Shown: in pieces, positions 1-49,087 of the stretch
How the letters are laid out: each line of letters begins with the position of its first letter
How positions within the stretch are numbered: the stretch's first letter is position 1
Origin: an uncultured Rhodospirillales bacterium
GTDB taxonomy: Bacteria; Pseudomonadota; Alphaproteobacteria; CACIAM-22H2
Direction of reading: 5' to 3'
Assembly: GCA_903860935.1 (NCBI GenBank)
Contig: CAIOSQ010000274.1
Coordinates: forward strand, 1 to 49,087
DNA length: 49,087 bases
Notes under the pieces: model-generated
The model's input: only the letters and a program-made list of their open reading frames with translations
The model's database searches: none
What the model was told of the DNA's origin: nothing
Position numbers and translations under genes: made by a program

Positions 1-468
1 AACGATTCGAACGCGATCATGCTGCGCCTCATCGCGGCGCGCGTCGCCCCGGAGGCGGCCAAGGCGCTGGGCGAGAAGATGCGCGCGATGCATTTCGCCG
101 TCGGCGAGAGCCGCGACGAGACGCGGCGCCTCGCGGGCGAGATCCGCGTGGTGGCGCGCCAGCTGGTCGAGGCCTTCGGTCGTCACGAATTCGGTCGCGC
201 CGACATGCAGGCGCTGCTCGCTGGCGTGATCGCCGACGGCGAGGCGCAGGAATTCATCGATTTCGCCTCCGCCGAGCAGGCGACGATGGCGATCTCGTCG
301 ATCGTCAACGCCATGAAGGCGGCTGGCCATGTGAGCGACGACGTCTTCGCCGCCATGAATGCCGCGCTGCAGAAGCTGAACGCAGCGGTCGAGAAGGACG
401 AGGCCTATCGCGCCCCGGCCTATCGTCTCGCCCTGAAGGATTTCGAGAAGACCGCCCCCAAGCCATGA
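1..468 (+). CDS. C-terminal part of a multiheme cytochrome c family protein (5' end outside window)
   Basis: Frame open from base 1 (NDSNAIMLRLIAARVAPEAAKALGEKMR...). Closely similar to the C-terminal domain of the cytochrome at 1397-2707 (DANAIMLRIAAARAAPELARSLGEKMR...). The heme-binding part is not in the window. Confidence 0.75.
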   Translation, partial: NDSNAIMLRLIAARVAPEAAKALGEKMRAMHFAVGESRDETRRLAGEIRVVARQLVEAFGRHEFGRADMQALLAGVIADGEAQEFIDFASAEQATMAISSIVNAMKAAGHVSDDVFAAMNAALQKLNAAVEKDEAYRAPAYRLALKDFEKTAPKP

Positions 469-481
469 GCACGGGCTCGTT

Positions 482-1378
482 ATGAGCATGAGCATGGGCT
501 CTGGCGCGGTGTCCGGTGGCGTGTCGCTGGTGGTCTGCGATCCGCACGTTCATATCTGGGATCTCACGACGAGGCTCTACCCGGCCCGCGAACGCCGCCG
601 CGATGCAGGCGAACCCGGGATCGGCGACTATCACATCGCCGATCTGCGCGCCGATTGCGGTCCGGTGGTGGTCGCGTCTGCCGTCCATGTCGAGGCGTTC
701 CCGACCGATGGCCTCGCCGAGGCGAGGCATGTGACGGCGCTCGCCGAGGCGGCCGGACATGGCCTCCCGCAGGGCATCGTCGCGAATGCGGATCTTGCAT
801 CTGCCGATGCCGACGCCGCGCTGGCGGCGCTGTCGGCGCTGCCTCGGGTTCGCGGTATTCGTCAGGCGCTGAACCGCGCCGACGAGACGCGCGACCTGCT
901 ATGCGATCCGCGGTGGCGAGACGGGTTCACGCTTCTGGCCCGACACGGGCTGTCCTTCGATCTGCAGATCGCGCCGGAGCGGATGCGCGAGGCCGCGGCG
1001 CTGCTTACCCGGCATCCGGAGATCCCCGTCGCGCTCAACCATGCCGGCTGGCCCAAGGCGCGGGGCCTTGCCGCGTGGCGGGTCTGGCGCGAGGGACTGC
1101 GCGCGCTGGCGGCGCTGCCGCATGTCCATGTGAAGATCAGCGGCTTCGGCATGTTCGAGCGCGACTGGACGCTGGAGAGCATCCGTCCCTATGTGTTCGA
1201 GGCGATCGATGCGTTCGGGACCGACCGGGCGATGTTCGCGTCCAATTTCCCGGTCGACCGGCTGGCCCGGGACTATCCGTCGCTCTGGCGGGCCTTCGCC
1301 GCGCTCGTCGAGGATCTCGACGAGGCGTCGCGGGGCCGGCTTCTGCGCGCGAATGCCGAGGCGTTCTACCGCCTGTGA
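482..1378 (+). CDS. Amidohydrolase family protein (metal-dependent TIM-barrel hydrolase, amidohydrolase_2 / lactonase-like)
   Basis: N-terminal VCDPHVHIWD metal-binding HxH motif; ALNHAGWP and FASNFPVDR motifs typical of amidohydrolase_2 proteins. Confidence 0.8.
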   Translation: MSMSMGSGAVSGGVSLVVCDPHVHIWDLTTRLYPARERRRDAGEPGIGDYHIADLRADCGPVVVASAVHVEAFPTDGLAEARHVTALAEAAGHGLPQGIVANADLASADADAALAALSALPRVRGIRQALNRADETRDLLCDPRWRDGFTLLARHGLSFDLQIAPERMREAAALLTRHPEIPVALNHAGWPKARGLAAWRVWREGLRALAALPHVHVKISGFGMFERDWTLESIRPYVFEAIDAFGTDRAMFASNFPVDRLARDYPSLWRAFAALVEDLDEASRGRLLRANAEAFYRL

Positions 1379-1396
1379 CCGCGTGCGGCCGTCGGC

Positions 1397-2707
1397 TCAG
1401 CGCGGGATGGTCTGCTCGAAATCGCGCAGCGCGGCGCGGTAGGTGCCCGGCCGGAACGCCTCGTCCTTCGCGACGGCCGCGAACATGCGCTGCAGCGCGT
1501 CGTTCATCCGCTTGTAGCCGTCCTCGGGAACATGGCCACCCGCGCGCATCGCGCTGAGGATCGAGCCGATCGCCATCGTGGCCTGCTCGGCGACCGCATA
1601 ATCGAAGAAATCGCCGCCATTGCCGCTCGCCGCGATCCCCGCGAGGAGCGCGCGCATGTCCTCGGCCCCGAAATCGCGCTTGCCGAAGACGCCGACCAGC
1701 TGGCGCGACAGGGTCCGGATCTCGCCGGCGAGGCGCCGGGTTTCCTCGCGGTTTTGGGTCACCGCGCGATGCAGGCCGCGCATCTTCTCGCCCAGGCTGC
1801 GTGCGAGTTCGGGCGCGGCGCGCGCGGCGGCGATCCGTAGCATGATCGCGTTGGCGTCGTTGAGCTTGATCATCCCCGGACCGAGGCCGGTCGACGGCCG
1901 CGGGTTCCATTTGAGGTCGCTCATCGGGTGGTGGCAGGCGTGGCAGTCGAAGAAGACGAGTTCAGGGAACAGGCCGCTCGTCCCGACTTCGGGATCGAGC
2001 ATCAGGTCCATCGTCTTCGCGAGGGCCATCGCCTGGCCGATCGCCCAGACCTGGACGCTGTTCTGTCTGCCCTTGCGCTCGACATAGTCCTTGTCGATGG
2101 CGAAATGCGCCGGCTGCGTGGCGGTGAAGGTGTCCAACTCGAAGCCGATGCGGGGATGTCCCGCGCCCATCAGCCGGTGCGAGACGAATTTGCGGTCGTT
2201 GCCGTAATGGCAGGAGAGGCAGAGTTCGGCGCGCGCGACCGGATCGTCGGTCGGATACATGCCGGCCTTGACGTTGTCGGCATGGCTGGCGCCGGAGATG
2301 TGGATGCCGAGCCAGGTGCTGCCGCCGCCATGACAGGCCTCGCAGCCGACGCCGTCGGTGAGCTGGAACTGGCGACCGCGCTGGGCCGCGGCGACATTGT
2401 CGGCGTGGCAGTCGAGGCACACCTTCGCGGTATGCGCATCGGGTAGTCCCAGATTGCGGGCGATGCGTTTCGACAGATCGTTGAGCAGGACCTTGTAGGC
2501 CTTCGCGTGCGGGTCCTGGCGCAGCCAGGTCGTGTATTCGTTCTGCAGCACGTTCGAGGTCTTGAACGGCTCCTGCGCGCCGTGGCAGGTGCTGCCGGCG
2601 CAGGAGGTCACGCCAAGATGCGTCGCCTTCGCATAATGCGGAAGTTCGACGGCGTTCGCGAGAGCCGGCAGGAGTACCGCCAGAACCAGGACCATCCAGC
2701 CGCGCAT
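1397..2707 (-). CDS. Multiheme cytochrome c (cytochrome c554-like), four CXXCH plus one CX4CH motif
   Basis: Signal peptide MRGWMVLVLAVLLPALANA; motifs CAGSTCH (CX4CH), CLDCH, CEACH, CLSCH, CHACH; C-terminal helical domain paralogous to the 1-468 product. Confidence 0.85.
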   Translation of the reverse strand: MRGWMVLVLAVLLPALANAVELPHYAKATHLGVTSCAGSTCHGAQEPFKTSNVLQNEYTTWLRQDPHAKAYKVLLNDLSKRIARNLGLPDAHTAKVCLDCHADNVAAAQRGRQFQLTDGVGCEACHGGGSTWLGIHISGASHADNVKAGMYPTDDPVARAELCLSCHYGNDRKFVSHRLMGAGHPRIGFELDTFTATQPAHFAIDKDYVERKGRQNSVQVWAIGQAMALAKTMDLMLDPEVGTSGLFPELVFFDCHACHHPMSDLKWNPRPSTGLGPGMIKLNDANAIMLRIAAARAAPELARSLGEKMRGLHRAVTQNREETRRLAGEIRTLSRQLVGVFGKRDFGAEDMRALLAGIAASGNGGDFFDYAVAEQATMAIGSILSAMRAGGHVPEDGYKRMNDALQRMFAAVAKDEAFRPGTYRAALRDFEQTIPR

Positions 2708-2799
2708 TGCCCCTCCCGACCGCTCCGCCTTCGAACCCTCGAATGGCCTCGAATTTCATCCTACTGGTCAAGTCCGACGGTCGCAATGTAGCTTGGCGG

Positions 2800-3540
2800 A
2801 TGACTGGTCTTCGCCGCCGGGGAGCCGCCGACATCGACACGGGTTCCATTCCGATCGCCGGGTCCCTCGCGGCTGCCGCGACGATCGCGGGGACAGCGCT
2901 CGGCGCGCTTGCGACGACATGGATGACCGACATGGTGCTGCGGCGTGTCGCCTGGGCCGACGATCTGCCGCCCCTCGCGTGGCGCATCGAGCGGTCCTTC
3001 TTCGCCGCGCGTGTCTGCGGTGCGGCCCTGATCGGCCTGGTCTGCGCATCATCGCTCCCGCCGCTCGAGGCGGCCGCGACGAGCGTCTTCGGCTGGGCGA
3101 TGCTGGCCCTCGCCTGGATCGATCTGCGCAAGGGCGTGTTGCCTGACGTGGCGACCGGGGTGACCGCCGTCGCCGGGCTTGGCTGGGCGCTGGCATCCGG
3201 CGATTTCGTCGCCGCGGTCGCGATGGCTCTCGCGGGCGGATTGCTCGGGTTTGGAATCCTGGCGGCGGTCGCGGCGCTCTATCGGTGCGCGCGCGGTGTC
3301 GACGGCCTTGGTGGCGGCGATGCGCGTCTTCTCGGTGCGATTGGGATCTGGGTCGGGTGGCAGGGCATCGCGCCGGTGCTGCTTGGCGCGGCGTTGCTCG
3401 GTCTCGCCCTGGCCGGCGCGCTGCGACTCGCGGGGCGTGGTCCGGGGGGCGGCGATGCGGTGCCGTTCGGCCCGTTCCTTTGCATCTGCGCCTGGCTGGT
3501 TCTGATCTGGCGGATGGCGTCGGGCGAGGGGGTGGGATGA
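2800..3540 (+). CDS. gspO: Prepilin peptidase (A24 family), GspO-like, without the N-terminal zinc/methylase CXXC domain
   Basis: AWIDLRKGVLPD and GLGGGDARLLGAIG (GxGDxK-like) aspartate motifs, VPFGPFL, multiple hydrophobic helices; immediately upstream of gspE with overlapping stop/start. ATG at 2800 chosen. Confidence 0.82.
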   Translation: MTGLRRRGAADIDTGSIPIAGSLAAAATIAGTALGALATTWMTDMVLRRVAWADDLPPLAWRIERSFFAARVCGAALIGLVCASSLPPLEAAATSVFGWAMLALAWIDLRKGVLPDVATGVTAVAGLGWALASGDFVAAVAMALAGGLLGFGILAAVAALYRCARGVDGLGGGDARLLGAIGIWVGWQGIAPVLLGAALLGLALAGALRLAGRGPGGGDAVPFGPFLCICAWLVLIWRMASGEGVG

Positions 3541-5252
3541 GCATCTCCGACCGAGATCCGCCATCGGGTGCGGCGACGGCAGAGGATCTGCTCGAATTCC
3601 TGGTCGCGCGCGGCGTCGTCGCGGAGGGCGCGCCCACGCGGGTCCGCGCGCTGCGCTCCAGCCGCGAGGAGAGCGACGCGGCGATGCTCGTCGCGCTGGG
3701 GCTCGCGGACGAGCGTGCCCTCGCCGCGGCCCTCGCCGAGTTCCTGCGGCTTCCGCTTGTCGGCGCGGAGGATTTTCCGTCCCGTCCCGTGCAGGTCGCC
3801 CGGATCGCACCCGAGTTCCTGCGCCGGGCGCGCATTCTGCCGCTCGCCGAGAGCGCCGATGCGCTCGACCTGGCGATGGCGGATCCGACGGATGCCTATG
3901 CGCTGCGGGCCGTGCGGCTGGCGACCGGGCGTCCGGTGCGTGCATGCGTTGCCGTCCCCAGCGAGATCATGGCGGCGCTCGATCGCCTCGAGAGGCCGGG
4001 CGGTGCCGCGACCGCGGCGACGGCCGAGGCTGCACCCGCGCGCGCCGACGATCTCCGCCGGCTCGGCGACCTCGCGAGCGACGAACCGGTCATCCGGTTC
4101 GTCAATACGCTGGTCGCGCGCGCCGTCGCCGCCCGCGCCTCGGACATCCATGTCGAGGCGGCCGAGGCCCAGGTGACCCTGCGTCTGCGGATCGACGGGC
4201 TGCTGCGGCCGATCGAGCCGCCGCCTGCGGCGCTGGCCCCGAACATCGTGAACCGCATCAAGATCCTGTCGGGCCTCGACGTGGCGCAGCGACGGCTGCC
4301 ACAGGATGGCCGCTTTCGCGTCACGGCGGAGGGACGCGAGATCGACATCCGGATCTCCACCGTTCCCACACTGCATGGCGAAAGCGTCGTGCTGCGCCTG
4401 CTCGACCGGCAGCGCGCGCCGCTCGACCTCGCCGAACTCGGCTTCGGGCAAGGCTTGCGCGACGGGCTCGAGGGGTTGCTTGGCCTCGCCAGTGGAATGG
4501 TCCTGGTGACCGGCCCGACCGGCAGCGGCAAGACCTCGACGCTCTACGCCTTGCTGCAGCGGCTCAACGCGCCGGAGCGCAAGATCCTGACGGTCGAGGA
4601 CCCGGTCGAATACCAGCTGCCCGGCGTGAACCAGATCGCCGTCAACGCCGCGATCGGGCTCGATTTCGCCCATGTCCTGCGCTCGCTTCTGCGCCAGGAT
4701 CCGGACGTGCTGCTGGTGGGCGAGATCCGCGACGCGGAGACCGCGCGCGTGGCGGCCCAGGCCAGCCTCACCGGCCATCTGATGCTGTCGACGGTGCATA
4801 CCAACGATGCTGTCGGCACGATCGCGCGGCTGCTCGATATCGGGCTCGAGGGGCTGCTCGTCACCTCGGTGCTGCGCGCGGTTCTGGCGCAGCGTCTGGT
4901 GCGCCGGCTCTGCACCGCCTGTCGCGCGCCTGTCTTCGTCGGCCGCGCCGCGCTGGCGCGCGCGGGCATGGCGGCGCTGCTGCCGCCAGATGCGGATGGC
5001 GCGACGCTGCATCGCGCCGTCGGCTGTCCCGCCTGTGGCGGCACGGGCTATCGCGGCCGCGTCGCGATCGGCGAATTGCTGACGATGTCGGACGAACTCG
5101 GCCAGGAGATCCTGCGTGGCGCGGATCTCGCCGCGCTGCGGCGCTGCGCGCAAAATGCCGGCATGGTCGAGATGCGTCTGGACGGGATGCGCAAGGCCCT
5201 CGACGGTGCGACGACCCTCGAGGAAATCCTGCGCGTCACCGGAGGCGCGTGA
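3537..5252 (+). CDS. gspE: Type II secretion ATPase GspE
   Basis: Walker A GPTGSGKTSTLYALL, LLVGEIRDAETA Walker B region, CTAC...CPAC zinc-binding cysteines, N-terminal MshEN-like domain. Starts ATG 3537, overlapping the gspO stop. Confidence 0.95.
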   Translation: MSISDRDPPSGAATAEDLLEFLVARGVVAEGAPTRVRALRSSREESDAAMLVALGLADERALAAALAEFLRLPLVGAEDFPSRPVQVARIAPEFLRRARILPLAESADALDLAMADPTDAYALRAVRLATGRPVRACVAVPSEIMAALDRLERPGGAATAATAEAAPARADDLRRLGDLASDEPVIRFVNTLVARAVAARASDIHVEAAEAQVTLRLRIDGLLRPIEPPPAALAPNIVNRIKILSGLDVAQRRLPQDGRFRVTAEGREIDIRISTVPTLHGESVVLRLLDRQRAPLDLAELGFGQGLRDGLEGLLGLASGMVLVTGPTGSGKTSTLYALLQRLNAPERKILTVEDPVEYQLPGVNQIAVNAAIGLDFAHVLRSLLRQDPDVLLVGEIRDAETARVAAQASLTGHLMLSTVHTNDAVGTIARLLDIGLEGLLVTSVLRAVLAQRLVRRLCTACRAPVFVGRAALARAGMAALLPPDADGATLHRAVGCPACGGTGYRGRVAIGELLTMSDELGQEILRGADLAALRRCAQNAGMVEMRLDGMRKALDGATTLEEILRVTGGA

Positions 5253-6463
5253 TGGGCGGTTTTCGTTATCGCGCAGTCGATCCCTCGGGTGCCGCGATCA
5301 CCGGCGAGATCGAGGCCGCGGACGAGGCGGCGGCCATCGCGGCGCTGCAGGCGCGCGGGGTGTTCCCGACCGACATCGTGCCCGCCGCGGCGGACCCCAT
5401 GCCCGCGACCGCGGCGGCGCGGGCAGGAACCGCCCTGCGCGCGCGGGATCTGGCGCTGTTCACTCGCCAGCTCGCCAGCCTGACCGGTGCCGGCATCCGG
5501 CTCGAGCGTGCGCTGAGCCTTCTTGCCGCCGGCCGCGGTCCCGCGCGGGCGCGGCGGGTCGCCGGTGAACTCCATCGTCAGTTGCTCGGCGGCAGCCAGT
5601 TCTCCGCGGCCTGCGCCAGCCACCGCGCCTTTCCGCCCCATTTCGCCCTGGTGGTGGCGGCCGGCGAGGCGCGAGCGGACACCGCCGGTGCTCTCGATTA
5701 CCTCGCCGCCCTGCAGGAGCGCTGGCGCCAGACGGCCCAGGCGCTGGTCGCCGCGCTGGCCTATCCGGCGGCGGTTCTGGTCGTGGGCGTGGCCACGCTC
5801 GCCTTCCTCCTGGTGTTTTTCGTCCAGCGCTTCGAGCCGTTGCTGCGCGATCTCGGCCGCGCCTTGCCGCTGCAGACCCGGATCCTCCTTGGCGCGTCGG
5901 ACGCCGCGGCATGGGCCGCGCCGGTGTTCGTGCTCGCGCTCGCGGCGATGGTCGCGCTTGCCGCCGCGAGCCGTCGCGACCCGCGGCTCGCCCTGGCGCG
6001 CGACCGGTTCCTGTTGCGGTTGCCGCTGGTCGGCTCCCTGCTGCGCCAGATCCTGGCGGAGCGGATCATGGTCATGCTCGGACATCTGCTCGCGGCCCGC
6101 GTCGAGTTCCGGCTCGCCCTCGCGGCCACGGCGGCCGCGATCGGCAACCGCGTCGCCGCGGCGGCGCTCGAGGATGCGCGCGCCGCCCTCGAACGCGGCG
6201 AGGGGCCGGGCGCGGCGCTCGCCAACGGCGGCATCCTGCCGGAATTCGCGCTCGAGTTGATCCGGATCGGCGAGGAGACGGGCGACCTGCCGGGGATGCT
6301 GCGGCGCGGCGCCGATCTCGCGCGCCGCGAGGCCGAGGCCACGACCGCCCTGGTGCTGGGCCTCGTCACACCGGTCAGCATCCTTGCCCTGGGCCTCGCG
6401 ATCGGCGCCATCATCTGGGGGGTTTTCGGATCCGTGCTGGAGGTCTACGACATCGCGTCATGA
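5252..6463 (+). CDS. gspF: Type II secretion inner-membrane protein GspF
   Basis: FRYRAVDPSGAAITGEIEA N-terminus, FTRQLASLTGAGIRLERAL, LELIRIGEETGDLPGML; three TM segments; ATG 5252 overlaps the gspE stop. Confidence 0.94.
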   Translation: MGGFRYRAVDPSGAAITGEIEAADEAAAIAALQARGVFPTDIVPAAADPMPATAAARAGTALRARDLALFTRQLASLTGAGIRLERALSLLAAGRGPARARRVAGELHRQLLGGSQFSAACASHRAFPPHFALVVAAGEARADTAGALDYLAALQERWRQTAQALVAALAYPAAVLVVGVATLAFLLVFFVQRFEPLLRDLGRALPLQTRILLGASDAAAWAAPVFVLALAAMVALAAASRRDPRLALARDRFLLRLPLVGSLLRQILAERIMVMLGHLLAARVEFRLALAATAAAIGNRVAAAALEDARAALERGEGPGAALANGGILPEFALELIRIGEETGDLPGMLRRGADLARREAEATTALVLGLVTPVSILALGLAIGAIIWGVFGSVLEVYDIAS

Positions 6464-6918
6464 ACCGCCCGTCCGCATCCTTTCCGCCGCGCCGCGCCGC
6501 GGGCGCGTCCCAGGCCGGATTCACCCTGGTCGAACTGCTGGTTGTGCTCGCGATCATGGCGATGCTGGCCGGCCTCGTGGCGCCGCGCGTGATGGAGTAT
6601 TTCGGGCGCGCGAAGGTCGATACCGCGAAGCTGCAGGTCGAGAACATCGCGGCGGCGATGGAACTGCACCGCCTCGATGTCGGTCGCTATCCGTCGGCGC
6701 AGGAGGGCCTCCAGGCGCTCGTCGCCCCGAGCGGCGCGGCGCGTTGGCAGGGACCCTATCTCAAGGGCGGCGCGGTGCCGCTGGATCCCTGGGGGCGGCC
6801 CTATCGCTACCGGATCCCGGGCACCGAGGGGCGTGCCTTCGACGTCTACTCGGCCGGTCCGTCGGCGGAGGGCGGGGAGGGCGCCCCGGCGCGAGGCGCC
6901 ATCGTCAACCGTCCGTGA
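6460..6918 (+). CDS. gspG: Major pseudopilin GspG
   Basis: GFTLVELLVVLAIMAMLAGLVAP prepilin motif; LDVGRYPSAQEGLQALV...DPWGRPYRYRIPG signature; ATGA overlap with gspF. Confidence 0.95.
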   Translation: MNRPSASFPPRRAAGASQAGFTLVELLVVLAIMAMLAGLVAPRVMEYFGRAKVDTAKLQVENIAAAMELHRLDVGRYPSAQEGLQALVAPSGAARWQGPYLKGGAVPLDPWGRPYRYRIPGTEGRAFDVYSAGPSAEGGEGAPARGAIVNRP

Positions 6919-7343
6919 GTGGCGGCGCGCGCGCGCGACGGCGCGGGTTCTCCCTGATCGAGATGCTCGTCGTGCTCGCCCTGCTCGGCGTCGCGGCCAT
7001 GCTGGCGCTGCCGCGTTTCGGATCTTCGGCGACCGCCGGCGATCTCGCCGCGATCACGCGCCAGGTCCACGACGCCTTGCGCGAGGCCCGCAGCGTCGCC
7101 CTCGCCCAGGGGCGCGACGTCGCCGTCGCCATCGATCCCGGTGGTCGTGCGCTGTGGATCGACGGGAAGCGGCGGGTGCTCGGTGGCCGCGCCGCCGCCG
7201 ACATCCTGGCCTCCGCCGGATCGCCGATCATGTTCCATGCCGTCGGCGGTTCGTCCGGCGGGCGCATCCTGCTGCGCGCCGCGGACAGGCGCAGGGAGAT
7301 CCTGGTTGAACCGGTCACCGGCCGCATCCGCGACGCGGGTTGA
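6915..7343 (+). CDS. gspH: Minor pseudopilin GspH
   Basis: GFSLIEMLVVLALLGVAAMLALP prepilin motif; order in gsp operon; GTG start overlapping the gspG stop. Confidence 0.85.
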   Translation: MSGGARARRRGFSLIEMLVVLALLGVAAMLALPRFGSSATAGDLAAITRQVHDALREARSVALAQGRDVAVAIDPGGRALWIDGKRRVLGGRAAADILASAGSPIMFHAVGGSSGGRILLRAADRRREILVEPVTGRIRDAG

Positions 7344-7740
7344 CCCCCGCCGGGGGCGGTGCCGCGCCGGGTTCTCGCTGATCGAGATCCTGGTCGCGCT
7401 CGCGATCGCGGGCGCCGTGCTCGGCACGGTCGCCGGTACGCTGCGGCGCGGTGGCGAGGCCGCGCTGCGCGCCGGACGGATCGAGGAGGCGCTGCTCGTC
7501 GCCCAGGGGCGGCTCGCCGCCGCGGGAACCGAGGAGCCGCTGTCTCCCGGGCGGAGCCAGGGGCTCGCCGCGGAGCGCTATCCCTGGGAGATGACGATCG
7601 AATCCGTCGATCTGCCGCTGCCCGTCGCCGGGCCTGCCGCGAAGGTTTTCCGCATCGCGATCGTGGTCACATGGCGCGAGGGCCGCGCCGAGCGTCGTCT
7701 GGACCTTGCCACCCATCGCCTCGCCTTGGGGGCACGATGA
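7306..7740 (+). CDS. gspI: Minor pseudopilin GspI (start uncertain; TTG 7306 proposed)
   Basis: AGFSLIEILVALAIAGAVLGTVAG prepilin motif; AEERYPWEM-like region; ORF ends overlapping gspJ. No ATG near the expected start. Confidence 0.8.
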   Translation: MNRSPAASATRVDPRRGRCRAGFSLIEILVALAIAGAVLGTVAGTLRRGGEAALRAGRIEEALLVAQGRLAAAGTEEPLSPGRSQGLAAERYPWEMTIESVDLPLPVAGPAAKVFRIAIVVTWREGRAERRLDLATHRLALGAR

Positions 7741-8348
7741 CCGGGACGCGGCGCCGGTGTCGCGCGGTAGCGCGCGGCTTCACCCTGGTCGAACTCCTCG
7801 TGGCCATGGCGCTCGCCGGGCTCGTCCTGCTCGCGCTGTTCGGCGGGATGGCGATCGCCGTACGCGGTGTCGCGCAGCTCGCGTCCGGAAGCGAACGGGT
7901 CGACGAGCGGCGCCAGCTCGCGCTCTGGCTGCGGCGCGAGATCGAGGTCGCGCTGCCGCCGGATCGCGGTGGTCTGGCGCGGCTGCCCTTCGTGGGCGAG
8001 GCCGCGGCGCTGCGTTTCCTGACCATCGACGCCGCAGGCGCGACGGAGGTCTCGCTCGCGCTGGAGGCCGCGCTCGACGGCACGTCCGGTCGGCTGGTGC
8101 TGGTGCGGCGCCCTCTTGATGGTGGCCTGCCGGCGCGCGTCGTGCTGGCGCGGGACTTGGCGTCCTTGCGGTTCTCCTACTGGGGACGGCACGCCGAGGC
8201 GGAGGGTGCGCGCTGGGCCGACAGCTGGAGCGATCCGCGCGAGGTCCCGGTGCTGGTGCGGGTCGCGATCACGCGGTCCGGCGCTGAGGAGGCGCTGCCG
8301 ATCGTCGTGCGCCTGCGCGCCGCCGATTCCCGGGCGTCGGCGCCATGA
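7737..8348 (+). CDS. gspJ: Minor pseudopilin GspJ
   Basis: GFTLVELLVAMALAGLVLLALF prepilin motif; ERVDERRQLALWLRREIE; ATGA overlap with gspI. Confidence 0.88.
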   Translation: MTGTRRRCRAVARGFTLVELLVAMALAGLVLLALFGGMAIAVRGVAQLASGSERVDERRQLALWLRREIEVALPPDRGGLARLPFVGEAAALRFLTIDAAGATEVSLALEAALDGTSGRLVLVRRPLDGGLPARVVLARDLASLRFSYWGRHAEAEGARWADSWSDPREVPVLVRVAITRSGAEEALPIVVRLRAADSRASAP

Positions 8349-9244
8349 CCGGATCCGCGCATCCCCGGGCGGACCGCCAGCGCGGCGCCGTGCTGATCGT
8401 CGTGCTGTGGTGTGCGGGCCTCGTGGCGGCGTTGCTGCTCGCGGCCCTGGGTACGGGCCGGACCGACGCGCTGGTCGCGCGCAACGCGGTGGACCAGGCG
8501 CGCGCGCAACTCGCCGCCGAGGGCGCGGCGCAGCTGGCCCTCGCGCGGCTGCTGATCCGGCGCGCGGAGGGCCGCCCGAGCGCCAGCGGCGATCCGGAGC
8601 CCTGGTCCGATGGCGACATCGCGGGCCGCGTCGCGGTGATCGACGAGAACGGCCGCATCGACATCAACGAGGCGTCGTTCGAGATGCTCGCCGGCCTCGT
8701 CCAGGCCGTGGGGCGCGGCGAGGCGGAGGCCTCCGCCCTGGCCTGCGCGATCCTCGGGTTTCGGGGCGCGATCGATTCGCGCTGCGCCGCGGTTTCGTCC
8801 ATCCAGGCCGGGCAGGTCTTCGCCGCGACGGCGCAGTTGGCGGCGCTGCCCGGCGCGGATCCGGCGCTGGTCGCCGCCCTCGTGCCGCATGTCACGGTGC
8901 ATTCGGGCGCGTTCGGGATCGATCCCGCCGCCGCGACGCGCGAGGCGCTGCTGGCCGTGCCGGGGCACAGCCCCGGGATCGTCGCGCAATTCCTCCTGCG
9001 CCGGGCCGCGCGCGCGCCGCTCGGCGAGGGCGGCTCGGTCTACGATGTGCTGCCGCCCTCGCGCTATCTGACGGCAAGCCCCGGCGTGGTCTTCGTCATC
9101 CATGCCGAGGCGGTCGTGCCCGGCGGCGCGGTCTATCGCGTCGAACACGTGGTTCGCCTCGGTGGGGGCGACGACCGGCCGTACCGGACCCTCGCCTGGC
9201 GCGCGCAGCCGCCGCCGCGGTTCGCGTCTCAGGCCGCCCGCTGA
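8345..9244 (+). CDS. gspK: Type II secretion minor pseudopilin GspK
   Basis: RGAVLIVVLWCAGLVAALLLAAL N-terminus; DENGRIDINEAS typical GspK motif; ATGA overlap with gspJ. Confidence 0.9.
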   Translation: MTGSAHPRADRQRGAVLIVVLWCAGLVAALLLAALGTGRTDALVARNAVDQARAQLAAEGAAQLALARLLIRRAEGRPSASGDPEPWSDGDIAGRVAVIDENGRIDINEASFEMLAGLVQAVGRGEAEASALACAILGFRGAIDSRCAAVSSIQAGQVFAATAQLAALPGADPALVAALVPHVTVHSGAFGIDPAAATREALLAVPGHSPGIVAQFLLRRAARAPLGEGGSVYDVLPPSRYLTASPGVVFVIHAEAVVPGGAVYRVEHVVRLGGGDDRPYRTLAWRAQPPPRFASQAAR

Positions 9245-9309
9245 TGCGTGCGGCGCGGCACCTCTGATAGGATCGCATCCGTGAGGCGTCAGGCGGTGCG
9301 GCTTCGGCC

Positions 9310-10431
9310 ATGATCGACATGCAGCAAGCGCGACCTTCGGGGACGGAGCGCGGCCGGGCCGCCCCGGCCCCCTTGCGCGCGATCCGGTGGTGGCTCGGCG
9401 AACTCGATGGCGCGTGGCGCGATGCGCGCGCACTCCTGGTCCGCGCGCCGCATGGCGCCGACGGGCTTGTGCTCGAGGCCAGCGCCGAGAGCTTCACGAT
9501 CCATCGCCAGTCGGGCGCGCGGCGATCCACGCTGGGACGCGTGGCGCGTCCGGTCGCCAGCCGCGCGGCGCTTGATCCCGGCCTGCGCGCCACGCTTGCC
9601 GCCGCGCGCGGTCGCGCGATCGTCGAACTCGCGGCCGCGGACACGCTGACGCGGCGCCTGCGTCTGCCGGATGCAGGACCGGCCGATCTCGCGCGCATGC
9701 TGCGTTTCGAATTGGCGAAGCACCTGCCTTTCCCGATCGAGGAGGCGTGCTGGTATTTCCGTGCCGTCGGCCCCGCGCCGGGCCGCGGCGCCGCGCGCGA
9801 GGTCGAGGTGAGCGTGGCGCCGCTCGCCCTCGCGGTGGCGATACGCGACGAACTGGCCGCGCTCGGCATCGCCGCCGACGGTTTCGTCGCCGCCGACCTG
9901 CCCGCCGATGCCCGGTCCGGCCTGTCCTTCCTGCCGCCGACGGCGGGAGCGGCGTCCGGTGGTGGATCGGTGGCGCGGATGGTGGCACTGGTCCTCGTGA
10001 TCGCCGCCGGCGGCGCGAGCCTCGCCTCGCCGCTGCTCGCCGATCGCGCGCGGATGCAGACCCTCGGTGACGAGATCGCGCGGCTCGAACCGGCGGCGAA
10101 GCGTGGCCTTGCCGTGCGCGAGCAGGCGCTGCGCGACGGCGAACGCGGCGAGGCCCTGCGCCGGATGCGCCAGGCGCGCCCTGATGCGATCGCGACGCTG
10201 GCGCTGCTCACCGCGGCGATCGACGATGCGTCCTGGCTCGTCTCCCTTGCCCTGTCGGGGCCGGAGGTCGTGATCGACGGCCGGTCGCCATCCGCGGCTG
10301 CCGTCGCGGCGGCGCTGGAGCGCACCGGGCGTTTCGAGCGCGTCTCGTTCCGCGCGCCGATCGCGCGCGATCCGGCCACGGGGCTCGAGCGTTTCCAGAT
10401 CGCAGCCATCCTGGCCGAGGCGCGGCCGTGA
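9310..10431 (+). CDS. gspL: Type II secretion protein GspL / PilM-PilN-like
   Basis: Position between gspK and gspM; MLRFELAKHLPFPIEEACW PilM/GspL-like motif, central TM segment, C-terminal PilN-like domain. Confidence 0.8.
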   Translation: MIDMQQARPSGTERGRAAPAPLRAIRWWLGELDGAWRDARALLVRAPHGADGLVLEASAESFTIHRQSGARRSTLGRVARPVASRAALDPGLRATLAAARGRAIVELAAADTLTRRLRLPDAGPADLARMLRFELAKHLPFPIEEACWYFRAVGPAPGRGAAREVEVSVAPLALAVAIRDELAALGIAADGFVAADLPADARSGLSFLPPTAGAASGGGSVARMVALVLVIAAGGASLASPLLADRARMQTLGDEIARLEPAAKRGLAVREQALRDGERGEALRRMRQARPDAIATLALLTAAIDDASWLVSLALSGPEVVIDGRSPSAAAVAAALERTGRFERVSFRAPIARDPATGLERFQIAAILAEARP

Positions 10432-10967
10432 TCCGCGCGGGGAGCATGGTCGCGCGCGTCGCTGCGCTTGGGCTGCTCGCGGGCTTCGCGGCGGCGCTCT
10501 GGGCCGGTCCGGTCGCGATCTATCGCGAGGCGCTTGACGCGTCGCACACCCGCGTCGCCCAGGCATCGGCGCTGGCGGCGCGCTATCGTCTCCTGGCCGC
10601 GGGGCCGCCCGATGGCGCGGTGCCGCGCGCGGCGTCCGGCCTTCTGCTTGCCGACCTGCCGGCCGCGCAGTCCTTCGCGGCGCTCAGCGAGACCATCAAG
10701 CAGGCCGCGGATGCGGCCGGTCTTGCGGTGCAGGGGCTGCAAGGCCTGGGCGAGGAGAGCGTCCTCGGCCTGCAGCGCAGCGGGGTGCGCGTGCGCGGCA
10801 CGGCCACGCTCGCCGGGCTGGCGCGGTTCCTGGCGACGGTGGAGGGCGGCATGCCGCTCCTGATCGTCGACGGGTTGCGCGTCCAGTCGCGCCAGGGGAC
10901 CGGCGCCACACAGGAGGAGCGACTGGAGATCCAGATGGACATCGTCGGCTTCCGGGAGCCGACATGA
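10428..10967 (+). CDS. gspM: Type II secretion protein GspM (GspM_II-like)
   Basis: Short N-terminal TM then periplasmic ferredoxin-like domain (FLATVEGGMPLLIVDGLRV); ATGA overlap with gspL. Confidence 0.75.
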   Translation: MIRAGSMVARVAALGLLAGFAAALWAGPVAIYREALDASHTRVAQASALAARYRLLAAGPPDGAVPRAASGLLLADLPAAQSFAALSETIKQAADAAGLAVQGLQGLGEESVLGLQRSGVRVRGTATLAGLARFLATVEGGMPLLIVDGLRVQSRQGTGATQEERLEIQMDIVGFREPT

Positions 10968-11401
10968 ACGGCGCGGCATCCACCGGCGCTCTTTTCGTCA
11001 TCGCGGCCCTGCTCGTCGGGGCGGCGGCGTGGCCATGGCTGGCGACCGAAACTCCGGTCGCGATCGCCGCGGCGCCTGGCGCCGCCGCGCCGGTCGCGCT
11101 GCCCGCCGTCGATCCGCAGGCTCTCGCGACCGTGCTGGAGCGCCCGCTGTTTTCCGCCGGTCGCCGTCCGGCTGCGGCCGAGGGGGGGGCGCCCGCCGCC
11201 GCGCCGCGGTCCGCGCTGCGTGTCGAGGGCGTGGTCGACGCGGGCGGCAGGCGCCGGGCCATTCTCCGGCGCGAAGGGAGCGCCGCCAGCCTGCACCTTG
11301 CCGAGGGCGACACGGTCGATGGATGGGTCGTGCGCGCGATCTCGCCGGACAGGGTCGTGCTCGTCTCGCCGGCCGGAGAACTCGTCCTGCCGGCGCGCTG
11401 A
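10964..11401 (+). CDS. GspC/GspN-like type II secretion protein with HR-like domain
   Basis: N-terminal TM; LERPLFSAGRRP; LRVEGVV...AILRREG...LAEGDTVDGWVVRAISPDRVVLVSPAGELVL resembles the GspC homology region; ATGA overlap with gspM. Confidence 0.7.
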   Translation: MNGAASTGALFVIAALLVGAAAWPWLATETPVAIAAAPGAAAPVALPAVDPQALATVLERPLFSAGRRPAAAEGGAPAAAPRSALRVEGVVDAGGRRRAILRREGSAASLHLAEGDTVDGWVVRAISPDRVVLVSPAGELVLPAR

Positions 11402-11409
11402 CGGCGCTG

Positions 11410-13407
11410 TCACTCCGCCGCGTGGGCGGGCGACGCGCCCGGCGCGTCGTCGCGGCGCGGCCGACGCACGGGCAGCGCGACGCGCCAGCGGCGGTCGGCG
11501 AGGCCGGTCAGTCCGCCGATCGCCATCAGGCCGGCACCGATCCAGATCCAGGGGACCAGCGGCTTCCAATAGGCGCGTACAACCCAGCTTCCGGACGGAT
11601 CCGGATCGCCCAGCGCGACATAGACGTCCGACAGAAGGTTGGTGCGGATCGCGGTGTGGCTGGTGACGCGGCGCTGCACCGTGAACAGGCGCCGCTCCGG
11701 ATGAAGCGTCGCGATCGTCGTTCCGTCGCGCGACAGCGTGATCGTGGCACGGTCCGCGAGGTAGTTCTCGCCGGTGCGCTTGTCGACGGCCTCGAGCTTC
11801 AGCGCGTAGCCACCGATCTCCACCGTGTCGCCCGGGCGCATGGCCTGGATCCGCTCGACCTCCCAGGCCGAGGCGGCGATGCCGAAGGTCGTGATCGCGA
11901 CACCCAGATGCGCGAGCGCCATGCCATGGGCCGCCAGCGGCCGGTGGCGGGCGCGGCGCAGGCTCTCGGCCAGCGGCGCGCGGAAGAGATGGATGCGGTC
12001 CGCCCATTCGACCAGCACGCCGACGGCGAGCCAGCAGGCGAGGCCAAGCCCGCCGATGGCGAGAAGAGGACCACCGCCGGTGGCGTAGAGGGCGACGCCC
12101 ATCAGGACGATCGCTGCCGCGAAGGCGAGCCACAGGCGTTGCAGGGCCCCCAGCGCATCGCCGCGCTTCCAGCCGAGGAACGGACCGACCGCAAGCGCAA
12201 GCAGCAGCGGAACCATCAGCGGCGAGAACGTGGCGTTGAAGAAGGGCGGTCCGACCGAGATCTTGCCGCCGCCCATCACGTCGACGATCAGCGGGTAGAT
12301 GGTGCCGATGAAGACGGTCGCCGTGGCGGTCGAGAGCAGGAGGTTGTTGAGGACAATGGCGCCCTCGCGCGAGACCGGCGCGAAGATCCCGCCGCCGCGC
12401 AGCGACGGCGCGCGCAGAGCGTAGAGCGTGAACGAGCCGCCGATCGCGGCCCCGAGCAGCAGCAGGATGAAGCTTCCGCGCGCGGGATCGACGGCGAAGG
12501 CATGGACCGAGGTGAGGACGCCGGAGCGGACCAGGAACGTACCCACCAGGGACAGGCTGAAGGCGACGAGGGCCAGCAGGACCGTCCAGGTCTTCAGCGC
12601 CTCGCGCTTCTCCACCACGATCACGGAATGCATCAGCGCCGTGCCGACCAACCAGGGCATGAAGCTGGCGTTCTCGACCGGATCCCAGAACCACCAGCCG
12701 CCCCAGCCCAACGTGTAGTAGGCCCACCAACTGCCGGTGGCGATGCCGATGGTCAGCGGGATCCAGGCGGCAAGCGACCAGGCGCGGACCCAGCGCGCCC
12801 AGAGCGCGTCGACACGCCCTTCGAGCAGCGCGGCGACCGCGAAGGCGAAGGTGATCGAGTAGCCGACATAGCCGAGATAGAGGAAGGGCGGATGGAAGGC
12901 GAGGCCCGGATCCTGCAGGATCGGGTTGAGGCCGCGCCCGTCCGCGGGCACGGGGAAGACGCGCAGGAACGGGTTCGACGTGGCGAGGATGAAGATCCCG
13001 AAGCCGGTGGCCACCATGCCCTGGATCGCGAGCACCCGCGCGCGCAACGTCTGCGGCAGTTCCGCGCCGAACACCGCGACGGCCCCGCCGAACAGCGCGA
13101 GGATGAGGATCCAGAGCAGCATCGAGCCCTCATGGTTCCCCCAGACGCCGGTGATCTTGTAGAGCATCGGCTTCGTGCTGTGGCTGTTCTCGGCGACGTT
13201 CGCGAGCGAGAAATCCGAGGTCGCGTAGGCGTGGACGAGGGCGAGGAAGCTGAAGGCGACGAACCCCGCCTGGAGCAGGGCGGAGGGTTGTCCCACCGCC
13301 ATCAGGTTGGGGTCGCCGCGCTGCGCCCCCCAGAGCGGGACCACCGCCTGGACCAAGGCGAGCATGGTCGCGAGGATAAGCGCGAAATGTCCGAGTTCGG
13401 CGAGCAT
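11410..13407 (-). CDS. ccmF: CcmF/NrfE-family cytochrome c heme lyase subunit
   Basis: WGGWWFWDPVENASFMPWL tryptophan-rich heme-handling motif, KITGVWGNHEGSMLLW, many TM helices; last gene of the multiheme operon. Confidence 0.92.
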   Translation of the reverse strand: MLAELGHFALILATMLALVQAVVPLWGAQRGDPNLMAVGQPSALLQAGFVAFSFLALVHAYATSDFSLANVAENSHSTKPMLYKITGVWGNHEGSMLLWILILALFGGAVAVFGAELPQTLRARVLAIQGMVATGFGIFILATSNPFLRVFPVPADGRGLNPILQDPGLAFHPPFLYLGYVGYSITFAFAVAALLEGRVDALWARWVRAWSLAAWIPLTIGIATGSWWAYYTLGWGGWWFWDPVENASFMPWLVGTALMHSVIVVEKREALKTWTVLLALVAFSLSLVGTFLVRSGVLTSVHAFAVDPARGSFILLLLGAAIGGSFTLYALRAPSLRGGGIFAPVSREGAIVLNNLLLSTATATVFIGTIYPLIVDVMGGGKISVGPPFFNATFSPLMVPLLLALAVGPFLGWKRGDALGALQRLWLAFAAAIVLMGVALYATGGGPLLAIGGLGLACWLAVGVLVEWADRIHLFRAPLAESLRRARHRPLAAHGMALAHLGVAITTFGIAASAWEVERIQAMRPGDTVEIGGYALKLEAVDKRTGENYLADRATITLSRDGTTIATLHPERRLFTVQRRVTSHTAIRTNLLSDVYVALGDPDPSGSWVVRAYWKPLVPWIWIGAGLMAIGGLTGLADRRWRVALPVRRPRRDDAPGASPAHAAE

Positions 13408-13418
13408 GCCTTATCGTA

Positions 13419-16400
13419 TCAGCGTCGCGTTGCAGCCGGCACGAAATCACCCGGCCGACCCGTGGGGGAGACCGCGTAGGGCTTGCCGTCGCGGTCGATA
13501 TAAAGGCGGCGCTGTTCCTCCAGGGTGAAGGGGCGGGATCCGATGCGCCCGAACACCGCCACCTGACCGCCGCTCTCGTCGACGCCGCGGTCGCGTTCCA
13601 GCCCCCGCGACAGCGACAGCGCGGGCGTGCGCGTCTTGCGCCAAGCCACCAACTCGGGCTTGGGCTCGGGCGAGAAGCCGTAGAAATTCGGCTGGCTGTC
13701 CGGCGAGGTCAGTTGCACGACCTTGAGCCCGTTGGCGCCATCCGCCACATAGGCGAAGGCCGAGGCGTTGGTCGCGCCGATCACCACGTCGCGCGCGTCG
13801 TTGAGGCGCCCGCCATCGGTGAAGCGCTGGTGGACGCGCGGATGCTCGGGGCGCTCGACGTCGACGATCACGAGGCCCTCGCGGCCAGCCGCCACGTAGG
13901 CATAGGTGCGGGCGACCATCATGCGGTGCGCGTCGGCCATCGGGAGATGCGCCGAGGGCACCGGGCGCGGCGTCGCCGGCGCGGTGACGTCGATCACGTG
14001 CATGCCCTTCGTGTCGAGCGCGAAGAGGTAGCGGAACTGGATGGCGGTCGACCGCAGATCCGCGAAGGGCAGCGTCGCGAGGACCTTCGGCTCCAGCGGC
14101 TTGTCCATGTCGAGGACGACCAGCCCGGCGCGTGCCGCGATATAGAAATACCGGCCGGCGATGGTCAGGTGACGGGCCCCGTCGAGGATGCCGCCCGCGT
14201 TCCAGGTCAAGGCGCGGCGCAGGAAGTTGTTGCGCGGCTCCCCGTCGGCCAGCGTGTTGACGTCGGTCAGGATCAGGCCTTCCACGGAATCCGTGATGAA
14301 GGCGTAGTCGTAGATCGGGTGGAAGGGCTGCTCCTGGTTGAGCTCCTGCATCTTCGGATCGGCGCCGCGCGCCGGATGGATCGGCTGCGTCGTCGGTAGC
14401 ACGACGCAGGTCGCGTCGCGCGAGGCGATATGCGTGTCGTGACCGAGCGCCGCGAAGGGCGCGGAGATGATCCGTTGCGATACGCCCTTGTTGGCGATGC
14501 TGGCGACGTCGTAGACGCGCATGCCGCTCGACCCTTCGGCGACGAAGAGATATTCGCCGCGCAGCTGCAGGCATCCGACCTGCGCCGCGGTGCCGCGCGT
14601 ATCGGTCTCGGCCAGGGCGCGGCCGCGCGCGAGATGCTCGCCGTACCATTTCGGATAGGCATAGCGGTGCAGGTAGCTGCCGATGACCGCCTGCGGCTCG
14701 TCCCATTCGGTGACGCGCACGGCCTCGAAGCTGCGCTCGCCGCCGACCCAGGCGTTGAGCCCGACCATGTTGACGTAGTTGGTCCCGTGCAGGAGCAGCT
14801 GCGCCATGATCGCGTTGTTGTCGTTGGCTTCGGAGATGTGGCAGTCGGCGCAGCCCTTGGTTTCCGTCAGACGCTCGGTATGCGGATAATGCGGCGCGAA
14901 GGCCTGGCTCGAATAGCCGGCCGCGGAGATCGGTGGCTGTTGCGCGTAGATCCGCTCGCGGTTGATGTTGGTCGAGGACAGGACCAGGGCCGAAGTCGAG
15001 CGGATCGGCGCGATGATGTTGCCCTTGATCGTGCCGTGCCGGCCGAGTTGGAACATGTCGTCGCGCGCGACCTGCGGATTGTAGGTGGCGTAGTTGCGCG
15101 TCTCGCCGCCCTCGTAGTGATGGCGCTCGGTCTTGAAATTCGCCTCGATCGGAAGATGGCAGCCGCCGCAGCTCGTCGTCCAGGAGAGGTGGCAGGTGTA
15201 GCAGGCCAGTTCTTCGTCCTTGTGGGCGAGATCCGCCGCCGGGATGCCGGGACCCCATTTCATGGAGCCGTCGTTGCTCATCAGCTTGGCGCGCGCGGAT
15301 TTCGCGTTGTACTTGGCGTTCGCCGGATCGACGCTGTCCTTGACCAGCGACACCTCCCATTCGAGGTCCGGATACAGCGACGACCGCTGGAAGAGCTTGC
15401 CGTCGATCCACTCGAAGCGGGGGCGGCCGAAGCTCGTGCGCATGAGCGACAGGTCGGTGCCGCCGGGCCGCGCCGCGGGACCGGAGGTCCGCAGGCTCGG
15501 ATAGGCTTTCGACGTGCCATGGCAATCGGCGCAGCCGATCTCGATCGCCGCGGCGACCTCGCCATAGATGTGGCCGTTGCCGTGGCTGTCCTGGGCGAAA
15601 TGGCAGTCGACGCAGTGCATGCCGGCATCGACATGGATCGACGACATGTGGACCGCCTTCTTGAACTTCTCGGGGTCCTCCGGCGGGATCACGTTGTCGG
15701 CGGCGTCGAGCAGGTTGCCCTTGCGGTCGCGCTTGTAGATGGCGCGGAAATTCCAGCCATGGCCGTGGTAATCGGCGAACTGCGTGTCCTTCAAGTCGGG
15801 ATTGAGGGCGCTGACCTCGCGCAGGAAGGCCGGATCCGCCCAATTGCCGCGGACTGACGCGCCCTCGGGGTTGCGCCGCAGGGTCTTGGCGATTTCTTCG
15901 TCGGTCGGGAATTTCTGCTCGGCCGGAAACATCTTCGGGGCGTCCGGCTCGTAGTCGTACATGGTGTAGCCGAGCATGCTGTTGAGGAAGATGTTCGGCT
16001 GGTGCATGTGGCAGATCATGCACTGGCTGGTCGGGATCGCTTTCGTGAACTCGTGCTTGAGCGGGTGGCCGGAGCGGTCATGCGGGATCGTCGGGTCGAC
16101 CGTCTTTGACGTGCCGCGATTGCCGAAGCGGGCGTAGGGGCCCGAATGCTTCACGTCGCGGTCGTTGGCGTAGACGACGTGGCACGACGCGCAGCCCGAG
16201 CTGCGATAGTCGCCCGGCTGGTCGTTGGTGCCGAGGAACCACATGAACGGGTCGTTCAGGCGCGTCTTGGTGATGTTGAGTACGGGGATCGCAACACGCA
16301 GACCGGTCGCGGGGCCGCGATTCGATTGCTTGAGATCGGGGCGTCCCGGCTCCTCCAGGCGCTGGATCTGGCCGGTCACGTTGGGCAGGCCGATTTCCGG

Positions 16401-17165
16401 GAACTGGGTCAGGATGTTGCGCCCGCCGCGCTCGAAGACGCGGAACACGTCGGCCGGCGGCGTCACTTCCCAGGCCGGGAGCGGATAGAGTTCTGGCAGC
16501 AATCCGCGGCTGCGGGTCAGTTCGGGGCTGGGCTTAACCGGGGCCACCAGCTTCGCGGGCTGTCCGTCGCGCGTGTAGCCCTCGCCAAGGAGGTAGTTTT
16601 TGAACGGCAGGATTCCGTTGTTGTAGGACGCGCCGCCCCAGAGCATGGCGCCGGTCGCCATCAGGCTGCGCTCGGCGGCCTGGATGACCGTGAGATGGCA
16701 CGCGCCGCAGGCCTCGCGCGCGACGCGGTAGTCGCTGGGGTTCACGAAGCGGATGTAGTCGGGCGATTCCTTGTTCAGCAGCGTGTAGCTGCGGATGGGG
16801 TTGGCGCTGCCCGAGGCGGTCCAGAATTCGGGCAGGCGCGGCTGGACATGCGCCTTCGCCATCGCGGCGCCATAGGCGGGGCCGTCCTTGCTGCTTCCGG
16901 CGGGACGCATGACGCCCGCGTCACCCCCATGACAATCCGCGCAGCCGAGGACGACGGCGGGATTGCTGTGCATGTTCGCGGAATCGGATTTCTCGTGGCA
17001 GGTGAGGCATCCGGCGCTCTTTTCCGCCGCGCGGTCGGGATGCTGCCGATCGGGAGCCGGCGGGAAGAGCGGTGCCGAGGCGACGCGCGGGCCAGGGCCA
17101 TCGGCCGCCCAGCTCGACGGAACCGCGAAGACGATCAGGAGGAGCGCGAGGAGGAGAAGGCGCAT
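13419..17165 (-). CDS. Secreted decaheme cytochrome c fused to C-terminal LVIVD-type beta-propeller repeats
   Basis: Signal peptide MRLLLLALLLIVFAVPSSWA; ten CXXCH motifs (CLTCH, CADCH, CGACH, CASCH, CMICH, CVDCH, CADCH, CYTCH, CGGCH, CADCH); then six repeats such as GREGLVIVDVERPEHPRV and AGLVVLDMDKPLEPKVL. Confidence 0.9.
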   Translation of the reverse strand: MRLLLLALLLIVFAVPSSWAADGPGPRVASAPLFPPAPDRQHPDRAAEKSAGCLTCHEKSDSANMHSNPAVVLGCADCHGGDAGVMRPAGSSKDGPAYGAAMAKAHVQPRLPEFWTASGSANPIRSYTLLNKESPDYIRFVNPSDYRVAREACGACHLTVIQAAERSLMATGAMLWGGASYNNGILPFKNYLLGEGYTRDGQPAKLVAPVKPSPELTRSRGLLPELYPLPAWEVTPPADVFRVFERGGRNILTQFPEIGLPNVTGQIQRLEEPGRPDLKQSNRGPATGLRVAIPVLNITKTRLNDPFMWFLGTNDQPGDYRSSGCASCHVVYANDRDVKHSGPYARFGNRGTSKTVDPTIPHDRSGHPLKHEFTKAIPTSQCMICHMHQPNIFLNSMLGYTMYDYEPDAPKMFPAEQKFPTDEEIAKTLRRNPEGASVRGNWADPAFLREVSALNPDLKDTQFADYHGHGWNFRAIYKRDRKGNLLDAADNVIPPEDPEKFKKAVHMSSIHVDAGMHCVDCHFAQDSHGNGHIYGEVAAAIEIGCADCHGTSKAYPSLRTSGPAARPGGTDLSLMRTSFGRPRFEWIDGKLFQRSSLYPDLEWEVSLVKDSVDPANAKYNAKSARAKLMSNDGSMKWGPGIPAADLAHKDEELACYTCHLSWTTSCGGCHLPIEANFKTERHHYEGGETRNYATYNPQVARDDMFQLGRHGTIKGNIIAPIRSTSALVLSSTNINRERIYAQQPPISAAGYSSQAFAPHYPHTERLTETKGCADCHISEANDNNAIMAQLLLHGTNYVNMVGLNAWVGGERSFEAVRVTEWDEPQAVIGSYLHRYAYPKWYGEHLARGRALAETDTRGTAAQVGCLQLRGEYLFVAEGSSGMRVYDVASIANKGVSQRIISAPFAALGHDTHIASRDATCVVLPTTQPIHPARGADPKMQELNQEQPFHPIYDYAFITDSVEGLILTDVNTLADGEPRNNFLRRALTWNAGGILDGARHLTIAGRYFYIAARAGLVVLDMDKPLEPKVLATLPFADLRSTAIQFRYLFALDTKGMHVIDVTAPATPRPVPSAHLPMADAHRMMVARTYAYVAAGREGLVIVDVERPEHPRVHQRFTDGGRLNDARDVVIGATNASAFAYVADGANGLKVVQLTSPDSQPNFYGFSPEPKPELVAWRKTRTPALSLSRGLERDRGVDESGGQVAVFGRIGSRPFTLEEQRRLYIDRDGKPYAVSPTGRPGDFVPAATRR

Positions 17166-17167
17166 CG

Positions 17168-19009
17168 TCAGAAGGTCAGCACGAGGTTGCCGAGGACGGA
17201 ATAGAGGAGCTTTCCGTCGGACTGGGTGCCGTTCCCGGACGTGTCATAAAGCGCCTCCAGCCCCTTGCCCGGCACCAGGATGGCGCCGGACAGCCGCGCC
17301 ACCACGTTCTGCGTGAAATAGGGACGGTAGATCAGCGCCGCCGAGACTTCCCAGCCGATGGCGGTGTCGATCTTGCCCTGGTTGCGCAGATATTCCAGCG
17401 ACGACGTGTCGACGAAGCTCAGCCGGTTGAGGTTGGTCGACAGCCGCAGTTCCGGCAGCAGGTCCATGTCCGTCCCGACGCCGAGCAGATTGAGCCCGGG
17501 ATTGACGAAATTCGACTGGCCTTCGTCCTTCGACGACCGCAGCGCGGGCAGCAATCCGTTGCGCGGCGAGAGCGTGACGCCGCCGCCGCCGATCAGCGGC
17601 ATGGCCTGCCGGATCCAGTAGCTTGTGTCCGCGCCGGCGAAGACCGGGTTCTCGAAGATCGCATCGAAGCCTGTGGCCACGCGGTCGCGCGGGTTGCGAT
17701 CGCCGCTGGCATGCAGCCCGGACAGGCGCACGCGCAGCCAGTCGAAATCCATCGACGCCTCGGCTGCGCCGAAATAGGCGCGGATGTCCTGGGGCTTGTT
17801 GTTGCCGGCGAACTGGTTCCGCTCGTCGCGGCCCAGCGCGTAGTAGATCGAGGAGGTCAGGTTGATCCGGCCGAAATGCCCGTCGCCGTTGAAGCCGAAA
17901 TAATTGACGATGTAATCGCGCCCGCGCTGGTCGCCGATGGTCGCCGGCCGCACCAGGAAGCCGTTCTGGTCGTAGTGCTGGGTGTCGCCCTCGTTGTTGC
18001 GGTTGAGGACGTAGGTGATCTGCGATGTGTGACCGAGCACGGGCAGATCCTGGCCGTAGAGGTTCAAGATCGCGATGTCGTCGTTGCGCAGCGGCGCCGA
18101 GATGTCGTTGAGGCCGCTGTTGGTCTCTTTCTCGATGCGACGGAAATAGGCGGCATTGTACTGGAACCGGTTGTTGTAGCGGTTGCCGAAGAGCCGCACG
18201 CCGAGCTGGTTGTCCTGGAACAGGAAGCCGCGGAAATCGGTCGAGAAGGGCTGGATCCCGACCCGCAGCGAGTCGAAATCGTAGCGGTCGGAGACGTTGC
18301 GCAGGTGGTAGTCGACGAAGGCTTCCTGAAGCCCGGTGAACCCGTCGGTACGCTGGGTTCCACGCCCGGGATCCGCGAACAGGGCGCCGACCTCTTCCGC
18401 CTTGACCCGGTTGTAGTTGACGACCGGCGTCAGCCGGATCTCGAAATCGGGCGGCTTGAAGGCCGTGTTGCCCTTGATGAGCGCCACGCTGGCGATGACG
18501 CTCTGGCTGAACACGGTCTGGGTGTAGCGGCCGAAGGTGTTGTTGGCGCCGGGCGTGGCGGTGCCCTGGTTGCCGACGGGGATGGGGACGCGGCGCGGCT
18601 CGAAGATCGTATCCGAGATCGCCGTGAGACTGACGAACCAGTCCTCTCCGAAGACCGGCTTGTCGCCCTTGATCGTGTTCGTGTTGTAGGGGTCGTAGAG
18701 TTTCTCCGGACCGAGCAGCGTGTCGAGCAGGCGCCAGCGGTCGGGGATGGGAAGGAATTCGCGCGGCAGCACCGGCGCGGGCGGCGGGACGGCGTTGGGA
18801 TCCGTGACCGGCTCGACCCGATCCTGTGCCGCGGGTCTGGGGGCGGGCGCCTGAGCCGGACGACGGCGCGGATCCTCGCTCGCCTGGGCGAGTTCGCTGC
18901 CTTGCACCGGCGGCGCGGGCGGCGGCGGTGGCGGCGGCCAGGACCGAGCCAGCGCCGGAAGGCTCAGGCCGACAAGGAGCGCCGCGGCGGTGGCCGGGAT
19001 CGGTTTCAT
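17168..19009 (-). CDS. Outer-membrane beta-barrel protein (porin-like)
   Basis: Signal peptide MKPIPATAAALLVGLSLPALA, proline-rich linker, alternating amphipathic strands, C-terminal aromatic ...LGNLVLTF. ATGA overlap with the upstream gene supports the 19009 start. Confidence 0.8.
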   Translation of the reverse strand: MKPIPATAAALLVGLSLPALARSWPPPPPPPAPPVQGSELAQASEDPRRRPAQAPAPRPAAQDRVEPVTDPNAVPPPAPVLPREFLPIPDRWRLLDTLLGPEKLYDPYNTNTIKGDKPVFGEDWFVSLTAISDTIFEPRRVPIPVGNQGTATPGANNTFGRYTQTVFSQSVIASVALIKGNTAFKPPDFEIRLTPVVNYNRVKAEEVGALFADPGRGTQRTDGFTGLQEAFVDYHLRNVSDRYDFDSLRVGIQPFSTDFRGFLFQDNQLGVRLFGNRYNNRFQYNAAYFRRIEKETNSGLNDISAPLRNDDIAILNLYGQDLPVLGHTSQITYVLNRNNEGDTQHYDQNGFLVRPATIGDQRGRDYIVNYFGFNGDGHFGRINLTSSIYYALGRDERNQFAGNNKPQDIRAYFGAAEASMDFDWLRVRLSGLHASGDRNPRDRVATGFDAIFENPVFAGADTSYWIRQAMPLIGGGGVTLSPRNGLLPALRSSKDEGQSNFVNPGLNLLGVGTDMDLLPELRLSTNLNRLSFVDTSSLEYLRNQGKIDTAIGWEVSAALIYRPYFTQNVVARLSGAILVPGKGLEALYDTSGNGTQSDGKLLYSVLGNLVLTF

Positions 19010-20877
19010 GGCAGGCATGGGCTCTGTTCCAGGGAATCCAGGAAGGGAGCGAAGGGGCAATTCACATAGCGCAGCCGCGTGCCCTGGGGCTCCAGCGTGT
19101 CGGCGCGCAGCGGCGCCTGGTTGAGCGTGCCGCCGGCATTCTGGATCGCCAGATAGGCGATCATGTCGTCCTGGTCGATGCCGTCGCCGGAGACGCCGAC
19201 CGCGCCGACCAGCGTCGCGCCGCGATAGACCGGCACGCCGCCGGCGAAGATCTGCAGCCCGTTGGCGAGGCGCGTGCGGCCATCCGAGGCGACCGCGAGC
19301 CCAGCCGCACCGGGTCCGGCGCAGCCGGAGGCGGGCGGAGCGTTGCCTCCGAGCAGGGCCACGATGTTGCCTGCGACGAGATCGAGTTGGAACCCCGTCG
19401 CGAAGGGGCTCCAGGTCGCGAAGGGACGGCTGAGCGGACCGCTGGGACCGGCATTGATGCCGTCCGGATAGAAGGGGCGCGCGATGTTGCCGATCGCACG
19501 CGTCGTGAAGGCGATCCCGTCGGCGAGGGCGCCCGCGCCGAGGAAGGCGCGCGTGTCGGTCACGGTGGTCGCGAAGCCGCCGCCGAGCGCGGTGAGCTCG
19601 GCGCCGGTCTGCGGGCGCGACAGGAAGGCCGCGGAGCGCGCCTTCTGCACCGCGACATCCGTGCCGAAGACCGGCGCGTCGGGCGTGCGGGCGAGGGCAA
19701 GGACGTTGCCGTCGGCGTCGACGACGCTGACCGTCACCTGCGCGAAGCTGTCGGTCGGCTTGCGGATCTGGGCGCGCGCCCGGAACGCCGTCTCCAGGCC
19801 GCGCTGGACGAGCAGCCTGGCCTCGTTGGCGGTAAGCCCCGCGCCGCCGGCCGGGGCGAGCCCGGCGCGCGGCGCGAAACGGTTCGCCCCCGTCCCATCG
19901 TCCAGGACGAAGGCATTCAGGCCCGGATAGGTCGTGCCATTGTCCGGCCGGATCCCGGACGCGATCGTCCCGTATTCCTGGCCGGCGCGGACCGTGCCGT
20001 CGAAATAGCCGGTGACCGCAACGGCCGCGAAGGCGCCGGGTGCGGCGACAGCGGCGGCGAGCGCATCGCTGTCGACATAGCGCAGGGACCGCCCGACCAC
20101 CGTGATGTTGTCGGCGCGGATGGAGCCGGCGGGCCGGAAACCGGACGTTCCGGCGATCGCGATCAGCTCGTCGGTGTCGGTATCGAAGTCGAAGATGTTG
20201 CGGTCGAGCGTGTAGACCCCGTCGGCGACGATGCCGATCCCGCCCACCGGGGTGCCGTTCTTGTACAGCGGCAATCCGCCGGGATCGGCGGCGAGACCGA
20301 GCGGCGAGCGCATCGGCCCCGCGCCCGGCGTCGCGCGCACGACGTCGGAACAGGGCAACTGGCTGAACTGCACGCCGAAGAGCGGCCCGCCCATCTGGTT
20401 GAGTTCGCCGGGCAGGAAGTTTTCCTGCACGATCTGGCTGGCCGTGCGCGTCGAGAAGGCATTGCCGCCGGAGGACAGATAGGCACCCGTGATCGCCTTC
20501 GCGATCGCGGCGAGTTCGCCCGGAACGTCCGCGTCCTCGAGGCCAGCCCCGGTGATGCCGCGCTGCGATGTCACCCGCGCCGTCGCCGGCGCGCCCGCCA
20601 TGCGTGTGACGGCGAGGACGTTGCCGACCCGGTCGACGACCGCGATCGTGGCGGGTCGGTTGCGCGCAGTCGCTTCGTTCATCGCCTGCAGCACGATCGT
20701 GTTGACGTTGGCGACGGTAAGGAAGGGTGCCGGATCGTTGCTGCTGGCCGGCACGGAATCGGGCGATCCGCCGCCGCCGCCGCCGCAGGATGGCGCGCCA
20801 AGGAACAGCGCCGCCAGGAGGCAGAGCGCCGGCGGCAGCATGCGCCTGCTGGCGCGCGATCCGGTTGGCGTGGACAA
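19006..20877 (-). CDS. Putative lipoprotein with tandem GlcG/HbpS-like (DUF336) domains
   Basis: Hydrophobic signal followed by CGGGGGGS; two units with GlcG signature (PATIAVVDRVGNVLAVTRMAGAP and AQVTVSVVDADGNVLALARTPDAPVFGTDVAVQKARSAAFLS). TTG start 20877; alternative ATG 20841. Lipobox is non-ideal. Confidence 0.72.
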   Translation of the reverse strand: MSTPTGSRASRRMLPPALCLLAALFLGAPSCGGGGGGSPDSVPASSNDPAPFLTVANVNTIVLQAMNEATARNRPATIAVVDRVGNVLAVTRMAGAPATARVTSQRGITGAGLEDADVPGELAAIAKAITGAYLSSGGNAFSTRTASQIVQENFLPGELNQMGGPLFGVQFSQLPCSDVVRATPGAGPMRSPLGLAADPGGLPLYKNGTPVGGIGIVADGVYTLDRNIFDFDTDTDELIAIAGTSGFRPAGSIRADNITVVGRSLRYVDSDALAAAVAAPGAFAAVAVTGYFDGTVRAGQEYGTIASGIRPDNGTTYPGLNAFVLDDGTGANRFAPRAGLAPAGGAGLTANEARLLVQRGLETAFRARAQIRKPTDSFAQVTVSVVDADGNVLALARTPDAPVFGTDVAVQKARSAAFLSRPQTGAELTALGGGFATTVTDTRAFLGAGALADGIAFTTRAIGNIARPFYPDGINAGPSGPLSRPFATWSPFATGFQLDLVAGNIVALLGGNAPPASGCAGPGAAGLAVASDGRTRLANGLQIFAGGVPVYRGATLVGAVGVSGDGIDQDDMIAYLAIQNAGGTLNQAPLRADTLEPQGTRLRYVNCPFAPFLDSLEQSPCLP

Positions 20878-20880
20878 GGT

Positions 20881-22557
20881 CTAGCGCTCCTGTCGGATCT
20901 TGGTCATCGGTGCCGTCCCGTGGATGTGGAACCCGTGGCAGGATGTGCAGTCGCTGGGGACTTTGAGGGTCGCGTTGGCGGCGCCATGGCAGGCGACGCA
21001 GGTGCCGAGATCGGGTATCAGCACGTCGCTGCTGCTGGTCGACTGCTCGGCCTTGTGGCACTCGCCGCAGCCCATTGTAAAGTGCTGACCGTGGTCGAAG
21101 CGCGTCTTGGGAAGATGGCTGTCGAGCACGATGACGGGTTCGATCGAGACCGTCGCACCTTTGCGCGTGGCGATATGACACGAGGCGCAGCCGCGCCGCG
21201 GATCGAAGACGAGGTCGACGGCGGCGTCGACGCGCTGCTGGACCCAGGCACGCAGTTCCAGGCGCTCCGCCTCGGTCACGGGCTGACCGACCCGCAGGCG
21301 CGGCAGGCCCGCGGCGATCTCGGCGTCGCCGCCCTCGAGCGCGATGCGCGCATAGGCGTCGCGCAGATAGGCGTGCACGGCCTCGGGGTCGCCATGCGGA
21401 ACCGTGCGCTCGGGCGCCTTCGGGTCGAATTTCAGCGTGTGGCACCAGCCGCAATCGGTTTCGAAGCGCGTCGGCATGAAGCCCTGGCGACCGGCATCCG
21501 GGGCATGGCAGCTGGCGCAGTCGAGCTTGACCAGCCCTTTGGGCGACAGCACGCCACCCGTCTTGAGATGCGCGTCATGCGGGAATTTGAGCGTCGCGAG
21601 GTTCTTCGGCGGGGTCGGGCCGCTCAGGTCGACGCGTTCGAGGACCGGCCCCGTCGTGTCCTTCACGACGGTGACGCGGAAGGGCGGGTGGCCATCCGGG
21701 AAGCCGGTGACCGCGCGCAGATGGCTTCCCGCCATGCGTCCGTCGCCACCCGTATGGCAGTCTGTGCACAGACGGTCGTCGCGCAGGATCGACGCCTGGG
21801 CGCCGCGATGCTCGGTGTGGCAGTCGCCGCAGCCGGCATTGTCCAGCCCCGCCTTGCGCACCGCGTCGCCGATCGCATGGCCGGGCAGTCCGGTATGGCA
21901 TGCCGCGCAGGCCGAATCCGGCACCGAGGCGAAGGCCCGCTGGTGGCAGGCGCCGCAATCGGCGGCGAAGTGCTTATGGGCGTCGGAGATCTCGCCGACG
22001 GTCCAGCTGAGATCGGCGACGCGGGTCCAGCCTGGCTTCGGCACCGCATGGTCCGCACGTTGCGGGCCCCAGCCGAGGAAGCTTCCGACTGGAATGGCGA
22101 GGCCGAAAACGACCAGGAGCAGGAACAGCATCCAGGACGGCAGGCGTTTGCCCAGCCGGGTCCGCTCCAGCCCGATGCGGCTGGTCTTGCGCAGCCGGGC
22201 GAGATCGTCGCCCGGCGGATCGACCAACTCGATCGCGATCGCGGCGTCGTATCCCGCGCCTGGCGTATCGAGCGTCAGCTTGTAGGGGCCGATCCGGATC
22301 TCGTCGCCGGACACGACGAGGGCATTGGTCGTGGACTTGCCGTTGACGCGCACGTCGCCCGGCGCGGTCGCGCGCAGCCGCATGCCGCCGGCGTCCGGCG
22401 ACAGCTCGGCGGCGATCAGCGCGACGCGCAGGTCGGGCAGGCCGACCTCGTTGCCGGGGCCGCGCCCGAGATGCAGGACCGGCGCATCGGCTTCCGCCGT
22501 CCGCCGCGCGGGAGCGCCGCGTTCGCGCCGGGTGATGTAGCCGAGTTCAGCGCGCAT
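20881..22557 (-). CDS. Membrane-anchored decaheme cytochrome c with N-terminal degenerate FHA-like domain
   Basis: N-terminal LHLGRGPGNEVGLPDLRVAL...VNGKSTTNALVVSGDEIRIGPYKLTL (FHA-like); TM WMLFLLLVVFGLAIPVGSFLGW; then ten CXXCH motifs (CGACH, CAACH, CGDCH, CTDCH, CASCH, CGWCH, CASCH, CGECH, CVACH, CTSCH). Confidence 0.85.
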   Translation of the reverse strand: MRAELGYITRRERGAPARRTAEADAPVLHLGRGPGNEVGLPDLRVALIAAELSPDAGGMRLRATAPGDVRVNGKSTTNALVVSGDEIRIGPYKLTLDTPGAGYDAAIAIELVDPPGDDLARLRKTSRIGLERTRLGKRLPSWMLFLLLVVFGLAIPVGSFLGWGPQRADHAVPKPGWTRVADLSWTVGEISDAHKHFAADCGACHQRAFASVPDSACAACHTGLPGHAIGDAVRKAGLDNAGCGDCHTEHRGAQASILRDDRLCTDCHTGGDGRMAGSHLRAVTGFPDGHPPFRVTVVKDTTGPVLERVDLSGPTPPKNLATLKFPHDAHLKTGGVLSPKGLVKLDCASCHAPDAGRQGFMPTRFETDCGWCHTLKFDPKAPERTVPHGDPEAVHAYLRDAYARIALEGGDAEIAAGLPRLRVGQPVTEAERLELRAWVQQRVDAAVDLVFDPRRGCASCHIATRKGATVSIEPVIVLDSHLPKTRFDHGQHFTMGCGECHKAEQSTSSSDVLIPDLGTCVACHGAANATLKVPSDCTSCHGFHIHGTAPMTKIRQER

Positions 22558-22581
22558 CGGTTCCCGCCCCCCGCCGCACCG

Positions 22582-23466
22582 TCAGAAGTAGAAGAAGACG
22601 GCGACGACATGCGCCGTCAGGGCCGCCAGCAGGGCGAAGGACAGCGGCACGTGCAGATAGAGCCAGATGTCCATAAGCGCCTTGTAGCGGAGGTCGCGGC
22701 TGATCACGTCGAGATACTCCAGCCGCTCGCCGAGCAGGCCAAGGACGCGCTGCGCCTGTGCGCGCTGCTCGGGCACCGCGTCGGCGGCCGTGATGCGCCG
22801 CAGGGCGAGGCGCGTCGCGCAGTTCGGGCGCGTGCCGGAGAGCTGGCGCCATGCCGAGCCGCCGATCGCTACCTGGTTCATCGCCGCGAGGACGAGGCCC
22901 GCCTGCCGGTCGTCGAGACCAAGGGCGGCCTGACGCATGTCACCGTCGAGCGCGGCGATCTTCGCCATCAGATCGGACACCGTCGCGCCATGGCGGTTGC
23001 GGGTCATCTGCTCCGGCACCGCGGCATAGACGATCATGCCGAAGGCGCCGCTCGCGATCACCGCCATCATCAGCGCATAGGCGAGGGTGTGGATGTTGAG
23101 GCCGAACTCGAAGCCGGTATGCAGCGTCGCCACGACGATCAGCGCGAGGCCGAGATAGACATGCGCCGACAGCCAGCCCTGCAGGCGTCCGATGCGGCCG
23201 TAGGAGCGCTTGCGCATCCCGAACCACATCAACCAGAGGATCAGCGCGGCGCCGATCGTCCCCAGCGTGTACCCGAGCCAGGTGCCGCCGTTGGGCGCGG
23301 TGAGCGGGCGATGCAGTGCGTAGGCCAGGATGGTCGCGAGGCACAGCCAGATGCCCCATTTCAGGAAGCGGAACCCGCGATAGGCCAGGAAGGACTGGTG
23401 GATCTCGCCCGGGGGGATCCGCTTGCCGGCCGCGGCGGCGCCCGGCTTGGCCGTCGCGGCGCTCAC
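22582..23466 (-). CDS. Membrane cytochrome b-like protein (probable di-heme b)
   Basis: Five to six TM helices; HVYLGLALIVVATLH and HVPLSFALLAALTAH, each HX13H. GTG start overlaps the stop of the upstream gene. Confidence 0.72.
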   Translation of the reverse strand: MSAATAKPGAAAAGKRIPPGEIHQSFLAYRGFRFLKWGIWLCLATILAYALHRPLTAPNGGTWLGYTLGTIGAALILWLMWFGMRKRSYGRIGRLQGWLSAHVYLGLALIVVATLHTGFEFGLNIHTLAYALMMAVIASGAFGMIVYAAVPEQMTRNRHGATVSDLMAKIAALDGDMRQAALGLDDRQAGLVLAAMNQVAIGGSAWRQLSGTRPNCATRLALRRITAADAVPEQRAQAQRVLGLLGERLEYLDVISRDLRYKALMDIWLYLHVPLSFALLAALTAHVVAVFFYF

Positions 23467-25868
23467 GAGGCACCTCCGCGACGGATCATGGCGACGTATT
23501 CCTCTGGCCGCACGCGGATCGCCGCGCCGGTCGGACATGCACGCACGCAGGCCGCGCCACCTTCGATGCCATGGCACATGTCGCACTTCACCGCTTTCTT
23601 GCGGCTGGACTCGCCGCCATGGTGCTTCTTCGCCGCCTTGTTCTCTCCGGGGCCCGGGCCGCGGCCGAAGAACAGCCAGCTCAGCAGGCCGGGCTTTTCT
23701 TCCGCCGGAGCGGCCATCTTGATCACGCCATAGGGGCAGTTGCGCTCGCAATTGCCGCAGCCGATGCAGGTGTCGGCGATCGTCACCTCGCCGCTGGGCG
23801 CGCGCTTGATCGCGTCGGGCGGGCATTCCTTCATGCAACTCGGATGCTCGCAGTGGCGGCATGAGGTCGGCACGTGGATCGAGGCGAAGGTGGCCCCGGC
23901 CTCGCGATCCAGCCGCGAGATCCGGTCATGCGTCTCGGCGCAGGCCTTCTCGCAATTGTCGCAGCGGATGCACAGCGTCTCGTCGATCAGCAGCACGTCG
24001 GTGGCTTCGCCGAGGCCCTCGCGCATGAGGAAGTTGACGAGGGCACCGCTTTCGCTGTCGGCGGTCTGATGCGCGCTGCTGCGCACGCGCTCGCTGAATT
24101 TTTCCTCCACCCGGCGCCGCAATTCGGGGGCCGCGTCCAGCAGGTCTCGCACCGCGGCCGCAGGCAGCTTGATCACCTGGGTGGCCACGGCGGCCTTGAC
24201 CGATGCCGTGCGCGGCGCGTTGCGCAGCAGGGCCATCTCGCCGACATAGTTGCCCGCCGCGAGATAGGTGAGGACGACTTCCTGACCGCCGACCATGCGG
24301 GAGACCAGCACCGATCCCGAGCGGATCAGGTACATCGCGTCGTCGGTGGCACCTTCCTGGATCAGGATCTCGCCGGCCTTGAGCGAGACGATCTCCGCCT
24401 CGCGGATCACCGGCGCCAGGATGGCGCTGTCGAGATCCTGGCCGAGATAGCTCTTCACCACGCGCACGATCGCGACCTCGTCGATCGCGCGCGCCACGCT
24501 CGGCACCGAGCGCTGCAGTCGCAGCATGGTGTTGCGCGGCACCTCGAGCAGCAGCGCGCCATCGCGCGCGATCACCGTCGCGCCGCGACGGCGGCCCGAG
24601 AGGAGGCCGATCTCGCCGAAGAATTCGCCGCCGCGCAGCACCGGGTTTGCTGGCGCGCCGGCCTCGCCGATCAGAACCTCCACGCTGCCGTCGACGATGG
24701 CGTAGAAGCTGTTGGTGTAGTCGTTGCGCTCGAAGATCTTCTGTCCTGGCGCGGCCAGATGGACCTCCGATGTCAGGAGGAATTCGCGGATCTGCAGCGG
24801 CGAGAGTTCCGCGAAGACCGGCACCTGCTCGCGGATCGTCGCGATGAACGGGCTGACCGCGAGGCCGGGTTGCGCGGCGTCGAGCTTGGCCTGGATCAGC
24901 GGTTCGTCGGCCGGCGCCACCGGGTTGCCGAGGATGTACTCGACGACCTCGTAGCCCTGGTTCATGCATTGCTTGATCAGCGGATAGCCGGCCAGCGCGC
25001 CGATGATGTAGAGGCCGGGCACATTGGATTCGTAATGGTCGCTGACGACCGGGAAGGCCGACGGGCTGTCGCTTCCGAACACGATGCCGCAGGATTCGAC
25101 GAATTTGCGCGGCGGCAAGGCGCCGAGCCGCGCGATGACGCGGTCGCACCGGATTCGTGTCTCGCCATCCGCCGTGTCGACGGTCATCCAGCCTGGTTCG
25201 AGGCGCTTGGGCGCGGTGCGGACCATCGCCTGCATACGGCCGTCGGCGATCGCCGTCTGGAGGAGCTGGACGTTGGCCGGTTTGGCGTTGGGATACTCTG
25301 CACCGCGGTTGAGGATCGTCACCGTGTTGGCGTTGGACAGGACGAGGGCGTTCTCGATGCCGGCGTCGCCGGTGCCGACGACCACGATATGCTCGTCCTG
25401 GAATTCGTCGGGATCGTCCAACTGGTACTGGACGGACGGCAACTCGGCCCCGGGCACCGTGAGCTTGCGCAGATTGCCCTGGAGACCGATCGCGAGCACG
25501 ACCGCGCGCGCGCGCACGACGCTGCGATCGGCGAGGGTGAGGCGGAAATCGCCGCGTTCGCCCTTGATGCCGACGACCTCCGCGTTGAGCCGCACGTTGC
25601 ATCCTGCCGCCTCGACGCCGCGATCCCAGGTCTCCAGCACGGTCTCGCGCGAACCCTCGGCGAAGCCGACATCGGCGCGCAGCGGCAGGATGTCCGGCGT
25701 CGCCATGACGTGCTTGCGCCGCTGGTACTTGTAGATCGTGTCCGACAGGTGCCCGGTGCGCTCGAGCAAAACGTGGCTGACGCCGCGCGCGGCGGCCCTG
25801 GTGACCGCGGCGATCCCGCCCGGCCCCGAGCCGACAATGGCAATTTCGAAGATGTCGTCGCCGCTCAT
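23463..25868 (-). CDS. FAD/NAD(P)-dependent oxidoreductase fused to two cNMP-binding domains and a four-cluster [4Fe-4S] ferredoxin (DmsB/NrfC-like) domain
   Basis: GSGPGG and GTGDAG dinucleotide motifs; FFGEIGLLSGRRRGATV and VGEMALLRNAPRTASV cNMP cassettes; CX2CX2CX3C, CX2CX4CX3CP, CX2CX2CX3CP and CX2CX8CX3CP cysteine sets. GGAGG Shine-Dalgarno just upstream of ATG 25868. Confidence 0.92.
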   Translation of the reverse strand: MSGDDIFEIAIVGSGPGGIAAVTRAAARGVSHVLLERTGHLSDTIYKYQRRKHVMATPDILPLRADVGFAEGSRETVLETWDRGVEAAGCNVRLNAEVVGIKGERGDFRLTLADRSVVRARAVVLAIGLQGNLRKLTVPGAELPSVQYQLDDPDEFQDEHIVVVGTGDAGIENALVLSNANTVTILNRGAEYPNAKPANVQLLQTAIADGRMQAMVRTAPKRLEPGWMTVDTADGETRIRCDRVIARLGALPPRKFVESCGIVFGSDSPSAFPVVSDHYESNVPGLYIIGALAGYPLIKQCMNQGYEVVEYILGNPVAPADEPLIQAKLDAAQPGLAVSPFIATIREQVPVFAELSPLQIREFLLTSEVHLAAPGQKIFERNDYTNSFYAIVDGSVEVLIGEAGAPANPVLRGGEFFGEIGLLSGRRRGATVIARDGALLLEVPRNTMLRLQRSVPSVARAIDEVAIVRVVKSYLGQDLDSAILAPVIREAEIVSLKAGEILIQEGATDDAMYLIRSGSVLVSRMVGGQEVVLTYLAAGNYVGEMALLRNAPRTASVKAAVATQVIKLPAAAVRDLLDAAPELRRRVEEKFSERVRSSAHQTADSESGALVNFLMREGLGEATDVLLIDETLCIRCDNCEKACAETHDRISRLDREAGATFASIHVPTSCRHCEHPSCMKECPPDAIKRAPSGEVTIADTCIGCGNCERNCPYGVIKMAAPAEEKPGLLSWLFFGRGPGPGENKAAKKHHGGESSRKKAVKCDMCHGIEGGAACVRACPTGAAIRVRPEEYVAMIRRGGAS

Positions 25869-25881
25869 CGCTGCCTCCACG

Positions 25882-25946
25882 CATCCCCTGCCGCCAGCCA
25901 TCCCTGCCGCCAGCCATCCCTGCCGCCAGCCATCCCTGCCGCCAGC
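25882..25946. repeat. Short tandem repeat, four copies of ~16 bp (catccctgccgccagc)
   Basis: Direct reading: 25882-25898 (17 nt, one extra C), 25899-25914, 25915-25930, 25931-25946, then sequence diverges. Confidence 0.95.
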
Positions 25947-26081
25947 ACGATTTACGCCCGCCCGCGGGCCTCACGCGCCGTCCATCTCTGGCCGCGCGCG
26001 CGGGATCGTCGGCCCATGTGCCGGCATGTCGCAGGCAACAGGTTATTGCGTGTGGCGATTCCGGAAAAGGATTTAGCGAAC

Positions 26082-27077
26082 TTGCCCGGTGTCCTGCATT
26101 CGACCGACATTGGCGGCTGCCATGCATCCAGCACGCCGGAGCCCGCCAATGACCAACTGCTTCTGTCCCACCCGGCTTGCCTGGACCATGATCCGGGGCC
26201 CGGACATCCGGAATCGCCGGCCCGCCTGCGCGCCGTACTCGCGGCCCTCTCCGCGCCGGGCTTCGCGGGGCTCGCCCGCGCCGAGGCGCCGCGCGCCGGG
26301 ATTGATCTGCTCGAACTTGCCCATCCGCGTCGCCATGCCGAGGCGCTGCTGGCGGCGGTTCCGGCCTCCGGTCACGCGCGGGTCGATGCCGACACGGTGG
26401 TGAGCCCGGGGTCCGGCGAGGCGGCGCTGCGCGCCGTGGGCGCCGTCGTGGCCGCCGTCGACGCGGTGATGGCGGGGACCGCCCGCAATGCCTTCTGCGC
26501 CGTTCGCCCGCCCGGTCACCACGCCGAGGCCGGTACCGCCATGGGCTTCTGCCTGTTCAACGCGGTCGCGATCGGCGCGCTGCACGCGCGGCGCGCCCAT
26601 GGGGTGAGGCGGGTGGCGGTGGTCGATTTCGACGTGCATCACGGCAACGGCACCCAGGCGATCCTGGAGGGCGATCCCGGCTTCTTTTTCGCCTCGACCC
26701 ATCAGATGCCTCTTTACCCGGGCACCGGCGACCCGGCCGAGCGTGGCGTGGCGAAGAACGTGCTCAACGTGGCATTGCGACCGCACGCGGATGGCGATGC
26801 GTTCCGACGCGCCATGACCGAGCGGGTGCTGCCGGCGCTCGATGGCTTCGCGCCGGAACTGATCCTGGTGTCGGCCGGCTTCGACGCCCATCACCGTGAC
26901 CCGCTCGCCGCGATCGATCTCGAGACCGAGGATTACGGCTGGGCGACGACCGCGATCGCCGAGGTCGCGGCGCGGCACGCAGGCGGGCGGCTGGTCTCAT
27001 CCCTCGAGGGCGGGTACGACCTCGTCGCCCTTGGCGAGTCGGCCGCGGCCCATGTCACGGCGCTGATGGCGGCTTGA
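26082..27077 (+). CDS. Histone deacetylase family protein (AcuC/AphA-type)
   Basis: HPACLDHDPGPGHPESPARL, RPPGHHAE, VDFDVHHGNGTQ, SAGFDAHHRDPL motifs. Start uncertain: no in-frame ATG; TTG 26082 or GTG 26052 possible. Confidence 0.9.
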   Translation: MPGVLHSTDIGGCHASSTPEPANDQLLLSHPACLDHDPGPGHPESPARLRAVLAALSAPGFAGLARAEAPRAGIDLLELAHPRRHAEALLAAVPASGHARVDADTVVSPGSGEAALRAVGAVVAAVDAVMAGTARNAFCAVRPPGHHAEAGTAMGFCLFNAVAIGALHARRAHGVRRVAVVDFDVHHGNGTQAILEGDPGFFFASTHQMPLYPGTGDPAERGVAKNVLNVALRPHADGDAFRRAMTERVLPALDGFAPELILVSAGFDAHHRDPLAAIDLETEDYGWATTAIAEVAARHAGGRLVSSLEGGYDLVALGESAAAHVTALMAA

Positions 27078-27975
27078 CGCGCTCGCGCCGCGCCTCGCGA
27101 TGGATGATGAACAGGCCTGAGGCGATGACGATCGCGCCGCCGATCGCCGCGTCACGGGTCGGCGTCTCGCTCCAGATCAGCCAGGCGAGCAGGGCCGTCA
27201 CGATCAGCGAGAAATACTCGAAGGGCATCACGATCGCGGGCGGGGCATATTGAAAGGCACGGGTGAGGGCGATCTGCGCCACCCCGCCGACCAGTCCCAG
27301 CGCCAGAAGAAGCGCGAGGTCGGCGAGCGTGTCCGGCGTGACCCAGACGAAGGGCAGGATCGGCAGCGTCGCCAGCGTCACCAAGGCCATGTAGACGAAC
27401 ACGATCGTCTCGCCCGGCTCGTCACGCGCGAGTTGTCGGATCGAGATCACCACCACCGCGTAGGCGAGCGCGCTGGACAGCGCCAGGGCGCCGCCGATCG
27501 CCGCCGCGTGCTGGGCTCCCGACAGCATGGCGCCGGGCTGGAGCATGACGATCACGCCGGCGAAGCCGGCCACCACGGCGAGCCAGCGGCGCCATCCGAC
27601 GGCCTCGCCCAGCAGCGGCACGGAGAGCGCGGTGACGAAGATCGGCGCGGCGAAGTTGATGGCCACCACGTCCGCCGCCGGCAGGTACTGGAACGCGGCG
27701 AAGCTGGTCGCCATCGCGAACATCCCGAAGCCGCCGCGCACGAGATGCCCCAGCGGTCGGTTTGGCCGCATGAGCGCGAGGCCGCGCGGATGGCGGTGCA
27801 TGAGCGCCAGCGCCGGGATCAGGGCGAGCGCGCAGCGGAAGAACATCAGCTGGACCAGCGAGAAGCGCGGCCCGAGCCATTTCACCGTCAGGAAGACGAG
27901 CGAGAACAGCACGACGCTGGACAGCATCGCCACGATGCCGCGCAGCACCCGGTCGGGAGCGCGTCCGGTCTGCAT
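27055..27975 (-). CDS. DMT-superfamily (EamA) transporter
   Basis: Ten TM helices in two EamA-like halves; ends 23 bp inside the convergent HDAC-like gene. Confidence 0.88.
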   Translation of the reverse strand: MQTGRAPDRVLRGIVAMLSSVVLFSLVFLTVKWLGPRFSLVQLMFFRCALALIPALALMHRHPRGLALMRPNRPLGHLVRGGFGMFAMATSFAAFQYLPAADVVAINFAAPIFVTALSVPLLGEAVGWRRWLAVVAGFAGVIVMLQPGAMLSGAQHAAAIGGALALSSALAYAVVVISIRQLARDEPGETIVFVYMALVTLATLPILPFVWVTPDTLADLALLLALGLVGGVAQIALTRAFQYAPPAIVMPFEYFSLIVTALLAWLIWSETPTRDAAIGGAIVIASGLFIIHREARRERVKPPSAP

Positions 27976-27979
27976 GCGC

Positions 27980-29017
27980 TCAGGCCCTCCGCCCGGCGCC
28001 GAGTTCGGTCAGCATCCGCAGCCGCGAGAGATTGGCGCGCAGACGCAGCACGAGGCTCTCCATGAGCGGCCGCGCGCCATCCAGGGCGCGGGCCAGCCGC
28101 GATTCCGTGTCGGCATCCTCGACGAGCGGTGCGAAGCGGGCGACGGCGTCGAGGAAATCCGTCTCCGCCTCCAGCCCATCCTCGTAGCTGCGGATCACGC
28201 GCCCGATGGCGCCGCGCTGCGCGTAGGGTAGATCCGCCGCCGCCCGCTTCAGGGCGGCGATCTTCGCCAGCGCCGCGGCCAGGGCCTCGCCGCGCTCTTC
28301 GGCCACGGCGACGATATCCGTGCGCGCGACGGGATCGAGCCGGCCGCGCCTCGCGAAGCCGTCGATGGCGCGCAGCACGATGGCGTTGCCGCGCCAGCGC
28401 GCCGCCTGCAACTCACGCTCCGGCAGCGGGTCGGAATCCGGCGTCAGGAGCCCGGCGACGAGATCGGCGAAGACCATGTCGGCGCGCACCTGGACGTCGA
28501 GCAGCTGGATCAGGGTCGCGCCCAGGGCGGCGGCGTCCGCGCGCGCGAGCGGCCCGAGCGCGATCGCGATCGTGGCGAGGCGCGGCAACCCGTCGGCGCA
28601 GGCCTCGAGCCCGGCGCGCATGCGCGCGACCTGTTCCTGAACGTCGGCCGCCAGGGCCAATTGCTCGTCGTCGCCGATGGCGAAAGGCGGAAGGCCGGCA
28701 AGGCCGTGACGTGTCTCCGCCGCAGCCTGGGCAAGGGCGGCGACCGTCGGCTCCACTGGCGGCGGCTCGACCCCGGCACCGGGCTGTCGCGCACGCACGA
28801 CCAGGGCGACGAAGGCGCCGGCCAACTGGCTGGCATCCAGCATGCGCTGCACCGCGTCGAGACGCGGCTGCATCCAGTCCTCGAAGGCAGCGGCCGCCGC
28901 CGCGTCGCGGGCGGGGGCCGCGCGGGCGGGTTCGTGGAGGACCGGCTGCTCCGCCGGCGCGCAGGCCATGAGTGCGGCGCCGATCGCGAGCGCGGCCAGG
29001 ACATGGGGAATGCGCAT
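27980..29017 (-). CDS. Hypothetical lipoprotein, alpha-helical
   Basis: MRIPHVLAALAIGAALMAC lipobox; no recognised domain; Ala-rich helical protein. Confidence 0.7.
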   Translation of the reverse strand: MRIPHVLAALAIGAALMACAPAEQPVLHEPARAAPARDAAAAAAFEDWMQPRLDAVQRMLDASQLAGAFVALVVRARQPGAGVEPPPVEPTVAALAQAAAETRHGLAGLPPFAIGDDEQLALAADVQEQVARMRAGLEACADGLPRLATIAIALGPLARADAAALGATLIQLLDVQVRADMVFADLVAGLLTPDSDPLPERELQAARWRGNAIVLRAIDGFARRGRLDPVARTDIVAVAEERGEALAAALAKIAALKRAAADLPYAQRGAIGRVIRSYEDGLEAETDFLDAVARFAPLVEDADTESRLARALDGARPLMESLVLRLRANLSRLRMLTELGAGRRA

Positions 29018-29155
29018 GCCCATCCATCCTAGCCGCAAACCGTTTCCTTCGGTGCATCCTTTCCCGGGCGTGCCTGATGCGTGGAGGTCGGTTGCGCGGG
29101 AGATTGCCCCGCGCCGTGGCGGGGCTGTAGCTTGCGGCCGACAAGGAGACCGGAC

Positions 29156-29407
29156 ATGGCCCAGCCCCCGACCGATGGCGACATCGCTGCGCTCAGCTTC
29201 GAGGACGCCCTCAAGGAACTCGAGGAGATCGTCCGCGCCCTCGAACAGGGGAAGGGGCGGCTCGAGGATGCGATCCGCAACTACGAGCGTGGCGCCGCGC
29301 TGAAGGCGCATTGCGAGCGCAAGCTCGCCGAGGCGGAGGCGCGGATCGAACAGATCACGCTCGGTGCGGGTGGCACCCCCGCCGCGCAGCCTGCCCGCTT
29401 CGAGTGA
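29156..29407 (+). CDS. xseB: Exodeoxyribonuclease VII small subunit
   Basis: LSFEDALKELEEIVRALEQGKGRLEDAIRNYERGAALKAHCERKLAEAEARIEQI; adjacent to ispA. Confidence 0.95.
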   Translation: MAQPPTDGDIAALSFEDALKELEEIVRALEQGKGRLEDAIRNYERGAALKAHCERKLAEAEARIEQITLGAGGTPAAQPARFE

Positions 29408-29417
29408 CCGAGCCGCG

Positions 29418-30308
29418 ATGACGCCCGATCTCGCGGATGCGCTGGCGAGCGATGCGGCCCGGGTGGAGGCCGCGCTCGATGGGCTGCTGACGCCGCCGGC
29501 GGGGCCGGAACGGCGCGTTTTCGAGGCGATGCGCTATGCGTGTCTGGCGGGCGGCAAGCGCTTGCGGCCCTTCCTGGTCCTCGAATCATGTCGGCTCTGC
29601 GACAGCGACGGCGAGGGCGCGCTGCGCATCGCGGCCGCGCTGGAGATGGTCCATTGCTATTCGCTGGTCCATGACGACCTGCCGGCGATGGACGACGACG
29701 ACATGCGCCGCGGTCGTCCGACGGTGCACAAGGCGTTCGACGAGGCGACCGCGATCCTCGCCGGCGACGGATTGCTGACCCGGGCCTTCGAGGTGCTCGC
29801 CGACCCGGCGACCCATCCCGATGGCGGGACGCGCGCGGCGCTCGTCCTTGCCCTCGCGCGCGCCGCGGGGCCCGACGGGATGGTCGGCGGGCAGATGATC
29901 GATCTCGCGGTCGAACATGTCGTCACCGGGATCGGCGAGATCACGCGCCTGCAGCGGCTCAAGACCGGGGCGCTCATCCAGTTCGCCTGCGAGGCCGGGG
30001 CGCTCGCCGCCCGCGCGCCCACGCCGCTTCACGACGCGCTGCGGTTCTACGCGCAGGATTTCGGGCTTGCCTTCCAGATGATCGACGACCTGCTCGACGT
30101 GGAGGGCAGCGCGGCGGCGATGGGCAAGGCCGTCGGCAAGGACGCCGCGCGCGGCAAGGCGACTTTCGTCTCGCTCCTTGGTGTCGATCGCGCCCGCGAC
30201 CAGGCGCATCGGCTCGCCGATCAGGCGGCGGCGCATCTCGCGCCGTTCGGGCGACGCGCTGGACGGCTGCGCGACCTCGCCGCCTGGGTCGTCAAGCGAA
30301 CATCCTGA
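29418..30308 (+). CDS. ispA: Polyprenyl (farnesyl/geranyl) diphosphate synthase
   Basis: GGKRLRPFLVLESC, HDDLPAMDDDDMRRGRPTVHK first Asp-rich motif, QMIDDLLDVEG second motif. Confidence 0.95.
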   Translation: MTPDLADALASDAARVEAALDGLLTPPAGPERRVFEAMRYACLAGGKRLRPFLVLESCRLCDSDGEGALRIAAALEMVHCYSLVHDDLPAMDDDDMRRGRPTVHKAFDEATAILAGDGLLTRAFEVLADPATHPDGGTRAALVLALARAAGPDGMVGGQMIDLAVEHVVTGIGEITRLQRLKTGALIQFACEAGALAARAPTPLHDALRFYAQDFGLAFQMIDDLLDVEGSAAAMGKAVGKDAARGKATFVSLLGVDRARDQAHRLADQAAAHLAPFGRRAGRLRDLAAWVVKRTS

Positions 30309-30397
30309 GCGCCGCCGACCCGGCGCCGTTTCGATTGCGCGCCTTCACCACCTGGCGCGCGATCGCCGGAGACGCGAATCACGCGTCAAAACAGATA

Positions 30398-30443
30398 TCT
30401 AGAGCAAGATCCGCGCTTCTATCGGCGCGAATCTTGCTCTAGA
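30398..30443. repeat. Inverted repeat, 19-bp arms with one mismatch and 8-nt loop
   Basis: tctagagcaagatccgcgc - ttctatcg - gcgcgaatcttgctctaga read directly. Confidence 0.9.
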
Positions 30444-30454
30444 AGCGCGGCATC

Positions 30455-31861
30455 ATGGATGCCGTAGCCGCCCCCCGCGTCGCCGCGATACCGCCGCCGG
30501 AGGACCGCGCCTGGCGTCACGAGATCGCCGCTACGGGGCGCCTCGCGCTGCCGATCGTCGCCACCCAACTCGCCCAGGTCTCGATCATGACGGTCGATGT
30601 CCTGTTGCTCGGCTGGCTCGGGGCGGAGGCCCTGGCGGCCGGCGCGGTCGGCTGGAACCTGTTCTTCATGGTGATGGTCAGCGGCTTCGGCATCTGCATG
30701 GCGACGGCGCCGATGATGGCGCAGGCGATCGGGCGCGGTCGCGGCCATCTGCGCGACGTCCGGCGCAGCATGCGCCAGGGTTTCTGGGCCGCCGGCCTGG
30801 TCACGCTCCTGGGCATGCTTTTGCTGGCCCAGGCGGAGCCGATCTTGCACCTGCTACGCCAGGACCCGGAACTGATCGCCGCCGCATCCGACTATGTCGC
30901 GGTCCTGTCCTGGGGATTGCTGCCGGCGCTGTGGTTCATGGTGCTGCGCCAGTTCGTGGCCGTGCTCCAGCGTCCGCGCGCGGCGCTCGTGGTCCAGGTC
31001 GTCGCCTTCGCCGTCAACGCGGTCGGCAATTACGGGCTGATCTTCGGGCATTTCGGGATGCCGGCGTTGGGCATCGTCGGCTCCGGGCTTGCCAGCACGA
31101 TCGCCAACTGGCTGGCCTTTCTCGCCCTGCTGGGCTTCGTGCTGCTGGACCGCCGGATGCGCAGGTATCGCCTGTTAGGACGGTTCTGGCGCGCCGACTG
31201 GCAGAGGCTGCGCGAGTTGGTGCGGATCGGCCTTCCCGTCTCGGGCGTGCTTCTGCTCGAGGTGGCGGTATTCTCCGCCGCCGTCTACGTGCTCGGTGTC
31301 ATCGGCACCGCGCAGCTCGCCGCGCATCAGATCGCGATCCAGTGCGCGGCTGTCACCTTCATGGTGCCGTTCGGTCTCGCCCAGGCGGCGACGGTGCGGG
31401 TCGGGATCGCCGCCGGCGCGGGGGATCGCGAGGCGGTACGACGCGCCGGGTGGACCGCCTTCCTTCTCGGGCTCGCCTTCATGGGAACCATGGCGATCTC
31501 GCTGTGGCTGCTGCGCTGGCCGATCGTGGGGCTCTTCCTAGATCTCGCCGTGCCCGCGAACCTCGTCGTCGCGGCCTTCGCGGTCGAGTTCCTGGCGATC
31601 GCGGCGATCTTCCAGGTCTTCGACGGAGCGCAGACCATCGCGATGGGCGCGCTGCGCGGTCTCAAGGACACCCGCGTGCCCATGGCCATCGCCGCCTTCG
31701 GCTATTGGGGGCTCGGCTTCACCATCGGATGCGTCGCCGCGTTCCAGTTCGGCCTCGGTGGCGTCGGCGTCTGGATCGGCCTTGCGATCGGCCTTGCGGC
31801 GGTCGCGCTCCTGGCGACGGGACGTTTCGCGGCGCGCGAGCGGTTGGGGCTCCTGTCGTGA
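30455..31861 (+). CDS. MATE-family efflux transporter
   Basis: ~12 TM helices; LALPIVATQLAQVSIMTVDVLLLGWLGAEALAAGAVG; GALRGLKDTRVPM motif. Confidence 0.92.
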   Translation: MDAVAAPRVAAIPPPEDRAWRHEIAATGRLALPIVATQLAQVSIMTVDVLLLGWLGAEALAAGAVGWNLFFMVMVSGFGICMATAPMMAQAIGRGRGHLRDVRRSMRQGFWAAGLVTLLGMLLLAQAEPILHLLRQDPELIAAASDYVAVLSWGLLPALWFMVLRQFVAVLQRPRAALVVQVVAFAVNAVGNYGLIFGHFGMPALGIVGSGLASTIANWLAFLALLGFVLLDRRMRRYRLLGRFWRADWQRLRELVRIGLPVSGVLLLEVAVFSAAVYVLGVIGTAQLAAHQIAIQCAAVTFMVPFGLAQAATVRVGIAAGAGDREAVRRAGWTAFLLGLAFMGTMAISLWLLRWPIVGLFLDLAVPANLVVAAFAVEFLAIAAIFQVFDGAQTIAMGALRGLKDTRVPMAIAAFGYWGLGFTIGCVAAFQFGLGGVGVWIGLAIGLAAVALLATGRFAARERLGLLS

Positions 31862-32601
31862 GTGGCGCGGGACGGCAGCGCGCGGATGTCGCGCTCGTGG
31901 AGCGCGGGCTGGTCGAGAGCCGCGCGCGGGCCCAGGCCGTGATCCTCGCCGGGCTGGTGTTCAGCGGCGAGCGGCGGATCGACAAGGCCGGCGCACCGGT
32001 CGCCTCCGACCAGCCGCTCGAGTTGCGTGGCCGCGATCATCCCTGGGTCAGCCGCGGCGGGCTCAAGCTCGACCATGCGCTGCGCAGCTTCGCGATCGAC
32101 GCGACGGGCGCGGTCGCCATCGATGTCGGCGCCTCGACCGGCGGCTTCACCGACGTGCTGCTCGCCCGTGGCGCCGCGCGCGTCCATGCCGTCGATGTCG
32201 GCCATGGCCAGTTGGCCTGGAAGCTGCGCCAGGACGCCCGCGTCGTGGTCCACGAAAAGACGAACGCCCGGCATCTGGACCGCGCGCGCATTCCGGAACC
32301 GGTCGACATCGTCGTCTGCGACGCCAGCTTCATCGGGCTGGAAACGGTGCTGCCCGCGGCGCTCGCCCTGGCGCGGCCCGGCGCGTGGCTGGTCGCGCTG
32401 ATCAAGCCGCAATTCGAGGTCGGCGCCGCGCGTGTCGGCAAGGGCGGGGTCGTGCGCGATCCGGCCCTGCACGAGGAGGTCTGCGCGCGCATCGCCGCAT
32501 GGCTGCCCACGCAGGGTTGGCAGGTTGCGGGCCTTGCCGAGAGCCCTATCCTGGGTCCTGAAGGCAACAAGGAGTTCCTGATCGCGGCACGCAAGGACTG
32601 A
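31858..32601 (+). CDS. tlyA: TlyA-family rRNA methyltransferase/hemolysin
   Basis: S4-like N-terminus RADVALVERGLVESRARAQAVILAGLV; VSRGGLKLDHAL; DVGASTGGFTDVLL; KPQFEVG. GTG start overlapping the MATE stop. Confidence 0.93.
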   Translation: MSGAGRQRADVALVERGLVESRARAQAVILAGLVFSGERRIDKAGAPVASDQPLELRGRDHPWVSRGGLKLDHALRSFAIDATGAVAIDVGASTGGFTDVLLARGAARVHAVDVGHGQLAWKLRQDARVVVHEKTNARHLDRARIPEPVDIVVCDASFIGLETVLPAALALARPGAWLVALIKPQFEVGAARVGKGGVVRDPALHEEVCARIAAWLPTQGWQVAGLAESPILGPEGNKEFLIAARKD

Positions 32602-32634
32602 CCGGTCCCGCGCGACGACGATCGCATCGCCCCC

Positions 32635-34176
32635 ATGGACAAGCCCGATCCCTCCGCGTCTCCCGCGCCCGGCCTCGCGCCGCGCGACGTCTCGCTCGTC
32701 ATCGTCGGCGCGATGATCGCGATCTTCCTGGCGGCGCTGGACCAGACGATCGTCGCCACCGCGTTGCCGTCGATCGCCCGGGATCTCGGCGATGTCGCGT
32801 TGCTGTCCTGGGTGGTCACCGCCTACATGGTGACGTCGATCTGCGCGACCGCGGTCGCGGGCAAGCTCAGCGACGTCCATGGCCGCCGCCGCCTGATGCT
32901 CGCGGCGCTCGCGATCTTCGTCCTCGCCTCGGTGTTCTGCGCCCTGGCCGAGAGCATGCCGGCGCTGATCGCCGCGCGCGCGCTCAAGGGTGTCGGCGGC
33001 GGCGCGCTGGTCACGCTGGCGCAGACCATCGTCGCGGACGTCGTCAGCCCGCGCGAGCGCGGCCGCTACGCGGCGCATTTCTCGGGCATGTGGGCGATCG
33101 CCTCGCTGCTCGGCCCGACGATCGGCGGCGCGCTGACCCAATATGTCGGCTGGCACTGGATCTTCTGGATCAACCTGCCGCTCGGCCTGGTCGCGCTGGT
33201 CGCGGTCGACAGCGTGCTGCGCAAGCTGCCGGTGCGCGCGGCGCCCGGCCGGATCGACGCGCCGAGCATGGCGTTGCTGCCGCTTGCGACGACGGCGATG
33301 CTCTTCGCCCTGTCCTGGGGCGGCGTGCGCCATCCCTGGCTGTCGCTGCCTGTGCTGGGCGCGGCCTCGCTCGCGCTGATCGCCGGCTGGATGTTCTGGC
33401 GCCGGCAGCACGGGCTCGACGAGCCTGTCTTCGCGCCCGGCTTCCTCGCCGATCCCGTGGTCGGCCGTGTGCTGCCGGCGATGTTCTTCGGCTTCGGCGC
33501 CTATCTCGCGCTGGCCATCACCCTGCCGGTCTTCCTGCAGGTCGTGCTGCGCCAGTCGCCCGGGGATGCGGGGCTGTTGATGATTCCGCTCACCTTCTCG
33601 ACGACCATCACCGCCTACTGGTCAGGACGTTTCCTGCGCAGGACCGGGAATTACCGCCGTCCGCCGCTGCTCGGCTTCCCTTTGGCTGCCGCCTCGGCGC
33701 TGATCTTCGCGGTCTTCGTCGACCATGCGACGCCGTGGTCGACGGCGCTCCTGATGCTGGGGATCGGGCTCGGCATCGGCCCGATCTTCCCGACCGCGAT
33801 CGTGGCGGCGCAGAACGCGGTGGCGCCGCGCGACATCGGTGCCGTCACCGGGGCGGTGGGCTATGCGCGCTCGCTCGGCGGCGCGGTCGGCGCGGCCGCG
33901 GCCACGGCGCTGGTGCTGGCGCTCGTGCCGCGCGGCGGCGAGCTGCGCGGCCTCGACGATCTCGTGCGCGCACAGCTGGGAACGGCGGAGCGCGCGATGG
34001 TGGCCGGGGCCTATCGCTGGCTGTTCGTCGCGATCGCGATCATGATTTTCGTCGGCTGGGCGATGTACAGCCGGGTCGTGGCCCTGCCCCTGCGCACGCA
34101 GCCCGCGATGGGCGGCGGCCAAGGTCAGCCCGCGTCGGGAGCGTCGCCCTCCGGAGCCTCGCGCGACGGCCAATAG
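32635..34176 (+). CDS. MFS transporter, DHA2 (EmrB/QacA) family
   Basis: 14 TM-like profile; ALDQTIVATALPSIARDLG; GKLSDVHGRRRLML; WHWIFWINLPLG. Confidence 0.92.
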   Translation: MDKPDPSASPAPGLAPRDVSLVIVGAMIAIFLAALDQTIVATALPSIARDLGDVALLSWVVTAYMVTSICATAVAGKLSDVHGRRRLMLAALAIFVLASVFCALAESMPALIAARALKGVGGGALVTLAQTIVADVVSPRERGRYAAHFSGMWAIASLLGPTIGGALTQYVGWHWIFWINLPLGLVALVAVDSVLRKLPVRAAPGRIDAPSMALLPLATTAMLFALSWGGVRHPWLSLPVLGAASLALIAGWMFWRRQHGLDEPVFAPGFLADPVVGRVLPAMFFGFGAYLALAITLPVFLQVVLRQSPGDAGLLMIPLTFSTTITAYWSGRFLRRTGNYRRPPLLGFPLAAASALIFAVFVDHATPWSTALLMLGIGLGIGPIFPTAIVAAQNAVAPRDIGAVTGAVGYARSLGGAVGAAAATALVLALVPRGGELRGLDDLVRAQLGTAERAMVAGAYRWLFVAIAIMIFVGWAMYSRVVALPLRTQPAMGGGQGQPASGASPSGASRDGQ

Positions 34177-34670
34177 GCTTCGATCGTCGGGATCATGTCC
34201 GTCGCGCGGTGGTCGAGGCCCTGCGCGATGATCGAGATGCCGAAGGGCATACCGGCCGCTTTGACCACCGGATCGCCGAGCATCCGCTTGCCCAGCCGGA
34301 TCCGCGCGAACACATCCGGGTCGATCTCGATGTCGAGCCGCCCGCCACCGATCAGGATCAGGCTGCGCGTGGCGCCGACGCGGGTGATCGCGTGCCACGG
34401 GATCGCCGTGTCGGTGGCCTGGGGCAGGGCCATCCCCTCGGGGCCGATCGCCACGACCGGCGTCGGGTCGAGAAAGCGCTGCAGGCATTGCCAGACATGG
34501 ACGCCGAGCAGCCCCGCCACCATCAGCGCGCCGATCCAGGGCGTCTCGGAATCGCCGACATTGGCGCGCACGTACCAGAGCGCGCCGAGCACGACCGCGA
34601 GGCCCATCGTGCCGTTCATCGCCGCGACGACGCGCGAATGGCGCACGACCAGACGAGGGGTGCCCGTCAT
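34125..34670 (-). CDS. Hypothetical membrane protein (STM3941/PH-domain-like)
   Basis: Two N-terminal TM segments then WHAITRVGATRSLILIGGGRLDIEI; overlaps the MFS 3' end by 52 bp. Confidence 0.6.
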   Translation of the reverse strand: MTGTPRLVVRHSRVVAAMNGTMGLAVVLGALWYVRANVGDSETPWIGALMVAGLLGVHVWQCLQRFLDPTPVVAIGPEGMALPQATDTAIPWHAITRVGATRSLILIGGGRLDIEIDPDVFARIRLGKRMLGDPVVKAAGMPFGISIIAQGLDHRATDMIPTIEAYWPSREAPEGDAPDAG

Positions 34671-34683
34671 CGCGGTGCCGGGC

Positions 34684-35754
34684 TCAGCCGCATTGCGCGC
34701 GATGGCGCAGCAGATGGTCCGCGAGCACGCAGGCCATCATCGCTTCGCCCACGGGTACCGCGCGGATGCCGACGCAGGGGTCATGACGGCCGATCGTGCG
34801 GATGTCGGTGTCGGAACCGTCGAGGTCGATCGTCCGCCGCGGCGACAGGATCGACGAGGTCGGCTTGACGGCGAAGCGCAGCACGATGTCCTGCCCGGTC
34901 GAGATGCCGCCCAGCAGGCCACCCGCGTTGTTCGCGAGGAATTCCGGGCCGTCGGGACCGGCGCGCATTTCGTCGGCATTCTCCTCGCCGGACAACTCCG
35001 CGGCACCGAAGCCGGCGCCGATTTCCACGCCCTTGACCGCGTTGATGCCCATCATCGCAGCCGCGAGATCGGCGTCGAGCTTGCCGTAGATCGGGGCGCC
35101 GAGGCCCGCGGGCACGCCGCTGGCGACGACCTCGATCACCGCGCCGACGGAAGATCCTGCCTTGCGCACCGCGTCGAGTTGGCCTTCCCAGGCTTGCGCC
35201 GCCTGGCGGTCGGGGCAGAAGAACGGGTTCTCGGCGACGGCCGACCAGTCCCAGCGGGCGCGGTCGATGCGGTGGCGGCCAAGCTGGATGAGCGCGCCGC
35301 GGATCTCGACCTGCGCCCCCAGCACGACGCGCGCCACCGCGCCGGCGGCGACGCGCATGGCGGTCTCGCGCGCCGAGGAGCGCCCACCGCCGCGATGATC
35401 GCGGATCCCGTATTTGCGCCAATAGGCATAGTCGGCATGGCCGGGTCGGAATTTCGCGGCGATCTCGCCGTAATCCTTGGACCGCGCGTCCTCGTTCTCG
35501 ATCTGCAGCGCGATCGGCGTGCCCGTGGTCAGGCCGTCGAGCACGCCCGACAGGATGCGGACCCGGTCGGGTTCGCGGCGCTGGGTCGTGAATCGCGACT
35601 GGCCGGGGCGGCGGCGGTCGAGGTCGCGCTGGATGTCGGCCTCGGTCAGGGCGAGGCGCGGCGGCGTGCCGTCCACGACGCAACCGATTGCAGGCCCATG
35701 GCTCTCGCCCCAGGTGGTGACGCGGAACAGGTGTCCGAAGCTGTTATGCGACAT
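34684..35754 (-). CDS. aroC: Chorismate synthase
   Basis: [69 protein letters not shown] signatures. Confidence 0.98.
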
Positions 35755-35775
35755 CGTGCGGGCCCGGGACCGGCG

Positions 35776-36615
35776 TCATTTCTGCGGCTTGAAGCCCGCC
35801 AGCATCTCGGCCACCTCGGGCGCGGCGTCGACGGCCATCATGCCGACGACGTGGTAGCCGCAATCGACATGATGGGTTTCGCCGGTCACGCCGCGGCCGA
35901 GGTCGGACAACAGGTAGAGCCCGGCATTGCCGACTTCCTCCGTCGTCACGTTGCGGCGCAGCGGCGCGTTGAGCTCGTTCCATTTGAGGATATAGCGGAA
36001 ATCGCCGATGCCGGAGGCGGCGAGGGTCTTGATCGGTCCGGCCGAGATCGCGTTCACCCGGATTCCGCGGGGGCCAAGATCGGCGGCGAGATAGCGGACC
36101 GAGGCCTCGAGCGCCGCCTTGGCCACGCCCATCACGTTGTAATGCGGCATCACGCGCTCGGCCCCGTAGTAGCTGAGCGTCAGCAGGCTTCCGCCGGCGT
36201 TCATCAGCGGCGCGGCGCGGCGGCAGAGATCGGTGAAGGAGAAGCAGGAGATGTCGAGCGTGCGCAGGAAATTGGCGCGCGTCGTGTCGACATAGAGGCC
36301 CTTGAGTTCCTCCTTGTCGGAATAGGCGATGGCATGGACGACGAAATCCAGCCCGCCCCAATCCTGCTGCAGCGTCGCGAAGACGGCGTCGAGCGAGGCG
36401 GGATCGGTGACATCGGCGGCCAGGACATGCTTCACGCCCAACTCGGCGGCCAGCGGGCGCACGCGCTTTTCCAGCGCCTCGCCCTGGAAGGTGAAGGCCA
36501 GTTCGGCGCCCTGCGCGGCGCAGGCCTTGGCGATTCCCCAGGCGATGGAGCGGTCGTTCGCCACGCCCATGACAAGCCCGCGCTTGCCCGCCATCAGGGT
36601 TCCGGTGCTGGTCAT
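35776..36615 (-). CDS. fabI: Enoyl-ACP reductase (NADH)
   Basis: GKRGLVMGVANDRSIAWGIAKACAAQGAELAFTFQGE, YYGAERVMPHYNVMGVAKAALE, SAGPIKTLAASGI. Confidence 0.97.
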   Translation of the reverse strand: MTSTGTLMAGKRGLVMGVANDRSIAWGIAKACAAQGAELAFTFQGEALEKRVRPLAAELGVKHVLAADVTDPASLDAVFATLQQDWGGLDFVVHAIAYSDKEELKGLYVDTTRANFLRTLDISCFSFTDLCRRAAPLMNAGGSLLTLSYYGAERVMPHYNVMGVAKAALEASVRYLAADLGPRGIRVNAISAGPIKTLAASGIGDFRYILKWNELNAPLRRNVTTEEVGNAGLYLLSDLGRGVTGETHHVDCGYHVVGMMAVDAAPEVAEMLAGFKPQK

Positions 36616-36790
36616 AAGTCCATGCTCCCGTTGATAAATCCGAATTTTCGAAGGGATTCGTCGGGCATCCTACACGCAAACGCCGGACCGTCAACAACCA
36701 GCCGCCCCGCGCGGCGGCGGATTGCCGCAGGCCGGGATGACCTATCTTTGCTGGAGCAAGACCCGTCCATCCTCCAGGATCCGCTCCGCC

Positions 36791-37411
36791 ATGACCGATT
36801 CCGCGCCCCCCGTTCAGCCGCCGCTGATCGATCCCGCCCATGACCCGTTCCAGCGTTTCGAGGCCTGGATGGCCGAGGCCGCGGCGCGCGAACCGAACGA
36901 CCCCAACGCGATGGCGCTGGCCACTGCCGACGCGCAGGGCCGGCCCAGCGTGCGGATGGTGCTGCTCAAGGGCGTCGATCACGGGGGTTTCGTCTTCTAC
37001 ACCAATCTCGAGAGCCGCAAGGGTGGGGAACTCGCCGCGAACCCGCACGCGGCGCTTCTGTTCCATTGGAAGTCGCTGCAGCGTCAGGTGCGCGTGGAAG
37101 GTCCGGTCACGCCGGTGACCGACGCCGAGGCGGATGCGTATTTCGCGTCGCGCGCCCGCACGAGCCGCATCGGCGCCTGGGCATCGCGCCAATCCCGGCC
37201 GATGGAGGGGCGGTTCGAACTGGAGCGCCGCGTCGCCGAGTACGGCGCGCGCTATGCGATCGGCGAGGTGCCGCGCCCGCCCCATTGGTCGGGCTTCCGC
37301 CTCGTCCCCGCACGGATCGAGTTCTGGCAGGATCGCGCGTTCCGGCTCCATGACCGCGTCGTTCATGTCCGCGACGGCGCCGGCTGGCGCACCGAGCGCC
37401 TGTTTCCGTGA
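36791..37411 (+). CDS. pdxH: Pyridoxamine 5'-phosphate oxidase
   Basis: [68 protein letters not shown]. Confidence 0.97.
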
Positions 37412-38325
37412 CCGCCCGTGCCGATCGCCACGAAGCCGGCGCGCTGATGCGGCGCGCCGCGATGGCCTCCGTGGTCGTCGCGGCGACGCTGATCCTGGCC
37501 AAGGTCGGGGCTTGGCTGATGACCGACTCCGTGGCGGTACTGTCGAGCCTGCTGGACTCCCTGCTCGACGCCGCAGCCTCGGTGATCAACCTTGTCGCCG
37601 TCCGCCATGCCCTGACCCCGGCGGATGACGATCACCGGTTCGGCCACGGCAAGGCCGAGCCGCTGGCCGGGCTCGCGCAATCCGCGTTCATCTGCGGGTC
37701 GTCGCTGATCCTGCTCATGGAGGCGATCCACAGGTTCGGCGCGCCGCAGCCGGTGCAGCGGCCGGAAATCGGGATCGCGGTCGCGCTGCTGTCGATCCTG
37801 CTCTCCGCGGCCCTGGTCGTCTACCAGCGCCGGGTCGTCGCCCGGACCGGCTCGGTCGCGATCGCCGCGGACTCGCTGCACTACGGAAGCGACGCCCTGC
37901 TCAACGGCGCCGTCATCGCCGCCATCGTGATCGGTCGGTTCTTCGACCTGCCGTTGGCCGATCCGGTCTTCGGTGCCCTGATCGCGCTGTGGATCCTCTA
38001 CGGGGCGATCCGGATCGCGCGCCAGTCCTTCGACCTGCTCATGGATCGCGAATTGCCGGCCGACGACCGCGCCCGGATCCTGACGATCGCGCGTGCGCGG
38101 CCCGAAGTGCGCGACGTGCATGATCTGCGGACCCGCTCCGCAGGCACGCATATTTTCGTGCAGATGCATATCGAACTCGATCCCGACATGCGTCTGGCGC
38201 GCGCCCATGCGATCGCCGACGGCGTCGAGCACGACATCCGCGCCGCCTACCCGCATGCGGAGATCATCATCCACCAGGATCCGGCCGGCGAGATGGAGGC
38301 GCATCGCGCGCAGGCCGCGCCATGA
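37408..38325 (+). CDS. Cation diffusion facilitator (FieF-like) transporter
   Basis: [62 protein letters not shown] motifs. Confidence 0.95.
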
Positions 38326-39869
38326 CGGGCGGCGCGCAGGACGAGGTCCTCGCGTTCCTGTCCGACCCTGCCCTGCATGGCGGGACCGTGCCGCGCCGCA
38401 TCGACACCCACGGCTCGGTGGTCTTCCTCGCCGGCGAGCGCGCCTACAAGCTCAAGCGCGCCGTCGCTTTTTCCTACATGGATTTCTCGACCGTCGGGCG
38501 CCGACGGGAGATGTGCCGCGCCGAACTCGCGGTCAATCGCCGGACCGCGGCCGCGCTTTATCTCGGCGTGGCCGCGATCGTGCGGCGCGGCGGCGCGCTC
38601 GCCCTGGTCCCCGAGGCCGCGGTCGGCGCGGACGAGGCCCTCGACTGGGTCGTCGAGATGCGCCGCTTTCCGGCGGGGGCGGAGTTCGACGCGCTGGCGG
38701 CGCGGGGAGCCCTCGACCTGCCGCTGGTGCGCCGTCTGGCCGGGGTCGTGGCGCGTTTTCACGGCGCGCAGGCGCCGGAGCCGGGATGGGGCGGGGCTGC
38801 GGGCCTCGCCGCCGTCGTCGCCGAGAACCGGCGCGAATGCGCGGCCATGCCCGATCTCCTCGATCCGCGCATGGCCGCCGTCGCGGATCAGGCCTGTGCC
38901 GCGGCGCTGGAGCGCGTCGCCGCGCTGCTCGACCGCCGCGCGCGCGACGGCGCGGTGCGGCACTGCCATGGCGATCTCCATCTCGGCAATGTCTGCCTGT
39001 TCGAGGGCGAACCGGTGCCCTTCGACGCCATCGAGTTCAATCCGGCGATCGCATGCGTCGACACCCTTTTCGACCTCGCCTTCCTGCTCATGGACCTCGA
39101 ACTGCGCGCCTCGCGCGGACACGCGAACGCGGCGCTCAACGCCTATCTGGAGATCCATCCCGAGGACGCAGGCCTCGCGGCGCTGCCGCTGATGCTCGCC
39201 TTGCGCGCGGGGATCCGCGCCCATACCCGCGCGGTGGCGTCGCGTGCGCAGACCGATGCGGCGCGCCGTGGCGCCATGGAGGCCGATGCGCGGCGTCACC
39301 TGGTCGCCATAACCGCATTCCTCGCGCCGCCGACGCCGCGCCTGATCGCCGTCGGCGGCGTCTCGGGCACCGGCAAGTCGACGCTGGCGCGCGGCCTTGC
39401 CCCTGGCTTGGGCGCGGTGGCGCCAGGGGCCGTGATCTTGCGCAGCGACGCGATACGCAAGGAATTCGCCGGCGTCGATCCTTCGACGCCGCTGAGCCCG
39501 GATCAGTACGGCGTCGCGGCGACGGCCCGCGTCTATGCGGCGCTGATGGCGCGGGCCGCGGCGATCCTCCACGCAGGCTACCCGGTCGTGCTCGACGCCG
39601 TGTTCGGTCGCCCGGAGGAGCGCGCGGCCGCGGCGGCCGTGGCGGCTGCGGCCGGGTGCCGCTTCGATGGGATGTGGCTCGAGGCCGGGCGCGATGTCGC
39701 CGCGACGCGCATCGCCGGGCGCCGGGGCGACGCCTCGGACGCCACCGTCGCCGTGCTCGACATCCAGCTGGCCAGGGACCCCGGCGCCCTCGGCGACTGG
39801 CACCGGATCGATGCCCGCGGCGAGCCGTCGCAGGTGCTGGCGCGGGCGCGGATCGCCATGTCACGATAG
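38322..39869 (+). CDS. Two-domain protein: aminoglycoside-phosphotransferase-like kinase plus C-terminal AAA_33 P-loop kinase
   Basis: HCHGDLHLGNVCLFEGEPVPFDAIEFNP (APH-like catalytic loop) and GGVSGTGKSTLARGLAPGLG (P-loop). Confidence 0.88.
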   Translation: MTGGAQDEVLAFLSDPALHGGTVPRRIDTHGSVVFLAGERAYKLKRAVAFSYMDFSTVGRRREMCRAELAVNRRTAAALYLGVAAIVRRGGALALVPEAAVGADEALDWVVEMRRFPAGAEFDALAARGALDLPLVRRLAGVVARFHGAQAPEPGWGGAAGLAAVVAENRRECAAMPDLLDPRMAAVADQACAAALERVAALLDRRARDGAVRHCHGDLHLGNVCLFEGEPVPFDAIEFNPAIACVDTLFDLAFLLMDLELRASRGHANAALNAYLEIHPEDAGLAALPLMLALRAGIRAHTRAVASRAQTDAARRGAMEADARRHLVAITAFLAPPTPRLIAVGGVSGTGKSTLARGLAPGLGAVAPGAVILRSDAIRKEFAGVDPSTPLSPDQYGVAATARVYAALMARAAAILHAGYPVVLDAVFGRPEERAAAAAVAAAAGCRFDGMWLEAGRDVAATRIAGRRGDASDATVAVLDIQLARDPGALGDWHRIDARGEPSQVLARARIAMSR

Positions 39870-39937
39870 AAGACTGTGATGGGCGGATGGATCGGCACGA
39901 GCGACCCGCGGTGCCGCGCCCATCGGGGGAGAGGCCG

Positions 39938-40801
39938 ATGCAGTTCAAGTCTATCCTGGCGCCGATCGGCGGCACCGACAGCGACGCCGCCAGCCTGACG
40001 CTGGCCGCGCGGATCGCCCATCGTTTCGCGGCGCATGTCGACGTGTTCCATGCCAAGGCCGACCCGCGCGAGAGCATGCCCTATCTCGGCGAGGGCGCAT
40101 CCCCGGCCCTGATCGATCAGGTCATGGTGAGCGCGGAGCGTGACTCCGACACCCGCGCCGCCCGCGCGCGCGCGAATTTCGAGGCCTGGCAGGCGCAATC
40201 CGGCCTGTCGCTGGCGCCGTCCCCTGGCGTGGTCGAGCAGCCGTCCTGTGCGCTGCGCCTGGAGGCCGGCGCCGAGGACAAATGGATCGCGCGGCTCGGC
40301 CGTCTGTCCGACATGACTATCGTCGCGGAACCCGGCGAGGGCGGCAGCGTCGCGGCCATGCTCGCCTTCGAGGCCGCGCTGCTCGACACCGGCCGGCCGG
40401 TCATGATGGCGCCGATCGGCTACAAGACGAATGACAGCGGCTCTGTCGTCGTCGCCTGGAATGGCAGCGCCGAATCCTCGCGGGCGATCCAGGCCGGGCT
40501 GCCCTTCCTGCAGCAGGCGAAGAGCGTCCACGTCGTCGCGGTCGAGGAATCGGCCAACACGCCCGACGCCGACGCGGTCGTCCGCTATCTCGCCTGGCAC
40601 CGGATCGGCGCCAATGTCCGTCTTGCGTCGGGCAAGGGACGCCCGGCCGCGCAGGCGATCGTGGCCGAGTGCGAGGCCGTCAACGCGGCGCTGCTGGTGA
40701 TGGGCGGGTACACCCATAACCGCCTGCGCCAGATGATTTTCGGTGGGGTGACCGCCCATGTCATCCGCCACGCCACCATCCCCGTCCTGATGGCGCATTG
40801 A
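39938..40801 (+). CDS. Universal stress protein (UspA-like, two domains)
   Basis: MQFKSILAPIGGTDSDAASLTLAARIA...; C-terminal LLVMGGYTHNRLRQMIFGGVTAHVIRHATIPVLMAH. Confidence 0.9.
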   Translation: MQFKSILAPIGGTDSDAASLTLAARIAHRFAAHVDVFHAKADPRESMPYLGEGASPALIDQVMVSAERDSDTRAARARANFEAWQAQSGLSLAPSPGVVEQPSCALRLEAGAEDKWIARLGRLSDMTIVAEPGEGGSVAAMLAFEAALLDTGRPVMMAPIGYKTNDSGSVVVAWNGSAESSRAIQAGLPFLQQAKSVHVVAVEESANTPDADAVVRYLAWHRIGANVRLASGKGRPAAQAIVAECEAVNAALLVMGGYTHNRLRQMIFGGVTAHVIRHATIPVLMAH

Positions 40802-40809
40802 GGCCGGTC

Positions 40810-41175
40810 ATGTCGCGTTTGCAGAACATCCGCCTCGAGCTGGCGCGCACGCCGCAGGCTCCGGACGGTGATCCGGAGTGCGGCTACGAGTTCATCGCGC
40901 CGCTGGACGGGCAGGGGCGTCTCGACGCCGCCGCGTGGCGCGCAAGCCGGGCCCGCTGCACGGTGCGCCGCTTCTGGCGCGACGCGGCGGAGGAGAACGG
41001 CGAACTGCTCCACACGCGTGGCGGCAGATGGGTGTTCTCCTACGCCCCGGGGACCGAGGACGACGAGCCGATCTTCAAGTTCGATCGCCACAGTTTCCTG
41101 CTCGGAGAGTACGTGTCGATCACCGAGCATGACGGGGTGACGCGGCCCTTCCGCGTCGTTTCCGTGACTGGCTGA
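40810..41175 (+). CDS. Conserved-looking hypothetical protein
   Basis: ORF MSRLQNIRLELARTPQAPDGDPECGYEFIAPLDGQG..., tightly packed between usp and SDR genes; no recognised domain. Confidence 0.7.
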   Translation: MSRLQNIRLELARTPQAPDGDPECGYEFIAPLDGQGRLDAAAWRASRARCTVRRFWRDAAEENGELLHTRGGRWVFSYAPGTEDDEPIFKFDRHSFLLGEYVSITEHDGVTRPFRVVSVTG

Positions 41176-41179
41176 GGCG

Positions 41180-41938
41180 GTGTCGGCCTCAGGCGCGGAT
41201 GGGCGGTCCGCGCGGCGGCTAGTCCTCACCGGTGCGTCGCGCGGCATCGGCCATGCCACCGTCAAGCGCTTCATGCGCGAAGGCTGGGAGGTGGTCACGG
41301 TCAGCCGCGAGGCGCCGCCGCCCGAATGCGGCCGCGATCCGCGCTGGAGCCTGCACGTCACCGCCGACCTGTCGGTTCCGGCGGATCGCGACCGGCTGGT
41401 GGCGGAGATCGACGCCCGGTTCGGTGATGCCCCGCTCCACGCGCTGGTCAACAACGCCGGCGTGAGCCCGAAGACCGGCTACAAGGAACGGCTTGGCGTG
41501 CTGCACGGGCCGCTCGAGGACTGGCGCAGCGTCTTCGAACTCAATTTCTATGCGCCGATCGCACTTGCCCGCGGCTTTGCTGCCGCGCTGGCCAAGGGCA
41601 AGGGGGCGATCGTCAACGTGACCTCGATCGCCGGTCACGCCATCCACCCCTTCGCCGGGTCGGCCTATTCGACGTCGAAGGCCGCGCTTTCGGCCCTGAC
41701 GCGCGAGATGGCCGGCGAACTCGCGCCGCTCGGCATCCGCGTCAACGCCGTCGCGCCGGGCGAGATCGAGACCGAGATGATCTCGGCCGATTACGAGCCG
41801 TTGATCGCACGCATCCCGATGCATCGCATGGGCACGACCGACGAGGTCGCCGGGGTGATCTACCGGCTTTGCGATGCTGATTTCGGCTATGTGACGGGCA
41901 GCGAGATTTTCGTCACCGGCGGCCAGCACCTCTACTGA
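41180..41938 (+). CDS. SDR-family oxidoreductase
   Basis: LTGASRGIGHATV Rossmann motif, NNAGVSP, AYSTSKAALSALTREMAGELAPLGIRVNAVAPGEIETEM; GTG start. Confidence 0.93.
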   Translation: MSASGADGRSARRLVLTGASRGIGHATVKRFMREGWEVVTVSREAPPPECGRDPRWSLHVTADLSVPADRDRLVAEIDARFGDAPLHALVNNAGVSPKTGYKERLGVLHGPLEDWRSVFELNFYAPIALARGFAAALAKGKGAIVNVTSIAGHAIHPFAGSAYSTSKAALSALTREMAGELAPLGIRVNAVAPGEIETEMISADYEPLIARIPMHRMGTTDEVAGVIYRLCDADFGYVTGSEIFVTGGQHLY

Positions 41939-41968
41939 CGGCCGGGTCCGACCGGACTGGTCGAGGCC

Positions 41969-42529
41969 TCAGGCTAGGTCGATCCGCGCCCGGTACCACG
42001 CGATGCGCCGCTCGGTCTGGGCGATGTCCTGGGCGAGCCAGTCGCCCAGAAGATCCTCCGCCGCGCCATGCTGGACCGCGAGATCGCGCAGCCGCGCAAG
42101 GTCCTGTTCGCTTGCGGACAGCAGCTGCTCGAGTTCGGCGCGGCGCTCGTCCGTCGCCAGGGCCGCGAGGAAGCGCAGCTTGAGGGCGACGACGAGCCGG
42201 GACAGATCCGTCATCTGGCCGCGCACCGGGCTGGTGATCAAGGTCCGGAACTCGTCCCGGCCCGCGCCGGTGATCCGCAGAAGCGTGTCGCCGGTGAGGC
42301 TCTGGCCGGGCGCTGCCCGCGCGCCGAGCGGCTCGACGAGCCCCTGATAGCGCAAGGCCTCGATCGACGTGCCCAGGATGTCGAGGCTGGGCCCGAGCAT
42401 GCGCGACACGAAGCGCCGAACCTCGACCGCGAGGTCGCCGAGGCTGCGGTCGCGTTCCGTCAGGAGGCCGAGGGCGCAGAGCCGCACGGCCTCCGGGGGG
42501 ATCAGCGACTGGTCCTTGAAATGCGGCAT
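41969..42529 (-). CDS. PadR-like winged-helix transcriptional regulator
   Basis: LCALGLLTERDRSLGDLAVEVRRFVSRMLGPSLDILGTSIEALRYQGLVEPLG followed by a helical C-terminus. Confidence 0.6.
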   Translation of the reverse strand: MPHFKDQSLIPPEAVRLCALGLLTERDRSLGDLAVEVRRFVSRMLGPSLDILGTSIEALRYQGLVEPLGARAAPGQSLTGDTLLRITGAGRDEFRTLITSPVRGQMTDLSRLVVALKLRFLAALATDERRAELEQLLSASEQDLARLRDLAVQHGAAEDLLGDWLAQDIAQTERRIAWYRARIDLA

Positions 42530-42552
42530 GGCCGCATCGCCGGCCGGGGCGC

Positions 42553-43947
42553 TCAGGCAGCCTTGAGCAGACCGCGGTCGCGGACCATCGCGTAGGTGTC
42601 GTCGAGCGCAGCCGTGAAGCGCCGCAGCATCTCGGCGGTCTGCGCCTCGGTGATGATCAGCGGCGGGCAAAGCGCGACGCGGTCGCCGAACAGGCCGCGG
42701 CAGATCAGGCCATGCGCCTCGGCACGCTTGGCGAAATAGGCCGACACGCCTTCCTTGGGCTCGAAATTGCCGCGCTGGGTCTTCGACGGCACAAGCTGCA
42801 TGCCGGCGATCAGTCCGGCGCCCTGGACCTCGCCCACCAGCGGATGGTCGACCAGCTTGCGCAGCTCGGCCTGCATGAAGGCGCCGACCTTGCGCGTATG
42901 CTCGACGATGTTGCGCTCCTCGTAGATCTTGAGCGTCTCCACGGCGACGGCGGCGCCGACGGGGTGGGCGGCGTAGGTATTGCCGTGCCCGAAGAGACCG
43001 ATCTTCTCCGACTGGCTGACCAGTCCGCGATAGATCTTCTCGTTGACCAGCAGCGCCGAGAGCGGGATGTAGCCAGAGGTCAGCGCCTTCGCCATCGACA
43101 TCATGTCGGGCTTGAGATCGAAGGTCTGGCTGCCCCACATGTTGCCGGTGCGCCCGAAACCGCAGATCACCTCGTCGGCGACGAAGAGCACGTCATGGCG
43201 GCGGAGCACCGCCTGGATCTTCTCGAAATAGGTCGGCGGCGGAACGATCACGCCGCCCGCGCCCATGATCGGCTCGGCGATGAAGGCGGCGACCGTCTCG
43301 GGATCCTCGCGCAGGATCAGCGCCTCGAGTTCGTCGGCGCAGCGCGTCGCGAACTCCTCCTCGCTCTCGCCGGGATGCGCGAAGTTGAAGTGGCTCGGGC
43401 AGGAGGTGTGCAGGACATTCGCGATCGGCAGGTCGAAATCGCGATGGTTCGCGGGCAGGCCGGTCAGGCTCGCCGTCGCGACGGTGACGCCGTGATAGCC
43501 GCGCAGCCGCGAGATGATCTTCTTCTTGCGCGGCTTGCCGATGGCGTTGTGGTAGTACCAGATGATCTTGACGGCGGTGTCGTTGGCCTCTGATCCGGAG
43601 CTGGCGAAAAACGCCTTGGACATCGGCACCGGGGCCGCCTTGACCAGGCGCTCGGCGAGTTCGATGCCCGGCTCGTGCGACTTGCTGGCGAAGACATGGT
43701 AGGTCGGCAACTCGCGCATCTGGCGTATCGCGGCCTCGATCAGACGCTCCTCGTCGAAGCCGAGCGACGCGTACCAGAGGCTCGCGAGACCCTCGATGTA
43801 TTCCTTTCCATCGTCGTCGTAGACATGAATGCCGCGGCCGCGCTTGATGACCATCGGTCCTCCCGTCTCGTGCGCCTTGAGATTGGTGTAGGGATGGATG
43901 AAGGCGGCCACGTCGCGGGCCTGGAGCGAATTCGGGCGCACGGTCAT
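42553..43947 (-). CDS. Class III (omega) aminotransferase, PLP-dependent
   Basis: HPYTNLKAHETGGPMVIKRGRGIHVYDDDGKEYIEGLASLW, SSGSEANDTAVK, ADEVICGFGRTG, MSMAKALTSGYIPLSA. Confidence 0.95.
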   Translation of the reverse strand: MTVRPNSLQARDVAAFIHPYTNLKAHETGGPMVIKRGRGIHVYDDDGKEYIEGLASLWYASLGFDEERLIEAAIRQMRELPTYHVFASKSHEPGIELAERLVKAAPVPMSKAFFASSGSEANDTAVKIIWYYHNAIGKPRKKKIISRLRGYHGVTVATASLTGLPANHRDFDLPIANVLHTSCPSHFNFAHPGESEEEFATRCADELEALILREDPETVAAFIAEPIMGAGGVIVPPPTYFEKIQAVLRRHDVLFVADEVICGFGRTGNMWGSQTFDLKPDMMSMAKALTSGYIPLSALLVNEKIYRGLVSQSEKIGLFGHGNTYAAHPVGAAVAVETLKIYEERNIVEHTRKVGAFMQAELRKLVDHPLVGEVQGAGLIAGMQLVPSKTQRGNFEPKEGVSAYFAKRAEAHGLICRGLFGDRVALCPPLIITEAQTAEMLRRFTAALDDTYAMVRDRGLLKAA

Positions 43948-44033
43948 GTCGTGTCTCCTGGTGACTGGTCGACGGATCATAGACAGCCGGCATGGGCGGG
44001 GCCAGAGCCGCGGGAAGATGCAACCGGGATCCG

Positions 44034-44062
44034 TTGACACCCGGGGGGCCTGCCGCTACGTC
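44034..44062 (+). promoter_or_regulatory. Candidate sigma70-type promoter for the ABC transporter operon
   Basis: TTGACA (44034-44039), 17-nt spacer, TACGTC (44057-44062) upstream of the substrate-binding protein gene; -10 match is weak. Confidence 0.4.
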
Positions 44063-44142
44063 ACAGGGCGATGCCCGGACCGTCGGATCCCCACCGGCGG
44101 CACCGCACCAAGCGGCCGGGCCGTTCAGATGGAGGCGTAACG

Positions 44143-45738
44143 ATGTCCCTGAAGCGTGCGTATCGCGCCGCCCTGCTTGCTGGCGCCATGGCGATCGGCC
44201 TGGTCGCGGCAGCCGAGGCGAAGCCGTTCCGGTTCTCGGTGTCCGGCGACGCGAACACCCTCGACCCGCATTCCCAGAACGCCGGACAGGTCACCCTGAT
44301 CCTGCGTCAGATCTACGAGCCGCTCATCCTGCGCGGCAAGAAGCTGGAGATGATCCCCGGCCTCGCCACGTCGTGGCAGTCGGTCGAGCCGAACCGCTGG
44401 CGTTTCCAGCTCCGCCGTGGCGTGAAGTTCCACGACGGGTCGGATTTCAACGCCGACGACGTCGTGTTCTCCATCAAGCGCGCGCTGCTGCCGACGTCGA
44501 ACTACAGCATCTACGTCGACACCGTCGCCGATGCCGTGCGCGTCGATGACCACACGGTCGACATCGTGACCCGCATCCCCGATCCGATCCTGCCCGACAA
44601 GCTCTCGTCGGTGTTCATGATGGACAAGGAGTGGTCCGAGAAGAACAACGCCCTCCGCCCGCAGAACACCCGCGAGCGCGAGGAAATGTTCACCGTCCGC
44701 AACACCAACGGCACCGGCCCGTATCGGCTGACGTCGCGTGAATCCGACGTGCGGACCGAACTCGCCCGCGTCGACAGCTGGTGGGGCTGGGAGAACAAGG
44801 GCCTCAACGACGGCAACGTCACGCAGATCACCTTCCGGCCGGTCGGGTCCGACGCCACGCGCGTCGCCGCTCTGCTCTCCGGCGAGGTCGATTTCGTCCT
44901 CGATCCGCCGCTGCAGGACGTCGCGCGCCTCAAGCAGTCGCTGCGCGTCCTCGAGGGGCCCGAGGTGCGGACCATCTTCTTCGCGATGGACATGCATCGC
45001 GACGAACTTCTGTACTCGGACGTCAAGGGCAAGAACCCCCTCAAGGACATCCGCGTCCGCAAGGCGCTCTATCACGCGATCGACAGCAACGCGATCCACA
45101 CCCGCGTGATGCGCGGCCAGTCGATCCCGACCGGCACGTTCTTCCCGCCGCAGGTCAACGGCTACATCAAGTCCGAGGACGTGCGACTGGCCTACGACGT
45201 CGAGCGGGCGAAGAAGCTCCTCGCCGAGGCGGGCTATCCCAACGGCTTCGAGATCACGCTCGACTGCCCGAACAACCGCTACATCAACGACGAGCAGATC
45301 TGCCAGGCGGTCGTGGCGATGTGGACGCGCATCGGCGTGCGCGCGAAGCTGAACGCGATGCCGCTGGCGACGTTCTTCCCGAAGATCCAGAAGGACGATT
45401 CGTCGCTCTACCTGCTCGGATGGGGCGTTCCCACCTATGACGCGCTCTATTCGTTCCAGAGCCTGCTCCAGAGCCGCGACGGCCAGCCCGGCAACGGCAT
45501 CTGGAACTACGGTCGCTACTCCTATGCGGAGATGGACCGCCTCATCAACATCATGAAGACCGAGCTCGACTCCGCCAAGCGCACGGCGGCGATCAACGCG
45601 GCGCTCAAGATCTACCGCGAGGACGTTCCGCATATTCCGCTGCATCACCAGATGATCCCCTGGGCCATGCGGCAGACCGTGAATACCGTGCACATGGCGA
45701 ACAACCAGCTCGAAGTGAAGTGGGTCAAGGTCGACTGA
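44143..45738 (+). CDS. ABC transporter substrate-binding protein, family 5 (peptide/dipeptide type)
   Basis: Signal peptide; FRFSVSGDANTLDPHSQNAGQ, WRFQLRRGVKFHDGSDFNADDVVFSIKRAL. Confidence 0.95.
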   Translation: MSLKRAYRAALLAGAMAIGLVAAAEAKPFRFSVSGDANTLDPHSQNAGQVTLILRQIYEPLILRGKKLEMIPGLATSWQSVEPNRWRFQLRRGVKFHDGSDFNADDVVFSIKRALLPTSNYSIYVDTVADAVRVDDHTVDIVTRIPDPILPDKLSSVFMMDKEWSEKNNALRPQNTREREEMFTVRNTNGTGPYRLTSRESDVRTELARVDSWWGWENKGLNDGNVTQITFRPVGSDATRVAALLSGEVDFVLDPPLQDVARLKQSLRVLEGPEVRTIFFAMDMHRDELLYSDVKGKNPLKDIRVRKALYHAIDSNAIHTRVMRGQSIPTGTFFPPQVNGYIKSEDVRLAYDVERAKKLLAEAGYPNGFEITLDCPNNRYINDEQICQAVVAMWTRIGVRAKLNAMPLATFFPKIQKDDSSLYLLGWGVPTYDALYSFQSLLQSRDGQPGNGIWNYGRYSYAEMDRLINIMKTELDSAKRTAAINAALKIYREDVPHIPLHHQMIPWAMRQTVNTVHMANNQLEVKWVKVD

Positions 45739-45747
45739 CGGCCCTTC

Positions 45748-45780
45748 GTCCCCGCTCCCGGCGCGTCCGGGGGCGGGGAC
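45748..45780 (+). terminator. Strong GC hairpin between SBP and permease genes (attenuator / mRNA-stabilising or partial terminator)
   Basis: gtccccgctcccgg-cgcgt-ccgggggcggggac, 14-bp stem with one G:U-type mismatch, flanked by ggcc/ggcc extension; no strong U-tract. Confidence 0.6.
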
Positions 45781-45802
45781 GGCCTAGCCTCCGGCTCGCT
45801 CC

Positions 45803-46789
45803 ATGATCGCCTTCGTCATCCGCCGCCTGCTGCAATCCGTCCTCGTGATGCTGACGGTGGCGTTCATTTCGTTCGCGCTATTCCGCTATGTCGGCGATCC
45901 CGTGCTGATCATGCTGGGGCAGGATTTCACGCAGGCGCAGTACGACACGCTGGTCTCCGAGCTGGGCCTCGACCAGCCCTTCTATCTGCAATTCGCGAAA
46001 TTCATCGTCGCGGCGCTGCAGGGAGAGTTCGGAATCTCCTACCGGCTGGCACGTCCCGTCGCGCAACTGATCATGGAGCGGCTGCCGGCGACGCTCGAGT
46101 TGAGCCTTGTCGCCGCGATCCTCGCGCTGTGCATCGGGGTCCCGATGGGGGTCTATACCGGGCTGCACCGCGAATCCTGGCTCAGCCGGTTCTTCCTCAC
46201 CATTTCCTTGATTGGCGTGTCCCTGCCGACATTCCTGATCGGCATCCTGCTGATCCTGATCTTCGCGGTGCAGTTCGGCGTGCTGCCGTCCTTCGGGCGC
46301 GGCGACGTCGTGAAGTTCGGTACCTGGAGCAGCGGCTTCCTGACCACCAGCGGTCTCAAGGCGCTCGTGCTCCCGGCCGTGACCCTGTCCCTGTTCCAGC
46401 TGACGCTGATCATGCGGCTGGTGCGCTCCGAGATGCTGGAGGTGTTGCGCACCGACTACATCAAGTTCGCGCGCGCCCGCGGCCTGACCAACCGCGCGGT
46501 ACATTTCGGCCATGCGCTCAAGAACACGCTCGTGCCCGTGATCACCATCACCGGGCTGCAGATCGGCGGCATCATCGCCTTCGCGATCGTCACCGAGACG
46601 GTGTTCCAGTGGCCGGGCATGGGCCTGCTCTTCATCCAGTCGGTCAACAACGCCGACGTGCCGGTGATGGCCGCCTATCTGCTGCTGGTCGGCTTCTTCT
46701 TCGTGGCGATCAATCTGGTCGTCGATCTGCTTTACTACGTCGTCGATCCGCGCCTGCGTGTCGATCGCGGCGCGGCCTCGGGGCATTGA
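45803..46789 (+). CDS. ABC transporter permease (DppB-type)
   Basis: MIAFVIRRLLQSVLVMLTVAFISFALFRYVGDP..., YIKFARARGLTNRAVHFGHALKNTLVPVITI. Confidence 0.95.
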   Translation: MIAFVIRRLLQSVLVMLTVAFISFALFRYVGDPVLIMLGQDFTQAQYDTLVSELGLDQPFYLQFAKFIVAALQGEFGISYRLARPVAQLIMERLPATLELSLVAAILALCIGVPMGVYTGLHRESWLSRFFLTISLIGVSLPTFLIGILLILIFAVQFGVLPSFGRGDVVKFGTWSSGFLTTSGLKALVLPAVTLSLFQLTLIMRLVRSEMLEVLRTDYIKFARARGLTNRAVHFGHALKNTLVPVITITGLQIGGIIAFAIVTETVFQWPGMGLLFIQSVNNADVPVMAAYLLLVGFFFVAINLVVDLLYYVVDPRLRVDRGAASGH

Positions 46790-46794
46790 CAGTC

Positions 46795-47715
46795 ATGGCC
46801 TCCCGTTCCGCCCTCGGACGTCTGCTCGACAGCGACGTCTTCCATTCCTTCCGCGGCAACCCGGTCGTCGTCGTCTCGGCGGCGATCACGGCGATATTCG
46901 TGCTCGCCGCCGTGTTCGCGCCCTTCGTGACACCCTACAATCCCTACGATCTCGCCGGGCTCGATCTCAACGACGCCTTCACGCCGCCGGCCTGGACCGC
47001 GGAGGGCAGCGCGCGCTTCCTTCTCGGCACCGACGATCAGGGCCGTGACGTGCTCTCGACCATCGTCTTCGGCGCGCGCGTCTCGCTGCTGGTCGGGTTC
47101 TGCGCCGTCCTCTTCGCGATGACCGTCGGGATCACGCTGGGGCTGGTCAGCGGCTATGTCGGCGGTGCGGTCGAATCCGTGATCATGCGCGTCGCCGACG
47201 TCCAGTTGACCTTCCCGGCGATCCTGATCGCCCTGCTGATCGATGGTCTGGCGCGCACCGCGCTGCCCCGCGACCTGCATTCCGAGATCGCCCTCTACGT
47301 CGTGATCTTCGCCATCGGCATCGCCAACTGGCCGCAATTCGCGCGCACCGTGCGCGGCTCGACGCTGGTCGAGAAGAACAAGGAATACGTCCAGGCTGCC
47401 CGCGTCATCGGTCTGCACCCCGGGTTGATCATGATGCGCCATGTCCTGCCCAACGTGCTCGGACCGGTGCTGGTCATCGCGACCCTCAGCCTCGGCTTCG
47501 CGATCCTCGCCGAGGCGACGCTGTCCTTCCTGGGCGTCGGCGTGCCGCCGACGCGCCCGTCGCTCGGTACGCTGATCCGGGTCGGCAACGACTTCCTCTT
47601 CTCCGGCGAGTGGTGGATGACGATCTTCCCCGGCGCCGCGCTCATCATCCTGGTCCTCGCGGTCAACCTGCTCGGCGACTGGTTGCGCGACGCCCTGAAC
47701 CCGAAGCTCCGCTGA
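46795..47715 (+). CDS. ABC transporter permease (DppC-type)
   Basis: LLGTDDQGRDVLSTIVFGARVSLLVG; EYVQAARVIGLHPGLIMMRHVLPNVLGPVLV. Confidence 0.95.
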   Translation: MASRSALGRLLDSDVFHSFRGNPVVVVSAAITAIFVLAAVFAPFVTPYNPYDLAGLDLNDAFTPPAWTAEGSARFLLGTDDQGRDVLSTIVFGARVSLLVGFCAVLFAMTVGITLGLVSGYVGGAVESVIMRVADVQLTFPAILIALLIDGLARTALPRDLHSEIALYVVIFAIGIANWPQFARTVRGSTLVEKNKEYVQAARVIGLHPGLIMMRHVLPNVLGPVLVIATLSLGFAILAEATLSFLGVGVPPTRPSLGTLIRVGNDFLFSGEWWMTIFPGAALIILVLAVNLLGDWLRDALNPKLR

Positions 47716-48701
47716 TGGCCGATACTCCCATCCTCGAGGTCAAGAACCTGCGCGTCGAGTTTCCGACGCGGCGCGGCACCCTGGTCGCCGTCGACGACAT
47801 TTCCTTCTCGATCGCGCCAGGCGAGGTGCTCGGCGTGGTCGGCGAGTCCGGTGCCGGAAAGTCGATGACCGGTGCGGCCGTCATCGGTCTGCTCGAACCG
47901 CCGGGCCGTATCGCGGGCGGGTCGATCTCGCTCGCCGGGCGTCGGATCGACAATCTGCCCTACGAGGAGATGCGCAAGGTCCGCGGCCGCGAGATCGGCG
48001 CGATCTTCCAGGATCCCCTGACCTCGCTCAATCCGCTCTACACGATCGGCCGGCAACTGACCGAGACGATCCTGACCCATCTGCCGGTCTCGCAGGCCGA
48101 GGCCCAAGCGCGAGCCGTCGATCTGCTCCGTCAGGTCGGGATTCCGGCCGCCGACAAGCGCATCGAGCACTATCCGCATCAATTTTCTGGCGGCATGCGC
48201 CAGCGGGTGGTGATCGCGCTCGCGCTCGCGGCCAATCCGAAGCTGATCATCGCGGACGAACCGACCACGGCTCTCGATGTCTCGATCCAGGCCCAGATCA
48301 TCGCGCTGATCAAGAAACTCTGCCGCGAGCATGGTGCGGCGGTCATGCTGGTCACCCACGACATGGGCGTGATCGCGGAGACCGCCGACCGCGTGGCGGT
48401 CATGTACGCGGGGCGTATCGCCGAGATCGGACCGGTCCGCGACGTGATCAAGGCCGCGAAGCACCCCTATACCGACGGGCTGATGGCCTCGATCCCGAAG
48501 GTCGGACGCACCGATGCGCGTCTTGCCCAGATCGATGGCGCGATGCCGCGACTCAACGCAATTCCCCGCGGCTGCGCGTTCAATCCCCGCTGCGGCCGCG
48601 CCTTCGATCGCTGCCGCGTCGACCGTCCCGAGCCCCTCGCGGCCGGCGCCTCGCAGGTCGCGTGCTGGCTCTACGATACGGCGAAGGGAGACACGCCATG
48701 A
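47715..48701 (+). CDS. ABC transporter ATP-binding protein (DppD-type)
   Basis: GESGAGKSMT Walker A, QFSGGMRQRVVIALALA signature, LIIADEPTTALDV; C-terminal oligopeptide-transporter extension. Confidence 0.96.
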   Translation: MADTPILEVKNLRVEFPTRRGTLVAVDDISFSIAPGEVLGVVGESGAGKSMTGAAVIGLLEPPGRIAGGSISLAGRRIDNLPYEEMRKVRGREIGAIFQDPLTSLNPLYTIGRQLTETILTHLPVSQAEAQARAVDLLRQVGIPAADKRIEHYPHQFSGGMRQRVVIALALAANPKLIIADEPTTALDVSIQAQIIALIKKLCREHGAAVMLVTHDMGVIAETADRVAVMYAGRIAEIGPVRDVIKAAKHPYTDGLMASIPKVGRTDARLAQIDGAMPRLNAIPRGCAFNPRCGRAFDRCRVDRPEPLAAGASQVACWLYDTAKGDTP

Positions 48702-49087
48702 GCGCCCAAGCCGGCCGGCCGTATATCGAGGTGCGCGATCTCGCGCGCCATTTCGACGTCTCGAAGCCGCTGCTCAACCGTCTCATCGAGGGCCAGCCGC
48801 GGTTGATGCTGAAGGCGGTCGACGGCATCGACTTCGCGATCCGCAAGGGCGAGACGCTCAGCCTCGTCGGCGAGTCTGGCTGCGGCAAGTCGACCGTGGC
48901 GCGGCTGATCGTGGGGCTCTATCGCCCCACCCGTGGCCAGATCCTGTTCGAGGGCACGGATATGGGAAGCCTCGCGACGCGCGCCGAGGAGCGCGCGCTG
49001 CGCAAGCGCTTCCAGATGATCTTCCAGGATCCCTATGCCAGCCTCAATCCGCGCTGGCGCGTCGCCGATATCATCGCCGAACCGATC
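48698..49087 (+). CDS. ABC transporter ATP-binding protein (DppF-type), truncated by window end
   Basis: ATGA overlap with the previous gene; VDGIDFAIRKGETLSLVGESGCGKSTVARLIVGLYRPT; frame open to 49087. Confidence 0.93.
   Translation, partial: MSAQAGRPYIEVRDLARHFDVSKPLLNRLIEGQPRLMLKAVDGIDFAIRKGETLSLVGESGCGKSTVARLIVGLYRPTRGQILFEGTDMGSLATRAEERALRKRFQMIFQDPYASLNPRWRVADIIAEPI

Follow-up and report, generated by a model that had tools for sequence, protein, structure and literature searches.

A conserved gene set for a putative NAD(P)H-fed, trans-envelope multiheme redox system in Pseudomonadota

We analyzed a 49,087-nucleotide stretch of DNA from an uncultured Rhodospirillales bacterium (contig CAIOSQ010000274.1, hereafter the window), in which six consecutive genes, A–F, and a separate cytochrome gene, H, may encode a single trans-envelope redox system. 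In this reading, to which we give a probability of about 0.5, F is the terminal multiheme oxidoreductase and works together with the porin E. More broadly, we consider it a tentative proposition, a little short of even odds, that these genes represent an undescribed modular, NAD(P)H-fed multiheme reductase system, which occurs in several percent of Pseudomonadota species, including ordinary aerobic heterotrophs. In such a system, a cytosolic flavin/cNMP/Fe-S protein would drive 25 c-hemes in the periplasm and at the outer membrane, and the ABC part would plug into differing outer-membrane outputs.

To our knowledge, known envelope-spanning multiheme systems start from the quinol pool and have been studied mostly in metal-respiring specialists. 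The A–F/H system, unlike these, appears to begin at NAD(P)H, and it is conserved over three classes. Many of its carriers belong to genera of aerobic heterotrophs, where such a pathway is not usually considered; some are culturable, for example Silanimonas lenta and Tahibacter soli, and some have plasmid-borne copies. The genes A–F and H form a concrete, testable set, for which Sphingobium herbicidovorans, with its known H-D-E-F and ABC loci, offers a ready deletion target.

Gene layout and conservation

The window contains the following features:

Gene A, 25868-23463, minus strand: YpdA/TrxR-like FAD/NAD(P)H protein with two cNMP-binding domains and a ferredoxin-like domain (Pfam/NCBIfam)
Gene B, 23466-22582 (GTG start), minus strand: four-helix membrane protein, di-heme cytochrome b-like
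Gene C, 22557-20881, minus strand: degenerate FHA domain, one TM helix and a periplasmic decaheme domain
Gene D, 20841-19006 (ATG start), minus strand: putatively exported tandem HbpS/GlcG-like protein with a lipoprotein-like N-terminus
Gene E, 19018-17168, minus strand: predicted outer-membrane 18-strand beta-barrel, AlgE/OprD-like porin
Gene F, 17165-13419, minus strand: signal peptide, decaheme ExtM-clan cytochrome domain and LVIVD beta-propeller
Gene G, 13407-11410, minus strand: CcmF/NrfE-type heme lyase, co-directional with A–F
Gene H, 2707-1397, minus strand: putatively exported pentaheme cytochrome c554-like protein, away from the main cluster
Type II secretion cluster, about 3944-11401, plus strand: between H and the CcmF gene

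The seven minus-strand genes A–G lie in the order and at the positions originally proposed. A and B overlap by 4 bp and D and E by 13 bp, while gaps of 24, 2, and 11 bp separate B/C, E/F, and F/G, respectively. The predicted spacing of less than 25 bp thus applies to all junctions except possibly C/D, where the gap is 39 bp, or 3 bp if D starts at an alternative TTG codon at 20877. The heme motif TGYN6TGYCAY has 25 matches in the window, far above the 1.74 ± 1.29 expected by chance, and C and F carry 10 CxxCH motifs apiece, in agreement with the 20 c-hemes anticipated. Both H and the plus-strand type II secretion cluster had been overlooked in the original prediction.

Neighborhood comparisons revealed that the order A-B-C-D-E-F is kept in 80 loci from Alpha-, Beta-, and Gammaproteobacteria, usually with H. 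The cytochrome b, FHA-decaheme, and decaheme-LVIVD genes thereby recur together, which supports the interpretation of A–F as a conserved functional unit. The heme counts hardly vary, with 10 in both C and F and 5 in H. In a sample of 397 Pseudomonadota genomes, all 13 that encode F also encode A and C, whereas among the 384 without F, A was found in four and C in five (p about 1e-20, uncorrected for relatedness). A is distant from F or on a separate contig in four of the 13. E is present in exactly these 13 genomes and in one other, whose contig stops past E, and the E and F genes adjoin in 76 junctions, with a median of 11 bp between them. Homologues of H occur in 51 of the 80 loci, usually directly behind F or ahead of D. 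Genome G451 (locus L096) combines ABC with two copies of H, a different barrel-like protein, and another pentaheme cytochrome, which suggests that ABC is an exchangeable module. Carriers include Silanimonas, Tahibacter, Limnobacter, Sphingobium, and Sphingopyxis, all genera of aerobic heterotrophs, and this disfavors obligate lithotrophy.

G matches the NCBIfam CcmF/NrfE model TIGR00353 with 658.6 bits (cut-off 569) and is one of four Cytochrom_C_asm matches in the genome, the main ccm genes of which are on contig C252. An intact CcmF gene adjoins the cluster in none of the 80 loci, with a single partial match in L053, 9.5 kb from F; ccmABC(E) genes lie nearby in five to six loci. CcmF was therefore rejected as a core member, and G drops out of the unit as first drawn. 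Besides the window, loci L014, L015, L038, and L048 also have a type II secretion cluster close to the system; it was likewise rejected, being linked to five loci at most.

Predicted cofactors and folds

Pfam assigned a Pyr_redox, two cNMP-binding, and one Fer4 domain to A. Its ferredoxin-like domain contains 16 cysteines that are 100% conserved in 53 sequences and probably serve as ligands for four 4Fe-4S clusters. GxGxxG motifs are found at positions 13 and 165, and 96% of sequences keep the Arg188 of the NAD(P)H site, so that the proposed NAD(P)H-side entry encoded within the operon holds on the domain content of A. The predicted inner-membrane b-heme step also stands: in 57 homologues of B, His102/116 in TM2 and His272/286 in TM4 are fully conserved with the 14-residue spacing of heme ligands, and these pairs may form a di-heme b ligand set. 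B has no Pfam match. C, assigned to cytochrome c7/c3 by Pfam, has 10 CxxCH motifs in 54 of 55 homologues and 10 invariant distal histidines for its 10 hemes. Its FHA domain is backed by profile search, and both FHA and c7-type relatives exist in the Protein Data Bank (PDB). Among aligned homologues, the phosphothreonine site of this domain retains Gly-Arg, the Ser position is substituted, and the His is variable.

D contains three HbpS-like stretches according to Pfam, and a comparison of homologue N-termini points to a lipoprotein-like start (SCGGGGGG). The AlphaFold2 model of E (pLDDT 77) has 18 long strands, and its best PDB match is AlgE (E=8e-18); Pfam Alginate_exp is matched by three of 36 E homologues, and E itself has no Pfam match. 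The model thus agrees with the outer-membrane barrel originally proposed, but suggests an 18-strand AlgE/OprD-type porin rather than the wide sheath of the MtrB/PioB type.

F has 10 CxxCH motifs in all 79 homologues, and its best matches are in alphaproteobacterial MAGs. The 13 conserved histidines outside these motifs would be enough for bis-His ligation of all 10 hemes. Pfam detects LVIVD repeats, with support for a propeller fold; the heme half is modeled poorly (pLDDT mostly below 70). In hhalign comparisons, the cytochrome half aligns to a 12-heme ExtM-like family with E=5.5e-39, while F scores 64.5 bits against the NCBIfam ExtM model (cut-off 800), so F is homologous to ExtM through 12-heme intermediates only. 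With these closest profile relatives, F is not MtrA/MtrC-like. The mean column identity of F is 63%, a conservation that fits an enzyme better than a loosely constrained wire. Sequence searches of the PDB with B, E, or F returned no meaningful relative. H has five heme motifs (four CxxCH and one CX4CH) and a long helical C-terminal half; it matches Pfam Cytochrome_C554 (PF13435) with 40.8 bits (cut-off 20.8) and cytochrome c554 in the PDB (1bvb) with E=3e-6.

Proposed electron path and alternatives

In the proposed path, NAD(P)H would reduce the FAD of A, from which four 4Fe-4S clusters would relay electrons to B and its two b-hemes. After crossing the inner membrane, the electrons would enter C, with its ten c-hemes, and move on to F, probably via H. 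F would act as an ExtM-clan terminal multiheme oxidoreductase with the beta-propeller as a binding domain, positioned at the periplasmic face of the outer membrane or beyond it. E may be a porin that passes substrate or product, or an anchor for F, and D an exported accessory lipoprotein. The outer part of the system is thus closer to a substrate-handling cytochrome plus porin than to the wires known from mineral respiration. Electron delivery would fall to ABC, as an exchangeable module, and output to D-E-F(-H). As the original prediction rightly cautioned, no sequence feature fixes the direction of flow, and the outward direction given here is our inference.

Alternatively, F could sit in or against E as a true outer-membrane conduit, with hemes exposed outside to reduce minerals, humics, or electrodes. 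The adjacency and perfect co-occurrence of E and F, a propeller that suits a surface domain, and the type II secretion clusters near some loci are consistent with this, but an AlgE-type barrel is narrower than MtrB-type sheaths, the genome lacks MtrB/PioB, F does not belong to the MtrA/MtrC families, sequence conservation is strong, and the system is frequent in aerobic heterotrophs. Taken together, we regard such a conduit as rather unlikely. Electron uptake from Fe(II), a cathode, partner cells, or a reduced small molecule into the NAD(P)+ or quinone pool is improbable: reduction of NAD(P)+ by the usual external donors would be uphill and oppose the membrane potential, carrier genera are largely heterotrophic, and the only RuBisCO-family match in the genome is weak and partial. 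In its favor, multiheme systems are often reversible, and the source of locus L042 is a Haliea MAG with the name Biocath_Gamma. A chance gathering of unrelated cytochrome genes, or a transferred island without shared function, would suit the scattered occurrence of the system (about 3.5% of the Pseudomonadota sampled) and the plasmid-borne copies in Sphingobium and Sphingopyxis. Genomes in which ABC and DEF occur together without being linked already contradict it, a gene order kept in three classes and the near-invariant heme counts also speak against it, and we consider it very improbable.

Comparison with known systems

The search of the open PMC subset found no published description of the system. 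As in MtrCAB, MtoAB, PioAB, and the Geobacter porin-cytochrome complexes, a multiheme c-cytochrome gene adjoins an outer-membrane barrel gene in E-F, which shows the joint encoding that characterizes the MtrAB/PioAB type. Barrels of the MtrB/PioB family (PF11854) have about 26 strands, and the genome contains no match to this model. Against TIGR03508 (DmsE/MtrA family, cut-off 192), C and H scored only 14 and 20 bits and F gave no match, which leaves F and C outside the MtrA/MtrC families. Entry also differs, being of the NAD(P)H type in A–F and from quinol in those systems. Of the MtrCAB-like conduit initially envisaged, the A–F unit, NAD(P)H entry, b-heme step, decaheme arm, and barrel are retained, while the barrel type, the family of F, and the inclusion of CcmF are not.

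The Uet system of Candidatus Tenderia electrophaga shares with A–F/H a multi-gene multiheme cluster, a barrel, and beta-propeller-type repeats, but its undecaheme, tetraheme, and triheme cytochromes, NHL proteins, and PPIase (PMC5371394, PMC10734462) are absent from the window cluster. C resembles in its architecture, FHA plus 10 hemes, Gallionellaceae cluster 403, a “Forkhead-associated protein” with 10 hemes reported without function or gene context (PMC10734462). H shares the c554 fold region (Pfam Cytochrome_C554) with Nitrosomonas cytochrome c554, but differs in its five heme motifs, one of them CX4CH, and in its extended helical C-terminal half; the annotated neighbors include no HAO.

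Finally, the Geobacter extHIJKLMNOPQS cluster, which includes ExtM and ExtI, is linked to selenite and tellurite (PMC5877670). Pfam/NCBIfam matches of the window cluster include no ExtH rhodanese, ExtKL selenoprotein, or ExtO Rieske protein, sub-threshold ExtN/ExtO matches fall on heme segments, and E showed no match to any model named ExtI. Entry differs as well, with the flavin/cNMP/Fe-S protein A and the di-heme b protein B, and F combines 10 hemes with a beta-propeller, in contrast to the 12-heme ExtM. The two clusters nevertheless have several components in common, namely a pentaheme cytochrome alongside other multiheme cytochromes, a porin-like barrel, and a b-type component in the membrane. 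F and ExtM are distant relatives, each an unusually conserved cytochrome.

Gene content of the cluster

The seven same-strand genes named in the original prediction are present, running on the minus strand from 25868 to 11410 and either overlapping or separated by small gaps, but an eighth gene, H, had been overlooked. Heme motifs are far more frequent in the window than expected by chance (25 versus 1.7).

A, from 25868, minus strand: flavin/NAD(P)H domain resembling YpdA/thioredoxin reductase, two cNMP-binding domains, ferredoxin-like domain with 16 Cys
B, minus strand: membrane protein with four helices
C, minus strand: FHA domain, single membrane helix, 10 CxxCH motifs
D, minus strand: tandem HbpS-like protein, exported
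E, minus strand: barrel
F, minus strand: signal peptide, 10 CxxCH motifs, LVIVD repeats
G, to 11410, minus strand: CcmF/NrfE
H, 2707–1397, minus strand: c554-like cytochrome (CxxCH four times, CX4CH once)

Between G and H lies a T2SS cluster (3944–11401, plus strand) of GspF/H/K/L/M/C-like genes, which is convergent to the A–G cluster. Similar T2SS genes are also found near the system in loci of other genomes (L014, L015, L038, L048, with a weaker case in L034), a hint that F or H might be T2SS substrates.

Conservation and co-occurrence

Scanning GTDB genomes with F turned up about 580 stretches related to it, of which the 80 best were taken as loci. They belong to Alpha-, Beta- and Gammaproteobacteria, and most of those with long enough flanks keep the order A-B-C-D-E-F. 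In variants, H (present in 51/80) follows F or precedes D, and ABC is inverted or relocated. In a sample of 397 Pseudomonadota genomes drawn evenly, 13 carry full-length F, 17 A, 18 C and 14 E, and all 13 F-carrying genomes contain A, C and E. In the one E genome beyond these 13 (G200), the contig ends after A-B-C-D-E. Since A is distant from F or on a different contig in four genomes (G238, G350, G397, G440), co-occurrence does not reflect linkage alone. Fisher tests gave p values near 1e-20, uncorrected for shared ancestry; nine of the 14 carriers belong to a single family (f13), so that independent events are fewer than genomes, yet carriers are spread over several families and over the three classes named above. 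The conserved neighbourhood anticipated in the original prediction is borne out for A–F by this shared order and co-occurrence, and A–F together with H form a unit.

G is co-directional here and absent beside the cluster in the 80 loci, and the main ccm genes of this genome are located elsewhere; it was rejected as a core member of the system, contrary to the original prediction. A loose link between the system and cytochrome maturation exists, as ccmA/B/C genes lie near the cluster in six loci (L036, without a ccmB match, L037, L041, L053, additionally with ccmE, L071 and L077).

In Sphingobium and Sphingopyxis (L094, L095), the system resides on large plasmids or secondary replicons as an H-D-E-F operon, with ABC inverted nearby in L094 and not found within the stretch examined in L095; its annotation there consists of domain names or “hypothetical protein” only. 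Genes for a PP2C phosphatase, an additional FHA-domain protein, FecR and TPR proteins recur beside the cluster (L042, L043, L053, L107), suggesting phospho-signalling or surface regulation. We found no account of the A–F/H gene set in the open literature. An unexplained “Forkhead-associated protein” with 10 hemes, present in 27/87 genomes of a Gallionellaceae pangenome (PMC10734462), is perhaps C.

The proposed ABC entry module and electron path

In homologues of A, all 16 Cys are invariant and two GxGxxG motifs are found; 96% of sequences have an Arg at the position where NADPH-linked enzymes bind phosphate, and A may prefer NADPH. The invariant pairs His102/His116 and His272/His286 of B lie in two helices, the members of each pair 14 residues apart, an arrangement typical of proteins that hold two b-hemes. 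C contains 10 CxxCH in 54/55 homologues and 10 further invariant His, one per heme; profile searches that match it to GarA and other proteins support its FHA fold, and its phosphothreonine site is degenerate. One genome (G451, locus L096) contains ABC without F, accompanied by two H-like pentahemes, a five-heme cytochrome of 593 aa and a barrel-like protein of 542 aa that differs from E. These genes make up an alternative output module for the shared entry module; because ABC occurs there without F and with other partners, it looks like an exchangeable delivery module.

In the most likely scheme, electrons from NAD(P)H would enter the FAD and Fe–S centres of A, pass to the b-hemes of B and the c-hemes of C, and reach F, probably through H; E would serve as a porin or an anchor, with D in an accessory role. 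Outward flow is the more likely direction, because the membrane potential favours electrons moving from cytosol to periplasm. One carrier (L042), the Haliea MAG Biocath_Gamma, apparently comes from a biocathode, which bears on the electron-uptake hypothesis.

The proposed output side and known electron conduits

All 79 homologues of F contain 10 CxxCH, and all 46 of H contain four CxxCH and one CX4CH. The C-terminal part of F is a beta-propeller, and F as a whole has a mean identity of 63% across the three classes, higher than would be expected of a surface wire.

An MtrCAB-like outer-membrane conduit, as originally proposed, is possible, but neither barrel type nor cytochrome family, the two main arguments for it, backs it any longer. 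E forms an 18-strand barrel in its AlphaFold2 model (pLDDT 77), with AlgE and OprD-type porins as best matches among solved structures, and 3/36 homologues match the Pfam alginate-export family. In this it differs from MtrB/PioB, whose barrels are wider and of which none was found in this genome. The heme part of F aligns by profile to a 12-heme family over ~530 columns (E = 5.5e-39); proteins of this family match NCBIfam ExtM (E down to 2e-70, below the ExtM cut-off), and the relationship of F itself is more distant. A conserved cytochrome family close to ExtM (762–854 aa, 10–12 hemes) is found in other proteobacteria (L101–L105); in L104 its neighbours are a cytochrome b and a pentaheme that resembles TorC/NapC, and in L102 they are CcmF/CcmH and a CRP-type regulator.

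Through the 12-heme family, F is related to ExtM of the Geobacter ext selenite/tellurite cluster, which combines ExtM with the porin-like ExtI (PMC5877670). In Geobacter, normal reduction of selenite and tellurite depends on ExtI, but reduction of Fe(III) citrate does not (PMC5877670).
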